Source of the DNA: Notolepis coatsorum | Taxonomy: Eukaryota; Chordata; Actinopteri; Aulopiformes; Paralepididae | Assembly: GCA_963971535.1 (NCBI GenBank) | Contig: OZ020589.1 | Coordinates: forward strand, 91,556,136 to 91,620,135 | DNA: 64,000 bases | Reading direction: 5' to 3' | Shown: piece by piece, positions 1 to 64,000 of the stretch | How positions within the stretch are numbered: position 1 is the first letter of the stretch | How the letters are laid out: each line of letters begins with the position of its first letter | Position numbers and translations under genes: made by a program | The notes under the pieces: generated by a model | What the model was told of the DNA's origin: nothing | The model's database searches: none | What the model saw: only the letters and a program-made list of their open reading frames with translations

Positions 1-633
1 ATCCTGAACACCCCTGCGGCAAGTCATATGGGGGGTGCCTGGGAAAGACAAATCCGTACCATCCGAAGTGTCTTGACGGCCATTCTAGCGCAGTCAGCCA
101 CACAACTTGACTGCTCCTCTCTACGTACGTTCCTATATGAAGTCATGGCGGTGGTAAACAGCCGACCTCTGACCGTCGATTGCCTCAATGATCCATCCAG
201 CCCAGAGCCTCTGACACCAAACCACATCCTGACCATGAAGTCCACAATCCTCGCTCCGCCGCCCGGAAGGTTCGTCAAGGAAGATCTGTACCTCCGCAAA
301 AGATGGCGGCGAGTGCAACTCTTAGCCAACCACTTCTGGACCAGATGGAAGAAGGAGTACCTCACGACACTCCAACCGAGACAGAAGTGGACCAAGGATC
401 GGAGGAACACAAGGGTCGACGACATTGTACTCCTACAGCATGAGTCCACACCACGTAACCAGTGGAGGATGGCGAAGGTTATCGAAGTGTATCCAGGGAT
501 AGACGGGAGAGTGCGACGCCTTAAGTTGCTTATCAGCGACCCCAATCTTGATAAGAAAGGCAAGCGCATCTCCACACCAGTCGTCCTGGAGAGGCCCATC
601 CATAAGATGGTGACGCTGGTGGAAGCAGAATGA
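1..633 (+). CDS. BEL/Pao pol, C-terminal integrase end (partial)
   Basis: Open from base 1, so the true start lies outside the window. The protein begins with the stretch ASHMGGAWERQIRTIRSVL, the end of a retroviral-type integrase core as found in BEL/Pao elements. It then runs into the conserved C-terminal domain of that family (VNSRPLTVD, LTPNHILTMK, WRMAKVIEVYPGIDGRVRRL). Integrase joins element cDNA to the host chromosome. It ends at TGA just ahead of a long terminal repeat in the same orientation, as expected for the end of pol. This is a fossil fragment: only the last 200 or so residues are in view, and I cannot judge the rest of the element. Confidence 0.9.
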   Translation: MLNTPAASHMGGAWERQIRTIRSVLTAILAQSATQLDCSSLRTFLYEVMAVVNSRPLTVDCLNDPSSPEPLTPNHILTMKSTILAPPPGRFVKEDLYLRKRWRRVQLLANHFWTRWKKEYLTTLQPRQKWTKDRRNTRVDDIVLLQHESTPRNQWRMAKVIEVYPGIDGRVRRLKLLISDPNLDKKGKRISTPVVLERPIHKMVTLVEAE

Positions 634-1108
634 CGCCTCTTGCGCCCTCTAGCTTTCTCTATATCTCTATCATTCTATCTTTCTATCTTTTTCGCTTCCT
701 CAGGCTGAGGTGATTCGTCCGGTGGCGGCCAAGGACCATAGTATTGTAGTTATTTGTAGTTATTGCGTTACGTTTAGGCATTATGTGGGCAGTTATCGTA
801 AGAATCATATACAATGCTTATTATGCTTGGTGGGAGTGTAACTGCAGCGGTGATGTCATAATAGAACCGGTTAGAACAGGCTAGAACGCTCTGGAACATT
901 GTGATGTCATAGTAGACCGGCCATAGTGTATAAATAGGGAGACCCTATAAGGTTCGTTCCTTCACTTCTCCACCATCTTCAGACAAGCCACATCGACACC
1001 AGAGCTCTTAACTGTCCTCTCATATTGCATGCAGTCAACAAGGTACGTTTGGGGCCGTAATTCGCTTGTAGTTAAGTTCATTGGGTTAACAACCACCCTT
1101 GCAACAAC

Positions 1109-1848
1109 CAGACCACGTGAGCGGATCGGCGCGGCCGAGAAATCCGCTCTTCGCTCTTTAAAGCTTGGTCCGCTCCGCTAATCACTCATGTTGACCCCGC
1201 CCCCAAGTCGCTCTCCGCTCGCTCCCCGCTCACCTTGAATCGAGCGCTCCCCGCTCCCCGCGCCAGATCGCTCGGCAGTTTTTTTTCTTCTTTTTTTGGA
1301 GCATGGTGTAAATGAGCTCAAACTACAACAGTCTACACCCCCTGGGCCCCTTAACAATTGTTTGTATTGAGCCGCATTGTAATTGTAGCCATTCTGCAAT
1401 GTTAAATAACGTTGTTTATCCATTCACTATCTCTATTAAGCGATGATAGGCTAGCCGAGCCACAATGCTATGGTCGCTGCCATTAACGTTAGCATGTAAG
1501 CTAACGTCAACAACAATGGCGTCGATATACTTTTTCTAACTGGAGTGAGTGTGGGCGTCTCTACAGTGACAAAGCCTGAACGAACAGCCTATCACAGGTT
1601 CACCCTTCTCATTGGTTGAAAATGGCCTTCATGTTTGTACATCGCCATCTGTTGCTTTGGCATTGTACTGCATGTATATATTACATCAGTGTTAAACCAC
1701 TGTGAGCGGCCTGGAGTGGATTGGAGCGGAGGAGAACTCTCGCTCCGGACGTCGCGCCGACTCATTTTAAAACCCACTCCTCGCTCACGTCAAAACCGGC
1801 CGCTCCGCGCCCCGCGCCGCTCACGCTCCGATCCGCTCACATGCACTG
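1109..1848. mobile_element. Non-autonomous hAT inside the BEL LTR
   Basis: The 8-bp sequence gcaacaac occurs at 1101-1108 and again at 1849-1856, directly bounding the element. This is the TSD length of the hAT superfamily. The ends are inverted repeats: CAGACCACGTGAGCGGATCG on the left, and on the right the complement of CAGTGCATGTGAGCGGATCG. The interior is rich in GCTCCGC/GAGCGG motifs near the ends and carries a LINE-tail fragment (about 1340-1425). No transposase is visible, so it must have moved with enzyme supplied by another copy. Confidence 0.88.
1340..1425 (+). repeat. LINE 3'-tail fragment inside the hAT
   Basis: The stretch resembles the 3' untranslated end of the CATT-tailed LINE that recurs here: ccccttaacaattg, then a gtattgagc block, then cattctgcaatgtta. 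It is degraded compared with the copies at 18153-18452 and 47770-47933. It may have been captured by the hAT before the hAT moved here, or inserted later. Confidence 0.55.
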
Positions 1849-2094
1849 GCAACAACCGATAAATTGTATGTATGTTGTTATGGTTTGATCCGTGATTGAT
1901 TGTATTTCATGTATGTTTTCACAGTTTTACGGTTCGGAATAAAGATGTTCTCTTTGAACGGAAATAAAGCCAATCAGTAAACATCAAAGACGAGTTGCGT
2001 CATCATTGCAAGAGATGCGGTTACAAACATGAAGGAATCACTATGAGAACACAGTCTGTCAAGTTAATAAAATGTTCAATTAGTCAATCAATCA

Positions 2095-2118
2095 TAAGAG
2101 TGCTCCTCAGCACTCTTA
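2095..2118. repeat. Perfect 10-bp hairpin
   Basis: The arms taagagtgct and agcactctta are perfect complements around the 4-base loop cctc. The role is unknown. It could be the end of an old element or a chance palindrome. Confidence 0.7.
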
Positions 2119-2767
2119 AATCTGCTCTCAGCCACGCTCAAATCTGATCTCAGGAAAATTTGGGGACTCGCGCTTCCAGCCCTAATATGTCTTAAATGGG
2201 CAGAAATCTGCCTAAGAGGAAATTTTTTGTCATAAATTCGTTCGGGAATGAGACCCAATGACTTGACTGCATTTTCTTTTATATACGACCGGCCGGTTGT
2301 ACCAACTTGATTTCAATTGTACCTTGCTTATTCACTTTTTATAATACCTTGCTTATTCACTTTTTATAATAAATACCCTCAAAAGTGTTTCATATCTTTT
2401 ATCTTTAAATATCTTATTACAACGTTCACGTATCTGAGTCTAAAACGTGACATTGGCCACGAAATGGTTAACTCTCACACAAATACTCTACAAAAAGGTC
2501 ACTTTAAAAAACAGATTGTATATTTGTATATATTACTCATTGCCTTTATTCTTAAGCTTATAGCATTATTTAATTCATATACGTTTTTTTTTATCATGTC
2601 TACTCTATTTTATTATCTATTCTATTTTATTATTTGTATTTTTGCACAATCGAGGCGGGCATGGCCACCTACATTTCACTGCATGTCTCGTGTATGTATG
2701 TGACAAATAAAACTCTTGCATACATTCTCTCATTGGGCTAACTTATTGTGAATACAATTTTAGTTAA

Positions 2768-2869
2768 ATTAAACTATTCCCTATTTTCTGGGGACCCCCT
2801 ATACCCCCCCCCCCCCCAATGACCCATGGGGGTCCCTCCCTAGACCCACTTTGAGAAGAATAGTTTAAT
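2768..2869. repeat. Imperfect palindrome, MITE-like
   Basis: The left arm starts attaaactattc and continues to ggggaccccc. The right arm starts gggggtcc and ends gaatagtttaat. They are inverted copies with some mismatches, separated by a C14 run (2804-2817). A small foldback element is likely; no clear TSD is seen. Confidence 0.55.
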
Positions 2870-4007
2870 CATAATTAAAATCACACAGGTTTGATAGTAC
2901 ACAAAAAAAAATGCCAATTACTCATTATTATAACCTAATGAATGAATTAAAGTGTATATTTAAAACCTGTTAAGCTTTAGCCCTATTTTCAGAAATGTTG
3001 CCTAAAGGTACATGCTAAGTAAATGGAAGATTGCTCCACTTCTACAAGGTCAATTTGCATGTTCTTGGTATCTAGGAACATAGGGGCCTGGGGGTATGTA
3101 TTCCCAGTGTCAGAAATATTGTGTCCGTTACTAGGCTTGAGTAAATTGTAATAAAAAAATAATATAAATTATGATTTTATTTTGCATCTGTGCCGGTGAA
3201 TAACACCATGTTACAATTGCGCCGCAAGAGATTTCACTCACTGAGCTCATTCAGCACCTTCTTGAGATCAAGTGTACAAAAAAATCTGATCAAATGAATA
3301 AAGGGAACATGATTAAACAGAAGGATTTGTAGATACAGTAATAAATTATAATCCATTTTAATTATAAATTCCTATTTTACCTTGAACTTGACCTTATTAT
3401 GGCCATCATACATCTATGGATAGGGAAAAGGCTCCTCTTTCCAATGGCAGTGATAATAATAAATCTGAATTTAGTCATGTCCTCATGGTTTTACGATAAA
3501 ATAGATATAATTAGCATTTTTCCGATAAATTCTTATTTTCGGTAAATCTTATAAAATATCGGTAAAAATGAAAATATACACTTTGACTGCTGTTTTGATA
3601 GGGTTAAGGTCTTTACTCTTGGCTACATTTAAAAAAAAAAACACACAACACCTCTTAACCCACATGTGGGCCCTCATGAGGACGATTCGCAACGCGCCAC
3701 TTTGCCGACCTCTAGTGGCTCGGGTGTGCATTTCTTTTAATACTATATATATAGAATTAAAGCCCTATTTGTTGCCTGTCGATTGCCCTTCAGAGGACAA
3801 AATACGTTCAGCAGTTCTCGAGTTACATGCCGATATGTGAGGCGTGCGCCAAAGTACACATTACCACCCCCGACTCCCGGGGCTCTAGCTCCGTCAATCA
3901 TTTGGCGATCGATCTCAAAAAATATTTGACAGGGTTGTAGCCAATGAGTGTGGCTTTCCAATGATACCCCATGATATGATAATTGGGGATCTAATACGGT
4001 CTCTATT

Positions 4008-5311
4008 TGTAACTGAGGGGTTACAAAACCCTGACTGTATTAAAGATTGTGATAGATTAAACCACTGCTAGTTATGTACTTTAATTACTGGCCAAACAGT
4101 ACATCAAATATAGATGGTGAACACCCACAAGAACACGGCATTGACACAGAAATACTATTGGAGGGTAATTTATTATTATTAGGCAACGTTAGGTTACAGA
4201 ATGAGAATTAGGGTCGCGCTTGTATGGCGAAGAATATACGTAAAGTCAGTCAAGAGCATAAGTCACTAAGAATAGCAGGAATCCTACGATGGGTCTAAGC
4301 TGACGCCACCTGTTGTATAGTAGCAATTATATAGGGCAACACCGGTACCAACTGGAGACAATGGGTTCCCTCCGGGGTGTAAGGCCTGGAGGGTAGAGGA
4401 ATGTTCGGGTACTCCGTCTGATTCAATGGGGAATAAAGAGACTCCAGGTACAGAAGTCGGTGCTTGTACTCCCTTGATCAGCAGCAAAAGCAATAGTTGT
4501 AATCCAAGATGCTCGACAGCATTGACGACAGCTAGCCAGCCCCGTCCACGAGGCAGGCCAGAGTGGTAATCCTCACGAGGTTAAATCCCAAACGATAGTG
4601 GAAATCAACGGTGCTCTTCTCCGGTAGTCACGTCCCAAATCAATATAATCCAACCAGGAATGGTTCTGCAATCGCCGGCGCCAATTCTCCTGTGTACATG
4701 TCCAACGGTTCTCGCCTAGGACTCCTCGGTGTGGGCGACGTATTTAGGCCACACAGCCTGGATAAGTGCACTAGCTAAAGACATGACGAACCGGTGGGTA
4801 ATGCTACACACGGAAGAACTGTGGCCGCACGATATACAATAAATGATCGACTATTGACTTCACATTAGATTAAGTCGAACTCAACGTTACTTCATTAAAC
4901 TCTGACACTTTAACATTCTATTCGCACGCGGTTCTCAATGCTCTATTTAGACGCAAGGTTGCTCACTTCACTGCACGTTGACTCGTGGTGAAGGTGGGTA
5001 AGGTTTAGGTAAGGTACTGCCGTTTATACCTGCGCCGTATTTATACTTAAGTGAATATCTAGTCCCAACCTCAGTCCTTGTCTCGTATTACTACGCAGAC
5101 TCTGGGCATGTTCTGACATGCCTGCAGTTGTCTTTGAACTTGCCGTTGGGGGCTTGCACGTTGGCGCCTGGGGGCGCTGTCCAATAGGAGAGCGAATATT
5201 ACTCTGGTCTGTACGCAGGTAAAGGGATATTCCGTGTATATATATAAATAATATACAAAGTATATCAAACGATACATATATATATTCAGTTTAATCTGGC
5301 CCTTCACAACA
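4008..5311 (-). repeat. 3' LTR of the BEL/Pao element
   Basis: This 1304-bp stretch recurs as the split 5' LTR beginning at 11502. In the element's sense it follows a purine-rich run (ggaggcggc) that fits the polypurine tract. It belongs to the same LTR family as 20142-26412 (more diverged) and 27490-28869 (opposite orientation). Confidence 0.88.
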
Positions 5312-5407
5312 GCCGCCTCCTAATTAGTCCGCACCTAATTAGTTAAAAGGAAGACAGATTAATAGTCCAGTCAACTGCTCAATGTCTGTTGTGGGGAGTA
5401 GGGCAAT

Positions 5408-7972
5408 CTACAAAGTCAGTGGGTCATGATCGTCATCAAGGGAGTCAGGGAGCCTCGGCAATTCTATCAGCCTTGCCACGGGTCGGGTGTGGCGGTGAGG
5501 CAGGTCGGCCATCCTGGGTATACTGGGCTGTGCTCGCCACTGGCGACAGTCTGGTCGAGTCCGCTGGAAGCGACGTACTGCTTCTCTTCCGTTCAGTATC
5601 CAATAGCGACGTCGGATCTCAGCGAAGACTCTCTGCCCCAGCATGGTGCACATCCTCGTCGTATTTCTTTATGATGAGCTCAGTGACCTTGTGTCGGCTG
5701 TTGAGGACTATAGGAAACTTGACGTCATCCGTTAAGTCCGGGGCCCGTCTCAGACGACCACCCACCCTGATGAGGCCATGGGTGTCGCGCTCGGGGGCCA
5801 AGTGGAGCAGTCTGCTGTCTGACGGGACTGGCTTTGTTCCCTGCAGGCAGTCTAGCTCGTCGGGGAACGAGTCTCTTTGGGCTCGCTGTAGCAGAAGGAG
5901 TTCTGCCTCTTCGTAGTTAGCTGCGTTAATGTCGGTAGTGGGGGGAACCTCAGGGTGGTGCCACAGGAATGTCTTTAGCTGCGCACTCTCAAAGGTGAGG
6001 CAGTCGTCTATGTTAGGGTCAGTGGGGACTGGGGTGTGCGTCAACCCACAGAACATAGATTTCTTGATCTCTGCCTCCTCTTGACTAGCCTCCCGAGGGG
6101 TGGGGGTAGGCCACTCTTCCTCCAGGAGCTTGAGGAACTCAGGACCGTCACTGTAGATATTGTGACGTGTGAGGTCATCTAGGGACATCCCCTGTGTGAT
6201 GACATCTGCTGGGTTCTGTTTCGTGTCCACGTACCTCCAGCACGCTGATCCCACTAGGTCTTGGATCTCTGTGATTCTGACTCCCACGAAGACCTTGTAT
6301 CTACAAGAATCGGACTGGATCCATGTGAGTACGGTCATGGAGTCTGACCACAAGATTGTTCTTTGCACCGGGATGGTGAGTTCACGTTGGATTAACGTGG
6401 CGAGTTGCGCGCCTACCAGAGCTGCGCAGAGCTCTAGACGCGGGATCGATTGTTGCTTGCGGGGGGCCATCCTTGAGCGAGCCAGGATGAAGGCTGTGTG
6501 TATTTCTCCTCCCTCCTCTCGGGCCCGCAAGTAAGCCACCGAGCCGTAGGCCACTTCTGAGGCGTCGCTGAAGACGTGCAGGTCCATCTGGCACGTCTCC
6601 AGCCGCACTGTGGGTGGGAAGTAGCTTATGTATGTATGTTCACATTTTGGAGCGAGTTGAGTTCTCTCTCCCACTCTCTCCAGGTGGAAGCGAGGTGGTC
6701 GGGTATGGGGTCGTCCCAGCCCTGTTCCTTGTCCCACAGCTCTCGTACAATCATTTTCGCCCGGGTGGTGTAAGGTAGGATACACCCCAGCGGGTCGTAT
6801 TGCCTTGCGAGTGTTCTGTATACGCTCCGTCTGGTAGTCGGTAGAGGGGTCGACCTTCCCTGCTCCGTGGTCAGGGGTGTGTATTTGTAATGGAGCGAGT
6901 CTGTTTTGAAGCGCCAGACTAGGCCCAATGTCATTTCCTGTGCTTCACCTGGGATGGTCGCCATCCAGGTCTCGCTGCTTGCTGCCTCTGTCTCTGGGGA
7001 GAGGCTGCGAAGTACTTGAGGGTCACTACTGGCCCACTGCCGGAGATCAAAGCCGCCTTTGATCAGTGAGGCGCGGAGCTTGAGTAGGAGGGCTTCGGCT
7101 TCTTCTGGCGTCGAGACGCTTTGCAGACAGTTGTCCACGTAGAAACTCCTCTCTACACTTTGTCTGACCTCCTCGTCAGCTTCAGGGTCTTCTGTCACAT
7201 GTTTTTGCAGTGCGAACGTAGCACAGCATGGGCTGCATGTGGTTCTGAAGGGGGGGACCTCCCATTGGTAGATGGATGGTTGCTCATCTTTGATCCTCCC
7301 TCTCCATAGGAACCGCAGCAAGGGCTTGTCCTCCTCTACTAGTCGCACCTGCAGGAACATCCCTTTGATGTCGCCGCTGATGGCCACCTTGTCTTGGCGG
7401 AAACGTAGTAGTACGCCGAGTAGAGAGGGGCCGAGTGTTGGGCCGGGCAAGAGTTCTTTATTCAGATTCTGTAGTCCGATCTGGTAGCTGCAGTTGAATA
7501 CAATGCGATCCTTGCCGTTGTGGTGGACCTTGTGGTGGGGCACGTACCATGATTCGATCGTCTGGTCGGCCTCTTGAATGTCAATTTTCTTTATGTGTCC
7601 CGCTGTGATCAGCTTGTCGATCTCAGCGCGGTACACAGTGGCTTGAGTGGGGTCTTTGGCTAGACGCCGCTCGGTGTTCAGTAGATATCGCTCTGTCGCT
7701 TCTTTTGAGGCGTGGAGGGTGGGCATACCCTCTCGCCTCAAGAGTGGAGTTGCGTATCTCATCACTCCATTGACCTCGACTCTCTTTGTCCTCTGCTCAA
7801 GGAGGGTTATGGCATAAGTGTCTTCCTTTGAGCGAACAAGTTTCTTTTCATTCTTAAAGGGCATCGCGTCTGTAGCACCCACTCCACACACTTTATAGCA
7901 CACACCCACTTTAAACAAACACACTGTAGCACCCACTCCCCACACTTTATATTTATTGATGAAGGATTGCAC
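5408..7972 (-). CDS. BEL/Pao pol-derived frames (RT, RNase H, integrase N-end)
   Basis: The frames give the order expected of BEL/Pao pol. Reverse transcriptase shows VFNCSYQ, GDIKGMFLQV and the active-site motif FYVDNCL, the form of YVDD seen here. RNase H shows HVFSDASEVAYGSV and LWSDSMTVLTWI. The start of integrase follows, with the LHHxG-like segment VHHAGAESL and then a region rich in Arg. These enzymes copy the element RNA to DNA and prepare it for insertion. The integrase core expected downstream is not recognisable before the 3' LTR. The region is a broken fossil with a few breaks; it should not be read as one protein. Confidence 0.82.
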
Positions 7973-8290
7973 TACAACTCGTACACCTTACTGTAAATTG
8001 TACCTAAATTGTACCTCATCCCATTTCTGTTTTGCACTATATAGTACTGTACATTAGTACACTGCATAGTATTGTATATTATATGGTAACTCAGTTACGT
8101 CTATTCCGCATCGAACATTGTACATATGTCTATACCGAACACTGTGACCTCATTTTCTTCTTCTAAATTACATGCTATACTATGTTATTTGATACTATCT
8201 TGTCTAGCACAGTCTCTGGAGCGTAACAGTAAGAAGCATTTTGTATGAAAGTATTCTGTACTTCTGTATGACAACTATTAAAGAAACTTG
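7860..8290 (+). repeat. LINE-like 3' end lying between gag and pol
   Basis: The stretch looks unrelated to BEL/Pao coding sequence and to the LTRs. It resembles the AT-rich 3' untranslated end of a fish LINE, closing with attaaagaaacttgaact on the + strand. Near its left end the 15-mer tgtagcacccactcc occurs twice (7871 and 7925). I infer an insertion between the gag-like and pol-like parts; no clear TSD could be read and the LINE family is not identified. Confidence 0.5.
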
Positions 8291-11200
8291 AACTCTAATG
8301 TCCATAGCCTCTCGACGTGCTGTAAGAGGGTGGTGTCTTCTTCGTTTATCCTTGAGTGGAGGCAGCGAGTGGCTGTCGGTCGGTTGGAAGACCCGGAGAG
8401 GGGGCCTTGTAGTGTCCAACCCAGGCGGGTCTCGACCGCTGCTGGACAGCCTCTGGGCCCGATGTGGACCCGGTCCGTTGGGACGATGAGGTGTGCGTGG
8501 TCGGATCCTATGAGCAGGGTCGGGGTGGCGTCGTCGATGAGTGGTATAGGTAGTTGACGTAGGTGCACGTATTTTTCCATCAGCTTTGGGATGGGGTAGG
8601 TGTACTGTGACAGGCCTATGTCGTGGCTGGTGAAGGCGTTAGTAATGCTATACTGCTTCTCGGGCTGCCCGACCGCTGCTATCGTGAATGAGACATTTTC
8701 ACCCTTTATGGTCTTCAGGTCTCTTCTAATGGTACGGATTGTCATTGTTTCTTCGCTCCCCCGCAGACCCAGCCGAGCTGCGGCGGATGCGAGGAGGAGA
8801 GTCTTTTCTGACCCATCGTCTAGGACGGCGTAAGTGTCCATGACCTTGTCCTCGTAGCTTAATATCACTCGGACCACCTTCAAGAGCACTCGGGAGCTCC
8901 CGCTCTTCGCAGGGTCTATGTACATGACGTTCACTCTCGAGCTGCTTGGGGGTACGGGTTTCTTCTCGTTGCGGTCGTGTAGGACCTCCAAGTGGGCGCC
9001 GTCGCACTTGCTGCATTTCTTCTTTAAACGGCACTCAGCTGCCATATGGCTGCGCGCGCAGCGGAAGCAGCGGCGGTTGGCTTTGATCCACTGACTCACC
9101 TCGTCAGCGGTCAGCTTCTTGAAAGTGTCACATTGAGACAGCCAATGTTCCTTTTCACAGTACTGGCATACAATCTTCCACTTCCCCTTGGTCGGCGGGG
9201 TGCTGTGGTTCTTGTGCTGCGGCACTGACTCGGCCTGGTGCATAACGGTCACTGACCGGCGGTTATCGTTGGACCTCCGAGGTCCATCTCTTGGGCTAGA
9301 TCCACTCCACACGAATGTGTCCAGTCGTAGGCTGCTAACTTCCCTTGCGAGGAAAGCGGCCAGGTCTAGGAGGGATGGCTCGGGGCCGTCGGGATCACGG
9401 TGGTCTCTCTGCCGCCGAAAACGCTCTTGGCGGGCTGGAGGGAGCTTCTCCAGTATTCGCTCCACATTAGAATTTGCATACAGTTCATATCTCCCCTTCT
9501 CCTTTTGGGACCCCAGCATCCCTACTAGGGATTGTACCTTGATAGAGAGGTCATCCAGTGCTCTATTGTCTTTGGCTGGGGGGAGGCGGTCGATATCCCG
9601 TATTTCTTGGATCACGTAATCCCATATGCGTCCATAACGCTGGTCGAGGGCCACTAGAGCCGCGGGGTATGGGGTGCTTGAGTTGGAATATGCCAGCGCT
9701 ATGTTATGCGCTCTGGGCACCTTGAGATGCTTGAGGAGGATGGCATATTTGTACGACTCGTCGGGGACGTCGGACATCATAGTCTCCAAACACATGCGTA
9801 ATTCCGTGTACTGTGCTCTGTCCTCGCGCGTAAAGTCTGGGAACGTCGGTGTGCCAAGGTATGATGCCATGGATGGCTGGCACATTGGTGAGCGTAGGGG
9901 AAGAGGCCTCCTGGGCGAGTCTCCCCGTACGTGTGGTCGTGGGTTAGTACTTGGTGGGTACCAGAGGCCGGGTCCCCAGGTGCTGTTCCTCGGTGCTGAC
10001 TGTACGTCAAACTCACCCGTGAGTTGAGTCGGGGGTTTGTAGTGCAGTGACTCGGGGCTGAAGTCGGGGCTGTACTGGGCCTCCTGGTCCAGAGTACGTT
10101 GCTGCTGGTGGGCTTGACATTCCTCCTCTTCCTCTTCTAGGTCCTGGAGTCTTCTAGTCAGTCTCTCGGCGACGTAGGCCGGTTCTTCCCGTTGGCTGGG
10201 TCTCGTATGGACCGGTCGGGGAGGGGGGTCGGAGACGTAGACAGGTTCCTCCTGTTGGCCGGGTCCCGGGTCGCTTTGTCGGGTAGGGGAAGGTGCCCTA
10301 GATCCTTGTCGTGATGATCTCCGGGAGCTCCGTGCGGAGAGAGGGGGTGTCGCCCTGGCAATCAATTGTTCTATCATCTGCGCCTGCAGCCGGTCGCGCT
10401 CTGCTTCGCGCTGGGCATTGGCGGCGTCGCGCTGTGCATTGGCGCGGTCTCGTTCGATGTTCTCTTCCGTCTGAAGGCGCCTCTCCTCCAGTCTTATGCG
10501 GTCGTCCTCACTCCTTTGTTGCGCCTGGAAGCGCTCTCGTTCGGTTGCAGAGTGTTTGCGCTCACTAAGGGCTTGCGCTTGGAGTTGCGCGTGAAGGCGC
10601 TCTCGTTCCGCTGCAGAGTGTTCGCGCTCGCTTACTTGTTGCGCCTGGAGGCGCTCTCGTTGTTCGCGCTCGCTCATCTGTTGAGCCTGGAGGCGCTCTC
10701 GTTCCATGGCAGAGTGTTCGCGCTCACTTAATTGTTGCGCCCGGAGGCGCTCTCGTTCCACGGCAGAGTGTTCGCGCTCACTTAATTGTTGCGCCCGGAG
10801 GCGCTCTCGTTCCACGGCAGAGTGTTCGCGCTCACTAAGGGCTTGCGCTTGGAGTTGCGCGTGGAGGCGCTCTCTTTCCGTGGCGGAGTGTTCGCGCTCA
10901 CTAAGCGTCTTTGCTTGAAGCCGGTCGCGTTCGGTGGAGGCTGTCAGTGTGGCGATCAAGGCTTGCGCCAGTATCTGGTCCGCCTCGCTGGGGGATGACA
11001 CTGACGGAGGTGATCGGGTGCTGACAGGGCTTGTTGGAGATCTGTTCTCATGGCGCGCTCCGAGGTCTATCTCCTGGGCGCGGTTCTCTTCTCTTGGTTG
11101 TGTGTCGGGTTCTATCCCTGGAGCGCTTTCTTTATCCTGGAGCGCTCCGGGGTCTATCCCGGTGACGCTGTCTGGAGGTATAGTCATGTCATGTCCCACC

Positions 11201-11442
11201 TGGTCCCCCCCGTGAGCTGAGTCAGTTTCGTTTGAACCCACTGGGGTCTCTACTGGCAGGGTCGCCAAGTCGATAGGATTGGACATGCTTAGACTATCCG
11301 CTTTATCCGTATTTAACGTCTGTTTAGATAAGCTAGGGGGTAGAACGAAAGCGAATTCCTCCAGATATGGAGGTGGCTGACGTTTGCGCTGCGGGCGTTC
11401 TAGCTTAGGAGAGCCGCTTGGGGAGTGTTCACCGCTGGCCAT
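8278..11442 (-). CDS. BEL/Pao gag with protease-like end
   Basis: The 1054-residue frame starts at ATG (MASGEHSPSGSPKL), 41 bases inside the primer-binding site. The N-terminal third carries a Glu/Arg-rich coiled-coil repeat, variants of LSEREHSAVERERLRAQQ repeated about ten times (roughly residues 165-330). A gag-like core follows (TPTFPDFTREDRAQYTEL, VERILEKLPPARQERF). Zinc knuckles come next (CQYCEKEHWLSQC, CFRCARSHMAAEC, CSKCDGAH). The C-terminal part has YAVLDDGSEKTLL, matching the retropepsin-like protease of this family. Gag packages element RNA into particles and the protease would process it. The repeat makes this gag unusually long. Confidence 0.88.
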   Translation of the reverse strand: MASGEHSPSGSPKLERPQRKRQPPPYLEEFAFVLPPSLSKQTLNTDKADSLSMSNPIDLATLPVETPVGSNETDSAHGGDQVGHDMTIPPDSVTGIDPGALQDKESAPGIEPDTQPREENRAQEIDLGARHENRSPTSPVSTRSPPSVSSPSEADQILAQALIATLTASTERDRLQAKTLSEREHSATERERLHAQLQAQALSEREHSAVERERLRAQQLSEREHSAVERERLRAQQLSEREHSAMERERLQAQQMSEREQRERLQAQQVSEREHSAAERERLHAQLQAQALSERKHSATERERFQAQQRSEDDRIRLEERRLQTEENIERDRANAQRDAANAQREAERDRLQAQMIEQLIARATPPLSARSSRRSSRQGSRAPSPTRQSDPGPGQQEEPVYVSDPPPRPVHTRPSQREEPAYVAERLTRRLQDLEEEEEECQAHQQQRTLDQEAQYSPDFSPESLHYKPPTQLTGEFDVQSAPRNSTWGPGLWYPPSTNPRPHVRGDSPRRPLPLRSPMCQPSMASYLGTPTFPDFTREDRAQYTELRMCLETMMSDVPDESYKYAILLKHLKVPRAHNIALAYSNSSTPYPAALVALDQRYGRIWDYVIQEIRDIDRLPPAKDNRALDDLSIKVQSLVGMLGSQKEKGRYELYANSNVERILEKLPPARQERFRRQRDHRDPDGPEPSLLDLAAFLAREVSSLRLDTFVWSGSSPRDGPRRSNDNRRSVTVMHQAESVPQHKNHSTPPTKGKWKIVCQYCEKEHWLSQCDTFKKLTADEVSQWIKANRRCFRCARSHMAAECRLKKKCSKCDGAHLEVLHDRNEKKPVPPSSSRVNVMYIDPAKSGSSRVLLKVVRVILSYEDKVMDTYAVLDDGSEKTLLLASAAARLGLRGSEETMTIRTIRRDLKTIKGENVSFTIAAVGQPEKQYSITNAFTSHDIGLSQYTYPIPKLMEKYVHLRQLPIPLIDDATPTLLIGSDHAHLIVPTDRVHIGPRGCPAAVETRLGWTLQGPLSGSSNRPTATRCLHSRINEEDTTLLQHVERLWTLEFKFL
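10500..10950 (-). repeat. Coiled-coil-coding tandem repeat in gag
   Basis: Repeats of about 54-60 bp encode the heptad-like block LSEREHSAVERERLRAQQ and its variants (QAQALSEREHS, QMSEREQ). Similar spacing across neighbouring units suggests expansion by unequal exchange or slippage. Long Glu/Arg helices probably support multimerisation of Gag; this is inference. Confidence 0.75.
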
Positions 11443-11482
11443 GGTTAATATTAATATTATATTAAATATTACACCGATACCC

Positions 11483-11499
11483 TCCGGCTCGACGGACCA
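11483..11499 (-). promoter_or_regulatory. Primer-binding site, complementary to tRNA-Tyr
   Basis: On the + strand the 17-mer tccggctcgacggacca lies two bases inside the 5' LTR end. As I recall vertebrate tRNA-Tyr, its 3' end reads TCCGGCTCGAAGGACCA, so this differs at one position. It would prime minus-strand synthesis. The position right next to the LTR supports the LTR boundary at 11502. Confidence 0.7.
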
Positions 11500-11501
11500 A
11501 T

Positions 11502-12073
11502 TGTAACTGAGGGGTTACAAAACCCTGACTGTATTAAAGATTGTGATAGATTAAACCACTGCTAGTTATGTACTTTAATTACTGGCCAAACAGTACATCA
11601 AATATAGATGGTGAACACCCACAAGAACACGGCATTGACACAGAATTACTATTGGAGGGTAATTTATTATTATTAGGCAACGTTAGGTTACAGAATGAGA
11701 ATTAGGGTCGCGCTTGTATGGCGAAGAATATACGTAAAGTCAGTCAAGAGCATAAGTCACTAAGAATAGCAGGAATCCTACGATGGGTCTAAGCTGACGC
11801 CACCTGTTGTATAGTAGCAATTATATAGGGCAACACCGGTACCAACTGGAGACATGGGTTCCCTCCGGGGTGTAAGGCCTGGAGGGTAGAGGAATGTTCG
11901 GGTACTCCGTCTGATTCAATGGGGAATAAAGAGACTCCAGGTACAGGAGTCGGTGCTTGTACTCCCTTGATCAGCAGCAAAAGCAATAGTTGTAATCCAA
12001 GATGCTCGACAGCATTGACGACAGCTAGCCAGCCCCGTCCACGAGGCGGGCCCGAGTGGTAATCCTCACGAGG
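11502..12073 (-). repeat. 5' LTR of BEL/Pao, first part
   Basis: It matches 4008-4579 of the 3' LTR with few changes. It is cut by the PLE at the 13-14-bp target taatcctcacgagg (12060-12073) and resumes after that target is repeated at 17848-17861. Confidence 0.88.
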
Positions 12074-12290
12074 TGTCAAGTTAGACCGCGCTCTCAAGAT
12101 ACGACACTGGGTGCTGAAATCCCATTAAGTATTATATAAAAGAAGCAGTGAAGCCAGACCAGCACTCTCAGGTTCAAAATTTAATGGCAGCCTGAAACAA
12201 ACATGTTTCGGAAATATGTATTCCTTCTTCAGTGTTATAGCTTGCAATGGACTTGCAGTCAAGATAATGGTTATATACACACACGTGGTT
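12074..12290 (-). repeat. PLE terminal repeat, left copy
   Basis: The same sequence recurs in the same orientation at 15853-16061, and in inverted orientation (lacking its outer 63 bases) at about 17698-17847. This is the pseudo-LTR arrangement of Penelope elements. It holds the possible hammerhead core described at 17744-17777. Confidence 0.85.
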
Positions 12291-12647
12291 AATTACACAC
12301 AGGTGGTTAATGATTTGGCAGGAAATGACATCACAGCGCAGGTGTGCCTGAGTCTATTGGTCCTCAATGACAAAAGAAAAGACCTATCAAAATAGAGTCT
12401 GTTAGTAAATACAAATTATACAAATATACCATGTATAAAAGACATATAAAAAGACATAAAAAACACAAAAGCAAAAGCAAAAATTGCATTACATTACCAT
12501 ACCAGAAACTTGCTATGTAACATGCCCATAGTTTATAGGGCTAATTTAGCCCCTATACTTTTTTCTTTTTTCTTTTAAGCATCAAAGGATAAACATACCT
12601 CTTGGAGGAAACAACCACTTGGATTAAACCATATAGATAAAAGGTAC

Positions 12648-14993
12648 TTAAAGGAAACAGGTTAAAACGTTCTCTTCATTCATTCCTCTAGGTTCTATGC
12701 AATCAAACAGGTGGATATAATAACATTCCCGTTGTAACAGTAACTTATGTCTGTCTCCCCCTCTCGCGGGCCTGTGGACTAACTCAAGTCCCATATATCT
12801 GAGATCGTTAACGGTATGTTTACACCTGGAAAAGTGTCTAGCTACTGACGACTTTATATCTGAATTTCTCACTGAACACTTATGTTCACTGATTCTTGTT
12901 TTAAAGGCTCTGGTTGTCTTCCCCACATAAGAAAAATCACACAGGCATTTTAGTAGATACACCAGATTGGCTGAATTACACGTGATACGCCCTTTAACAG
13001 GTATTTTTTTGTTCGTTTTCGGGTGCGTGTAAAATTTCTCTTTGATCATGCCTTGACACTGTACACAGGCTTGACATGGAAAATTTCCATCAGGGATATT
13101 AGACAAAAAATGTGTAGGTTTCCTTACGGGCAAGTCGGTTTTAACTAATAGGTTGGATAAATTCGCTTGTCTTTTATAAAAGTAATTAGGCGAATGTTGA
13201 AACGCTGTCCCTATTATTGGATCCGACTGTAGAATATGCCAATATTTATTGACAATGCTCCGTATGCCTTTCGTAATGGGGCTAAAAGTGGACACGAAAG
13301 ATACTTTGTCTGTGTTTTCTTTTTTCTTTTTGGGGATAAACAACGAGGCCCTATCAATCAGCTTGGTTTTATTCAGGGCTTTACGTGTCAAATCGACACT
13401 ATAGCCTCTGTCATGAAAACTGCTTCTTAGAACTTCTGCTTGTGCAGTAAATCTATCTTCAGTGTCGCAAATTCTCCTATAACGGAGTATTTGGCTGAAA
13501 GGTAGACTATTTTTCAAGGCAGGAGTGTGGTAACTGGAATAATGTAAGAATGAGTTACGGTCTGTCTCCTTTTTGAAGACCTCTGTATGTAAAGAAATAC
13601 CATCCGGGGCTTTCTTGATCAAAACATCTAGGAAAGGTAAAGTATGTATATCAGACTTTAATGTAAACTTTATAGTTTCTCTGCAGGTGTTCAAGTACTC
13701 AAGGAAGGCATCAAGATCAGACGATGTACCAGACCAAATAAAGAACATATCATCGATATATCTCATATAGGATTTGACGAATTTCTCAAACGGGTTATTA
13801 TTAAAAATGTGGTCAGACTCATACTTGGACATGTACAGATTGGCTAGGTTCACAGCGGCTGGGGAGCCCATGCTGAGGCCTCTGTTCTGCAAGTAGTATT
13901 TATCTTGGAATCTAAAATAATTCCGAGTTAGTACTAGGTCGGCTAGATTAACTAGCGCTTCTGTGGAGGGGAGTAATTCCTCTCTCGAGTTTAGATAAAA
14001 ACTCAGTGCGTCCAGCGCGTCAGCATGTGGAATGCTGGGGTATAAACTGACTACGTCTATGGTAACTAATAAGTCCAAGGGACTAATATTACAGGTCGAA
14101 AGTTTGTTCAAAAATGTAGTAGTGTCTTTCAAATAACCACGCTGAGAAGAGGCCAAATCCTTAATATGCGAGTCAACAAATTGCGAGATTTTTTCTGTAG
14201 CGGAACCTATACCAGAGACGATCGGTCGACCAGGAGGGTTAACCAGATCCTTATGGATCTTCGGTAAAGTGTAAATAATAGGCGTAACTGGGTACTCTAC
14301 GAACATAAACTTAAATTCATTTTCTGTAATCACCTCTGCCAATCTAAGGCTTTTAAGGGTAGTCTTAATTTCCGCGGAAAATTTAAATACTGGGTCTGTA
14401 TTTAAAAGGGTATAAACCTCAATATCGTTCAATTGTCTATTGATCTCGGATACATACAAACTCTTATTTTGGAGCACGATTCCGGAACCTTTATCGGCTT
14501 TCCTAAAAATTAAATCATCGTTCTTAATAAGATCCTTGAGAGCTGCTGACTCTGATTCTAATAAATTAGGGTAAAGGTGGGCTTTGTGACTGGTTTCACA
14601 TAATTTAAGGACATCAAGTTGTACCAATCTGCAGAATGTCTCCACTGAGGGTGGGTTGAGATGAGGGGTAAACACGCTACGTGGTTTAAATACCTTTCTT
14701 TTGGAGCAAATGGTATCCGGCTCTGTTTCTGGCCTTTCATCAACATCATCACATATAGGCACATTTTCATTAGTAACATATTGAGTTCTCTTATCCAAAC
14801 CTCTGGCATAAAATGCTCTTAACTTAATGTTTCTAAAAAACTTAAATAACTCAACTTTGGTGGTAAAGGAGTCCGCTTTCCGAGCCGGGACAAACGATAA
14901 ACCTTTAGAGAGGATATTGTGATGTGGGTCGCTCAAATGTGCGTCAGAAATGTTTACTATATTAGAATCAATGTTAGAATCAATGTTTATCAC
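12648..14993 (-). CDS. PLE ORF2: reverse transcriptase plus GIY-YIG nuclease
   Basis: The 781-residue frame carries a Penelope-type reverse transcriptase: VTPIIYTLPKIHKD, then DVVSLYPSIPHADAL with a catalytic Asp, then NRGLSMGSPAAVNLANLY, then the active-site block YMRYIDDMFFIW. The C-terminal 100 residues hold a GIY-YIG endonuclease: LVYLLKC and FSYVGKT form the GIY-YIG core, followed by Arg-bearing KTRISEH and a late Glu (LLQRECYYIH). A Cys cluster (CQACVQC) sits between them. RT copies the RNA at a nick made by the nuclease. The first listed codon is GTG overlapping the TGA of ORF1, so the real start is uncertain; a later ATG or translation coupled to ORF1 is possible. The frame looks whole. 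Confidence 0.92.
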   Translation of the reverse strand: MINIDSNIDSNIVNISDAHLSDPHHNILSKGLSFVPARKADSFTTKVELFKFFRNIKLRAFYARGLDKRTQYVTNENVPICDDVDERPETEPDTICSKRKVFKPRSVFTPHLNPPSVETFCRLVQLDVLKLCETSHKAHLYPNLLESESAALKDLIKNDDLIFRKADKGSGIVLQNKSLYVSEINRQLNDIEVYTLLNTDPVFKFSAEIKTTLKSLRLAEVITENEFKFMFVEYPVTPIIYTLPKIHKDLVNPPGRPIVSGIGSATEKISQFVDSHIKDLASSQRGYLKDTTTFLNKLSTCNISPLDLLVTIDVVSLYPSIPHADALDALSFYLNSREELLPSTEALVNLADLVLTRNYFRFQDKYYLQNRGLSMGSPAAVNLANLYMSKYESDHIFNNNPFEKFVKSYMRYIDDMFFIWSGTSSDLDAFLEYLNTCRETIKFTLKSDIHTLPFLDVLIKKAPDGISLHTEVFKKETDRNSFLHYSSYHTPALKNSLPFSQILRYRRICDTEDRFTAQAEVLRSSFHDRGYSVDLTRKALNKTKLIDRASLFIPKKKKENTDKVSFVSTFSPITKGIRSIVNKYWHILQSDPIIGTAFQHSPNYFYKRQANLSNLLVKTDLPVRKPTHFLSNIPDGNFPCQACVQCQGMIKEKFYTHPKTNKKIPVKGRITCNSANLVYLLKCLCDFSYVGKTTRAFKTRISEHKCSVRNSDIKSSVARHFSRCKHTVNDLRYMGLELVHRPARGGDRHKLLLQRECYYIHLFDCIEPRGMNEENVLTCFL

Positions 14994-15757
14994 CGGAACC
15001 GTGGATTTCTTTCTTTGGCTCCTCCTCGTCTTCCTACGGGATCCCTCGCCGGTCTGGGAGGGAGAGGAGCGTCCTGCTCTCCGCGAAAATTCGACTGGCT
15101 TCGAAGAGGGTATCTGCCTTGAGAGGGCGTCTCGTCTGAGCTCGCCGCTGTGGAGGAAGAATCAGAATGCCGTTGTTGGTCTCTAGGCTGCCAATTCTGC
15201 CTACGGTTCCTGGAGTGGGGATGATGGAGCCATGGATACACCATTTGCGTTGCGTAGTCTTGTTCATCTCTTCTCCTCTTAGCTCTCTTGTGCAGTTCGA
15301 TGTCCAATTTGTACTTGTCGAGCTTCTGGTGTACTGACTCGAGCATTTCGGTCAGCTGGTCAGGCGTTAAAACAGTTTTGATTTCAGCCTCTAACGAGGA
15401 AAGTTCAGCTCTGACCTTGGCTAATTTGGAGCCTTCGTTATCAATAATCAAGAGCATTAGATCCATGGAGCACTTGTCAAGGATCGAACACCACTTGTCA
15501 CAAAATTCAGGAGATTCTCTTCCTAGTGTGGGTTCCTTGGAGATACGCAGGCCCCTCGGAATGATGTCATCCTGCCAGTATTTGGTAAGGGTCGTACCAT
15601 GGAGCAGGGTACGTGTCTCTCTCTGCCGTAGTCTGGAAAGAGACAAGGCCAGTGCCTCTCTTCCTTTGGGTGGGGGTGCCGAACTCTCTGGCACTGGAAA
15701 TAAGCGACATATTCTGTCGCTATCCACTTTGGAATAAGCGTAGCCTTTGTTCTCCAT
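14990..15757 (-). CDS. PLE ORF1, coiled-coil and basic protein
   Basis: The 255-residue frame starts MENKGYAYSKVDSDRICRLF. It has a predicted helical middle (LRQRETRTLLHGTTL; SKLAKVRAELSSLEAEIKTV; LTEMLESVHQKLDKYKLDIE) and a strongly basic C-terminal part (HKRAKRRRDEQ, HPHSRNRRQNWQPR, GRRGGAKERNPR). It reads in the same direction as ORF2, and its stop overlaps the first codon of that frame. An RNA-binding or multimerising role beside the RT is plausible by analogy with other retroelements; I do not recognise a named domain. Some Penelope families carry such an upstream frame. Confidence 0.7.
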   Translation of the reverse strand: MENKGYAYSKVDSDRICRLFPVPESSAPPPKGREALALSLSRLRQRETRTLLHGTTLTKYWQDDIIPRGLRISKEPTLGRESPEFCDKWCSILDKCSMDLMLLIIDNEGSKLAKVRAELSSLEAEIKTVLTPDQLTEMLESVHQKLDKYKLDIELHKRAKRRRDEQDYATQMVYPWLHHPHSRNRRQNWQPRDQQRHSDSSSTAASSDETPSQGRYPLRSQSNFRGEQDAPLPPRPARDPVGRRGGAKERNPRFR

Positions 15758-15852
15758 TTTTCAGCGTAAGCTGCTAAATATGTAAAAAAAGAGAAAAAAC
15801 TAAGGATTGGAGCCGCTGGTCTCAAAAGCTACCAGGGTAGCTATGAATCAAA

Positions 15853-16061
15853 TGTCAAGTTAGACCGCGCTCTCAAGATACGACACTGGGTGCTGAAATC
15901 CCATTAAGTATTATATAAAAGAAGCAGTGAAGCCAGACCAGCACTCTCAGGTTCAAAATTTAATGGCAGCCTGAAACAAACATGTTTCGGAAATATGTAT
16001 TCCTTCTTCAGTGTTATAGCTTGCAATGGACTTGCAGTCAAGATAATGGTTATATACACAC
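15853..16061 (-). repeat. PLE terminal repeat, middle copy
   Basis: It is nearly identical to 12074-12288 and in the same orientation, lying upstream of ORF1 of the - strand copy. At about 16061 it joins the inverted partial copy; only a few bases (ac) are shared at the join, so the junction looks like end joining or template switching. Confidence 0.85.
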
Positions 16062-17340
16062 TCGGAATTATTTTAGATTCCAAGATAAATACTACTTGCA
16101 GAACAGAGGCCTCAGCATGGGCTCCCCAGCCGCTGTGAACCTAGCCAATCTGTACATGTCCAAGTATGAGTCTGACCACATTTTTAATAATAACCCGTTT
16201 GAGAAATTCGTCAAATCCTATATGAGATATATCGATGATATGTTCTTTATTTGGTCTGGTACATCGTCTGATCTTGATGCCTTCCTTGAGTACTTGAACA
16301 CCTGCAGAGAAACTATAAAGTTTACATTAAAGTCTGATATACATACTTTACCTTTCCTAGATGTTTTGATCAAGAAAGCCCCGGATGGTATTTCTTTACA
16401 TACAGAGGTCTTCAAAAAGGAGACAGACCGTAACTCATTCTTACATTATTCCAGTTACCACACTCCTGCCTTGAAAAATAGTCTACCTTTCAGCCAAATA
16501 CTCCGTTATAGGAGAATTTGCGACACTGAAGATAGATTTACTGCACAAGCAGAAGTTCTAAGAAGCAGTTTTCATGACAGAGGCTATAGTGTCGATTTGA
16601 CACGTAAAGCCCTGAATAAAACCAAGCTGATTGATAGGGCCTCGTTGTTTATCCCCAAAAAGAAAAAAGAAAACACAGACAAAGTATCTTTCGTGTCCAC
16701 TTTTAGCCCCATTACGAAAGGCATACGGAGCATTGTCAATAAATATTGGCATATTCTACAGTCGGATCCAATAATAGGGACAGCGTTTCAACATTCGCCT
16801 AATTACTTTTATAAAAGACAAGCGAATTTATCCAACCTATTAGTTAAAACCGACTTGCCCGTAAGGAAACCTACACATTTTTTGTCTAATATCCCTGATG
16901 GAAATTTTCCATGTCAAGCCTGTGTACAGTGTCAAGGCATGATCAAAGAGAAATTTTACACGCACCCGAAAACGAACAAAAAAATACCTGTTAAAGGGCG
17001 TATCACGTGTAATTCAGCCAATCTGGTGTATCTACTAAAATGCCCGTGTGATTTTTCTTATGTGGGGAAGACAACCAGAGCCTTTAAAACAAGAATCAGT
17101 GAACATAAGTGTTCAGTGAGAAATTCAGATATAAAGTCGTCAGTAGCTAGACACTTTTCCAGGTGTAAACATACCGTTAACGATCTCAGATATATGGGAC
17201 TTGAGTTAGTCCACAGGCCCGCGAGAGGGGGAGACAGACATAAGTTACTGTTACAACGGGAATGTTATTATATCCACCTGTTTGATTGCATAGAACCTAG
17301 AGGAATGAATGAAGAGAACGTTTTAACCTGTTTCCTTTAA
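16062..17340 (+). CDS. PLE ORF2, 5'-truncated inverted copy
   Basis: The frame joins at TRNYFRFQDKYYLQNRGLSM and covers the second half of the reverse transcriptase (YIDD near 16230) through the GIY-YIG nuclease to the same stop. By eye only one residue differs from the - strand copy over about 420 residues (KCPCDF here, KCLCDF there). The upstream part of the open frame (from 15982) reads through terminal-repeat sequence and is not RT. It lacks the N-terminal half and so is unlikely to be active alone. Confidence 0.9.
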
Positions 17341-17743
17341 GTACCTTTTATCTATATGGTTTAATCCAAGTGGTTGTTTCCTCCAAGAGGTATGTTTATC
17401 CTTTGATGCTTAAAAGAAAAAAGAAAAAAGTATAGGGGCTAAATTAGCCCTATAAACTATGGGCATGTTACATAGCAAGTTTCTGGTATGGTAATGTAAT
17501 GCAATTTTTGCTTTTGCTTTTGTGTTTTTTATGTCTTTTTATATGTCTTTTATACATGGTATATTTGTATAATTTGTATTTACTAACAGACTCTATTTTG
17601 ATAGGTCTTTTCTTTTGTCATTGAGGACCAATAGACTCAGGCACACCTGCGCTGTGATGTCATTTCCTGCCAAATTAATTGTAGTGTAATTAACCACGTG
17701 TGTGTATATAACCATTATCTTGACTGCAAGTCCATTGCAAGCT

Positions 17744-17777
17744 ATAACACTGAAGAAGGAATACATATTTCCGAAAC
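17744..17777 (+). ncRNA. Possible hammerhead ribozyme core in PLE terminal repeat
   Basis: In the sense of the PLE, the bases CTGAAGA are followed by a short stem (GGAA with TTCC around tacata) and then GAAAC. This is the order of a hammerhead core: CUGANGA, stem II, GAAA. Terminal repeats of PLEs are known to carry hammerhead motifs. The same sequence lies inverted near 12210-12240 and 15990-16020. I could not convincingly fold stems I and III by eye, so cleavage activity is unproven. Confidence 0.4.
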
Positions 17778-17861
17778 ATGTTTGTTTCAGGCTGCCATTA
17801 AATTTTGAACCTGAGAGTGCTGGTCTGGCTTCACTGCTTCTTTTATATAATCCTCACGAGG

Positions 17862-18899
17862 TTAAATCCCAAACGATAGTGGAAATCAACGGTGCTCTTC
17901 TCCGGTAGTCACGTCCCAAATCAATATAATCCAACCAGGAATGGTTCTGCAATCGCCGGCGCCGATTCTCCTGTGTACATGTCCAACGGTTCTCGCCTAG
18001 GACTCCTCAGGTGTGGGCGACGTATTTAGGCCACACAGCCTGGATAAGTGCACTAGCTAAAGACACGACGAACCGGTGGGTAATGCTACACAAGGAAGAA
18101 CTGTGGCTGCACGATATACAATAAATGATCGACTATTGACTTCACATTAGATGAAATGAATGAATGAAAACTTTATTTAACAGATTGCAGAATGGGTACA
18201 ATACAGTACGGCTCAATACATACAATTGTTAAGGGGATGCAGACCTGAGAAAGACGTTTGTCTTGTTTCCATCAGGGTCCCCCATTTTCAATTCATATAG
18301 ACATATATGACATACATGACATACAGATAGTCAGTACTGCTACATCTATACATTTATGACATACCAGATTTGCAAATACAGTACTGTTTGTGATACAGAA
18401 GGAGTCAAGAAAAGGGAGTATATACATTTGACGTCGAAACTGTACACTGTACAGATTAAGTCGAACTCAACGTTACTTCATTAAACTCTGACACTTTAAC
18501 ATTCTATTCGCACGCGGTTCTCAATGCTCTATTTAGACGCAAGGTTGCTCACTTCACTGCACGTTGACTCGTGGTGAAGGTGGGTAAGGTTTAGGTAAAG
18601 TACTGCCGTTTACACCTGCGCCGTATTTATACTTAAGTGAATATCTAGTCCCAACCTCAGTCCTTGTCTTGTATTACTACGCAGACTCTGGGCATGTTCT
18701 GACATGCGTGCAGTTGTCTTTGAACTTGCCGTTGGGGGCTTGCGCGTTGGCGCCTGGGGGCGCTGTCCAATAGGAGAGCGAATATTACTCTGGTCTGTAC
18801 GCAGGTAAAGGGATATTCCGTGTATATATATAAATAATATACAAAGTATATCAAACGATACATATATATATATTCAGTTTAATCTGGCCATTCACAACA
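17862..18899 (-). repeat. 5' LTR of BEL/Pao, remaining part
   Basis: It continues the LTR after the PLE, matching 4580-5311 except for a 300-bp LINE tail at 18153-18452. It ends ttcacaaca, the TGTTGT terminus in the element's sense. Confidence 0.88.
18153..18452 (-). mobile_element. CATT-tailed LINE 3' end inserted in the LTR
   Basis: Compared with the intact LTR at 4868-4890, an extra 300 bp sits between two copies of agat (18149-18152, 18453-18456). On the - strand it ends with repeated CATT and carries the 3' untranslated blocks seen at 47640-47933. A short TSD and a simple tail at one end are the marks of a 5'-truncated LINE insertion. Confidence 0.85.
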
Positions 18900-18912
18900 C
18901 CATTGATTGATT

Positions 18913-19735
18913 TATGATAAAGAAAAGCAGGGTCCCCGACCCTCAAGAACCTTGGTGTTGTCCTCGACGACCAGTTGAACTTCTCTGGTCACATCGCAGC
19001 GACAACCAGAACCTGCAGATTCGTCCTGAGCAACGGCAGAAGGATCCGCCCCTTCCTGACAAAATAAGCCACCCAACTCCTCGTCCAATCAACAGTCATC
19101 TACCGCCTCGACTACTGCAACGCACTGCTTGCTAGCCTCGCGGCCACTGCCACCAAGCCTCTTCAACTCATTCAAACGCAGCGGCCCGCCTGATCTCAAA
19201 CCTACCGAAGTCGGCCCATGTCACCCCACTTCTTAGGGACCTGCACTGGCTCCCCATTGCTGCACAGATCCGCTTCAAGGGCTGCTCCCGCCTGCCTCTG
19301 GTCAATGGTTTCTTAACTACACACCCTCAAGAACCCTACGCTCTGCATCTTCTGGCCGCCTCAGACCTACTCCTATCCGAGCTCCGGGGGGGTCATCAAA
19401 GAGAAGTCGCCTATTCTCAGTCCTTGGCCCACAATGGTGGAATGAACTACCCACCCCAGTTAGCACAGCCGAAACCTGTCCAATCTATCACGGTCAACTA
19501 AAGACGCACTTAAACAATTATCTAAAATAAAAATAAAAATAAAAATCCAACCCTAACTAACCTTACTGTCATGCACTTGTCCTAATACACTAACCTACAC
19601 TGTAGCACTCAACACTTTGATGAACATTGTTACTCAGCTGATAAGAGTTGTGCCCTTCCTGATGACTTGTCGTACAGAACTTGTAAGTCGCTTTGGATAA
19701 AAGTGTCAGCTAATTGACTAAATGTAAATGACTAA
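18913..19735 (+). pseudogene. L2-like LINE, C-terminal RT region and 3' tail
   Basis: Translated in shifting frames, the stretch gives LGVVLDDQLNFSGHIAATTR, then YRLDYCNALLASLA, then HVTPLLRDLHWLPIAAQIRF, then FSVLGPQWWNELP. This is the familiar C-terminal part of L2/Maui-type fish LINEs. The 3' end (gtaagtcgctttggataaaa, then repeats of ctaaatgtaaatga) is the L2 tail that many tRNA-derived SINEs borrow. It is 5'-truncated, with several frameshifts and stops; an old dead copy. Confidence 0.85.
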
Positions 19736-21137
19736 ATGTTACAGCTTAACAGGTTAAAAGGCTCTCTGTAAAAACGTTTGCTTGATAAATGAGGCCCATT
19801 ATCACCAAACCAACTTCATAAACAAACCACCCTTCTCTCAATCCTGACATTTCTGACATACAGGTATACTGTTGTAAATTCCCCACTATTTTTCATACCG
19901 TGTATTATTATTTCTATTCAGGCATTACTTTGGACAGCCCAGGGTATTCTTGTTCCTAGTGAGGCATCTCTCCAGACAGCCCAAGGGTCCTTAGTCTGTT
20001 AATTAAATACAGGTGGTGAATTTCCAGAATGACCTGCACAACACAGACATCTTCCTGCTGAAGACCAGCCAGGCGGATTGCTTCCCAGAGGAACTTAAGT
20101 GCCTCCGAGCTGGTGGATGCTCTTGTCACAAGGACACCTCCTGTAACTGAGGGGTACAATTCCCTGACTGTATTAAAGAGTATGATATATTAAACCACTA
20201 CTAGTTATGTACTTTAATTACTGGCCATACAGTACATGAATATATATGGTGAACACCCACACAAGAATACGGCATTGACACATAAAGTACTATTTAGAGG
20301 GTATTTATTATTATTAAGCAACGTTAGGTTACAGATTGAGAATTAGGCTCGCGCTTGTATGGCGAAGAACATACGTAAAGTAAGTCAAGAGCGTAAGTCA
20401 ATGAGAATAGTATGAATACTAGGATGGGTCTAAACTGACGCCACCTGTGGTATAGCAATTACATAGGGCACACTAGTACCAGCTGGAGACACTGGGGGGT
20501 TCCCTCCGGGTGTAAGGCCGGCCTGGGTAGAGGAATGTTCGGGTACAAAGTCTGGGTCAACGAGGAATAACGAGGCCCCAGATACAGGAGCCAGTGCATG
20601 TACTCCCTTGATCAGTAGACAAAGCAACAGCTATAATCCAGTATGCTCGACAGCATGGAAGACAGCTAGCCAGCCTCTTCCTAGAGGCGGGCTCGAGTGA
20701 TGATCCTCACGGGGGGTAGATCCCAAACGACAGTGGGGTCGACGGTTCTCTGCTCCAGCAGTCACGGTCCCAAAGCAATATAATCCAACCAGAAATGGTT
20801 CTGCAGTCGCCGGTGTAGGTTCTCTGGTGTACATATCCAACGGTTCTCGTCTAGGACTCCTCGGGTGGGGGCACGAGTTTAGGCCGCCCAGCCTGGATAA
20901 GTGCACTAGCTATATACACGACGAACCGGTGGCAATGCTGGTCACTGAAGAACTGTAGCCGCACGATACACTATAAATGATAGACTATTACTTCACATTA
21001 GAATAAGTCGAACTCGACGTTACTGCGTTAAACTCTGACACTTTAGCAATCTATTCGCACGCGGTTCTCAAGGCTCTATTTAGAGGCAAAGTTGCTCACT
21101 TCACTGCACGTTGTCTCGTGGGGAAGGCTTTACTAGT

Positions 21138-22150
21138 TGAAACGGAGGGCTAGGGCCTCCACGGGTTGCGTTTAATAGAGCTGGCGGACACTATGGCGTT
21201 TTAACTCCTATTAGAGAGTCACAGAGGCGTGCTGCAGGTATTGTCTTTTATTGGGAACAGAAAGGTGTGTGTGGTTGGGGTATTTCCATGTGTGTGGTTG
21301 TCTACAGAAGAATACAATACAGTATACATTAATAACACAGTAGTGATACAATACAGTATACATTAGTAGACACAGTAGTGGTGTACATAAACATAATGTC
21401 CATTAGTAGTATATTGCAACTAGTAACTAGGCCACTAGGGCATTCACTTAACCAGAGTTAATATATATAACCTACATAACCTATGCAGGGAATTACTCCT
21501 TCAGTGCATGTAAACGGTATAGGTAGGTGGACTGTAAACCAGGTGTAAAGATACATTCTATTCACTAGAAGTAGTGAGTGAGTTATATAGCCTAAACTAG
21601 CTCACGTGCGGCTAAGCTAACCACGCAGCATCACTTGCAGGCAACGTAGGTTGGCTAACGTGTAGCTAAGCTAACGGCGCGGTGTTTCAATAACAGAGGG
21701 AATGACGTCGACGGGAATAGAACAGCGGAGACACACTATAAAGGTAGAGTAAGCTGAATGAATGGATTAGGCAGGACTAAGCACAGGTAATGTACTCACG
21801 TTCATTGACGCACACGTTATCCCAAAGGGACGGACATTACTGCTACAGCAGCCGACCAACAGGCAGCAACACAGAGAATAGCTCGTGCACGTTAAAGGGG
21901 AGGGACTCTTAAAGGGCAGGTACAGAACGAAGTAGTCGTCAGGCAGTAACACGGAGACCGGCTTGCTCACTTAAAGGGAGAGAACTCTTAATGGTCAGTA
22001 ACGTTATCAGAAGACTAGAGTGCAACACTTGATCGGGGCACATCACACTGAACGATTACACAGGCATGAATCAATTACCCTTTCCTGTCAACAACAACAT
22101 ATGAAGGGCTATTACAGAACAAAGTAGTCTTATTAGCAGGCTTTCCTACA
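21138..22150 (-). repeat. 3' LTR of the short BEL/Pao derivative
   Basis: About 99.5% identical by eye to 25051-26066. In the element's sense it follows the run ttttgggtgcggc, which fits a polypurine tract. Confidence 0.88.
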
Positions 22151-22200
22151 CAGCCGCACCCAAAAGTCTACTTAGACCTTTTGAACTAAACAGGAAAGTC

Positions 22201-24942
22201 TCAGTGGTCCTCTGTATCCGGGAGACTCGGGAGCTGCACCGGCCGGGACACAGGGCGCAGGTATATTCTGTCCTTCACCTGGACAGCTGCGGTGCGGGTG
22301 CGCCCGTTAGTTCCAGGGTACGTGACCTTCCCTGGCTGCCAGAGTGCCCGAGGAAGCCGCGGGTCAACGATGAGGGCCACCTGGCCGAGCGGCTTTCTTG
22401 CCATCCTTCCTCCACTTCTGCCTCTCCGGAGCCCTATCTTGGTGTGAAATGGCCCAAAATAGTCTACTCTGGTGGAATAGAATGGGGGCTTGTAGAGACG
22501 CGGGCGACAGGGCGGAAGGGCGGCCATTTTAGGCATGTCAGGCTTTGCTCGCCTGGCGTGACGTTCTCGGCAGGTGTGCTGATGCTTGCGGATTGCTCCT
22601 CTTCCATGTAGGACCCAGAGTCGGGATCGAAGATCAACGAGTACCCTCTCAGGCCCGGGGTGGAGAAGAGTTTGATCATAATCTTGGATGATCAGCTTTG
22701 TCAGGGGGTGATGTGGATCCAAGACGATTGGGTGAATGTCATCCATCTCCAAGTTCTCGGCCCCGTGCGGCCTACCGCCTACTCTGAGGAGACAGGTAGC
22801 CTTGTCGTACTCTGGAGATAGAGTGGCGAAACGACTGTCTGGGGGAAGAGGTCGGTCAGACTTGAGGGCCTTGATCTCCTCTGGGAATGAGTCCAGCTGG
22901 GTTTGTTTAAGGAGGACCTTCTCAGCGTTGAGGAAGTCGGCCGCTTCATAAGGCTGATCAGTGGTCTGGGCATCAGCCGCACCGTGAAGGGACCTGACTG
23001 TTGCTTGGACGAGATCTTTCCATGAAGAGAGGTCTTCAAAGGCAGGGAGCGGAGGACTGGGAGAGGTCCTAGGTTGAGTACTAGGTTGAGTACTAGGTTG
23101 AGTACTAGGCTGAGTACTAGGCTGAGTACTAGGTTGAGTACTAGGCTGAGTACTGGGTTGAGTACTAGGTTGAGTACTAGGTTGAGTACTGGGCTGGGTG
23201 CTAGGCTGAGTACTAGGTTGAGTACTAGGTTGAGTACTGGGTTGAGTACTAGGTTGAGTACTAGGTTGAGTACTGGGCTGGGTGCTAGGCTGAGTACTAG
23301 GTTGAGTACTAGGTTGAGTACTAGGTTGAGTACTAGGTTGAGTACTGGGCTGAGTACTAGGCTGGGTGCTAGGTTGAGTACTAGGCTGAGTACTAGGTTG
23401 AGTACTAGGCTGAGTACTGGGCTGAGTACTAGGTTGAGTACTAGGCTGAGTACTAGGCTGGGTGCTAGGCTGAGTACTAGGTTGAGTACTAGGCTGGGTG
23501 CTAGGTTGAGTACTAGGCTGAGTACTAGGTTGAGTACTAGGCTGGGTGCTAGGCTGAGTACTAGGTTGAGTACTAGGCTGGGTGCTAGGTTGAGTACTAG
23601 GTTGAGTACTAGGCTGAGTACTAGGTTGAGTACTAGGTTGAGTACTAGGTTGAGTACTAGGTTGGGTACTGAGTTGAGTACTAGGTTGGGTACTGAGTTG
23701 AGTACTGAGTTGAGTACTGGGTTGAGTACTAGGTTGGGTACTGAGTTGAGTACTAGGTTGGGTACTGAGTTGAGTACTAGGTTGGGTACTGAGTTGAGTA
23801 CTGAGTTGAGTACTAGGTTGGGTACTGAGTTGAGTACTAGGTTGGGTACTGAGTTGAGTACTAGGTTGGGTACTGAGTTGAGTACTGAGTTGAGTACTGG
23901 GTTGAGTACTAGGTTGGGTACTGAGTTGAGTACTAGGTTGGGTACTGAGTTGAGTACTAGGTTGGGTACTGAGTTGAGTACTGAGTTGAGTACTGGGTTG
24001 AGTACTAGGTTGGGTACTGAGTTGAGTACTAGGTTGGGTACTGAGTTGAGTACTAGGTTGGGTACTGAGTTGAGTACTAGGGATGGTCGCACCATAGGTA
24101 GGACTCTGGGTACTGTGAGTAGCTACAGGGGGCCCTGTGTGAGATTGTAGGTTGCTCAAGTGAACCAGGCATGTTGGGAGCTGGGTTGGCGACACAGGGG
24201 GAGCGGCAGGGCGAGGCGTCGCCTGTGCTGGGTGGTGTATCACTGGAGTGATGGCGGCTGGATTAGCCGGCAGGGGATGCATGTGCTGTGGTACGGTAGG
24301 AAGGGCTAGAGGCACAGGTGCCACTACGTGGTGCTGTTGTCCAGGTGGTGGATAGGTCGGCTCAGATGTTGCTGCACGTACAAGAGCCCTCGTCTTTGAC
24401 TCTTGAAGTGAGGTGACCAGTTTGGCTACTTGAAGTTCCTTCTCCTTCTTCTTAAGCCGCCTCTGCCTGTCCAGGCGTTTAACGATAGCTTCCCGTGCGT
24501 CTTGTGCTTCCTGCTCTATGCGTTGTAAACGTTTACACTCCAGGTTGGCGTCGTAGTCTTCTTGTACCTGGCGCTGTAGCTCCTCAAGCTCCATGGAGTG
24601 GATGTACTCCTGGAGGATTGCTTCCTGGGCTGGTGAGAGAGCGTGTTGTCGGTGTACACTCCCAGATGAACGATGGGAGCCAACACCTGACCTTATGGTG
24701 GGTCTAGGAATTGACAGACGTGAGGACCTACTACCTTCATACGGGGCCCTTGTGGTACTCGCCGGGTATGAACGATGGGAGCCGACATCTGACCTTATGG
24801 TGGGTCTAGGAATTGACTGATCCGAGTACTGACTGATCCGAGTACTGACTGATCCGAGTACTGGCTGATCCGAGTACTGACTGATCAGAGTACTGACTGA
24901 TCCGAGTACTGAGTTCAGGTTCATGACCCACCCTGAGGTCAC
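22201..24942 (-). CDS. Long frame: coiled coil, STQP repeat, integrase pieces
   Basis: The 913-residue frame has four parts. The first has Tyr/Ser-rich repeats (SVSTRISQYSDQ) and a charged helix (MELEELQRQVQEDYDANLEC, RQRRLKKKEKELQVAKL), gag-like in style. The second is Pro/Thr-rich. The third, about residues 280-625, repeats S-T-Q-P or S-T-Q-L some 84 times. The fourth resembles BEL/Pao pol around the integrase start (DSFPEEIKALK, LLRVGGR, HPIVLDPHHPLTKLIIQDY, LLHPGPERVLVDLRSRLWVL) and ends with an integrase-tail segment (ALWQPGKVTYPGTNGRTRT). There is no RT. That one frame runs unbroken through all parts suggests the protein, perhaps Gag-like, is still kept. What it does is unknown. Confidence 0.75.
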   Translation of the reverse strand: MTSGWVMNLNSVLGSVSTLISQYSDQPVLGSVSTRISQYSDQSIPRPTIRSDVGSHRSYPASTTRAPYEGSRSSRLSIPRPTIRSGVGSHRSSGSVHRQHALSPAQEAILQEYIHSMELEELQRQVQEDYDANLECKRLQRIEQEAQDAREAIVKRLDRQRRLKKKEKELQVAKLVTSLQESKTRALVRAATSEPTYPPPGQQHHVVAPVPLALPTVPQHMHPLPANPAAITPVIHHPAQATPRPAAPPVSPTQLPTCLVHLSNLQSHTGPPVATHSTQSPTYGATIPSTQLSTQPSTQLSTQPSTQLSTQPSTQPSTQLSTQLSTQPSTQLSTQPSTQLSTQPSTQPSTQLSTQLSTQPSTQLSTQPSTQLSTQPSTQLSTQLSTQPSTQLSTQPSTQLSTQPSTQPSTQLSTQLSTQPSTQLSTQPSTQPSTQPSTQPSTQPSTQPSTQPSTQPSTQPSTQPSTQPSTQPSTQPSTQPSTQPSTQPSTQPSTQPSTQPSTQPSTQPSTQPSTQPSTQPSTQPSTQPSTQPSTQPSTQPSTQPSTQPSTQPSTQPSTQPSTQPSTQPSTQPSTQPSTQPSTQPSTQPSTQPSTQPSTQPSTQPSTQPSTQPSTQPSTQPSTQPRTSPSPPLPAFEDLSSWKDLVQATVRSLHGAADAQTTDQPYEAADFLNAEKVLLKQTQLDSFPEEIKALKSDRPLPPDSRFATLSPEYDKATCLLRVGGRPHGAENLEMDDIHPIVLDPHHPLTKLIIQDYDQTLLHPGPERVLVDLRSRLWVLHGRGAIRKHQHTCRERHARRAKPDMPKMAALPPCRPRLYKPPFYSTRVDYFGPFHTKIGLRRGRSGGRMARKPLGQVALIVDPRLPRALWQPGKVTYPGTNGRTRTAAVQVKDRIYLRPVSRPVQLPSLPDTEDH
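23071..24079. repeat. 12-bp minisatellite, about 84 units
   Basis: The unit is gagtactaggtt and close variants on the + strand. The right half (about 23640-24079) alternates gttgggtactga with gttgagtactag, giving 24- and 36-bp higher-order periods. The left half is nearer a plain 12-bp array. Twelve is a multiple of three, so any change in unit number keeps the frame. The array is open in at least three frames, so the antisense frames there are not evidence of genes. Confidence 0.95.
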
Positions 24943-25032
24943 GTAGGTGGCTTGGTAGGTGGCGCTCTCTCTGTGGGTGAGCGGTGGTCTCTGTGGTGTC
25001 CTGGTCTGCCATAGCGTCTTGGAGGAGCTCTA

Positions 25033-25050
25033 TCCGGCTTCGAAGGACCA
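25033..25050 (-). promoter_or_regulatory. Primer-binding site like tRNA-Tyr, short BEL/Pao
   Basis: The + strand reads tccggcttcgaaggacca directly against the LTR end at 25051. It differs from the tRNA-Tyr 3' end by one extra T. It fixes the 5' LTR on the right and the element on the - strand. Confidence 0.7.
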
Positions 25051-26066
25051 TGAAACGGAGGGCTAGGGCCTCCACGGGTTGCGTTTAATAGAGCTGGCGG
25101 ACACTATGGCGTTGTAACTCCTATTAGAGAGTCACAGAGGCGTGCTGCAGGTATTGTCTTTTATTGGGAACAGAAAGGTGTGTGTGGTTGGGGTATTTCC
25201 ATGTGTGTGGTTGTCTACAGAAGAATACAATACAGTATACATTAATAACACAGTAGTGATACAATACAGTATACATTAGTAGACACAGTAGTGGTGTACA
25301 TAAACATAATGTCCATTAGTAGTATATTGCAACTAGTAACTAGGCCACTAGGGCATTCACTTAACCAGAGTTAATATATATAACCTACATCCCTACCTAT
25401 GCAGGGAATTACTCCTTCAGTGCATGTAAACGGTATAGGTAGGTGGACTGTAAACCAGGTGTAAAGATACATTCTATTCACTAGAAGTAGTGAGTGAGTT
25501 ATATAGCCTAAACTAGCTCACGTGCGGCTAAGCTAACCACGCAGCATCACTTGCAGGCAACGTAGGTTGGCTAACGTGTAGCTAAGCTAACGGCGCGGTG
25601 TTTCAATAACAGAGGGAATGACGTCGACGGGAATAGAACAGCGGAGACACACTATAAAGGTAGAGTAAGCTGAATGAATGGATTAGGCAGGACTAAGCAC
25701 AGGTAATGTACTCACGTTCATTGACGCACACGTTATCCCAAAGGGACGGACATTACTGCTACAGCAGCCGACCATCAGGCAGCAACACAGAGAATAGCTT
25801 GTGCACGTTAAAGGGGAGGGACTCTTAAAGGGCAGGTACAGAACGAAGTAGTCGTCAGGCAGTAACACGGAGACCGGCTTGCTCACTTAAAGGGAGAGAA
25901 CTCTTAATGGTCAGTAACGTTATCAGAAGACTAGAGTGCAACACTTGATCGGGGCACATCACACTGAACGATTACACAGGCATGAATCAATTACCCTTTC
26001 CTGTCAACAACAACATATGAAGGGCTATTACAGAACAAAGTAGTCTTATTAGCAGGCTTTCCTACA
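25051..26066 (-). repeat. 5' LTR of the short BEL/Pao derivative
   Basis: Partner of 21138-22150. The few differences include single-base changes and one 3-bp difference near 25390. The high match points to a recent insertion. Confidence 0.88.
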
Positions 26067-26412
26067 TAGTAATGAACGAATTGCTGCTGTTTCCACCTGC
26101 GCCGTATTTATACGTAAGGTGAATTATCTAGTGCCAACCTCAGTTCTGTCTCGTATTACTGCGCAGACTCTGGACATGTTGAGACATGCCCGGAGTTGCC
26201 TTTGAACTTGCCGTTGGGGGCTTGGTCGTTGGCGCCTAGGGGTCGCTGTCCAATAGGAGAGCGAATATTACTCTGGTTTGTACCCAGGTAAAGGGATATT
26301 CCGTGTATATATACAAATAATATACAAGGGATATCAAACGATATACAAATATTATACAAGGGATCTCAAGCAATAAATATATATATTCGGTTTAGTCTGA
26401 CCCTTTGTAACA

Positions 26413-26800
26413 CCTCCTGTTCCACTGACATCCACCCCATAGTTCTCGATCCTGGCCATGCCGTGACTAAACTCATCGAGGATGTAGATGCCCGCCTACT
26501 CCACCCAGGGCCCGATAGGGTCTTCGCAGAGATCAGGCACCAGTACTGGGTCCTGTGGAGAAGACGGGCCATCAAGCCTCATCAGAGGACCTGCACAGGA
26601 TGTAGGAAGTGGAAGCCGGTGGTTCCAATGATGGCAGACTTACCTCCTGCCCGTTTGCGGCCCCTTAAGCCGCCAGTATGTGTTGTCAGACATCGCGGAT
26701 CTGGACCCTGTGACACCAAACAGGTTGCTGATGGGGCGGCGGGACGCCTCCCTGCCACAAGTGTCCTACGCTCCCGACCCGACTGTGGCAAATGATGGCG
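26413..26800 (+). pseudogene. BEL/Pao pol remnant, integrase zinc-finger region
   Basis: The + strand gives PIVLDPGHAVTKLIEDV, then LLHPGPDRVFAEIRHQYWVL, then the Cys pair CTGCRKWK, as in the N-terminal zinc-binding part of BEL/Pao integrase. It continues the fragment near 20030-20136 (FLLKTSQADCFPEELK) across the solo LTR. It is a fossil piece of the older BEL/Pao; the rest of pol is not recognisable. Confidence 0.75.
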
Positions 26801-27489
26801 ACAATCAGAGACCTCCGTAGCCACTTAGGGAATTTAACTCGTTTACATAATAGCTATGCTATTCTGGGGGCGGCTGTTGTAAATTCCCCACTATTTCTCA
26901 TACCGTGTATTATTATTTCCATTCAGGCATTACTTTGGACAGCCCAGGGTATTCTTCTTCCTAGTCAGGCATCTCTTCAGACAGCCCAAGGGTCCTTAGT
27001 CTGTTAATTAAATACAGGTGGTGAATTTCCGGCACCTGTGTTTCCATTTGCAGACAGAGAGTGCGTCCTTGAGGAAGTAAGTAATCACCAGCTTCCAAAA
27101 TGTAATGCCTGTGGTTTATGCTAGGTAAATGTAATATGTAGCCTGCATTGTGTGTTGTTGGGGCGTTGTGATTCATGTGTATGATTATGGCTTGGGGTTT
27201 GCTGCTTTGTGTTGCGTTTGGTCCGTGCCGCTAATTGAGCTAGTGCTAGCCAGCTGGCTATGCTATATGGTATTTCCATTGGCATGTCAGCACTGGCCCT
27301 GGCTCGGTTGGCCGCATGGGCCGGGCATGGCACGGGGTAGCAACTAGCCGTGGTCGTGCATATGGGTCACCTAGCGGCCTAATGCAGGCAGTGGATAGTG
27401 CATGATGCATATGACCTTTACCTCTGCTAATTATGTATTTCTAATTATGCATTATGTATTATAATTCCTTGTTTCTGTTTATGTGTTAC

Positions 27490-28869
27490 TGTTGTGAAGG
27501 ATCAGATTAAACCGAATATATATATTTATTTATATATATATATTTAAATAGTGTTTGTATATCGTTTGATATCCCCTGTATATTCCTTGTACAATATGCA
27601 CTGAATATCCCTTTAGTCTACTAAACAGCCCATAATAGTTTCATTCTACCATTGGACGAGAACCTGGCGCCAGGTTGCCATACCCCTAGGTTCAAGTTCA
27701 ATCGTGCCGCCCAACATGTCGTGGCAAGCCCCGGTTCCGCGTAGGAATACGTCTGGCGAAATACGAATGGTACCATTTGTTCATAGCGCATATATATATG
27801 GCGCACGTAAAGTAGAACTTCCTTTTAGTCCAGTTCTTTACCCTCCAACAGAGTGACAGACGCGAAGCCTCACCCACGACGCACGTGTGGTGTAGTAAGG
27901 CCTACTTGGCCCCAGAATAGGCATTGAGATATCGTGTGGATTAATAGTTGAATAGTCATAGTTTGGCACTATACCGTCGAGTTGGACGTATTCTATTAAG
28001 CTAATAATAGTCTATTTATGTATGGTGCATCGCTCGGTTAGAGTTATAAAGTTATCAGTACCCCCATCGTTCCTGACGTTATCTGGACGCTTAACCAGGC
28101 TGGGCAGACCCCTAGTGGTGCTTGCATCCGAGGAGCTCCGGGCCAGGGCGACTGGACCTGTATATTGGATTACTCTACCCGGACGACGGCGAGCCTTCCA
28201 CGGCTTGGATTATGCTTTGGGTGCTTTGATTATTCCATGGATAACGGCCAACACTGCAGAGTGTTGGAACTACCCCCCGGAGAGGACTCCAGGTGAGACG
28301 GCGCTCTACACCAGTGAGGTCGCCTCACGTCTCTCCGTTGTGGACCGGCAGCTACCGTCCACCAGAGGGTCCAGCTGTATTCGTCTGCGGACCGAGGTTC
28401 TGTGGGCACCGTGTTCAAGACTTTGAATTCTCCCAAGAAATCGTCGGCCAGATGGGATACCGCCAGCGGCTTCTCTAACCCCCCCCTCCTACTGTCTTAC
28501 AACCAGCGGGACACCCCCCCCCCCCTTAGTGTATCCAGCTATAATCATTTAAGTACCATCGCTATAGTTCCTAAATATCCAGGTTGTATACTTACTCCCT
28601 GCGTAACCAGATTGATTTACCTACGAATACTCATTTGCCATACAAGTGCATATTTCAAATCATAAGTGTAAACAAGTGAACGTTGTATATACCTTTTGCT
28701 ATATTAAATATTCGATTTGTACATTTGTGTGGACTTCGTTTCATCAGGTGGGAAAGTGTTCATCATACTTATATCATGTACTGGATGGCCAGAAGTTAAA
28801 GTACAAGAGGTAGTGGTATTAAATACCATATCTAACAATACAGTCAGGGAATTGTACCCCTCAGTTACA
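27490..28869 (+). mobile_element. Solo BEL/Pao LTR
   Basis: It begins TGTTGTGAAGG and ends CAGTTACA, the + orientation of the LTR family at 4008-5311. A perfect 5-bp TSD, gttac, lies at 27485-27489 and 28870-28874. No internal sequence remains, so it is a product of LTR-LTR recombination. The open frame inside it (28022-28426) has no family features and is not called as a gene. It interrupts the 3' LTR of the older BEL/Pao. Confidence 0.9.
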
Positions 28870-29242
28870 GTTACAGTAAACCACTCTGAAACACCACCAT
28901 TTTGAGAGATCACTCTCCTAAAATAAAGATACAAAAGGACTGTTCTCTTGACTCTCGTGTCCTCTCTCTGACCAGGGTACGCTGTTGTGGACGAAGTGGC
29001 TCCAGCAAACATTGCAAACAACATTATATCTTCAATATATACAGTACTGTTACATTTGTGACATACAAGATATGCAAATATACAGTACCGTTACCCTAAC
29101 AGAAAATATATACATACGAGGGGGAGGAAACTGTACATTAGGAGGGGGTGGGTGGTTTGGACATTTACAGGGGCCAGTTTAGAATTGCAGCCTCCCGTAG
29201 GTGCTCTTTGAGAGCGGTTTTGAAGGTGGGTAGGGATTCACA

Positions 29243-30383
29243 TTATTTTACGGCTGTGGGTAGGGCGTTCCACATTGATGTGGCATAATTGCTAAACGTG
29301 TTTAGCCCCTTGTCGAATCTGGATTGAACATGATTTGTGGAACTCCCTCTGGTGTTGTGGTCGTGGTATTCACTGACCTTTGGGAAGTATTTCGACTTGT
29401 ACATGGGTACCTTAGTGGTGTAGTGTATCTTGTAGACCAAGCCCATTGCAAGTTGCTGTACTCTGCCATCTACTCTAAGCCATCCTAGGTTGTCGAAATG
29501 GGCAGGGGTGAGGTGGGTTTTAGGAGTAAGGTCAAGTAGTAGTCTGACCAGTTTGTTTTGTGATGTTTGTAATCTTGTTTTTAGTGCCTTTGAGGTGCTT
29601 TGGTACCATGAGGTGCAAGCATAGTCGTAGTACCCTTGAATGAGTGCTCCTGCTAGAGTCTTCAGGGTATTCTTGTTTACCAGAGAGGAGATCCGGTACA
29701 AGAATCTAGTTCATTGGTTGACTTTTTTGATTACATTGGATGCCATTTTGTCACAGGAAAGATTTGCCTCTAGGATGGAACCCAGGTATGTATTTTCATT
29801 TCTTGTGACAAGTCACCCACTGTAACAGTTTTGCTGAGTTTTTTACTTGATCCGAAGAGAATGGACTGTTTTACCCAGGTGTAATGATAAGTTTGTTATC
29901 AGCTAGCCAGATGCAGATTCTGCCGAGTTCTGAGCTGAGGATTTTTTCAACCTGTAACTTGTTCTTGTCAGAGACCAGCAGGGCTGAGTCGTCCGCAAAC
30001 AGGAACAAGTTGCAGTCACAAGCTGATGACATGTCATTTGCATAAATTAGGAACAGTAACGGTTCCTTGTGGAACACCACAGCTCACTGGGAGGGGGGGG
30101 GGATAGAGTACTGTTTACCTCTACCATCTGTTCTCTCCCATCCAGGTAGTCAAATGCCTTTTGTAGGTCCAGCATGACCAAGCCGCAGTATTTGCCCGCA
30201 TCCACCTCTTGTTTGATGTGGTCGTTCAAATCGAGAAGACATGTGTCAGTGGAGTGGGATGTTCTGAAGCCAGATTGGAATTCATAGATTAGATTTTTTT
30301 CCGCATGGTACTTTTCGACCTGTTTGTAGACTTTTTTTCCCATGACTTTCGAGATGGAGGTAAGCATAGAAACAGGGCGGTAG
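29243..30383 (-). pseudogene. LINE reverse transcriptase, C-terminal part
   Basis: In sense order it gives YRPVSMLTSISKVMGKKVYK, then IYEFQSGFRTSHSTDTCLLD, then GLVMLDLQKAFDYLDG (RT block with the catalytic Asp), then LFLFADDSALLVSD, where FADD is the active-site motif, then LAGALIQGYYDYACTSWYQ and SEYHDHNTRGSSTNHVQS, ending NYATSMWNALPTAVK. Frameshifts separate the blocks near 29705, 29870 and 30050-30110, so it is dead. LINE RT copies the element RNA at a nicked genomic target. Confidence 0.85.
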
Positions 30384-30419
30384 GCTTCCGGTTTAGCTGC
30401 AGGCTTCCGGTTTAGCTGC
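30384..30419 (+). repeat. 18-bp direct duplication at LINE 5' end
   Basis: The sequence gcttccggtttagctgca occurs twice in a row at the very start of the element. It may be a 5' leader feature or a scar of 5'-end joining at insertion. Confidence 0.85.
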
Positions 30420-30563
30420 AATATGTAGCGCACGCAATTGGTTACAGCTCCGCTCCCGTTATCGTTAATTTCGTTTAAAAACCTTATTTGGACAGTACCA
30501 AAAGAGATTAGACCACATCGTATGTATTGATAAGACCTTCTACTAACTATATCAAAAGACAAC

Positions 30564-31727
30564 ATGGTTAGGGATAAGGAAAGGACGGGAAAGAAACAAG
30601 AAACGGCAAATCTAACGGCGCCGATTGAAACTCGATCAAAGACAATGACAGGCGACGCTGTGGCAGATCCGTTGGTGAGCCCCGGCGCGGGGAATATAGA
30701 GGAGAATACACAGGGACCAAAGACAACTGTCCCCGAGAGGGAGACAATAGATGACAACATAACAGGAACATCAGAAAAAAATACCGTGAAGGAAAAAGCA
30801 GGCGATTTTGAGAAGATAATAGCAAAAACATCCATCGGATCCCTCACTGCTCCAACAACATCAACTGACACAAGCAGTTCAATTACACAACCCGACTTCA
30901 ACTCTCTGACTATCCTGATAAAAGAACAGATGGTCGCTTTCAAAGCACACGTAAAAGAACAGATGGTCGCTTTCAAAGCACACGTTGAACACATCGATAC
31001 TAAATTCGAAGAGGTTATGAGAGCGGGCGCTTTACAGTCCATGCGAATCACGACAGTGGAGAATACGGTGACAGAAATCACAAAGGCAGTCAAGGCGAAC
31101 GAAGGTGGCATGACAGAGATGGGAAAAGAGATGGAAAGAGTGAAAGAAGAATATCGGAGGGAAATACAAGGGCTTAAAAACGAAGCGGCGGAGAGGCTAC
31201 TAGAAACCCAACGCTACCACAGGCGGAATAACATCCGCATTGTAGGGCTTGAAGAAGCAGTAAACTGCGAAGATCCCAACTTTCCAACAGTGTTATCAAC
31301 GATTTTGAGTAACATCGATCCAAACAAAGTGCCAGAAGTGGACCAAGTTTACAGAATCGGTTCTCGGGGGCAAAGAATCAACGGGCCAAGAGTCATCATT
31401 GTCACCCTGCGGAAGACTACAACAAGGGATGACATCATCAAATTTGCTCGCAACCAACGTGGGAATCTGAATTATGGTGGTAAACCAATATTTATCTACG
31501 AAGATTTGAGCAAAGATGCCATCATCCGACGTCTACCATACAAAGATGTGATGCAAAAGCTGTTCAAAGCCGGTTACAAGCCAAGGCTATCATACCCAGC
31601 GCTGTTATCATTCTTGGGCAGTGACGGTCGCAGGTCAGATATACACACACCTATTGAAGCTGAGGATTTTCTGAATCGAAATGGAGCAAATAACCCAAGG
31701 CAGGGCGAAAATGTCGGAAACATATAA
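30564..31727 (+). CDS. LINE ORF1 protein (L1-like)
   Basis: The 387-residue frame has a polar N-terminal part, a coiled coil (about residues 110-225: EHIDTKFEEVMRAG, TVENTVTEITKAVK, EMERVKEEYRREIQGLKNE), then an RRM-like fold starting HRRNNIRIVGLEEAVN and continuing RVIIVTLRKTTTRDDIIKFA, then a basic C-terminal domain. This is the order of L1 ORF1 proteins, which form trimers and bind element RNA. The block KEQMVAFKAHV is repeated back to back (about 30924-30986), lengthening the coil by 11 residues. The ATG follows a 180-bp leader. The frame looks intact. Confidence 0.88.
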   Translation: MVRDKERTGKKQETANLTAPIETRSKTMTGDAVADPLVSPGAGNIEENTQGPKTTVPERETIDDNITGTSEKNTVKEKAGDFEKIIAKTSIGSLTAPTTSTDTSSSITQPDFNSLTILIKEQMVAFKAHVKEQMVAFKAHVEHIDTKFEEVMRAGALQSMRITTVENTVTEITKAVKANEGGMTEMGKEMERVKEEYRREIQGLKNEAAERLLETQRYHRRNNIRIVGLEEAVNCEDPNFPTVLSTILSNIDPNKVPEVDQVYRIGSRGQRINGPRVIIVTLRKTTTRDDIIKFARNQRGNLNYGGKPIFIYEDLSKDAIIRRLPYKDVMQKLFKAGYKPRLSYPALLSFLGSDGRRSDIHTPIEAEDFLNRNGANNPRQGENVGNI

Positions 31728-32885
31728 GCCTCTTTCTCATTGTATACCAGTGTTAGAATGACTTTATTGTGTTCATCAAGGTAGCAGACGATATGCAAGC
31801 CGTCTATAACAATGTGTATTGTGTATAATACGATTCATAATACATTATAATTTCAGACTCTGGTCTCTGAGGAGACAAATACATATCATTGCAAAAAGAT
31901 CTATCTGGAATATTCTGGGTTTATCGCTCAAATGCCCTGGGTCTCTTAGATCATTCTGGAACATAAAATAGTCTAGGCACTAGTATACTCTACAACCTTC
32001 TAGAATATAAGGCACCATGACAACGAAGCCTACAACTCTAACAATAAACATCCGGTGTGTATACACATAGCAGATAATAAATTAAATGAAGTTCTATCAG
32101 TCTTTAATAGTATTTAAAAAATTAACCACACTTAAACGTATGAACACTACAAGGTTATTCTAACAATTTAAGTAATCACTCCATTGAAGGCACATTGAAG
32201 CTCTAAAAGGCACTGCTTTTCTATCATATCTAATCTGTTAATTCGAGACTAGTGGCTTCTCCACGTTGATAATTATTCTATCTCTCATTCCTTATCTATA
32301 TCTTTCCATTGATTTTTATTTTATTTAATTTTTTCTTCTCATTACTCTATATTTTTTAAAATATATTTTAACTTACATTGTTCTTTTCCAATGTTCTTCA
32401 CATTAAGGTGTCAATATTGCTCTACAATCTTTTCCTTTTTTCCTTTTTTCCACACGTTAGTAGAGGGTTCAAATGAATATGTCGATAAAAGTTTATTCTC
32501 TTTTTTTATTGTTTATTTTATTTTTTCTGTCATTTATCACAACACTTCATTACAGTAAGGGAAGGGGCAAGACCAAAAGCGACATTCTATTGCAATAGAA
32601 TGGAAATGTTAGATCCTATGGCAATTAGCATAGGTAGATTAAGATTACAATGCTCAGTTTGGGCAATCCGGTGGACTATGGGAGAAAGTCAATCGCGGAG
32701 GATGTGTTCTTGGAACACAGGCCTGTACGACTTTCTGGGTGAGGGGAAATTAGGGGATTTTTATTTGTATATATATATGTTTTTAAGCTCAGCTCTCAAC
32801 GGGACCTCATTAATTGGATGTACATCTATTGTAGCTTCACACTCCAGAAACATTACCAAAAACTACACAAAAACATGCATAGATT
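31728..32885 (+). other. ORF1-ORF2 spacer of the L1-type LINE
   Basis: This 1158-bp AT-rich stretch contains no frame with family features. It includes T-rich runs (32330-32530). It is much longer than the spacer of mammalian L1. How ORF2 is reached by ribosomes across it is unclear; an internal promoter or a separate transcript is possible. Confidence 0.6.
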
Positions 32886-35800
32886 ATGGCTAGTTTGAAT
32901 ATAATGGTATGGAACACCGGTGGGATAAACAAACAACACAAACGCAAAAGCGTGCTCACACTGATGAAAAAAGAACATGTGGACGTGGCTCTATTAAGCG
33001 AAACGCACATTTTAGAGGAAGACATAAATACGTTAGCGGATAACATATACCATAATATTAGTCACTCTTCTTTTGTTACGAGAACTAGAGGGGTAGCCAT
33101 AGTCGTCAGACGCAAATTAAATATCGAATTGAAAGGGGTATGGTCGGATGCTGAGGGGCGCATAACTATAGCTAGGATTATACACAATAACAGGAAAATT
33201 GCATTAGCAGCGGTATATGCCCCAAATTTGTACGAAGTGGGTTTCTTCACTTCACTAACCGGAGAAATGTTAAACCATCCCGAATACTCATATATAATAG
33301 GTGCGGATTTTAATGCCATTTGGAACCCAAGGATGGACAAAACTTACCTTACCTTTTCCAGCGAACAAAAAAATTCATCTAAAGCATTAAAAGATTGGTC
33401 GAAATCAACAGGGGTAACTGATTTATGGCGTTCACTTAACCCCATGACCCGCAAGTACTCCTGTCGTTCGTCGAGACACAACACACTATCCAGAATTGAT
33501 TACGTCTTTGCATCCCCGAGAATATTTGATAAATATGAAGTGGAAATGACACCCAATGCGCTATCAGATCACTGCTACTTAATCCTGAAAGCAACATTTG
33601 GTACACTATCTTCCCGGGCCCCAAGATGGCGTTTTAATTCTATGCTGCTTAACAACAATGAATTCATTACACAAATTAAAGAAGCTCTCACAATATTCCT
33701 ACGGGATAATGCTAACTCGGTGCAAGATCCCAGAATATTATGGATGTCGGTAAAGACTATGATTAAGGATTTCTCGGATAGATTTTCCTCCATATTGCGC
33801 AAAAATCAAAACACAAAACTATCTGAAATGGAAACGCTTTACTCAACGCTTTTTAATTCTTTAAAATACAACAACTCTATTAGACTAGAAAACCAAGTAA
33901 ACATTCTAAAGACAGAGATCAAAGCAATATACAGACAAAAATCGGAATTGCAAATACGCAGCACAAGACAACAACAGTACTTCCAAGGCTCTAAACCTAG
34001 TCACCTATTAGCCATGCGACTAAGAATTAATGCAAAATTTGCAGATATAACTGCCATTAGGAAACAACAAGCTCTAGTAACAGAACCCAAAATAATAAAC
34101 GATACATTCAAAGAATTCTACTCCGATTTATATAATTCAGAAACTACCTTTGATCAAGACAAATTAGACACATATCTTAATCAAATTACTCTCCCTAAAA
34201 TTACGGAGGAAGACGCTAAACAGTTAGAAGTACCGATCACATTAGAAGAACTCAAGGAGGCCATATCCGGAATGAAAAACGGCAAGGCTCCGGGAATTGA
34301 CGGTATCCCATCAGAAATGTACATTTCTTGCTGGGACATATTTGGACCCTTATTACTAAATATGATCTTATACTCAGTCAAAGAGGGAAGCTTCCATAAA
34401 CACCAAAATACCGCACTCATTTCAGTTCTTCACAAAAAAGACAAAGACCCCACTGAGTGCGGTAGTTACCGTCCTGTAAGCCTCCTCGGAACCGATGTCA
34501 AACTGTACTCTAAGATATTAGCCATCAGATTGCAAAAGCATATGACGTCTTTAGTTCATCCGGACCAAACAGGCTTCATAAAAGGTCGCCTGATCAATGA
34601 TAACATAAGGCGAATACTGCACGTACTAGATGCTGACAAAGAGGACACCACACCTAAGGCGATACTATCCCTGGATGCTATGAAAGCATTTGACAGGTTA
34701 GAATGGTCGTTTCTATGGGCAGTATTAGAAAGGATGGGGTTAGGAAAAGGATTCATTGATATGATTAAAGTACTATACAAGGACCCATCGGCCAGGATTA
34801 CAACAGGCACATTCATCTCCGATATCTTTCCGGTATCACGCTCAGCCAGACAGGGTTGCCCTCTTAGTCCCGGACTATTCGATCTATCATTAGAACCTTT
34901 AGCACAATTTATAAGACAATCCCAACACATAGAACCAATAGTAATCAAGGGCACACATCTTAAAATTTGTTTATATGCGGACGACGTAATATTGTTCATG
35001 CAAAACCCCAACAACACATTGCCGCATATACTCAAGTTGATAGAAAACTTGTGATTTATCGGGATTTAAAATAAATTGGCCTAAGTCGGCGTTTCTTCCT
35101 CTTAACACCAGTGCAAAAAAAGACACAACCCTCCCAGGTGCGATACCCATGGTCAAACATTTCAGATGCTTGGGTGTGGAAATATTTCCCACCATAAGAC
35201 AAACGGTGAAGCACAATTACACAAAAATACAGAACAAAATCAAAGACGACCTGGACAGGTGGGCAAAACTTAAAAACTCAGTACAGGCAAGGGTATCAAT
35301 AGTTAAGATGGATGTATTACCAAGAATCAATTTCTTCAGCTCAATGCTTCCGTTACCTCCTCCAGAGGGCTACTGGAAAAGATTACAAACCTCCACATAC
35401 AAATTTATTTGGAATAACAAACCACCTCGCATAAAAAGATCCACTGCACAGAGAAATAAAGCAGACGGTGGCATGGCAGTCCCAGATTTTTTACAATATT
35501 TTAAGGCCTTCACTTTAAGACCAGTGAAGATATGGTTTGACCCCCAGGCTTTGGTATCTTGGAGAGAATTAGAAGAAAACATGGTAGCCCCACAGAGACT
35601 GGAAGACATAGCACACACTAAACTTTCAATCAAGCATTGTGAGCGAGAATTTGGCCCAATAATTACCCATGCAATCAGAACATGGCGGGAAACACAAAAG
35701 AAATATCCTAACCCTCAAGAATGGCATAATCACACTCCCATATTCAATAACAATGCACTCTTAATGGGAAAACGACCTATAAGATTCCCTATATGGGAAG

Positions 35801-38347
35801 AGAAAGGCATACACTCATTAGGGCAGGGGTGGCCAACCAGTCAGAGACTAAGAGCCACAAAAAAATTACTGTGGTACCACAAAGAGCCACACCATATACC
35901 AGCGTTTCTCAACCTTTTTTTTCAGTCACGGCACCCTTCATGTGTTTATAGGTCTCACCCTCTGGCCTCTGAAGTTGCTAATGTCTTTTTTATTTGGGCC
36001 TCACAGGGTTAAAAGTACCCTGTGAGACCCACGGTTGCAAAATTACAAAATCACTTTTAGCCATTTAAAAAAATTATGTTTATTTAAAAAATGTTAAAGG
36101 GGAACTATTTTACTATTTCTTTCACTATTTGGGCACTTTTACACAATTCCTGTGAGTCTATGGAACACCTAGGTTTTTTTCAAAAAAAATGCATTGTTTT
36201 GTATTTCTAATCAAGTACTAAAAACCGCATTTTTCTACCTCAAGATCTTAAGCCGTTTTGAGGCTGGGCTCCAACCACTGTGTGGCCTGGTGCCAACTGC
36301 CACATCAACTGCCACATTATTATGCAGCTGAGAAATCTCTGACATCACAGATATGCACATTTTCAGATGACTCAGTTCAGTGAGGGTGAATATTGTGAGG
36401 AGAATTGGAAGAATTCGCCAATATGAGAATTAGAGACATATATCCTATTAATATAAGTCCACATAGCTAAGAAACAATGGTAAACACTGAAAAAAAAAGC
36501 CATTTATAAGATAGTTCCCCTTTAAGCACATGTATAGTCAATTGGTCCTGTTGTTCAGCCTCACAATGCTATTTGATAGTAAATGTGTTTATATGTCCCA
36601 CCCCCTGGCCTCTGAAGTTGCTAATTTCTTTTTAATTTGGGCCTCACAGGGTTAACCTCTTAAGCCCGAGATATACAGTAAAAGTGTATATTTTCAGCAT
36701 TATGTTTGTTTACCAATTATTTTAACTGTTATTAGTGAAATATAAGATTATAGAAATCTCAGGGCATTGAGTCGGAAAACGGCGCATATTGACAGGAGGA
36801 AGTGGCACAGCCAAAAGTGAGTGTAGTCTTTTGAAGGAAGAGACTCAGGGCTTTCAAATTTCGAAAAACTACCCTACCCAGCTCACACCAGCCCCTGTCA
36901 ATCATCTGACTTCTGGATTTACTTTTTAATTTCTCTTATTTTTTGGGATTATCTCCCACAAACCTGAACGTTATTGCCATAAAACAGAACGCAGTTAGTT
37001 TCTCTACCTTTCTGTGAACGTCTTGCAAAAAACGGTGTTGCAATATGATGAAAAATGGTGGAGAAATTTACATTATAAAAAAGATGGCAGAATTCAGTAC
37101 TGTATCTACAAAACCTTCTGTTTAATCATCTTCCCTTTATTCATTTGCTTAGATTTTTCAGGTCTGGTCAATTTTAGCATGGTGTTATTTACAGTCAAAG
37201 ATAATTTTTTTTTTAAATAGAATTGATATTCTCCTTTGGTTCATTACAATTTACTCAAGCCTAGTAACAGACACACTATTTCTGACACTGATCCATATAT
37301 GTCCCTAGATTCAGATACCAAGAACATGCTAATGGACCATTTAAAAAAAAATTGTAAATGTTTATTCTACGTCCTTATGGAATGAGTGACATAAAAAAAA
37401 AAAAAGTAAAAAAAAAAAAGTTTTTTTTTTTTTTTTTTTTTATGGATGGAAGAGCCGCACATTGACGGGCAAAGAGCCGCATGCGGCTCGCGAGCCGCGG
37501 GTTGGCCACCCCTGCATTAGGGGATATTTTTAATAACAAGGGCCTCTGTAGTTATGTCGAAATATGCATAAAGTTTAACCTCACCGAGTCCACATGGCTT
37601 TTTTATATACAGTTACGACTTTGTATGAGATCTCACGGTGTTCCATTACTCGTACCAATTGAACACCACAGATACCACAAATTTTTCTATGAAAGAGATA
37701 CATTGGGAGGTTTTGTATCAAGTTTTTATTATCAATTACTAACGTCCTCGTATGAAACCCTTCAAATAGACACTGTCTGGAGGAGGGATATACCAGACCT
37801 GGAATATGACTTTGATTGGCAAGGAGCCTTGGCAAATGTCCGACTTACATCAAGGAACCCGGAGCATCAACAAATCAATCTGAACTATATTCACAGGACA
37901 TACTTGACTCCTATAAGGCTGTGCAAAATGGGGCTTATACAAGACTCCAAATGCTCCCAATGTACAAATGGGGACGAAGGAACATTTATGCACATGTATT
38001 GGGACTGCCCACCAGTTAAGGCATTCTGGAAAGATGTGTCCCAACAATTATCAACACTCGTATTTTGGAATATACCTGTACACCCCGCGGTATTACTATT
38101 GAATGATGTTTTTGAGTTTGCAGTGAATCCACAACTAAAAAGATTGTTTTTATCGGGTATCACAGTAGCTAAAAAACTGATCGCATCACGTTGGTTTCAA
38201 CCGGAAAAAATTTGCCGAAAAGTGTGGTTTCTTACATATCTTGATGTGATATATCAAGAAATATCTACAGCAAGAATTCTGGGGCTCAATGAATCCAAAA
38301 TGTCAATGTGGTTAGAAGTGGTGGAGAGAATAAAAGCTAGCTTATAA
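32886..38347 (+). CDS. LINE ORF2: APE nuclease, reverse transcriptase (interrupted)
   Basis: The ATG at 32886 begins an APE-type endonuclease (MVWNTGGINKQH; LLSETHI; GADFNAIWNPRMD; SRIDYVFAS; LSDHCYL). Reverse transcriptase follows (NGKAPGIDGIPSEMY; GSYRPVSLLGTDVKLYSKIL; ILSLDAMKAFDRLEW; RQGCPLSPGLF; LYADDVILFM with YADD). The C-terminal part has a CxxC...HxxxxC knuckle (CSQCTNGDEGTFMHMYWDC). A frameshift lies at about 35050: the frame breaks at LIENL and resumes at DLSGFKINWPKSA. A hAT at 35824-37514 splits the frame between HSLG and DIFNNKG. Without these it would be near 1250 residues, the usual length. Confidence 0.92.
35824..37514. mobile_element. Non-autonomous hAT inside LINE ORF2
   Basis: The TSD cattaggg is present at 35816-35823 and 37515-37522. 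The ends are inverted repeats CAGGGGTGGCCAACC and GGTTGGCCACCCCTG. The subterminal words agagccac and gagccgc recur at both ends, as in Charlie-type hATs. No transposase is visible. Inside are a piggyBac-type MITE (36098-36521), a second hAT-like end (cagcgtttctcaacc, about 35900) without a visible partner, and a 70-bp repeat lying on both sides of the MITE. Confidence 0.93.
36098..36521. mobile_element. piggyBac-type MITE, 424 bp
   Basis: The element begins AGGGGAACTAT and ends with its inverted complement ATAGTTCCCCT. TTAA lies directly outside both ends (36094-36097, 36522-36525), which is the target of piggyBac transposons. There is no coding capacity. Confidence 0.85.
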
Positions 38348-38697
38348 TGGTGGTGTCTGGTTAGGAGTGAGGGATAATGGAGGTACTATCCAAGAGGGGG
38401 TCTGGGAGGGGGGGGGTTGAGCTGGAGCATATGTGTGTAGGGTTTTAGAAAATAGGTATTAGGGGTATATTATATACTAACATTTATATAATTGTAATTT
38501 CGCTGGATATACACTGTATACGGCTAAAATGTTATTATAGACTATTTTTGTTTTATCCTGTTTCTGTACTTGCATATATTATAACCACCTTTACTGAAAG
38601 TTTCATTATGCATTGTGTGTCGAGTACTGACTTTTAATAATTTTTTGTTTTGCAATAATAAAAAAAATATAAAAAAAAAAAAGAAACAGGGCGGTAG

Positions 38698-39010
38698 TTG
38701 CCTGGGTCCAATTTGCTGCCCTTTTTGTGCAGGGGGGTTACTCTCGCAATTTTGAAGTCTTTGGGTACGTGTCCCTGTTTTATGGAGAGGTTATTATGTG
38801 TGTGATGACTGGGGTGATGGCGGCTGCCGAGTCTCTGAGGAATTTGGAGGGGATATTGTCATGGCCAGTGGCCTTGTTAGGTTGGAGGGCGCTCAGTTTT
38901 TTGAGTACCTCATCTGTTGTTAGCATTTCAAGTTTGAAGTCGTCATGTGTATTCGTCGTTGTCCTTCGTCGTCTTTAGTTGTCATTTGTTTGTCAGTGTC
39001 TAGTCTGGGT
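38698..39010 (-). pseudogene. LINE reverse transcriptase, N-terminal part
   Basis: This is the upstream part of the I/CR1-like LINE cut by the L1-type element. On the - strand it gives EVLKKLSALQPNKATGHDNI, then SAAAITPVITHIITSL, then GHVPKDFKIARVTPLHKKGS, then LDPGNYRPVSM, which continues into 30383. The start is truncated. Confidence 0.8.
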
Positions 39011-39190
39011 TCCCGAGAAGGCAATGAAATGTCACAATTTCTAATTTATGCAACTTTTTTTCATTTTGCACTGCAAATAGTTAAAATTAGGGATGTCCGA
39101 TATTATCGGCCTACCGACGAAGGACAACGACGAATACACATGACGACTTCAAACTTGAAATGCTAACAACAGATGAGGTACTCAAAAAAA
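38896..39190. repeat. Inverted duplication of a LINE segment
   Basis: Bases 38896-38968 (LINE, - strand) recur inverted at about 39112-39188, the second copy lying within the hAT MITE at 39088-39493 and ending in an A13 run. The two arms could form a hairpin with a loop of about 140 bases. Confidence 0.8.
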
Positions 39191-39493
39191 AAAAAATGTG
39201 ATATCGGAAAATATCGGTATCGGTTTTCATTTTTATTTTCTATAACCTTTATTTACCCAGGCAAGCAAGTAAGAACAAATTCTGATTTTATTTATTGTCA
39301 AAAGTATGCATAATGTTGTGTTAATTCCACAACAAGAGATATGTAATGTTAATTACCTGAAATTATTCAATTTTTGGGGGGTGGAAACCCTGCATATATC
39401 GGTATCGGTTGATATCGGTTGATATCGGTATCGGAAATTAAGAGTTGGACAATATCGGTATATCGGTAAAAAAGTCAATATCGAGCATCCCTA
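39088..39493. mobile_element. hAT MITE, 406 bp
   Basis: The TSD gttaaaat lies at 39080-39087 and 39494-39501. The ends are TAGGGATGTCCGATA and TATCGAGCATCCCTA, imperfect inverted repeats. The interior is rich in atatcggtatcgg motifs typical of this hAT group. It also carries a 78-bp LINE-derived segment. Confidence 0.88.
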
Positions 39494-39501
39494 GTTAAAA
39501 T

Positions 39502-39528
39502 GTATAATAAAGTTGTCCGCCGAAGAGG

Positions 39529-39582
<54 letters not shown>

Positions 39583-40595
39583 ATATAAAAGGACAGAACC
39601 AGACTAGAAGAAGCTAAGTAACCGGCCGCTGATAGATTGAAACCAAACTTGCACAACTGGTCCAAGAGTGAGTACCCTTAAGTTTAGAGGGATTGAATAG
39701 AGTTTGTTTCATGTCTGTTTACAACAATACAAACATTCAAAACATTTACAACTCAGTATATTTAATAGTCACATACTTACTTGTATCAAGAGTTCAACCA
39801 GTAACAGAGAAATATGTCCAAATTCAAATAAAATTTACATGAACAAAGACCAGTATTGAGTTGATGTCAGAATGTTGATGCATCATAGTATGGCATTACA
39901 AATGATGGTCCATACAGAACATCTGCTTCGCTTGTGTTGATGGTAGGACTTCCAGGTGATAGTAAATAAAGAGAATTATCTGGAATCTTTCGAATATCTA
40001 TCTATCTATGTTCACATGTGCAAAATTACAAGATAAATTATCCTGATAGTGATAATGTAGTACAATATAAAACTAATCCTGTTATTTTCTAATAACAAAT
40101 CCCCTCAAATATTAAAGCTCATTTTGAGAGATATGAGTTAATATGTGGTGATCATTCATGTGGTCATCATTCATGTAGATGACAGATTGTGTGCAACGAT
40201 ATCACAATTTCACCTAAATATGACCCCGATACGATAAAACGATAATATTGAATTGTCACCCAAACCAAGTTGGCATGCAGACATAAAAAAAAGGTTGAGT
40301 TCCATATGATTATAATGACCAAACTAACAATAGAACAAATGCATATATTTAACGTATTTAATAATGTTTACATCCAGCAGAGTTGCTCAGTGGCTGGCAG
40401 TACAAGACTCCCTCCCTCAGTCCGTTTCTGTAAATGAGGATATCTTCCTAGTCACCCCAATAAATGTTACATTACATGCTGCTATGATGCCTGCATTTCC
40501 CCAAGGGGATCAATAAAGGAATATCTTATCTTAAGTTAACACATTTCCCAGCTAATATCCCTTGACATATCCCATAGGCTTCCTAATCCATAGAG
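39502..40595. other. Intergenic DNA with microsatellite and a LINE tail
   Basis: A dinucleotide repeat (AT, 39531-39569) passes into a TAA repeat (to about 39583). Near 40440-40545 lies a LINE-like 3' tail (ccccaaggggatcaataaag followed by atcttatctt), the kind seen in RTE/Rex3-type fish LINEs. No gene is seen. Confidence 0.6.
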
Positions 40596-41089
40596 CAGCG
40601 GTTCTCAAACTACGGGTCGCAACCCAAATTGGGGTCGTAGGTAGGTGACAGTGGGGTCACGCATTGGCAAAAAAAAATATCAAGCGAAAATCCGCGAGCC
40701 CAACTCAGATCGAGTTTTCCACCTGGCCGCTGTGTGTATTTGCCATGTCTCACCCCTGCATCAACGGAGGCACGGTATTTCAATACACATGTCTCATACA
40801 TACTGCGCATGTATAATCACTGAGGCCACGTCTGGTCTTTTGTGGATCAGAGGAGCGCAAAGTGCTGCGACGTGCATGCGTGACAGGCTCAGCCCTGCGC
40901 AGGTATATCGTCTGGTCTTTTGTGAGTCAATGTGTACTCAGATATTTGTGATCGACACTGTCTCGTAACTAAAGCACTTCCAGCGGGGGGGGGGGGGGGG
41001 GGATTTCCAGGCCAAACATATAAAGCTGATTTGATTCATTTAACCTGGACACTCGCAGTGGATAGGTTTGTTGTCAGAAGCGGCGTGTC

Positions 41090-41510
41090 ACATGCGTGTG
41101 TTCCAAATGCTGGCAAGAGAAAGGCAGAATTTAGTAGTAGCATTATCAGCACTACTATGAAACGGAGTAAAAGAAGTTATGATCCTAAATACTTGGCATA
41201 TGGATTTACTTGGACTGGCCAATAAGATGACCCTAGACCAGTGTGTTTTGTGTTACGAGATCCTTGCTAACAAGAGCTTTAAACCAAGTAAATTACAGCA
41301 GCACTTGGAAACAAAGCATCCTGAATTTAAAACGAAACCGTTAGCTTTCTTTCAGAAAAAAAACGATGGTTTTAGAGCAGAGAAAAACTGTGCCGAAAAC
41401 TGCAACAACCGTCAACGAAAAAGGACTACATGCTTCGTTTATTGTTACCAATTGGACCGCAAAGACTGGGAAACCCCACACACTTGCAGAGAGCTTTTGG
41501 TTGCTTTTGA
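41090..41510 (+). pseudogene. hAT transposase, BED finger and start of core
   Basis: Residues MKRSKRSYDPKYLAYGFTWT lead into CVLCYEILANKSFKPSKLQQ and HLETKHPEFKTKP. This is a BED zinc finger (CxxC...HxxxxH) of the ZBED/SCAND-like Charlie group, which binds element ends. A frameshift near 41222 splits the two parts. A later piece in another frame (ASFIVTNWTAKTGKPHTLAE, about 41435-41495) matches the next conserved block. Beyond it the gene is lost. Confidence 0.85.
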
Positions 41511-41559
41511 TTTGAAGCCCATCATCTGTAGCCACATAGAAGGGCTCATTGATCAATTT

Positions 41560-41710
41560 CGGAAATTAGTTTTTTTTTTTATATAATTTTTTTTTTATAT
41601 AAAATATATATTATATAATTATACTTGTAGTTGTATTGTCTGCGAGACATCAAAATGCTCGCTATCTGCAAACAGCTCCACTGTCTGTCAGTCATAACCA
41701 ACACTCTCGT
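41560..41710 (+). repeat. Fragment shared with the hAT at 54051
   Basis: From about 41605 the sequence (tataattatacttgtagttg, then tgcgagacatc, then caaaatgctcgc) matches 54190-54300 inside another hAT. It is probably an internal fragment of that family inserted or captured here. T-rich runs precede it. Confidence 0.65.
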
Positions 41711-41719
41711 TCACTAGGA

Positions 41720-41880
41720 TACTATGATGAATTGAAAATGGGGGACGGTCCCTGATGTAAACAAGACGAAAGTCTTTCTCTGGTCTGCATCCCCTTAACA
41801 ATTGTATGTATTGAGCTGTACTGTACCCATTCTGCAATCTGTTAATAAACTTTTCAATCAAACTTTTCAATCAAAACAGC
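41720..41880 (+). repeat. CATT-tailed LINE 3' end
   Basis: It shares blocks with 47780-47933: gaaaatgggggac, gatgtaaacaagacgaaagt, ccccttaacaattgtatgta, cattctgcaatctgttaata. The tail here reads ttttcaatcaaa instead of repeated cattcatt. Confidence 0.75.
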
Positions 41881-42620
41881 TGCCCAACTCCGCGCTCTGA
41901 GCACCTGGCTGTTGCGCCCTCTGTGTCACTGTCGCAACAACAATCGCTGCAGGAGCGATAAATAATAACACACATTACCTATTCCGAAGACGGTAAAACA
42001 CAGAAGGTGGTCTTGCGTTCAGGAGTGGTGGAAATAAACTCCTTCATGACAACATGAATGTCCAGTGAGTCCAGAATATCCTGATGCATATGCTGCGCCT
42101 GCAGCAAGTCCAGGTTATTATTATTAAAAAAATCAGATGAGACATTTATTTTCTGAGACACAAGTAAACACACTCTCCACTTCAGTCAGTTCTCCCTCTC
42201 TGCAATTCGTTCCCGCATACAACATCGCCGACAGATATATTCCTTTACTGCGAATTGTCCCAAAACAAAAACTATTCCAGGCCGCTATTTCTTTACCAAC
42301 GGATTTCCAGTTCCAACTGGTTCATGCGTCGGCTACACTACACGCTGCTTTAATAACACTGCATTATCAAGACAGCGCCCCTATGCAGTGGTGCAGTCGT
42401 AATATGGGAACTGGTAACACGCCACGCGCAGAACAGATTTTTTTTTTTTTTTTTTTTTTTTTTGGAAATAGCTAAGCTGAAAAAGGTAGCAGGAACATTA
42501 GAACAGAGAACATTAGAACATATACAATTAGTCAACTGAATGCTTTGTATCTTGTTTGCTAATTCAGGTTAAAGACAGCCAATTTAACCAGCATATTAAG
42601 AGAGCAAGACTGTCTATCTG
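41881..42620. other. Unassigned DNA within the Charlie element
   Basis: No family is recognised. A run of 29 or so T lies at about 42440-42463. The frame at 42137-42475 shows no known domain. This is probably one or more truncated insertions. Confidence 0.45.
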
Positions 42621-42624
42621 GTGT

Positions 42625-42735
42625 ATGTTATGATGAATTGAAAATGGGGGACCCTGATGTAAACAAGACGAAAGTCTTGGTCTGCATCCCCTTAACAATT
42701 GTATGCATGTATTGAGCTGTACTGTACTGTACCCG
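42625..42735 (+). repeat. CATT-tailed LINE 3' end, short copy
   Basis: It has the same blocks as 41730-41830 (gatgaattgaaaatggggga, taaacaagacgaaagtc, ccccttaacaattgtatg). It stops at the gtactgtaccc block without the tail. Confidence 0.7.
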
Positions 42736-42876
42736 GGTGTTGGAGGTCGTGCAGGTATAGCGAAACTAAGTTTGCTTTGGATAAGCTGATTCTGAAGCTG
42801 CAACTTTCTTCTCTTGGGGAGCGGCGGTGGCATCGTTGGTTCAGGTTGCGTTGCAGGTAGGAACATGATACTGTTG

Positions 42877-43044
42877 TCAAATGATCTGTTTATATCGGTT
42901 TGTATTTGCGGGCGGGGGCGTGGTTGAAGATGCGCTTTTGTTATGGGTGGCCGGGTGTACTCAAATGATCTGTTTATATCCGTTTGTATTTGCGGGCGGG
43001 GGCGTGGTTGAAGACGCGCTTTTGTTATGGGTGGCCACTGGCCG
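42877..43044. repeat. 84-bp tandem duplication
   Basis: The block from gtcaaatgatctgttta to gttatgggtggccgggtgta occurs twice with a period of 84 bp and only a few changes (cggtttg/ccgtttg, gatgcg/gacgcg). A recent local duplication inside nested repeat DNA. Confidence 0.88.
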
Positions 43045-43369
43045 GGTACTTAGCGCACAACGAATGGATAGAGCGCATCTTTGTGCGCGCGTACTTCTGC
43101 CTCAGTGATCATCTAGTAACACGGCGTGTAACCGCGTGTGACCACGACTGCACCACTGCCCCTATGTATGACTTTGAGGATCTGGCAATGCATTCCAAGA
43201 GTAGGGTAAATCTGCAGTGCCGGCACTGTGTAGTAGCGAGTCACAGTGCTGGCCGCCAGGCCGCGCAGTTGCAGCGGTTTGGAAAACATGGGGGGGACAA
43301 ATACTGCATTCTGAAATCATGCGGGGGACATTTTCCGGGGACCCCCCCGCAAGTTACGCCCCTGCCTCC
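43045..43369. other. Unassigned DNA ending in a hAT-like terminus
   Basis: The stretch ends gcaagttacgcccctg (about 43351-43366), which resembles the right end of another hAT family that starts CAGGGGCGTAACTT. I could not find its left partner. No gene is seen. Confidence 0.45.
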
Positions 43370-44014
43370 CAGGCACGTGCACACATAGAGCATGTGCCTG
43401 TTTTGTTACGCATATAGACTGCCCTTCCAACTGAAAAATGTCAGGTAAAGAGAGAGAGATGCCCCATATTCCATTGCAGTTTACATGGCCTCCTCAGCGT
43501 GCCTCTCCACGGACCTATATATTTTATGCATAGCGTGGGTGGTGATGATGATGATAGAAACCGCTGTGGCGCATAGTTGAATGCTGGTATTACACTCATT
43601 GAGGGACACGAAGAAGTCAAGTCCGTTGGGCTTTGGGAATCTCAAATACAAATCTGGATTGGAATAAAAATGCATTTATATTAAACAATACAGAATATAC
43701 AGCACTTCTTGGGGTCTGTAGGGTAAGCACTTATTCCCTCCCCCCTGAACATTTATGGAGATGTATGGGCCTTTTAAGTCAGTGATAATAAGTGTCTTTC
43801 AAGGATAAGTGAGCTCCTGCACTGATTATTATAGTTCAATATTCAATATTTGATCACCAAAACCCCCCCAAAAGCATAAAAAGGGGGCCCCCACCCGAAA
43901 AGGGCCCTTAAAAATCGGGCTTGCGCGCTTCGCGCCCTCGGTTGTAACACACAGGTATAGTGCCCTTTTCAGCCTTTGAGCACCTGCCCCTCTAAAGTCC
44001 TGTGCACGTCCCTG
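43370..44014. mobile_element. Non-autonomous hAT nested in Charlie
   Basis: The ends are CAGGCACGTGCACA on the left and, inverted, CAGGGACGTGCACAGG on the right. The flanks ctgcctcc (43362-43369) and atgcctcc (44015-44022) match at 7 of 8 bases, fitting an aged TSD. No transposase is visible. Confidence 0.72.
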
Positions 44015-44033
44015 ATGCCTCCCACTGTCTGAG

Positions 44034-44320
44034 CAGGAGGAGGCGTTCATCGATCTTTCTTGTGACGAGCTACTGAAAGTCAAGTTCACTGGACAGTTCC
44101 TCGGAACGACTAGCCATTACTGTGTAATGCTGCACTGAGAAAGCGTGTCCCGTTTGCATCAACATACCTCTGTGAAGCGGGATTCTCGGCTCTGACATTA
44201 ATAAAAAATAAATACAGATCTCGCCTCAGAGTAGAAGCGGATCTGCGCCTCTTTCTCAGCACAACACAGCCACATATCATGGAACTATGTTCAAATATAC
44301 AAGCACACCCTTCCCATTAA
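44034..44320 (+). pseudogene. hAT transposase, C-terminal dimerisation domain
   Basis: The stretch gives QEEAFIDLSCDELLKVKFTG, then after a break KRVPFASTYLCEAGFSALTL, then IKNKYRSRLRVEADLRLFLS, ending HIMELCSNIQ and a stop at 44318. This is the conserved C-terminal region of Charlie-type transposases, used for multimer formation. The first and second parts are in different frames and some residues between them are missing, so it is a pseudogene. Confidence 0.88.
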
Positions 44321-44779
44321 GTCTCATTTTTGTTTATTCTTGAAAAGCGGATGTGAACGCATAAAAAAATAAAAATAAAAGGTTCTGCCAACATTTTGGC
44401 TCGATGGTTTTATAAATGTGTACACACATATTTTGGCTCGATGGTTTTATAAATGTGTACACAGAAACAATTCTGTTTGATAATATGCATTCATTTCATG
44501 AATAACATTGTGCTGTCATTTCATTTGCTAATAAATATAATCAAGTTCCAACGTGTGCTTTTATTTTGATATTCATTATTTCCATGTTGAAATGACACGA
44601 TACACGATACGTGTGGTCGCCAAAAATCTTCCAAAATAAAATGGTGTTGCGGTATGAAAAAGTTTGAGAACCCCTGCCATAGAGCATGTATTCTAGGGTA
44701 TTGGTGAGGCTGACTGAGTTTGCCTTCTGTGCAAAGATGCCACGTGGGAGAAAGCAATAATGAATTGGTTACAAAACAT

Positions 44780-44975
44780 TGTCACCCCTTTTCACATGTT
44801 GGCGACACTTGAAAAAGGCCACAGGCCGAAACGTTGTGTTAAAGTATATTAAACTTGGGAACACTGCAGACGGTGTGCTGACTTTTTTTCCACAACCATA
44901 CATATCTATTTGAGTCAAGCACCCGTGACTATACTTTGGATGTGCGTGAGTCTTTTCTACTACAGTTTGTGACAT
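44780..44975 (+). repeat. PLE-like terminal fragment with hammerhead-like core
   Basis: The sequence acttgaaaaaggccacaggc followed by cgaaacgttgtgttaaag resembles the 3' terminal region of fish Penelope-like elements (usually ctgaagaaggcc...ggccgaaacg). The GGCC-aca-GGCC stem next to GAAAC looks like stem II of a hammerhead, but the CUGANGA box is degraded. No RT is present. It lies 100-300 bp from the end of the zinc-finger exon. Confidence 0.5.
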
Positions 44976-45093
44976 GGGCCTAATTCCTTACCCAGGACTA
45001 ATTAGTGAACTTGTCCTTCAGCCTCAGTATTTTAGAAAATGTCCATGAAACACTGAAAACGGTATTCTAGTTGAGTAGTATATTTTCTCAACT

Positions 45094-46151
45094 CTACTCT
45101 CCAGTAGGACACCTGTGCTTCTTGAGACCAGGGACGTGGCGGAACGTTCTTCCACAAACACCACAGCTGTACGGTTTAGCACCCGTGTGGATTCTCATGT
45201 GTATCTTCACAGTTCCTTTCTCGTTAAATCTTTTACCACAAACGGCGCAGCTAAACGGTTTCTCCCCGGTATGAATTCTCACGTGACTCTGCAGGTGTTC
45301 CTTGCGAACAAATCCTTTCCCACAAAGTGTGCAACGAAAAGGCTTCTCCCCGGTGTGAATTCTTCCATGCCTCTCCAGGTCTGCAAACCCAGTAAATACT
45401 TTACCACAAATTTTACATTTCCTGTGAACACTAAAGTGAAGCTGCAAGCTCTCCGTCGGTTCTAAATGTTTACCACACAAACCACAAATACGCGGGTGGA
45501 CTTTAACATGCTTCATCAAAGACTGCTTACTAGGAAATGACTTTCTACACACTTTACAACAAGCAGAAGTGAGAGTTTGATTTGATGATTTAAATTCAGG
45601 GAACGATTCACCAGGTACCTTGAACTTGTTGCTAATAGACAAGCTTTGTCCTTTGATTTTCTGCATCTTATTTGACCTCCATCTGTTTGAACCTGACTGA
45701 GGTTCTCTAGTCTCCTTCCAAGCATCACAGTCTTCAGTCTCAGTTCTATAACGGTCTGAAGAGAGGAACTGGCCATAGTTACTGAAGTCCTCTCCTTCTG
45801 GTTCCGTTTTAATCTGTTCAGTTGAGGTGCTGGGTAGATAACTAGCTTGGTCTAAGTAGCTGTCCGGTTCTACATGAGGTTCTGTTTTCATCAGTTCAGT
45901 CGAGGTGCCAGGTATAGGGTCTCCCTCTCCATCTCCCTCAAGTTGGGTTTGTATGGACTGAGATTCTTCTTCATTTCCCCTCCTCTCATGGACAGGAGTG
46001 AATGGTAACCTTATGATATCAGCTTCCTCCAGCTCCTGAAGCTGCTCTCCTCCTTGACTGGTCCAGACTTCCTCATGCTCCTCTTTAATCTGTGGAGGCT
46101 CCGGGTCCTCTTGGTCCAAACTGAAGCTCCTCTGCTGGGGCGGGACATCGT
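45094..46151 (-). CDS. C2H2 zinc-finger protein, last exon
   Basis: This is the only host gene I can support. The open frame reaches 46182, but a clear splice acceptor (tttcctctag) ends at 46152, so the exon starts at 46151 with the last two bases of a split codon (phase 1). The N-terminal half is acidic and unstructured, with PEPPQIKEEHEEVWTSQGGE, a motif shared by many fish zinc-finger genes, and three psi-K-x-E sites (IKEE, MKTE, IKTE) fit for SUMO attachment. Six fingers follow, about residues 209-357. Three have classic spacing with HTGEKP-type linkers (HTGEKPF, HTGEKPF, HTGAKPY); the first two are joined by short linkers; the last has HRC in place of the final His. It probably binds DNA in the nucleus. 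The first exon is not found in the window. Confidence 0.85.
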
Positions 46152-46498
46152 CTAGAGGAAAGGGGTGGGCACAGTTAATCATTTTAATAACAGGTCATGG
46201 GGATAGGTCACCGTGGTGTGGAGATGGCTGGTTTGAGCAGCTACACCTGCCCTGGGTCAAGCGAATCAGACCTGGGAGCAGGTGTGGCTGCACACCTGTT
46301 GCACATTGAAGTAATCAGTGTAGCACAGGTTAAATCAGCCATCCTCACACACACTGAGGAGATCCTTTGTCATCCATTTTGTGAATCCATTTGTTTAAAC
46401 AACATATTTGTTGGCAGACGGCTCGTGCTATCTTAACGTTAGCAAGCTAAGCATGCATAGCGTGACCTGTGTAACTTGTGCTCCGCTGGGAAAGACTG
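46152..46498 (-). other. Intron sequence of the zinc-finger gene, with hairpin
   Basis: The region upstream of the acceptor has no exon I can support. An inverted repeat (gcagctacacctgc at 46237-46250, gcaggtgtggctgc at 46278-46291) pairs at 13 of 14 positions around a 27-base loop. The polypyrimidine run before the acceptor is short (cccctttcctctag). Confidence 0.5.
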
Positions 46499-46881
46499 TT
46501 CATCACTAGGGATGGGAATCAAAAACCGGTTCCCGTTGGGAGCCGGTTCCTAATTGTCAGATTCCTGGAATCGCATGCCTCCGTGACTATCGATTCCTCT
46601 TATCGCTGCCAGGTTTTTCTGACAGTTGCGCATTTCAAAACAATAACGTTAGCGCCACGGCAGACTATTTGATTCCTTAAGGGCTCGAATTTGCCTGGGT
46701 TTTGGTCATATGCTCCCAAAATGCTCCCGCTGTTTGCAGTGGCGTCGCGTGGGTAAAATAACAGGGGAAGCCAAAAAAATTAAAAAAAAATTTTTTTAAA
46801 TATTTTTATTAATTTTTTTAATTTTTTTTTAAAGTCAAGCAGTCACCATGTACACTACAGTATGGCTCGGCGGCCAGTCAA

Positions 46882-47010
46882 ACTTTCTTTTTATTTATTT
46901 AACAGATTGCAGAATGGGTACAATACAGTACGGCTCAATACACACAATTGTATAAGGGGATGCAGACCAGAGAAAGACGTTTGTCTTGTTTACATCAGGG
47001 TCATTAATAC
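46882..47010 (-). repeat. CATT-tailed LINE 3' end, inverted copy
   Basis: On the - strand it reads gaccctgatgtaaacaagac, then ccccttatacaattgtgt, then cattctgcaatctgttaaat. It is the same tail as at 47800-47933, in the opposite orientation. Confidence 0.78.
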
Positions 47011-47156
47011 TGCTGGAGCATTGGTTCATTTTTGGTCCGATTTTTCCTTGCACGATTTTGCGCGCCGCGTGAGAGCAAATTCGAGACACATATTCGGTTG
47101 CAAAAAGGTGTCCCACGGTCTCCTCTATGGCCGTGAATATACACGTGAATATACAC

Positions 47157-47933
47157 GACCAAGGTACCCATGTACATGACAAAATACTTCCCAAAGGTCA
47201 GTGAATACCACGATCACAACACCAGAGGGAGCTCCACAAATCATGTTAAACCCAGATTCGGCTCAAACAAGGGACTAAACACGTTTCGCAATTATGCCAC
47301 ATCAATGTGGAACGCCCTACCCAAAGCTGTAAAGGAATGTGAATCACTACCCACTTTCAAAAACACTCTCAAAAAACACCTAAGGGAGACTGCAACTCGA
47401 AACTGGCCCCTGTAAATGTCCGAACACAACCCCCTCCAATGTACAGTAAATTACCAAGTATGGTCTTGTCAATAATCCAATGTACAGTGTTGTTTGTACA
47501 GTTGTACAGTGTCCCCCACCCACCCCTCCTACCCAACCCCCCCCCCCCACTCCTAACCAACCCCCCCCCCCCCCCCCCCACCCACCCAACCACCTCCAAT
47601 GTACAGTCCCCCCCCCACCCCCCCAATCCAATGTACAGTTTCCACGCCTAATGTATATACTCTTTTCTTTCTGGACTCTTTTTGTATCACAAACAGTACT
47701 GTAATTGCAAATCTGGTATGTCATAAATGTATAGATGGAGCAGTACTGTCTATCTGTATGTCATGTATGTCATATATGTTACGATGTATTGAAAATGGGG
47801 GACCCTGATGTAAACAAGACGAAAGTCTTTCTCTGGTCTGCATCCCCTTAACAATTGTATGTATTGAGCTGTACTGTACTGTACCCATTCTGCAATCTGT
47901 TAATAAAGTTTTCATTCATTCATTCATTCATCG
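47157..47933 (+). pseudogene. I/CR1-like LINE, last coding residues and 3' end
   Basis: The frame (TKVPMYMTKYFPKVSEYHDH, then NTRGSSTNHVKPRFG, then FRNYATSMWNALPKAVKECE, then LKKHLRETATRNWPL) is the C-terminal end of the LINE also found at 29243-29701. It stops at 47415. The 3' untranslated part has C-rich tracts (47515-47640), then the common tail with aataaag and repeated CATT. It is a 5'-truncated copy; this tail is the source type for the shorter fragments in the window. Confidence 0.85.
47515..47640 (-). repeat. C-rich tracts, G-quadruplex potential on - strand
   Basis: Several runs of 7-19 C lie close together within the LINE 3' end. On the - strand these are long G runs that could form quadruplexes. 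They may be replication-unstable or poorly assembled. Confidence 0.7.
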
Positions 47934-48776
47934 GAATCACGGCGCGCCCGTGGGACACTTTTCCGTTTCGGCGAGTTTATTCCACGCTTTCTGTTTTCCT
48001 TTTCTAAGCATTTTCGGGGCTACATGTGAATAAGTAAAAGTTGCGGGACACCCAGATGTTTCCACGATAGAAAGCTTGCGTGGATCCCATAATAGGCTCA
48101 CTTAATACAGCGTTTTTAAAATCACGCGACATTTTCAGGGTCGCGAGCCGACCTTTTCCCCTCGTTTTCGATGATGGAATATTCGGCCCGTGGGAACAGT
48201 TACGGGTTAATACAATGTTCAGAGTGCAGAGGGGAAAATATGCTGAGTGTTTTCCTCACAGCCCCGTTTTAAACTTTTAGGGTGTGGCAGTCAGCTCGAA
48301 TCTGATTGGCTAGGATCGGATTTGGACTCTATAATGCTGGAAGCCTGGAGAAAGAGACCTACCCCCTGCCTCTCTCCTATACTAGCATCAGTGAGCACAG
48401 TGAGTCTGACAGTGTGTTAGAGGGAGTGAGAAGGAGAAGAGGGAGACATTTAAAAAAAAGAAAAAAAAATTATAACACAGATGCACAGATGAAAAAGAAT
48501 GTAAACTATATTTAATTTTTTTTTTTTTTTCATATTTCATATTTGATATTAATTCATATTTTAATATTAGGGAGGCATGGCTTCCGTTGGCTTCCATAAG
48601 GATTCGCCACTGGCTGTTTGACTGTTTCTAAGTGCAGAGATTGAAAACTACTCGAATGCTTTAGAACCGAGTCATTCATTTAATTCGGGGCACCTAACAG
48701 CTGCAGGGCTAACGCTAGCTAACACTAGCTAACGCTAGCTCATACAGACACACAGAGAGATAACAGCAGGTAGTAC

Positions 48777-49667
48777 CAGGGTTTCCGTTAGAAAAAATTG
48801 TTGCCGGTCTCCGTGACCTGCAAGATTTCAATCTACCGGACAAATGAGATTAATTCCGGTCATAGTTTGAGCTTTAAAACAATTGATAGGCAGGCTATAT
48901 AAAGAATGTCATCCTCAAGGCATGTAGATTTATAATATTATTACTTAAAACTAGTCTACTTTTGCGTATACAGTCATTAATTAATATATTCCAAATAAAA
49001 TAAGTCCCTCGATACTCCGTGCTGCTGCTGACTTGAAATAAAATAGACCGCGTATATGTGGGGAGTCGGTCCGACACTAAACAGCAGTCTGTTATAATCA
49101 CATTTTTATGAGCTAACGAATTCCGTTATATTGGACATTTGTATTAATTATATCAAGCGAAGAACTGAGAAAGCAGAGAGACGGCAACATTATCGTGGTT
49201 TGCGTGACGACTCTCTCCACCTCGCAACGACTTATTTGCAAAGAGTATGGCGCTGCAGAGAAGCTGATTTAGCTGTTATTGGCTCTTTTCTGGGAACCGC
49301 ACAGCAGCGCCCCCCACCCAACATTGGCTGAAAATGGCTGAATTGGAGTACTGCTGGAATACTGCATTGTGCTGATAGTGCTCTGGCTCTGCAGCTTCTC
49401 ACAAGTTCGCACACCCAGCACTAAGCTCCCGTCTGACAACGTCGTTGTCATTATTAGAAGCAACGAGGAAACAAATGTAATGATCGTTTCGTTCATCGCA
49501 TAGGCTATTTAATTTGAGACTATTTTAATACAATTCAAATAATCAAATTGTGCTTAGACTCAGGGAATTATTTTCACCGGACATTAAGACCGGAGAGATG
49601 AAATATGTCGGACTTCAACAGATTTTGCCGGTCAAATACCGGTAATTACCGGCTAACGGAAACGCTG
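48777..49667. mobile_element. Non-autonomous hAT, 891 bp
   Basis: The TSD ggtagtac is at 48769-48776 and 49668-49675. The ends are CAGGGTTTCCGTTAG and CTAACGGAAACGCTG, inverted repeats with one mismatch. Subterminal ccggt and taccgg motifs occur at both ends. No transposase is visible. Confidence 0.92.
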
Positions 49668-50318
49668 GGTAGTACAGGTACAAATAAAAAAAAAAGGAGG
49701 TGGCGGCTGTTGTGTAAACCTTGTACTCTTTAGTTCACATATAATAAGAGACGGAGAGCATGTGATCATGTTGACTAGTAGGTAAGTCAGGAAGTACCGT
49801 GCAACATACAAACATGTCCGTGTAGCAACACGAGCCAATACCTTACAGGACAGGGGCGAGCGGGGACCGGGGAGGGAGCCGTGTGTTTGGTGTGCTGGTC
49901 TTCTGACCAGAGACGGAGAAGTCAGAGGAATAACGACCTGTTGAATACAACTACGGTTCAATAGATTAAATTTGTTTAAGATATTGAACTGTAGTTACAT
50001 TCAACAGGTAGTTATTCAATAGATTAAATTAGTTTAAGAATAAAACATTTAAAATAAAAAATAAGAGAATCTCAAATACATTATTTTATTTAAGTGTAGG
50101 CTATAGTTAATTTTTTTTTTTTTTTTTACAGTTTTTGTATTTTTCTGAAATGTCAAGTTGCATGTTGTTATTCTAACCAGCTTAGTTCTGTTGCATTTCC
50201 AATTTATTTATTTAAATTATAAATTTATCAGGGATCGATAAAGAATCGGATCGATAAGCAGAATCAATAATGGAATCGTATCGATAAAATCGTATCAATT
50301 CCCATCCCTATTCATCAC

Positions 50319-50535
50319 TAGGGATGGGTACCTTTCACATTTGAACTGATACCGGTACCGGTACCTGTGAATCGATACCGGTACCTTTTTTCGGTACTTT
50401 AGTCTCAAGAAATTTCCCGTAAAAAAAAAAAAAGTAAAAAAAAAAAAATCGGTATCTCACTTGATTCGATACTCGGTAGTACAGACGTGTTTCGGTTCGG
50501 TACCTCAAAAGTACCGAATTCGGTATCCATCCCTA
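50319..50535. mobile_element. hAT MITE adjoining the previous hAT
   Basis: The ends are TAGGGATGGGTACC and GGTATCCATCCCTA, an imperfect inverted pair, with ggtaccggtacc-type repeats inside. The TSD ttcatcac at 50311-50318 and 50536-50543 is the same 8 bp used by the element on its left. It holds an A-rich tract (50418-50447). Confidence 0.9.
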
Positions 50536-50807
50536 TTCATCACTGCATACAACTTGGTTTAATCCAAGCGTCCATTCAGAAACTTTGTATTAAACTTTGT
50601 ATTAAATAAGAAATAAGACATTTGGCGACATCTGTGACTATTCCTATGCCTTGGTGTGTGTTCAGCTGACACTGTTGACACGCTCACTACGCATTGGGCT
50701 CTATGTGCTCCAGCAACAGGAAGGCAACCGCGACACGACATGGACAACGCAACAATGTTGCAAGCACTCAGCATTTATTGTAAATGACCACCAAGGGTCA
50801 AGATGCC

Positions 50808-51283
50808 TGTTACATTCAAGCCTAAAATATGGCTCGTCAAGGCCTTGAATGCGACGTGGTGGACACAGGACACTGGACAAAAGTTTATCAAAAATAACTA
50901 TTTATTTACAACTAACTAAATGGACAGAAATAGTGGGAGCTGGGTGTTCCAGACTCCAAAGTTAAATAACAAAACTATAGGCAAAAGGAAGAACAAGCCG
51001 AATGTACAACAAAACAATGAGAGCAGGTGAGACGCTGGAGAGCTGAGACATCTCCTGTGAAGTGGGGGAGACTTGACAACTGCTCCCTGCACTGCATTTG
51101 TAGGGCGTGGTGCCTCATCACCACACCTGTGATGAATTAGAAGGGCGGCCATTTTAATAACAAAAACAGGAAGAAACAGTGTGTCAATTAAACCACCAAT
51201 TAGTGACAGCACACTTAACCACAATGTGAATATGCACCACAGACAGTAAGTATCCCTCCACCATGTGAAAGTAATACGTAACA
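50808..51283 (-). mobile_element. Solo LTR, 476 bp
   Basis: It starts TGTTAC and ends GTAACA, and the 5-bp atgcc lies on both sides (50803-50807, 51284-51288). On the - strand an AATAAA signal lies near one end, which suggests that orientation. No internal region remains. The family (BEL/Pao or Gypsy) cannot be told from the LTR alone. Confidence 0.78.
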
Positions 51284-51535
51284 ATGCCCATCATCTTTAT
51301 TATCAGTAAGCTTTCATTTACATTGGACTCTAGAAGATGATCAACATTTTCTTTATTTGGTATATAATATTTACATTAGACAAAGGCCAACATAAAGTAT
51401 GCATAATGCTCAACCAGCACTAGACTTTCTTATCAAAAAGTAAAAGTCACAGAAAAGATGATTAGGGTTTTAAATAAGGACGTTTATGGGGTTTCTTGTA
51501 TTAATAATAATTTGCACTAAGGAATGTTGTAACTG

Positions 51536-51706
51536 GGGCGGCTAAGTGGCACAGTGGGCAAGGCGCTCGCCACTAACGCAGGAGACGCTGGTATGGGTTG
51601 GCAATACAGACGCAGTAGGGAGGTGTAGTGGTTACGTCATTTTAGTTTTTTCCTGTTCCACCCTCTGTTCCACTTAATGTATTTCCCCATTGCCCATTTC
51701 TAAATT
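51536..51706 (+). repeat. tRNA-derived SINE-like fragment
   Basis: The start ggggcggctaagtggcacag followed by tgggcaaggcgctcg resembles the A-box end of a tRNA-derived SINE. The B box is poorly kept. Further on the sequence becomes AT-rich with aaataaag at the end. Age and family are unknown. Confidence 0.45.
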
Positions 51707-54042
51707 GGCTCGTTTAAAAGAAATAAAGCATAGATATTGGCATGGTGTACCTTTCTGTGCATATTCATCCACAATCTATAGCTCAACATGAAGATATTCG
51801 CAATTAATCGTAAAGGTAGCAAAATAACAACGTTTATGTTTTCGTTCACTGGGAGACTACACTGCCGTTTGGCGCTGCTGACTGACGTCACCACAGTGTA
51901 GCCCCCTGGCTTTAGTCGCAGACCTAGGATCAGATTTCCCTTACATTCCATAAGCGTACAATGGGAAAATAACTGACCCTGAATCTGTTGCTAGTATCTC
52001 TTTCACCAATCATTTTTTTTTTTATATTTGTATTTATAATTTAAATCGTATAACGTTATTTCGCTGCATATCAAATCACTGGTACATGCATTATAAATTA
52101 TTATAAATATAAATAAATTATAAATGTCATTTTTCAGTCTCTAGCATTGTATTATAGTAATAGGAGTTAGTATCAATGTGTTTTTGTGTCTAAATACCAT
52201 ATTGGCGGATTGCTCTCATTCAGCTCAGACAATTTCCTGCTAGATTTAATTAGGTCATCCTGATTTGAGGCATATCGTGACATCACCGGGGCCCTGGGTA
52301 AGCGGACAGTGATGCGATTGGCTCTGTAGTTGGAGCTAATGGCCGCCCACAATCTACCTAGACTACACAGCGAGTGGAAACCACTTCCTCATACTGCGAG
52401 GCAGAGTGAAACCAGACACCTCTGCATGCACTCTGCGAGGGAGAGAGAGAGAGAGAGATAGAGAGGGAGAGACAGAGAGACCACTGTGCAAACACTCCAC
52501 GCGCAGGTCACTTCGCTGTGAGCGTTTCCACGGTTAGCTTGCGGCTAACGTTAGTTAGCTCGCTAGCTCACGGCTAAAGTTAGTTAGCTCATAGCTAACA
52601 TAATATTAGCCTAGCTCGAGGCTAACGTTATATAACCGAACAATACACGCATGCCCTGAACCGTAGAGGTTGTATCGAACGGTGTACGGTTCAAATGCAT
52701 ACCGTTCCACCCCTACTACTTAGCTAACGTTAGCTTATTTGGGTTTTCAGAAAAAGGCAGACTATGTGACACTAATCTCTAGGTAGTATCGTATCGTGTA
52801 TTTCATCACAGTAGCCTCCTGGTGTTTAACACTTTGATCGCCATGGTTAAATTCATAATTTACCATCCCTAGCCAGCTCTATTTGTCTATGGAGAAGTTC
52901 CCCTTCTTTGCAGGGCTATAACTTTTTAAATTCTATTGCTAAATTGACATTATTATGGCCCATTCAATGTCCTATATCCATTGTTCAGGGTGTAGCAACG
53001 ATATACCTTTTCATTCACATATTCATACTAAAATATGGTCTAAAGTATAAGTATGTTTTTATCGTTTTCTGCAGCTTTCTCCAGAACTTGATTTATAGCC
53101 CCAAATGCATTATATTGATGATCAAATACAGTTTGGTAGCGATCGGTGCCAGATGAAAAATTTCAACTGGAGGTACTTCTAGAAGTTACTACGTATCATC
53201 TGATATTGACCGGATGGGCGAGGGGGCGTTTATAATTCCGTGGGCAATGTTATACCATTCATCTAGTGTGGGTCATATGATCATCAGATCAGTTAGTATA
53301 GAAGACGTTAGAAAATAACGTTGAAACTCACCGTATCTTCCTCGCGCCGTTGGACGATCAGCTTGGAGTAGACAGTTTTCGATTATGGGATGTTGATCCT
53401 GATGAACCATTTCCAGGTTGTATAATACTATATACGTCCAAATAACGTTGTTTATTGAGTTAGGGCGAGCGATTGATTATCCAGTGTGTTGAGATAGAGT
53501 CCTGCTAATGATCGCGAGTGCCCGGACGAAATATGGATGAGCACTTCCTGTTTGACGAGTCACTTCCTGTTGGTGATCTGCCGATCGGCCACCAGATGGC
53601 GCTCTTGAACCGCTAGAGAGTTGAGTGGAGCTCAGCTGTACATCTCAGGTCCCCGGAGGAGAAATATGATTTCGATCACAGATTTTTGAAATATTGATAT
53701 CAAAGACGAGTTACGGCGTCTTCGGCAGAATGAGCATGGCTAGGAAAGACGTCCAAAGGCGTTTTCGGCGACCATAGTGTTAATAAACACTTCTAGCCAT
53801 GACAGCATGATGTAGAAGGTCGGCTTGTTCTGACTTCAACAGGCAGCTCCACTTTTCTTGTTAAATTAAATGTAACAATCAAATTCAATGTAACTATCGA
53901 TAACGTTAGCTAATTTAGCAATTTTTGGATTGTGAGGAACCAATATTATATGACAGCCCCGCCCCCATTCGCTAACCAACCAATCAATGCTACACAACAT
54001 CAAAGCAACGGTTGTGTTGCAGTCGCTAGTTCGATTTTTGTG
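51707..54042. other. Intergenic DNA without recognisable genes
   Basis: No coding region with family features is seen. A GA-rich purine tract lies at about 52434-52480. Clusters of gctaacgttagc-like words lie at about 52530-52640, a motif common in fish DNA. Two single hAT-like ends (ccgttccacccct near 52715; ttaccatcccta near 52870) have no visible partners. The stretch 52900-53800 looks like an unassigned repeat. Confidence 0.5.
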
Positions 54043-54511
54043 ATAGGTACTAGGGATGCCCCGATCACGTTTTTTGCCACCGATACTGATCGTCTTGAGC
54101 CATATCGGCCGATACCGATCCGATATCGATCGTTTTTGGTATAAAAAATATATTATATATATATATAAATCTTTTTTATATAAAAAATATATATTATATA
54201 ATCATACTTGTAGTTGTATTATCTGCGAGACATCGCCACCAAGCAACAAGTCAAAATGCTCGCAATCTGCAAACGGCTCCACTGTTTGTGTGTACTCGAG
54301 TAGCCTCCAGCTACGGCCAGGATTCTCCGGCGCTGCAGCTGGACCCTATTGGTATAAATCACATTCAGCATGCCCTCAGCTCGAATACGCATCTAATCAA
54401 TGTTATAAGACATTGATATCAGGAGCTATCTGTAGCTACTGCTAGCCGGCTAGATAACGTTAAGACAACGCCTCAGTGAACTATTTAGTTTAGAGCTAAC
54501 GTGAGCTAACG

Positions 54512-55333
54512 TAGGGCTGGGCGATATGAACAAAAACGTTATCGCGATAAAATTATAAAATTATTTTCATATAATTCGATATCGATAATTATCGTCGATA
54601 TAATGTCCGTCAAGTTTAATTAACTTCTTATGCTGCTGCGAATGTCTCAAGTCGAGTTGATGTCGTCATCAGTCCGCGCACGTTAGTAGTTAGCTGACAA
54701 GCGGAGTATCTCATGACAATAAATATGACACTAAAATACTCTCTTCCGCCACAATATATTGAAACGAACTGTATACCCCACACTACTATAAACGTGGCCT
54801 CAGAATTCAAAACACACACATACTCGGCACGTAAATATATAAAACATCGCCGTGCAAGCTAATTAGCCTAGCAAGCCTGTAGTATCTAAGCGGTGTATTC
54901 CATGACAATGTGCTAAATATTACACTAAAATACTCTCTTCCGCCACAATATATTGAAACGACGTCCACTGTATAACCCCACTACTATAAACGTGGCCTCA
55001 GAATTCACGTCACACACATACTCGGCACGTAAATATATAAAACATCGCCGTGCAAGCTAATTAGCCTAGCAAGCCTTGTTGTTGAGTGAGTCCTACCTCC
55101 TTCCGGGTATACTTCGCTCTCGGCCATCTCCTTCACTGATTGGTTGTTAGCTGTTGTGCGTAAACACGTCATCACGTAACGTTGGTTGTTGTTAGTGAGT
55201 GTGCTGAGCCGAGGCTGAACGGAGCCAAGCTTGGAAAATCGATATATCGAAACTTTGCGACCACGTTTCATGTTTATTTCGAGGAAATTATTTATCGCGA
55301 TAGTTATCGTTATCGTTTTATCGCCCAGCCCTA
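54512..55333. mobile_element. Nested hAT, 822 bp, with internal duplication
   Basis: The TSD agctaacg lies at 54504-54511 and 55334-55341. The ends are TAGGGCTGGGCGATA and TTATCGCCCAGCCCTA, with atatcgat and cgcgataa words inside. A block of about 189 bp occurs twice in tandem (54701-54889, 54890-55078). No transposase is visible. Confidence 0.93.
54701..55078. repeat. 189-bp tandem duplication inside the nested hAT
   Basis: Both units run from gcgg(a/t)gtat through catgacaat, actaaaatactctcttccgc, aaacgtggcctcagaattca and actcggcacgtaaatatata to agcctagcaagcct. They differ by small indels and a few substitutions. Confidence 0.88.
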
Positions 55334-55806
55334 AGCTAACGTGAGCTACCGAGTCAACGGAGGTAACTTATCATGCACTCGACTATTGCTGGAGCATTTG
55401 TTGATATCAGCAGCTATCAGTAGCTAGCCAGCTAGATAACATTAGACAATGCCTCATGTAGTCACTGGGTCATTTAGTTTAAACAGTAACGTTAGCTTGG
55501 TAGGTAGCCAACGTTAGCTCACGTCGCATGCACCAGACTATAGCAGACTGCGAGGCATAGGAGCCTCTTGTTTACACGAGTGCGGGAGGGGCTGGGGAGG
55601 AGGAGGGGCCGTACACTGCAGGCAGCTGTGTGTCTGAGAGAGAAGTCAGCAGTGAGATCTCTGCTAAGAATTGGATCATGTTTTTCGATCGGTTTTGACG
55701 ATCGGCGAAAATAAAGCATTATCACCGATCACCGATCTCATATTTATACTGAATATCGGCCGATACCGATCGCTGGCCGATCGATCGGGGCATCCCTAAT
55801 AGGTAC

Positions 55807-56550
55807 GCAACACCCTCTGCAACACACTCTGCGACGGTTGCAGATGTCGCAGAGCCATGTTGTGTTGCAGTTGCGTTGCAGTTGCCCGAGCATGTAGAGC
55901 CCTTTACGCAAAGCTAGTCCTCCGGTCATGCATCCACTCAACTCAGAGAATACAGCATCAGGCTATTCTAAAAGTATTGATACTAAAATAGAGTATTGAA
56001 CCGTTGGGTATCAAGATACTTTTCTAGTATCTGTGTATCATGCAACACTAGTAAAGACATTTATTTTGACATTCTGATTTAAGAACTTTCTAAATAAAAG
56101 TGAATTTATCTGACTTCTTGTATTAATTGATGAAAAAGTAGCTATGTGCAGTAATATAGATTATAAAATTGAGGATGTAATATATTATTGAGCTGCAATG
56201 CTGCATTGAGATGCATCGTAGAATCGATCGAATCAAATCGTGGACAGCTGAATCGTAATCGAATTGAATCGTGAGGCCGGTGAAGATTCACAGCTCTAGT
56301 TTTCACTATCATCTCTGCTTGTGTCGCTGTGTCGGAGAGCCCTGTAAAAAGCCAATTAGGTGGCGTGTGACAGGGTCTACTGCTACACACAGGTAGAGAT
56401 GATGGTGAATACAAATGTTTATTTATTTATTATCACAATATTTATTTACAGTGGCTCTCTGGCATTCAAAATGAGTTAAATTAAGCAAATGTGAAAGAAA
56501 ATAAATGCTCTCCTGTTTTGCTTTTATATCAAACAGGTAACAATTAGCTT
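55807..56550. other. Intergenic DNA with a partial hAT end
   Basis: No gene is seen. The bases at about 56282-56298 (gattcacagctctag) look like the right end of another hAT, with gaatcg-type words before it, but no left end was found. The stretch 55810-55920 resembles 50690-50770 inverted, so an unassigned repeat is shared. Confidence 0.45.
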
Positions 56551-56551
56551 C

Positions 56552-57265
56552 TCTGTAGCAACCTCTTTAACCTCTCTCTGAGGCTGGAGAGGGTGCCCCA
56601 GCTCTGGAAGACCTCCTGCATTGTCCCAGTGCCCAACACCCTCAATGACTACAGGCTCTGACTTCACACGTCATGAAGACCTTTGAGAGGCTGGCCCTGC
56701 AACACCTCAAGCCCCTGGTGCATGACTCCCTCGACCCCCTGCCGTTTGCATACCAGGCAAACATCGGGGTGGAGGACGCCATCATCTACATGCTGCACAG
56801 AGCCTACACGCACCTGGAGAAGCCGCACAGCTCAGTGAGGATTATGTTCTTGGATTTCTCCAGCGCCTGGCTTCAACACCATCCAGCCATCACGGCTAGC
56901 GTATAACCTCACGGTGATGCAGCTGGAGTGCGGCCTGGTGGCCTGGATCACGGACTATCTCACCAACAGACCACAGTACGTCACAGTAATTCTGACGTGC
57001 TGGTGAGCAACACCAGTGCCCCCCAAGGAACTGTGCCGCCCGTCACCCTTCCTGTTTAACCTCTACACCTCCGACTTCTGCCACAACTCGAGCGGGTGCC
57101 ACCTGCAGAAGTTCTCCGACGACTTCTCCATTGTAAGTTACATCACTTATGACAATGAGGATGCTATGCTGTGGTATGCTGGGGGGGCTACATCAACTGA
57201 AGGGACACCAACAAACTGAACAAGCTGGTGAGGAAGGCTAGCTCCGTGGTGTGAGTCGAGCTGGT
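56552..57265 (+). pseudogene. Rex1-like LINE, reverse transcriptase remnant
   Basis: The + strand gives LRLERVPQLWKTSCIVPVPN, then VMKTFERLALQHLKPLVHDS, then LDPLPFAYQANIGVEDAIIY, then FLDFSSAW, then SPFLFNLYTSDFCHNSSGCH and LQKFSDDFSIV. The last is the RT active-site region, with FSDD where FADD or YADD is usual. This is the RT of Rex1-type (CR1 clade) fish LINEs. Several frameshifts and small deletions split it, and both ends are truncated. Confidence 0.85.
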
Positions 57266-57742
57266 CAGACTAGAGGTGGTGGCAAGGAAGCTGGTTGCTA
57301 GAGCTGATGTTTTCCTTACCGCACACATTTGCAAAATATTTCCTACCGCCGCGGTTATTACAACAAATTTAAAAAAAAAAGTTTGAATGCATTTTTTTTT
57401 TTAGTAGTAGTCTACTCTTTATAGCATATAGCCTGCCTCTAGTCTAAATGTCTATCTTTAGAGGATTACTTTGCAGCATGAATATTGTTTGGGATTCGGC
57501 AAGCACGCATTAGTTATTGAAAGTGAAACACGGATTCGAAGTTTCCCCTCTGGTCGTGCGCAGTTCACTCGGTGTCGCGGGCAGGGGTGGTTACCCCTAA
57601 CCCCCCGACCCTTTCTTATTATTATTACTATAAAGTTACTACTTTATAATAAAGGCATTCGTTTTGTGGCATTAACATTATATAGTTATACGTTCAATAA
57701 CATCAGCGTATTTACCGGACCATAGCAAGGGCAAGCAATACT
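57266..57742. other. Intergenic DNA without recognisable genes
   Basis: AT-rich with A and T runs near 57370 and 57390. A short imperfect hairpin lies at about 57630-57652 (ctataaagttactactttat). Nothing else is recognised. Confidence 0.5.
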
Positions 57743-58323
57743 ATTTTTTTTTTATCAATTTTTTTTATTATTAATTACATGAAACAAGACAACACAATAA
57801 CCACAGTAACAAAAAACATAACTCCACAGGAGAATAACAAACAATAATAATACAGAATAATAAATTATAAAGACAAAAAGAAAAAGAAACAGCGTCCAAC
57901 CTATCAAATATAGATGGCTACTTCAATAACAAAAAGGTCTTCAACATGCCAACCTTTCCCCACCTTTACAAAGTGGAGTGACTTAAAAGATTGTTTACGA
58001 GAGTGTTGCCGCAGATTTACTGTAGATAGCCTAGGTCCCTTACACATGTTCAAGACTGCCAAACTCGCAGAAGGTAAAGTGTAAGAAGAAAGAAAATCTT
58101 CCTCCAAGTTGGTTGACAGGTCAATCAGTCTGCCAATATTAGTCCCTTGGGGAGATGGCATGTGAATTGACATATAGCGCAGAATAGCTAAATATCAACC
58201 CCCCCTAAAATCCCCCCAGTCAAAGTTAAGAAGGACAAGACAAAAACCAAGACAGACAAGACATTTCCTCCTCCCCCTCCCCAGAGACCGCCGGACCCCC
58301 CCGATCAAGCGCCCCAACCCCGC

Positions 58324-61300
58324 TCAGCCGCACACGGCGGTCTTTACCTTCTCAGCTGCTGCGAACCACAGGTCAATGCCAGCCTGCCCTACCCCAATCA
58401 CCCGAGCCGTGGATATCTCAAGATAAATCACATCCAATAGAGTTAGGGACCAGTTAATCATTGTAAGCTTCTCAGGCTCCTTCCATCTCATTGCTATTAG
58501 CTTCTTCGCTGCTGTGACGCCCGCTAGGACAACCCTTTTCAGTTGTACGGACGCGGGTAGTGTCGTTATATCGTTCAGGAGTAGCGTAACAGCCGTGAAT
58601 GGGATAGTTAAGCCACACAGATCTGAAAGTTTGTCCGTTATTGACCTCCAGAAGCGGGCCACTGGTGGGCAATCCCAATACATATGCATATAAGTGCCAG
58701 TGGCCTTTTGAGAGCACAAAGTGCACCGAGAGTCGGTTATCAGTCCCATAGCAAATAGCTTCCTAGGTGTAAGATAGGTCCTATGAATATAATTAAAATT
58801 AATTTGCTGGTGATTGGGGTTGCGGGAAGATAATGCCACATTTGCCCAAACATCATCCCAGTCAAACTCGGGGTCCAACTCCGGGATATCCACACGCCAG
58901 ATTGTATCCAATGATAAATTTTTATACGTGGATTGAATTAAGAGCGTATAAAAGTCTGAGACAAACCCTCTGGATGTCGTCCTGTCCACTATGAGCCTGA
59001 GGAAGGGGTGTGGGTGCAAAGCTTGAGCCCACGGTACGCCATGCGCCCTCAGTGCTGAGGCCTAACAAAAATAATAGTTGGTTTCAGGTTGCCGACCGAC
59101 CCTGCCGATTTAGGTGCGACCCAATATATTTTATGAGTTTTTAAAAAAATAAAAAAAAAAAAAAATAATCATTTTTTTTTTTTTTTTTTTTTTTTAGAAT
59201 AAAGTTTCATAGAAATCTTAGTCAAATATTTAGTATTATGGATATTAAACATGCTGGCAGAGTACATGCATCCATGTTGTTGTGAACATTTTAATTAAAT
59301 AAAGAAATTCCCTATCCATAGTCGCCATGGGAAAGAATAAAATAAAAAAATAAAATAAAATAAATTCCCTACCTACCCATGGCCAAACTGACAACCAACC
59401 TGAAACCAACTATTAATTTTGTTAGGCCTGACCTTAGTTGAAGGTAAAGAAAGAAGGACTCGCCGGGAAGATCATAAAATTCTCTTAAGTCCTGAAACGC
59501 ACGGAGGCCGTTCTTATCATAAATATCCTCCAGAGTATGCACTCCCCTCCTTTGCCATTGAGGAATATTAACCGGCTTGTGCCCAACAAGTAATTGCTGG
59601 TTATTAAAAATTGGAGAGTCCAGGTGCCATGGGCATTTAACCCCACACGACCTCTGTACATTACGCCCCGTTTGGATCACGTGAGTTATGATCGGTCCAT
59701 ACCTCAGCCGGCATTTCGAAATAGAGACAGTGGAGTACACTACATCCTGCAATCTTAGCGGAGATACCACCGCCGCTTCTAAGGAGCGCCACGATACAGC
59801 CTCTACAGGGTCTAGCCAGCACATCAGAGGTCTCAGTGAAAAGGACCAGAAATAAAGTTTAAAATCAGGGATTGCGAGGCCCCCATCTTGTTTTCTACGT
59901 TGAGTAGTAGCCCTTTTGATTCTCGGGCGTTTGTTATTCCAGATAAATTTAGATACCATCGATTGTACCTTGCGCCAGTGGTCTATTGGAGGGGGCAGGG
60001 GGAGCATTGAACTAATAAAATTTATCCTAGGCAGGATGTTCATTTTGATTATGGAAGCCCGGGCTTGTAAGGAGTTAGGAAGGGACGACCACCTGTCTAG
60101 ATCCTGGCGTATTTTATCATAAGTACCCGTGAAGTTGTACTTAGTAGTTTGGTTCAGCGTGGGGAATATCTCTATGCCCAAGTATTTAAAATGTTCTACT
60201 ATGGGGATATCAGCTGGTAGTCGTACCGCCTTGGCCAGCTCATTAAGAGGTAGGCAGGCTGATTTGTTCCAGTTAATCTTAAAGCCTGACAATTTACCAA
60301 AGTCGTCGATTATCCTCAATAATTTTGTGGCCGACCGGGAGGGGTCGTCCATGAAAATCAGCAGGTCATCCGCATAGAGAGCAATTTTGTGTGGAGTATT
60401 ATTGACCATTATGGGGACGATGTCCTCCGATTGTCTAATAAATTGGGCCAAAGGTTCGAGGGAAAGCGCGAACAGTCCTGGGCTCAGAGGACAACCCTGT
60501 CTAGAAGATCTGGAGACTGGAAAGAGTGTGGAACAGTTTTTGCCTGTCAGTATCATCGCAGACGGCGAGGCATACAGGACTTTAATCATATGAATAAAAC
60601 TCTTCCCAAGACCCATGACCTCAAGTACCTTCCACAGGTATGACCACTCAAGTCTGTCAAACGCCTTCATGGCATCCAAAGACAGAACTGTGGATGGAGT
60701 TGTATTGTCTTTACTGTTATCGATTACATGCAACAGCCTCCTAAGATTATCTGCAGCCAGACGCCCCGGGATAAACCAGTTTGATCGCAGTGTACCAATA
60801 CAGACATAAATCTCTGCAGGCGACGGGCCAGCACCTTGGCAAACACTTTTAAATCGGCCCCGAGAAGACTCAAGGGTCTATAGCTACCACAATCATTGGG
60901 ATCTTTGTCCTTCTTGAGAAGTAAAGAAATCAACGCCATATTGACATCTCTTGAGAACTCCCCTTGTTCGATAGCATAATTGATCATATCGAGCATCAAT
61001 GGACCCAGTTGGTCCCAGAAAGCTAAATACACTTCGGGTGGAATACCATCCCAGCCTGGTGCCTTACCCCTCTGCATTTCAACAATCGTCTCCCTCAATT
61101 CCACGAGAGTAATCGGTCTCCCCAGTTCCTTGGCCTCTTCCTCAGAAATGTGGGGTATCTCAAGCCCGCCAATGAACGATTCAAATTTAGAGTCATCAAG
61201 ATTACCCTCTGAGCTATATAACTGTGAGTAAAACTCTTTAAAAGTGTCATTGATCTTTTTCGAATCAGTAGTGACTGCACCCTGGCTCGTCCTGATCGAG

Positions 61301-62467
61301 GGGATATCCGAGAAATGATCATTTGAGCGTATTTTCATTGCCAATAGATGGCTAGGTCTGGAGCCGTGAAAGTAGTAATTTTGTCTTGTCCTATGTATCA
61401 AGAACTCAGACTGTTGTTTAAGTATGGAGTTTATTTCTTTTTTGACTATCTTACGTTGTGTGTTTAGTCGTTCACTATAGTTAGTTTGCAAGGATGCGTA
61501 TAGGTCCGCATATAATGTTTCCAGTCCTTCTAGCTTTTTGACCGGGATTTTCGCAAATTGGAGGCAAATAGTGTGACATGACCCCTGATAAATCCTTTCA
61601 ATGCGTTCCACAGGACCCTAGGGTCTTCTACTGTGCCAACGTTGATCTGCAAAAATTCAGCTAGTTTACTCCTGAACTCAGAACAGAAGTCATCGTTCTT
61701 TAGCAAGGTCGAATTAAAACGCCATCTGGGAGCACTTGCGGAGAGCCTGCCAAAGGTTGCCGTAAGGAAAATCCCCTTGTGGTCTGAGAGAGCCAAGGGA
61801 ACCAATGAGACATCGAAACTATCAAACATATTAGGGGACGCGAATGCATAGTCAATTCGAGAGAAGCTTTTGTGTCTGGCTGACAGGTGAGAGTAATCTT
61901 TGAGGGTGGGGTTGGATAAGCGCCAAAGGTCTGTGAGCCCCGTGTCCTGGGCCCACATCCAGAGGGCTTTAGAGGCCCGTTTTTGGTCGCTCGTTTCAGA
62001 GGGCCCGGACCTATCCATCTCCGCATCCCAGCACGCATTAAAATCTCGCCACCCACAATGAGAGCGTATCCATTAAGTTCCAACATATTCTTCGTGATTG
62101 TATTATAGAACGCTGAATCAAATGTGTTAGGAGCATACAATGCTATTATAGCCATCTTCCTATGCGAGAACTCAACTTTTGCTATAGTAATCCTTCCCTC
62201 CGTGTCCGACCATACGTCCAGGACTTTGATATCAAGGTTACGTCTTGTAACTATGACGACTCCTTTCGTCTTATCATCGGCTGAGGATGAGGAGATAACG
62301 TGATATTGCCGATTTGCCAGTCTTGACACGTCACCTACCAATAAATGCGTCTCACTAAGGAGAGCAAGGTCAATATTTCTCCTCTTCAATAGCCAAAGGA
62401 CACTGGCACGCTTGTGTGGGGCGTTAAGCCCTCCTGCGTTCCAAATTAAAATATTCAATTTAGCCAT
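58324..62467 (-). pseudogene. LINE ORF2: APE nuclease and RT, frameshifted
   Basis: The start MAKLNILIWNAGGLNAPHKR and LLSETHLL are the APE nuclease; then SRIDYAFASPNMF and LSDHKGIF; then reverse transcriptase (RGKAPGWDGIPPEVY; CGSYRPLSLLGADLK; LSLDAMKAFDRLEWSYLW; RQGCPLSPGLF; LYADDLLIFM with YADD); then the C-terminal knuckle (CTLCSQKATGTYMHMYWDCP). Frameshifts lie near 62048 (after IVGG), near 61553, and near 60780 (after DQTG). The MITE at 59059-59428 cuts the frame between QLRS and ALRAHGVP. Otherwise conserved motifs are kept, so the copy is dead but not old. Confidence 0.9.
59059..59428. mobile_element. MITE, 370 bp, 3-bp TSD, inside LINE ORF2
   Basis: The ends are long inverted repeats: GGCCTAACAAAAATAATAGT on the left continuing gtttcaggttg, and the complement on the right, over about 33 bases with few mismatches. 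The flanks are tga (59056-59058) and tga (59429-59431). Removing the element and one tga restores the LINE frame as QLRSALRAHGVP, in line with QLRLCMRSHGVP in the other copy, so the 3-bp TSD is well supported. A 3-bp TSD fits PIF/Harbinger or CACTA groups, but the ends do not clearly fit either. Confidence 0.85.
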
Positions 62468-62870
62468 GGTCGAGCTTGTCTAAATGCGTAGAGAACATAC
62501 CAGTGTAGCTAGACTGCTCGAGGCACTGATCCAGGCGGGCCCAGGCGGTCAATCCCAGGAGTACAGAGGAGGAACAATTACACACATATAAGACAACAGC
62601 ACATAAAACACATAAAAATACCACCCCAGTTACAACCCCCCCACCTTCTACTCTAAACCCTAACCCACCCGTCCTATTATAAGCCCTCCTATACCCACTC
62701 TCCAGTCCCCACCCTATGCCCCATCCACTGAGGATGGTCATCTTCCTATCACTTCCCACTAGAGACATGGATCCAATAAGACGCTCCCAACTCCAACCCC
62801 CCTCTAGATAAACCCCTGAGTAAACCCCCACTAGTCCAATAAACACAAATAATAATAAAAATAAAATTCA
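62468..62870 (-). other. Leader just upstream of LINE ORF2
   Basis: No coding family is recognised. The - strand frame here (62460-62846) runs Gly/Val-rich and is treated as chance. It lies between ORF2 and the 450-bp tandem units. Confidence 0.5.
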
Positions 62871-63741
62871 ATAAAGAAATCGGTCGAAAACCACCTGAGC
62901 CTTGGCCCCAACATGAGACAACCATAATGGTAAAAATAGCCATTATTAAATAATAGCTCCACATCAACCTGCAACCATCTATTTCCGAATCTGCGCTTCA
63001 ACGTCGCAATGTTATAGCCCAAATGGGTACAGGAAAATTCAAAACAAAATTAAATTAAAGCATCCCAGCCGATAGTCTAAGGCAGGATCGGGTCACAGGT
63101 TAATTGTGCAAAATTGTGTGAACAATGTCAATTAAACAATGACAATAATAAGAAAGGGAAAAAAGGGGGTATGGTCAAAGTGCACCCCTGTAGCAGTCCC
63201 TCTGATCAGGCACAACGGCTGAAATGACATAACCTATGTAAGAAAAGCATTAAACACATTAATTAATCCGGGGATGGTAACAGGCAATATCTGACACAAC
63301 CCGTTATCATCTATTGTTTAAATAAAGATATCGGTCGAAAACCACCGTGAGCCTAGGACTTAACATGAGATAACTTATAATGGATTTTTTTTTAAATATA
63401 GTCATTATTATATAGTAACAACTCAACATCAACCCTGCAACCATCTATTTCGGAGTCTGCGCATCAACGACGCAATGTTATAGCACCAATGGACAAAGAA
63501 AATCCAAAACAAAATTAAATTAGAGTATACCAGCCGGTAGTCTAAGGTAGGATCGGGTTCCAGGTAAATTGTGCAAACAAATGCCATTTAACAACGACAA
63601 TAATAAGAAGGGGAAAAAGGGGTTATGGTCAAAGTGCACATCTGTAACAGTCCCTCTGATCAGGCACAATTAAACACATTCATTAACCCGGGGATGATAA
63701 TAGGCAATATCTGACAAAACCTGTTATCATATCTTGTTTAT
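62871..63741 (-). repeat. Two tandem units of about 450 bp upstream of ORF2
   Basis: Unit one is 62871-63320 and unit two 63321-63741. Both carry cggtcgaaaaccacc, gcaaccatctatttc, gacgcaatgttatagc (or cgtcgcaatgttatagc), ctaaggtaggatcgggt, ctctgatcaggcacaa and ggcaatatctgac. Unit two lacks about 35 bases (63218-63252 in unit one). They resemble promoter-bearing monomers found upstream of some L1 elements, though whether they lie before ORF1 or between ORF1 and ORF2 is not known. Confidence 0.82.
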
Positions 63742-64000
63742 ATACATATTCAACCGATCTTCTCCTACCGGAGCCCAAAGCTCAAAACAGCATGGATATA
63801 AAAATAACAGCATACAAGAATTTAGTTAAGGACCCGATCACCGTTGGATTGTGCGAGCCGATCACACTTATACAGCAACAACAACCAAAGTGCGTCACTA
63901 TTAACGGGTCTCGAACGACTCCACGCAGGCGATAGACGCAGCCCGCTAGCTAGCCCGAGGCTAGCGCGTGAGCTAGTGATGAATCCGGATAGCACGTTAG
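63742..64000. other. Window end, no gene seen
   Basis: The bases hold gctagctagcccgaggctag and similar short palindromes (63943-63975). It may be more of the LINE leader or the flank beyond it. Confidence 0.4.

Follow-up and report, generated by a model that had tools for sequence, protein, structure and literature searches.

Non-autonomous LTR elements with a kept open reading frame (ORF) are a known kind of element, described from endogenous retroviruses and from plants. The zebrafish elements BHIKHARI (Bik-1) and Bik-2/crestin are recent and non-autonomous, with one kept ORF and without pol (PMC10996621; PMC9341512), and chicken ENS-1 has been named as a non-autonomous variant of ENS-3 (PMC10996621). 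In plants, TR-GAG, TR-RT, TR-RT-RH, TR-RH, and TR-INT-RT elements each carry, between their two LTRs, a single ORF that derives from a larger element, and some TR-GAG elements are able to move (PMC9784723). The short BEL/Pao family that we describe here resembles Bik-1 and Bik-2/crestin in being a recent, non-autonomous fish element with one kept ORF and no pol; however, the latter are endogenous retroviruses whose ORF is a gag, whereas the short family has lost the capsid region. With TR-GAG and its kin it shares two LTRs flanking a single ORF of larger-element origin, but those are plant elements named after one kept protein, whereas the short family joins a gag N-terminus to integrase remnants via a 12-bp array. 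ENS-1 is likewise a non-autonomous LTR element and has a named product, ERNI, but it is retroviral and not BEL. With the terms used, neither a non-autonomous BEL/Pao family with a kept ORF nor a BEL form that lacks the capsid and has a repeat array at its deletion was found in the open-access literature searched.

The stretch of DNA analysed, hereafter the window, comprises 64,000 nucleotides from Notolepis coatsorum, and its positions 21138-26066 hold, on the minus strand, a single copy of this mobile family (Table 1). The initial annotation had read the locus as a young insertion with near-identical LTRs and a tagt target site duplication (TSD), as a shortened BEL/Pao derivative, and as a single frame running from a gag-like start through an 84-unit array to integrase-like ends without reverse transcriptase (RT) or RNase H, and on all of these points it was borne out. 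Across 1013 sites the two LTRs show 4 substitutions, in addition to one gap. The 913 codons are those of a mechanical ORF list; the long frame itself is without stops across 942 codons, and its first ATG is codon 7 of the listed ORF. Neither RT nor RNase H gave a Pfam match in this frame at E up to 0.1, and protease and integrase core likewise gave no Pfam match, so that the domains expected of an autonomous BEL/Pao element are missing; DUF5641 (20.6 bits, cut-off 23.1) and Integrase_H2C2 (14.9 bits, cut-off 25.5) both score below their Pfam cut-offs. We take the primer binding site to fit tRNA-Tyr. The MADQD ATG, which is the usual start in the family, does not share the phase of the long frame in the window copy because the length of the 16-bp repeat region differs, giving 370 bases to the core, which is not a multiple of three, and the short frame from this ATG ends before reaching the long one. 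For this reason the 913-residue product of the window copy itself is doubtful.

Table 1. Features of the short BEL/Pao element and its flanks, in window positions
Feature	Position	Strand	Basis or remark
TSD TAGT, left	21134..21137		sequence
3' LTR	21138..22150	-	4 substitutions relative to 5' LTR
Region before 3' LTR, with polypurine-like stretch	22151..22200	-	40 LTR-adjoining bases identical to L031
913-codon listed frame, GTG start	22201..24942	-	stop TGA at 22201-22203
DUF5641 remnant (BEL integrase C-terminal tail)	22243..22389	-	in frame in window subfamily
Integrase-core deletion junction, ~600 bp missing relative to L031	22408..22427	-	CT alignment to L031
Integrase N-terminal (H2C2-like) remnant, second cysteine lost	22564..22710	-	Pfam and alignment of copies
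Array, 84 x 12 bp (66 STQP, 18 STQL), at gag-to-RNase H deletion	23071..24078	-	unit count
Gag N-terminal core from autonomous relative; charged, then Pro-rich	24079..24642	-	alignment to relative
16-bp tandem repeats; length sets phase of MADQD start and long frame	24798..24925	-	sequence
Frame from MADQD ATG	24806..25012	-	stops before long frame in window copy
Primer binding site	25033..25050	-	shared with autonomous relative
5' LTR	25051..26066	-	comparison with 3' LTR
TSD TAGT, right	26067..26070		sequence

The genome searched comprises 3.42 Gb, and the copy counts are lower bounds: the best 40 of 629 first-look candidates were scored in the LTR search, the best 40 of 209 in the 3' interior search, and the best 40 of 202 in the 5' interior search. 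Twenty loci were fetched around LTR matches, of which 11 carry an element with the same short interior as the window copy, seven are solo LTRs with TSDs (L009, L014, L015, L016, L024, L025, and L028, with L014 and L015 having flanks in common), and two (L020 and L027) are partial or rearranged. The window copy together with L010-L013, L017-L019, L021-L023, and L026 forms batch 1 (n = 12), which was not selected by frame. BEL/Pao LTRs have TG...CA ends and TSDs of 4-6 bp. The short family conforms to this, all 11 batch 1 copies that could be tested having a TSD of 4-5 bp (12 rows read; L018 was excluded for its incomplete right LTR), each one different: TAGT, ATAA, ATGGT, ATGAT, AAGAG, AAGC, CTCTT, GTTAC, ATACT, CTATA, and ATTAT. 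Many copies with their own TSDs and one short interior are what is expected of a trans-mobilised family, and several such copies were also what the initial annotation had proposed to look for. Within copies the LTRs differ by 0-5 substitutions per ~1 kb in all 10 pairs compared (~0.5% or less), and across those ten copies LTR divergence reaches 4.2%. Copies are mosaics, as seen in L012, whose 5' core shows no difference from the window while its LTRs are 3.0% and its 3' core 2.4% away; such mosaicism would be expected from co-packaging of two RNAs and template switching in reverse transcription.

Some loci also bear marks of local duplication. The solo LTR L016 (C8) and the full copy L017 (C6) have the TSD AAGC and adjoining flank bases in common, and therefore one of them is probably a duplicated locus that has lost its interior by LTR recombination. 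At L020 and G000:C23:82027923-82076767, family LTRs are spaced mostly 7.4 kb apart, which looks like tandem segmental amplification, and at G000:C4304:28683-37944 and G000:C44:50230903-50237969 copies lie ~4-4.6 kb apart, possibly as LTR-interior-LTR-interior chains.

The source of the short family can be traced to an autonomous BEL relative in the same genome. A search with the 3'-interior protein gave, among the best 136 of 29054 candidates, matches at ~82% to residues 1-218 that lie in frames as long as 2182 codons, and the 5'-protein search returned three of those loci again, with 2182-codon frames. This family was read in pieces from three copies (L031, L032, L049, and L053). The LTR ends, primer site, and polypurine region of L031 and L032 are near-identical to those of the window copy, which has one base more in the primer site; LTR identity between relative and window is 76% over 875 aligned bases, the MADQD gag start is common to L031/L032 and the short family, and both ends of the window interior align to L031/L032. 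Pfam finds DUF1759 in L032 (27.6 bits, cut-off 25.4), H2C2 (29.9 bits, cut-off 25.5) and a complete DUF5641 (87.3 bits, cut-off 23.1) in L031, RVT_1 in L053 (40.5 bits, cut-off 29.6), and partial Peptidase_A17 in L049 and L053, so that the pieces together carry the DUF1759, Peptidase_A17, H2C2, and DUF5641 homology of a BEL gag-pol. The integrase core of L031 is placed by its position, Pfam listing no core domain there, and RNase H and protease of the relative were called by eye. The short family carries its array in place of the segment from gag GATI to the TSPSPPLPAVED stretch, and has thus lost capsid to RNase H, with the array bridging this main deletion and directly linking the gag N-terminus to the post-RNase H part; a second loss of ~600 bp removed the integrase core (CT 1-274 matches L031 1677-1959, and CT 255-907 matches L031 2555-3208). 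DUF1759 was not found by Pfam in the window frame or in L010, the gag part before it being kept, and the window frame does not have the gag domain as ORF by which TR-GAG elements are recognized. Because the interiors read share these deletion junctions where covered, the short family likely had one origin. Thus the two families are alike in LTR tips, primer site, polypurine region, gag start, and integrase ends, whereas the relative differs in its frames of up to 2182 codons, DUF1759 gag, RT, and longer integrase, and in having a short STQ array near the gag start where that of the short family bridges the main deletion. Its pieces L031, L032, L049, and L053 provide, within this genome, a candidate whose cis signals match, and judged by these sequences it is the likely helper.

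Other BEL-like elements were considered for the same roles. The element at 4008-18899, for which a similar primer site had suggested kinship, proved to be a distant relative only, with 44% amino acid identity to the short family and no LTR match; as it also has its integrase N-terminus joined directly to a DUF5641-like tail (~5498/5491), without integrase core, it was rejected as helper. It carries gag and RT-like ORFs, and two inverted, 99%-identical copies (12128-13928 and 16060-17854) inside it lie within ORFs that are Penelope-like by eye. L020, in the C23 LTR array, was rejected as an autonomous copy, its interior departing from the family after 348 bp and the stretch read having no integrase core, and the fragment 26410-26720 beside the element was rejected as parent, being part of another BEL derivative. 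This latter derivative (window 26410-26795 / L030) is itself repeated, among the best 40 of 185 first-look candidates, and by eye it fuses gag knuckles and a protease-like part to an integrase N-terminus with RT and integrase core mostly missing, which would make it another family that has lost its parts in a similar way. Genome-wide, DUF5641 gave 25124 first-look candidates, of which the best 150 were scored and several lie in frames of ~2000-2092 aa; in this genome, BEL/Pao elements thus seem to be highly numerous and to have been active recently. Elsewhere in the window, the zinc-finger ORF at 45094-46182 makes the genome look fish-like.

The long frame is a property of the family. Eleven of the 12 batch 1 copies have a single stop-free frame of 847-1157 codons spanning nearly the whole interior, the exception being L022 with an interior insertion. 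Among the matches listed with at least 94% amino acid identity, 27 of 31, window included, have open frames of 762-1170 aa, in a ranking by similarity to the intact protein (best 136 of 29054 candidates) that favours well-kept copies, and in which two pairs are neighbours that may not be independent; the exceptions are L050, which has a stop in its array, L051, whose array contains an insertion with Ns, L052, which has a frameshift as well as stops, and again L022. Sixteen further interiors (L033-L048), mostly picked because searches gave long frames, have 5' and 3' cores joined in one frame in 14 cases, L034 and L048 being the exceptions. Of the copies with both anchors, 14 of 25 have the MADQD start in phase, as do 9 of 12 in batch 1; the integrase tail is out of frame behind an earlier stop in the seven copies L039-L045, and in the window subfamily, L033/L036, L034, and L035 it is brought into frame via different indels. 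In 26 of 28 copies the H2C2 zinc motif lacks its second cysteine, so that the integrase-like part probably does not function as an integrase domain.

The clearest sign that the frame has been selected comes from indels. In batch 1 the interior cores show 5 indel events in 1152 columns and the LTRs 25 in 1036 columns, and of these 2 versus 19 are not multiples of three (Fisher p 7e-5; L022 excluded from the 3' core for its insertion), so that frame-breaking indels are about ten times less frequent inside the 12 copies than in their LTRs; both interior ones, of 1 and 8 bp, belong to L013, where they offset each other. Across all aligned copies (25 for the 5' core, with L034, L040, and L048 excluded for missing anchors, and 27 for the 3' core, with L022 excluded), nine of 13 gap intervals are multiples of three and the other four form two cancelling sets. 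Substitution tree length per site in batch 1 is 0.119 for the LTR, 0.096 for the 3' core, and 0.075 for the 5' core. Without selection 1.4 + 1.9 (~3.3) stops were expected in batch 1 and none was seen (P ~0.04; L013 and L022 excluded from the 3' core), and over all copies, a set biased toward long frames, ~10 were expected and none seen. The frame thus appears to be selected to stay open, and frame-shifted stretches are tolerated in L013 and in an N-core segment. Constraint on the amino acids is weak. In batch 1, N/S is 0.62 (20 N, 12 S, p 0.14) and 0.70 (25 N, 13 S, p 0.19), not significant by itself, and the C core over all copies gives 0.89 (p 0.34). The comparison of synonymous and non-synonymous change that the initial annotation had called for agrees with constraint in the shared variants of all aligned copies (N/S 0.62 and 0.64; pooled 62 N:37 S, p 0.018 versus neutral), in a set where most copies outside batch 1 were chosen for long frames; private variants are neutral at 67:25, and the shared-versus-private contrast is not significant (p 0.16; L013 excluded, 21 and 2 multi-change codon variants dropped). 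We therefore rejected N/S as the ground on which to argue selection, the signal being weak over all copies and not significant in batch 1.

The length of the array ranges from 57 to 133 units per copy in the 12 copies of batch 1, as does the number of Thr-Gln sites per copy (57-133). Among 1056 units counted in batch 1, after dropping units more than one residue from STQP/STQL, third codon positions are polymorphic in 4 of 4 (each 8-38%) and other positions in 1 of 8 (P/L; p 0.01), and common unit types stand at 3 N:7 S compared with 19 N:7 S for rare ones (p 0.026); over all copies, common types are 10 silent to 3 replacing and rare types 12 to 51 (p 1e-4). Since duplication spreads the units, and an STQ array is also present in the autonomous gag, this pattern may partly predate the deletion and be inherited from the autonomous gag.

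Given the copies, their TSDs and derivation, the shared cis signals, and the conserved frame, the account that we consider probable is a young non-autonomous BEL/Pao family, mobilised by a helper, whose frame is kept open because the product aids the copies that move. An ancestral element would have lost capsid to RNase H and the integrase core while keeping LTR tips, primer site, and polypurine region, and its copying and integration would be performed by the enzymes of the autonomous BEL family of the same genome. The gag-N / (STQP)n / integrase-remnant frame would then stay open in lineages that keep moving and be translated into a gag N-terminal part with a long Ser-Thr-Gln-Pro linker, which may join helper Gag particles or mark its own RNA for them, broken copies leaving fewer offspring. 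Of the two readings offered initially, we prefer, given the indel contrast, the one in which the protein would help the element. Most likely, what is made would be an accessory resembling gag. More specifically, Thr/Ser-Gln is the consensus of PIKK kinases, and one could picture a capsid-free protein whose hypervariable STQP array is the working part and takes the place of a capsid, either serving as a scaffold that binds RNA or Gag or interacting with DNA-damage kinases while the element integrates, a proposal that we regard as speculative and improbable.

A serious rival, though an unlikely one in our estimate, is selection for openness alone: if translation continues almost to the 3' end, the RNA would escape nonsense-mediated decay or be packaged better, so that any stop-free frame suffices. 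Strong frame conservation beside weak amino acid conservation and tolerated out-of-frame stretches would follow directly from this, as would the re-joining of the same C-terminal tail by different indels in several subfamilies and the loss of the zinc-motif cysteine; however, the silent bias of the array, both in its third positions and in its common unit types, argues for a peptide unless it was inherited, and the RNAs of the 11 of 25 copies out of phase with the usual ATG would face decay. The other initial reading, that amplification from few masters is too recent for the frame to have been broken, fits the closeness of the LTR pairs, the marginal stop test of batch 1, and N/S values not significantly below neutral, but it leaves unexplained why LTRs of the same copies have gathered 19 frame-breaking indels against two cancelling ones in the interiors, and relatives ~6-12% apart in the interior are still open-framed, though picked for that; we hold it to be distinctly unlikely. 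Many dominant-negative fragments keep ends without catalytic parts, and the kept gag and integrase ends would suit a product that interferes, limiting itself or poisoning the helper, instead of aiding; a copy making such a factor has no obvious advantage, and the idea is very improbable. That the window element is a private rearrangement of a single copy has practically no probability left, given 11 further batch 1 loci, ten with their own TSD, and the same junctions in the other interiors read.

Non-autonomous retroelements are often thought to need cis signals only. A family without capsid, RT, and integrase core, whose frame stays open while its LTRs gather indels, is a direct test case for whether remnants of this kind supply a product or simply an untroubled RNA, and its array offers a natural length series, from the shortest to the longest of 12 copies, within one genome.
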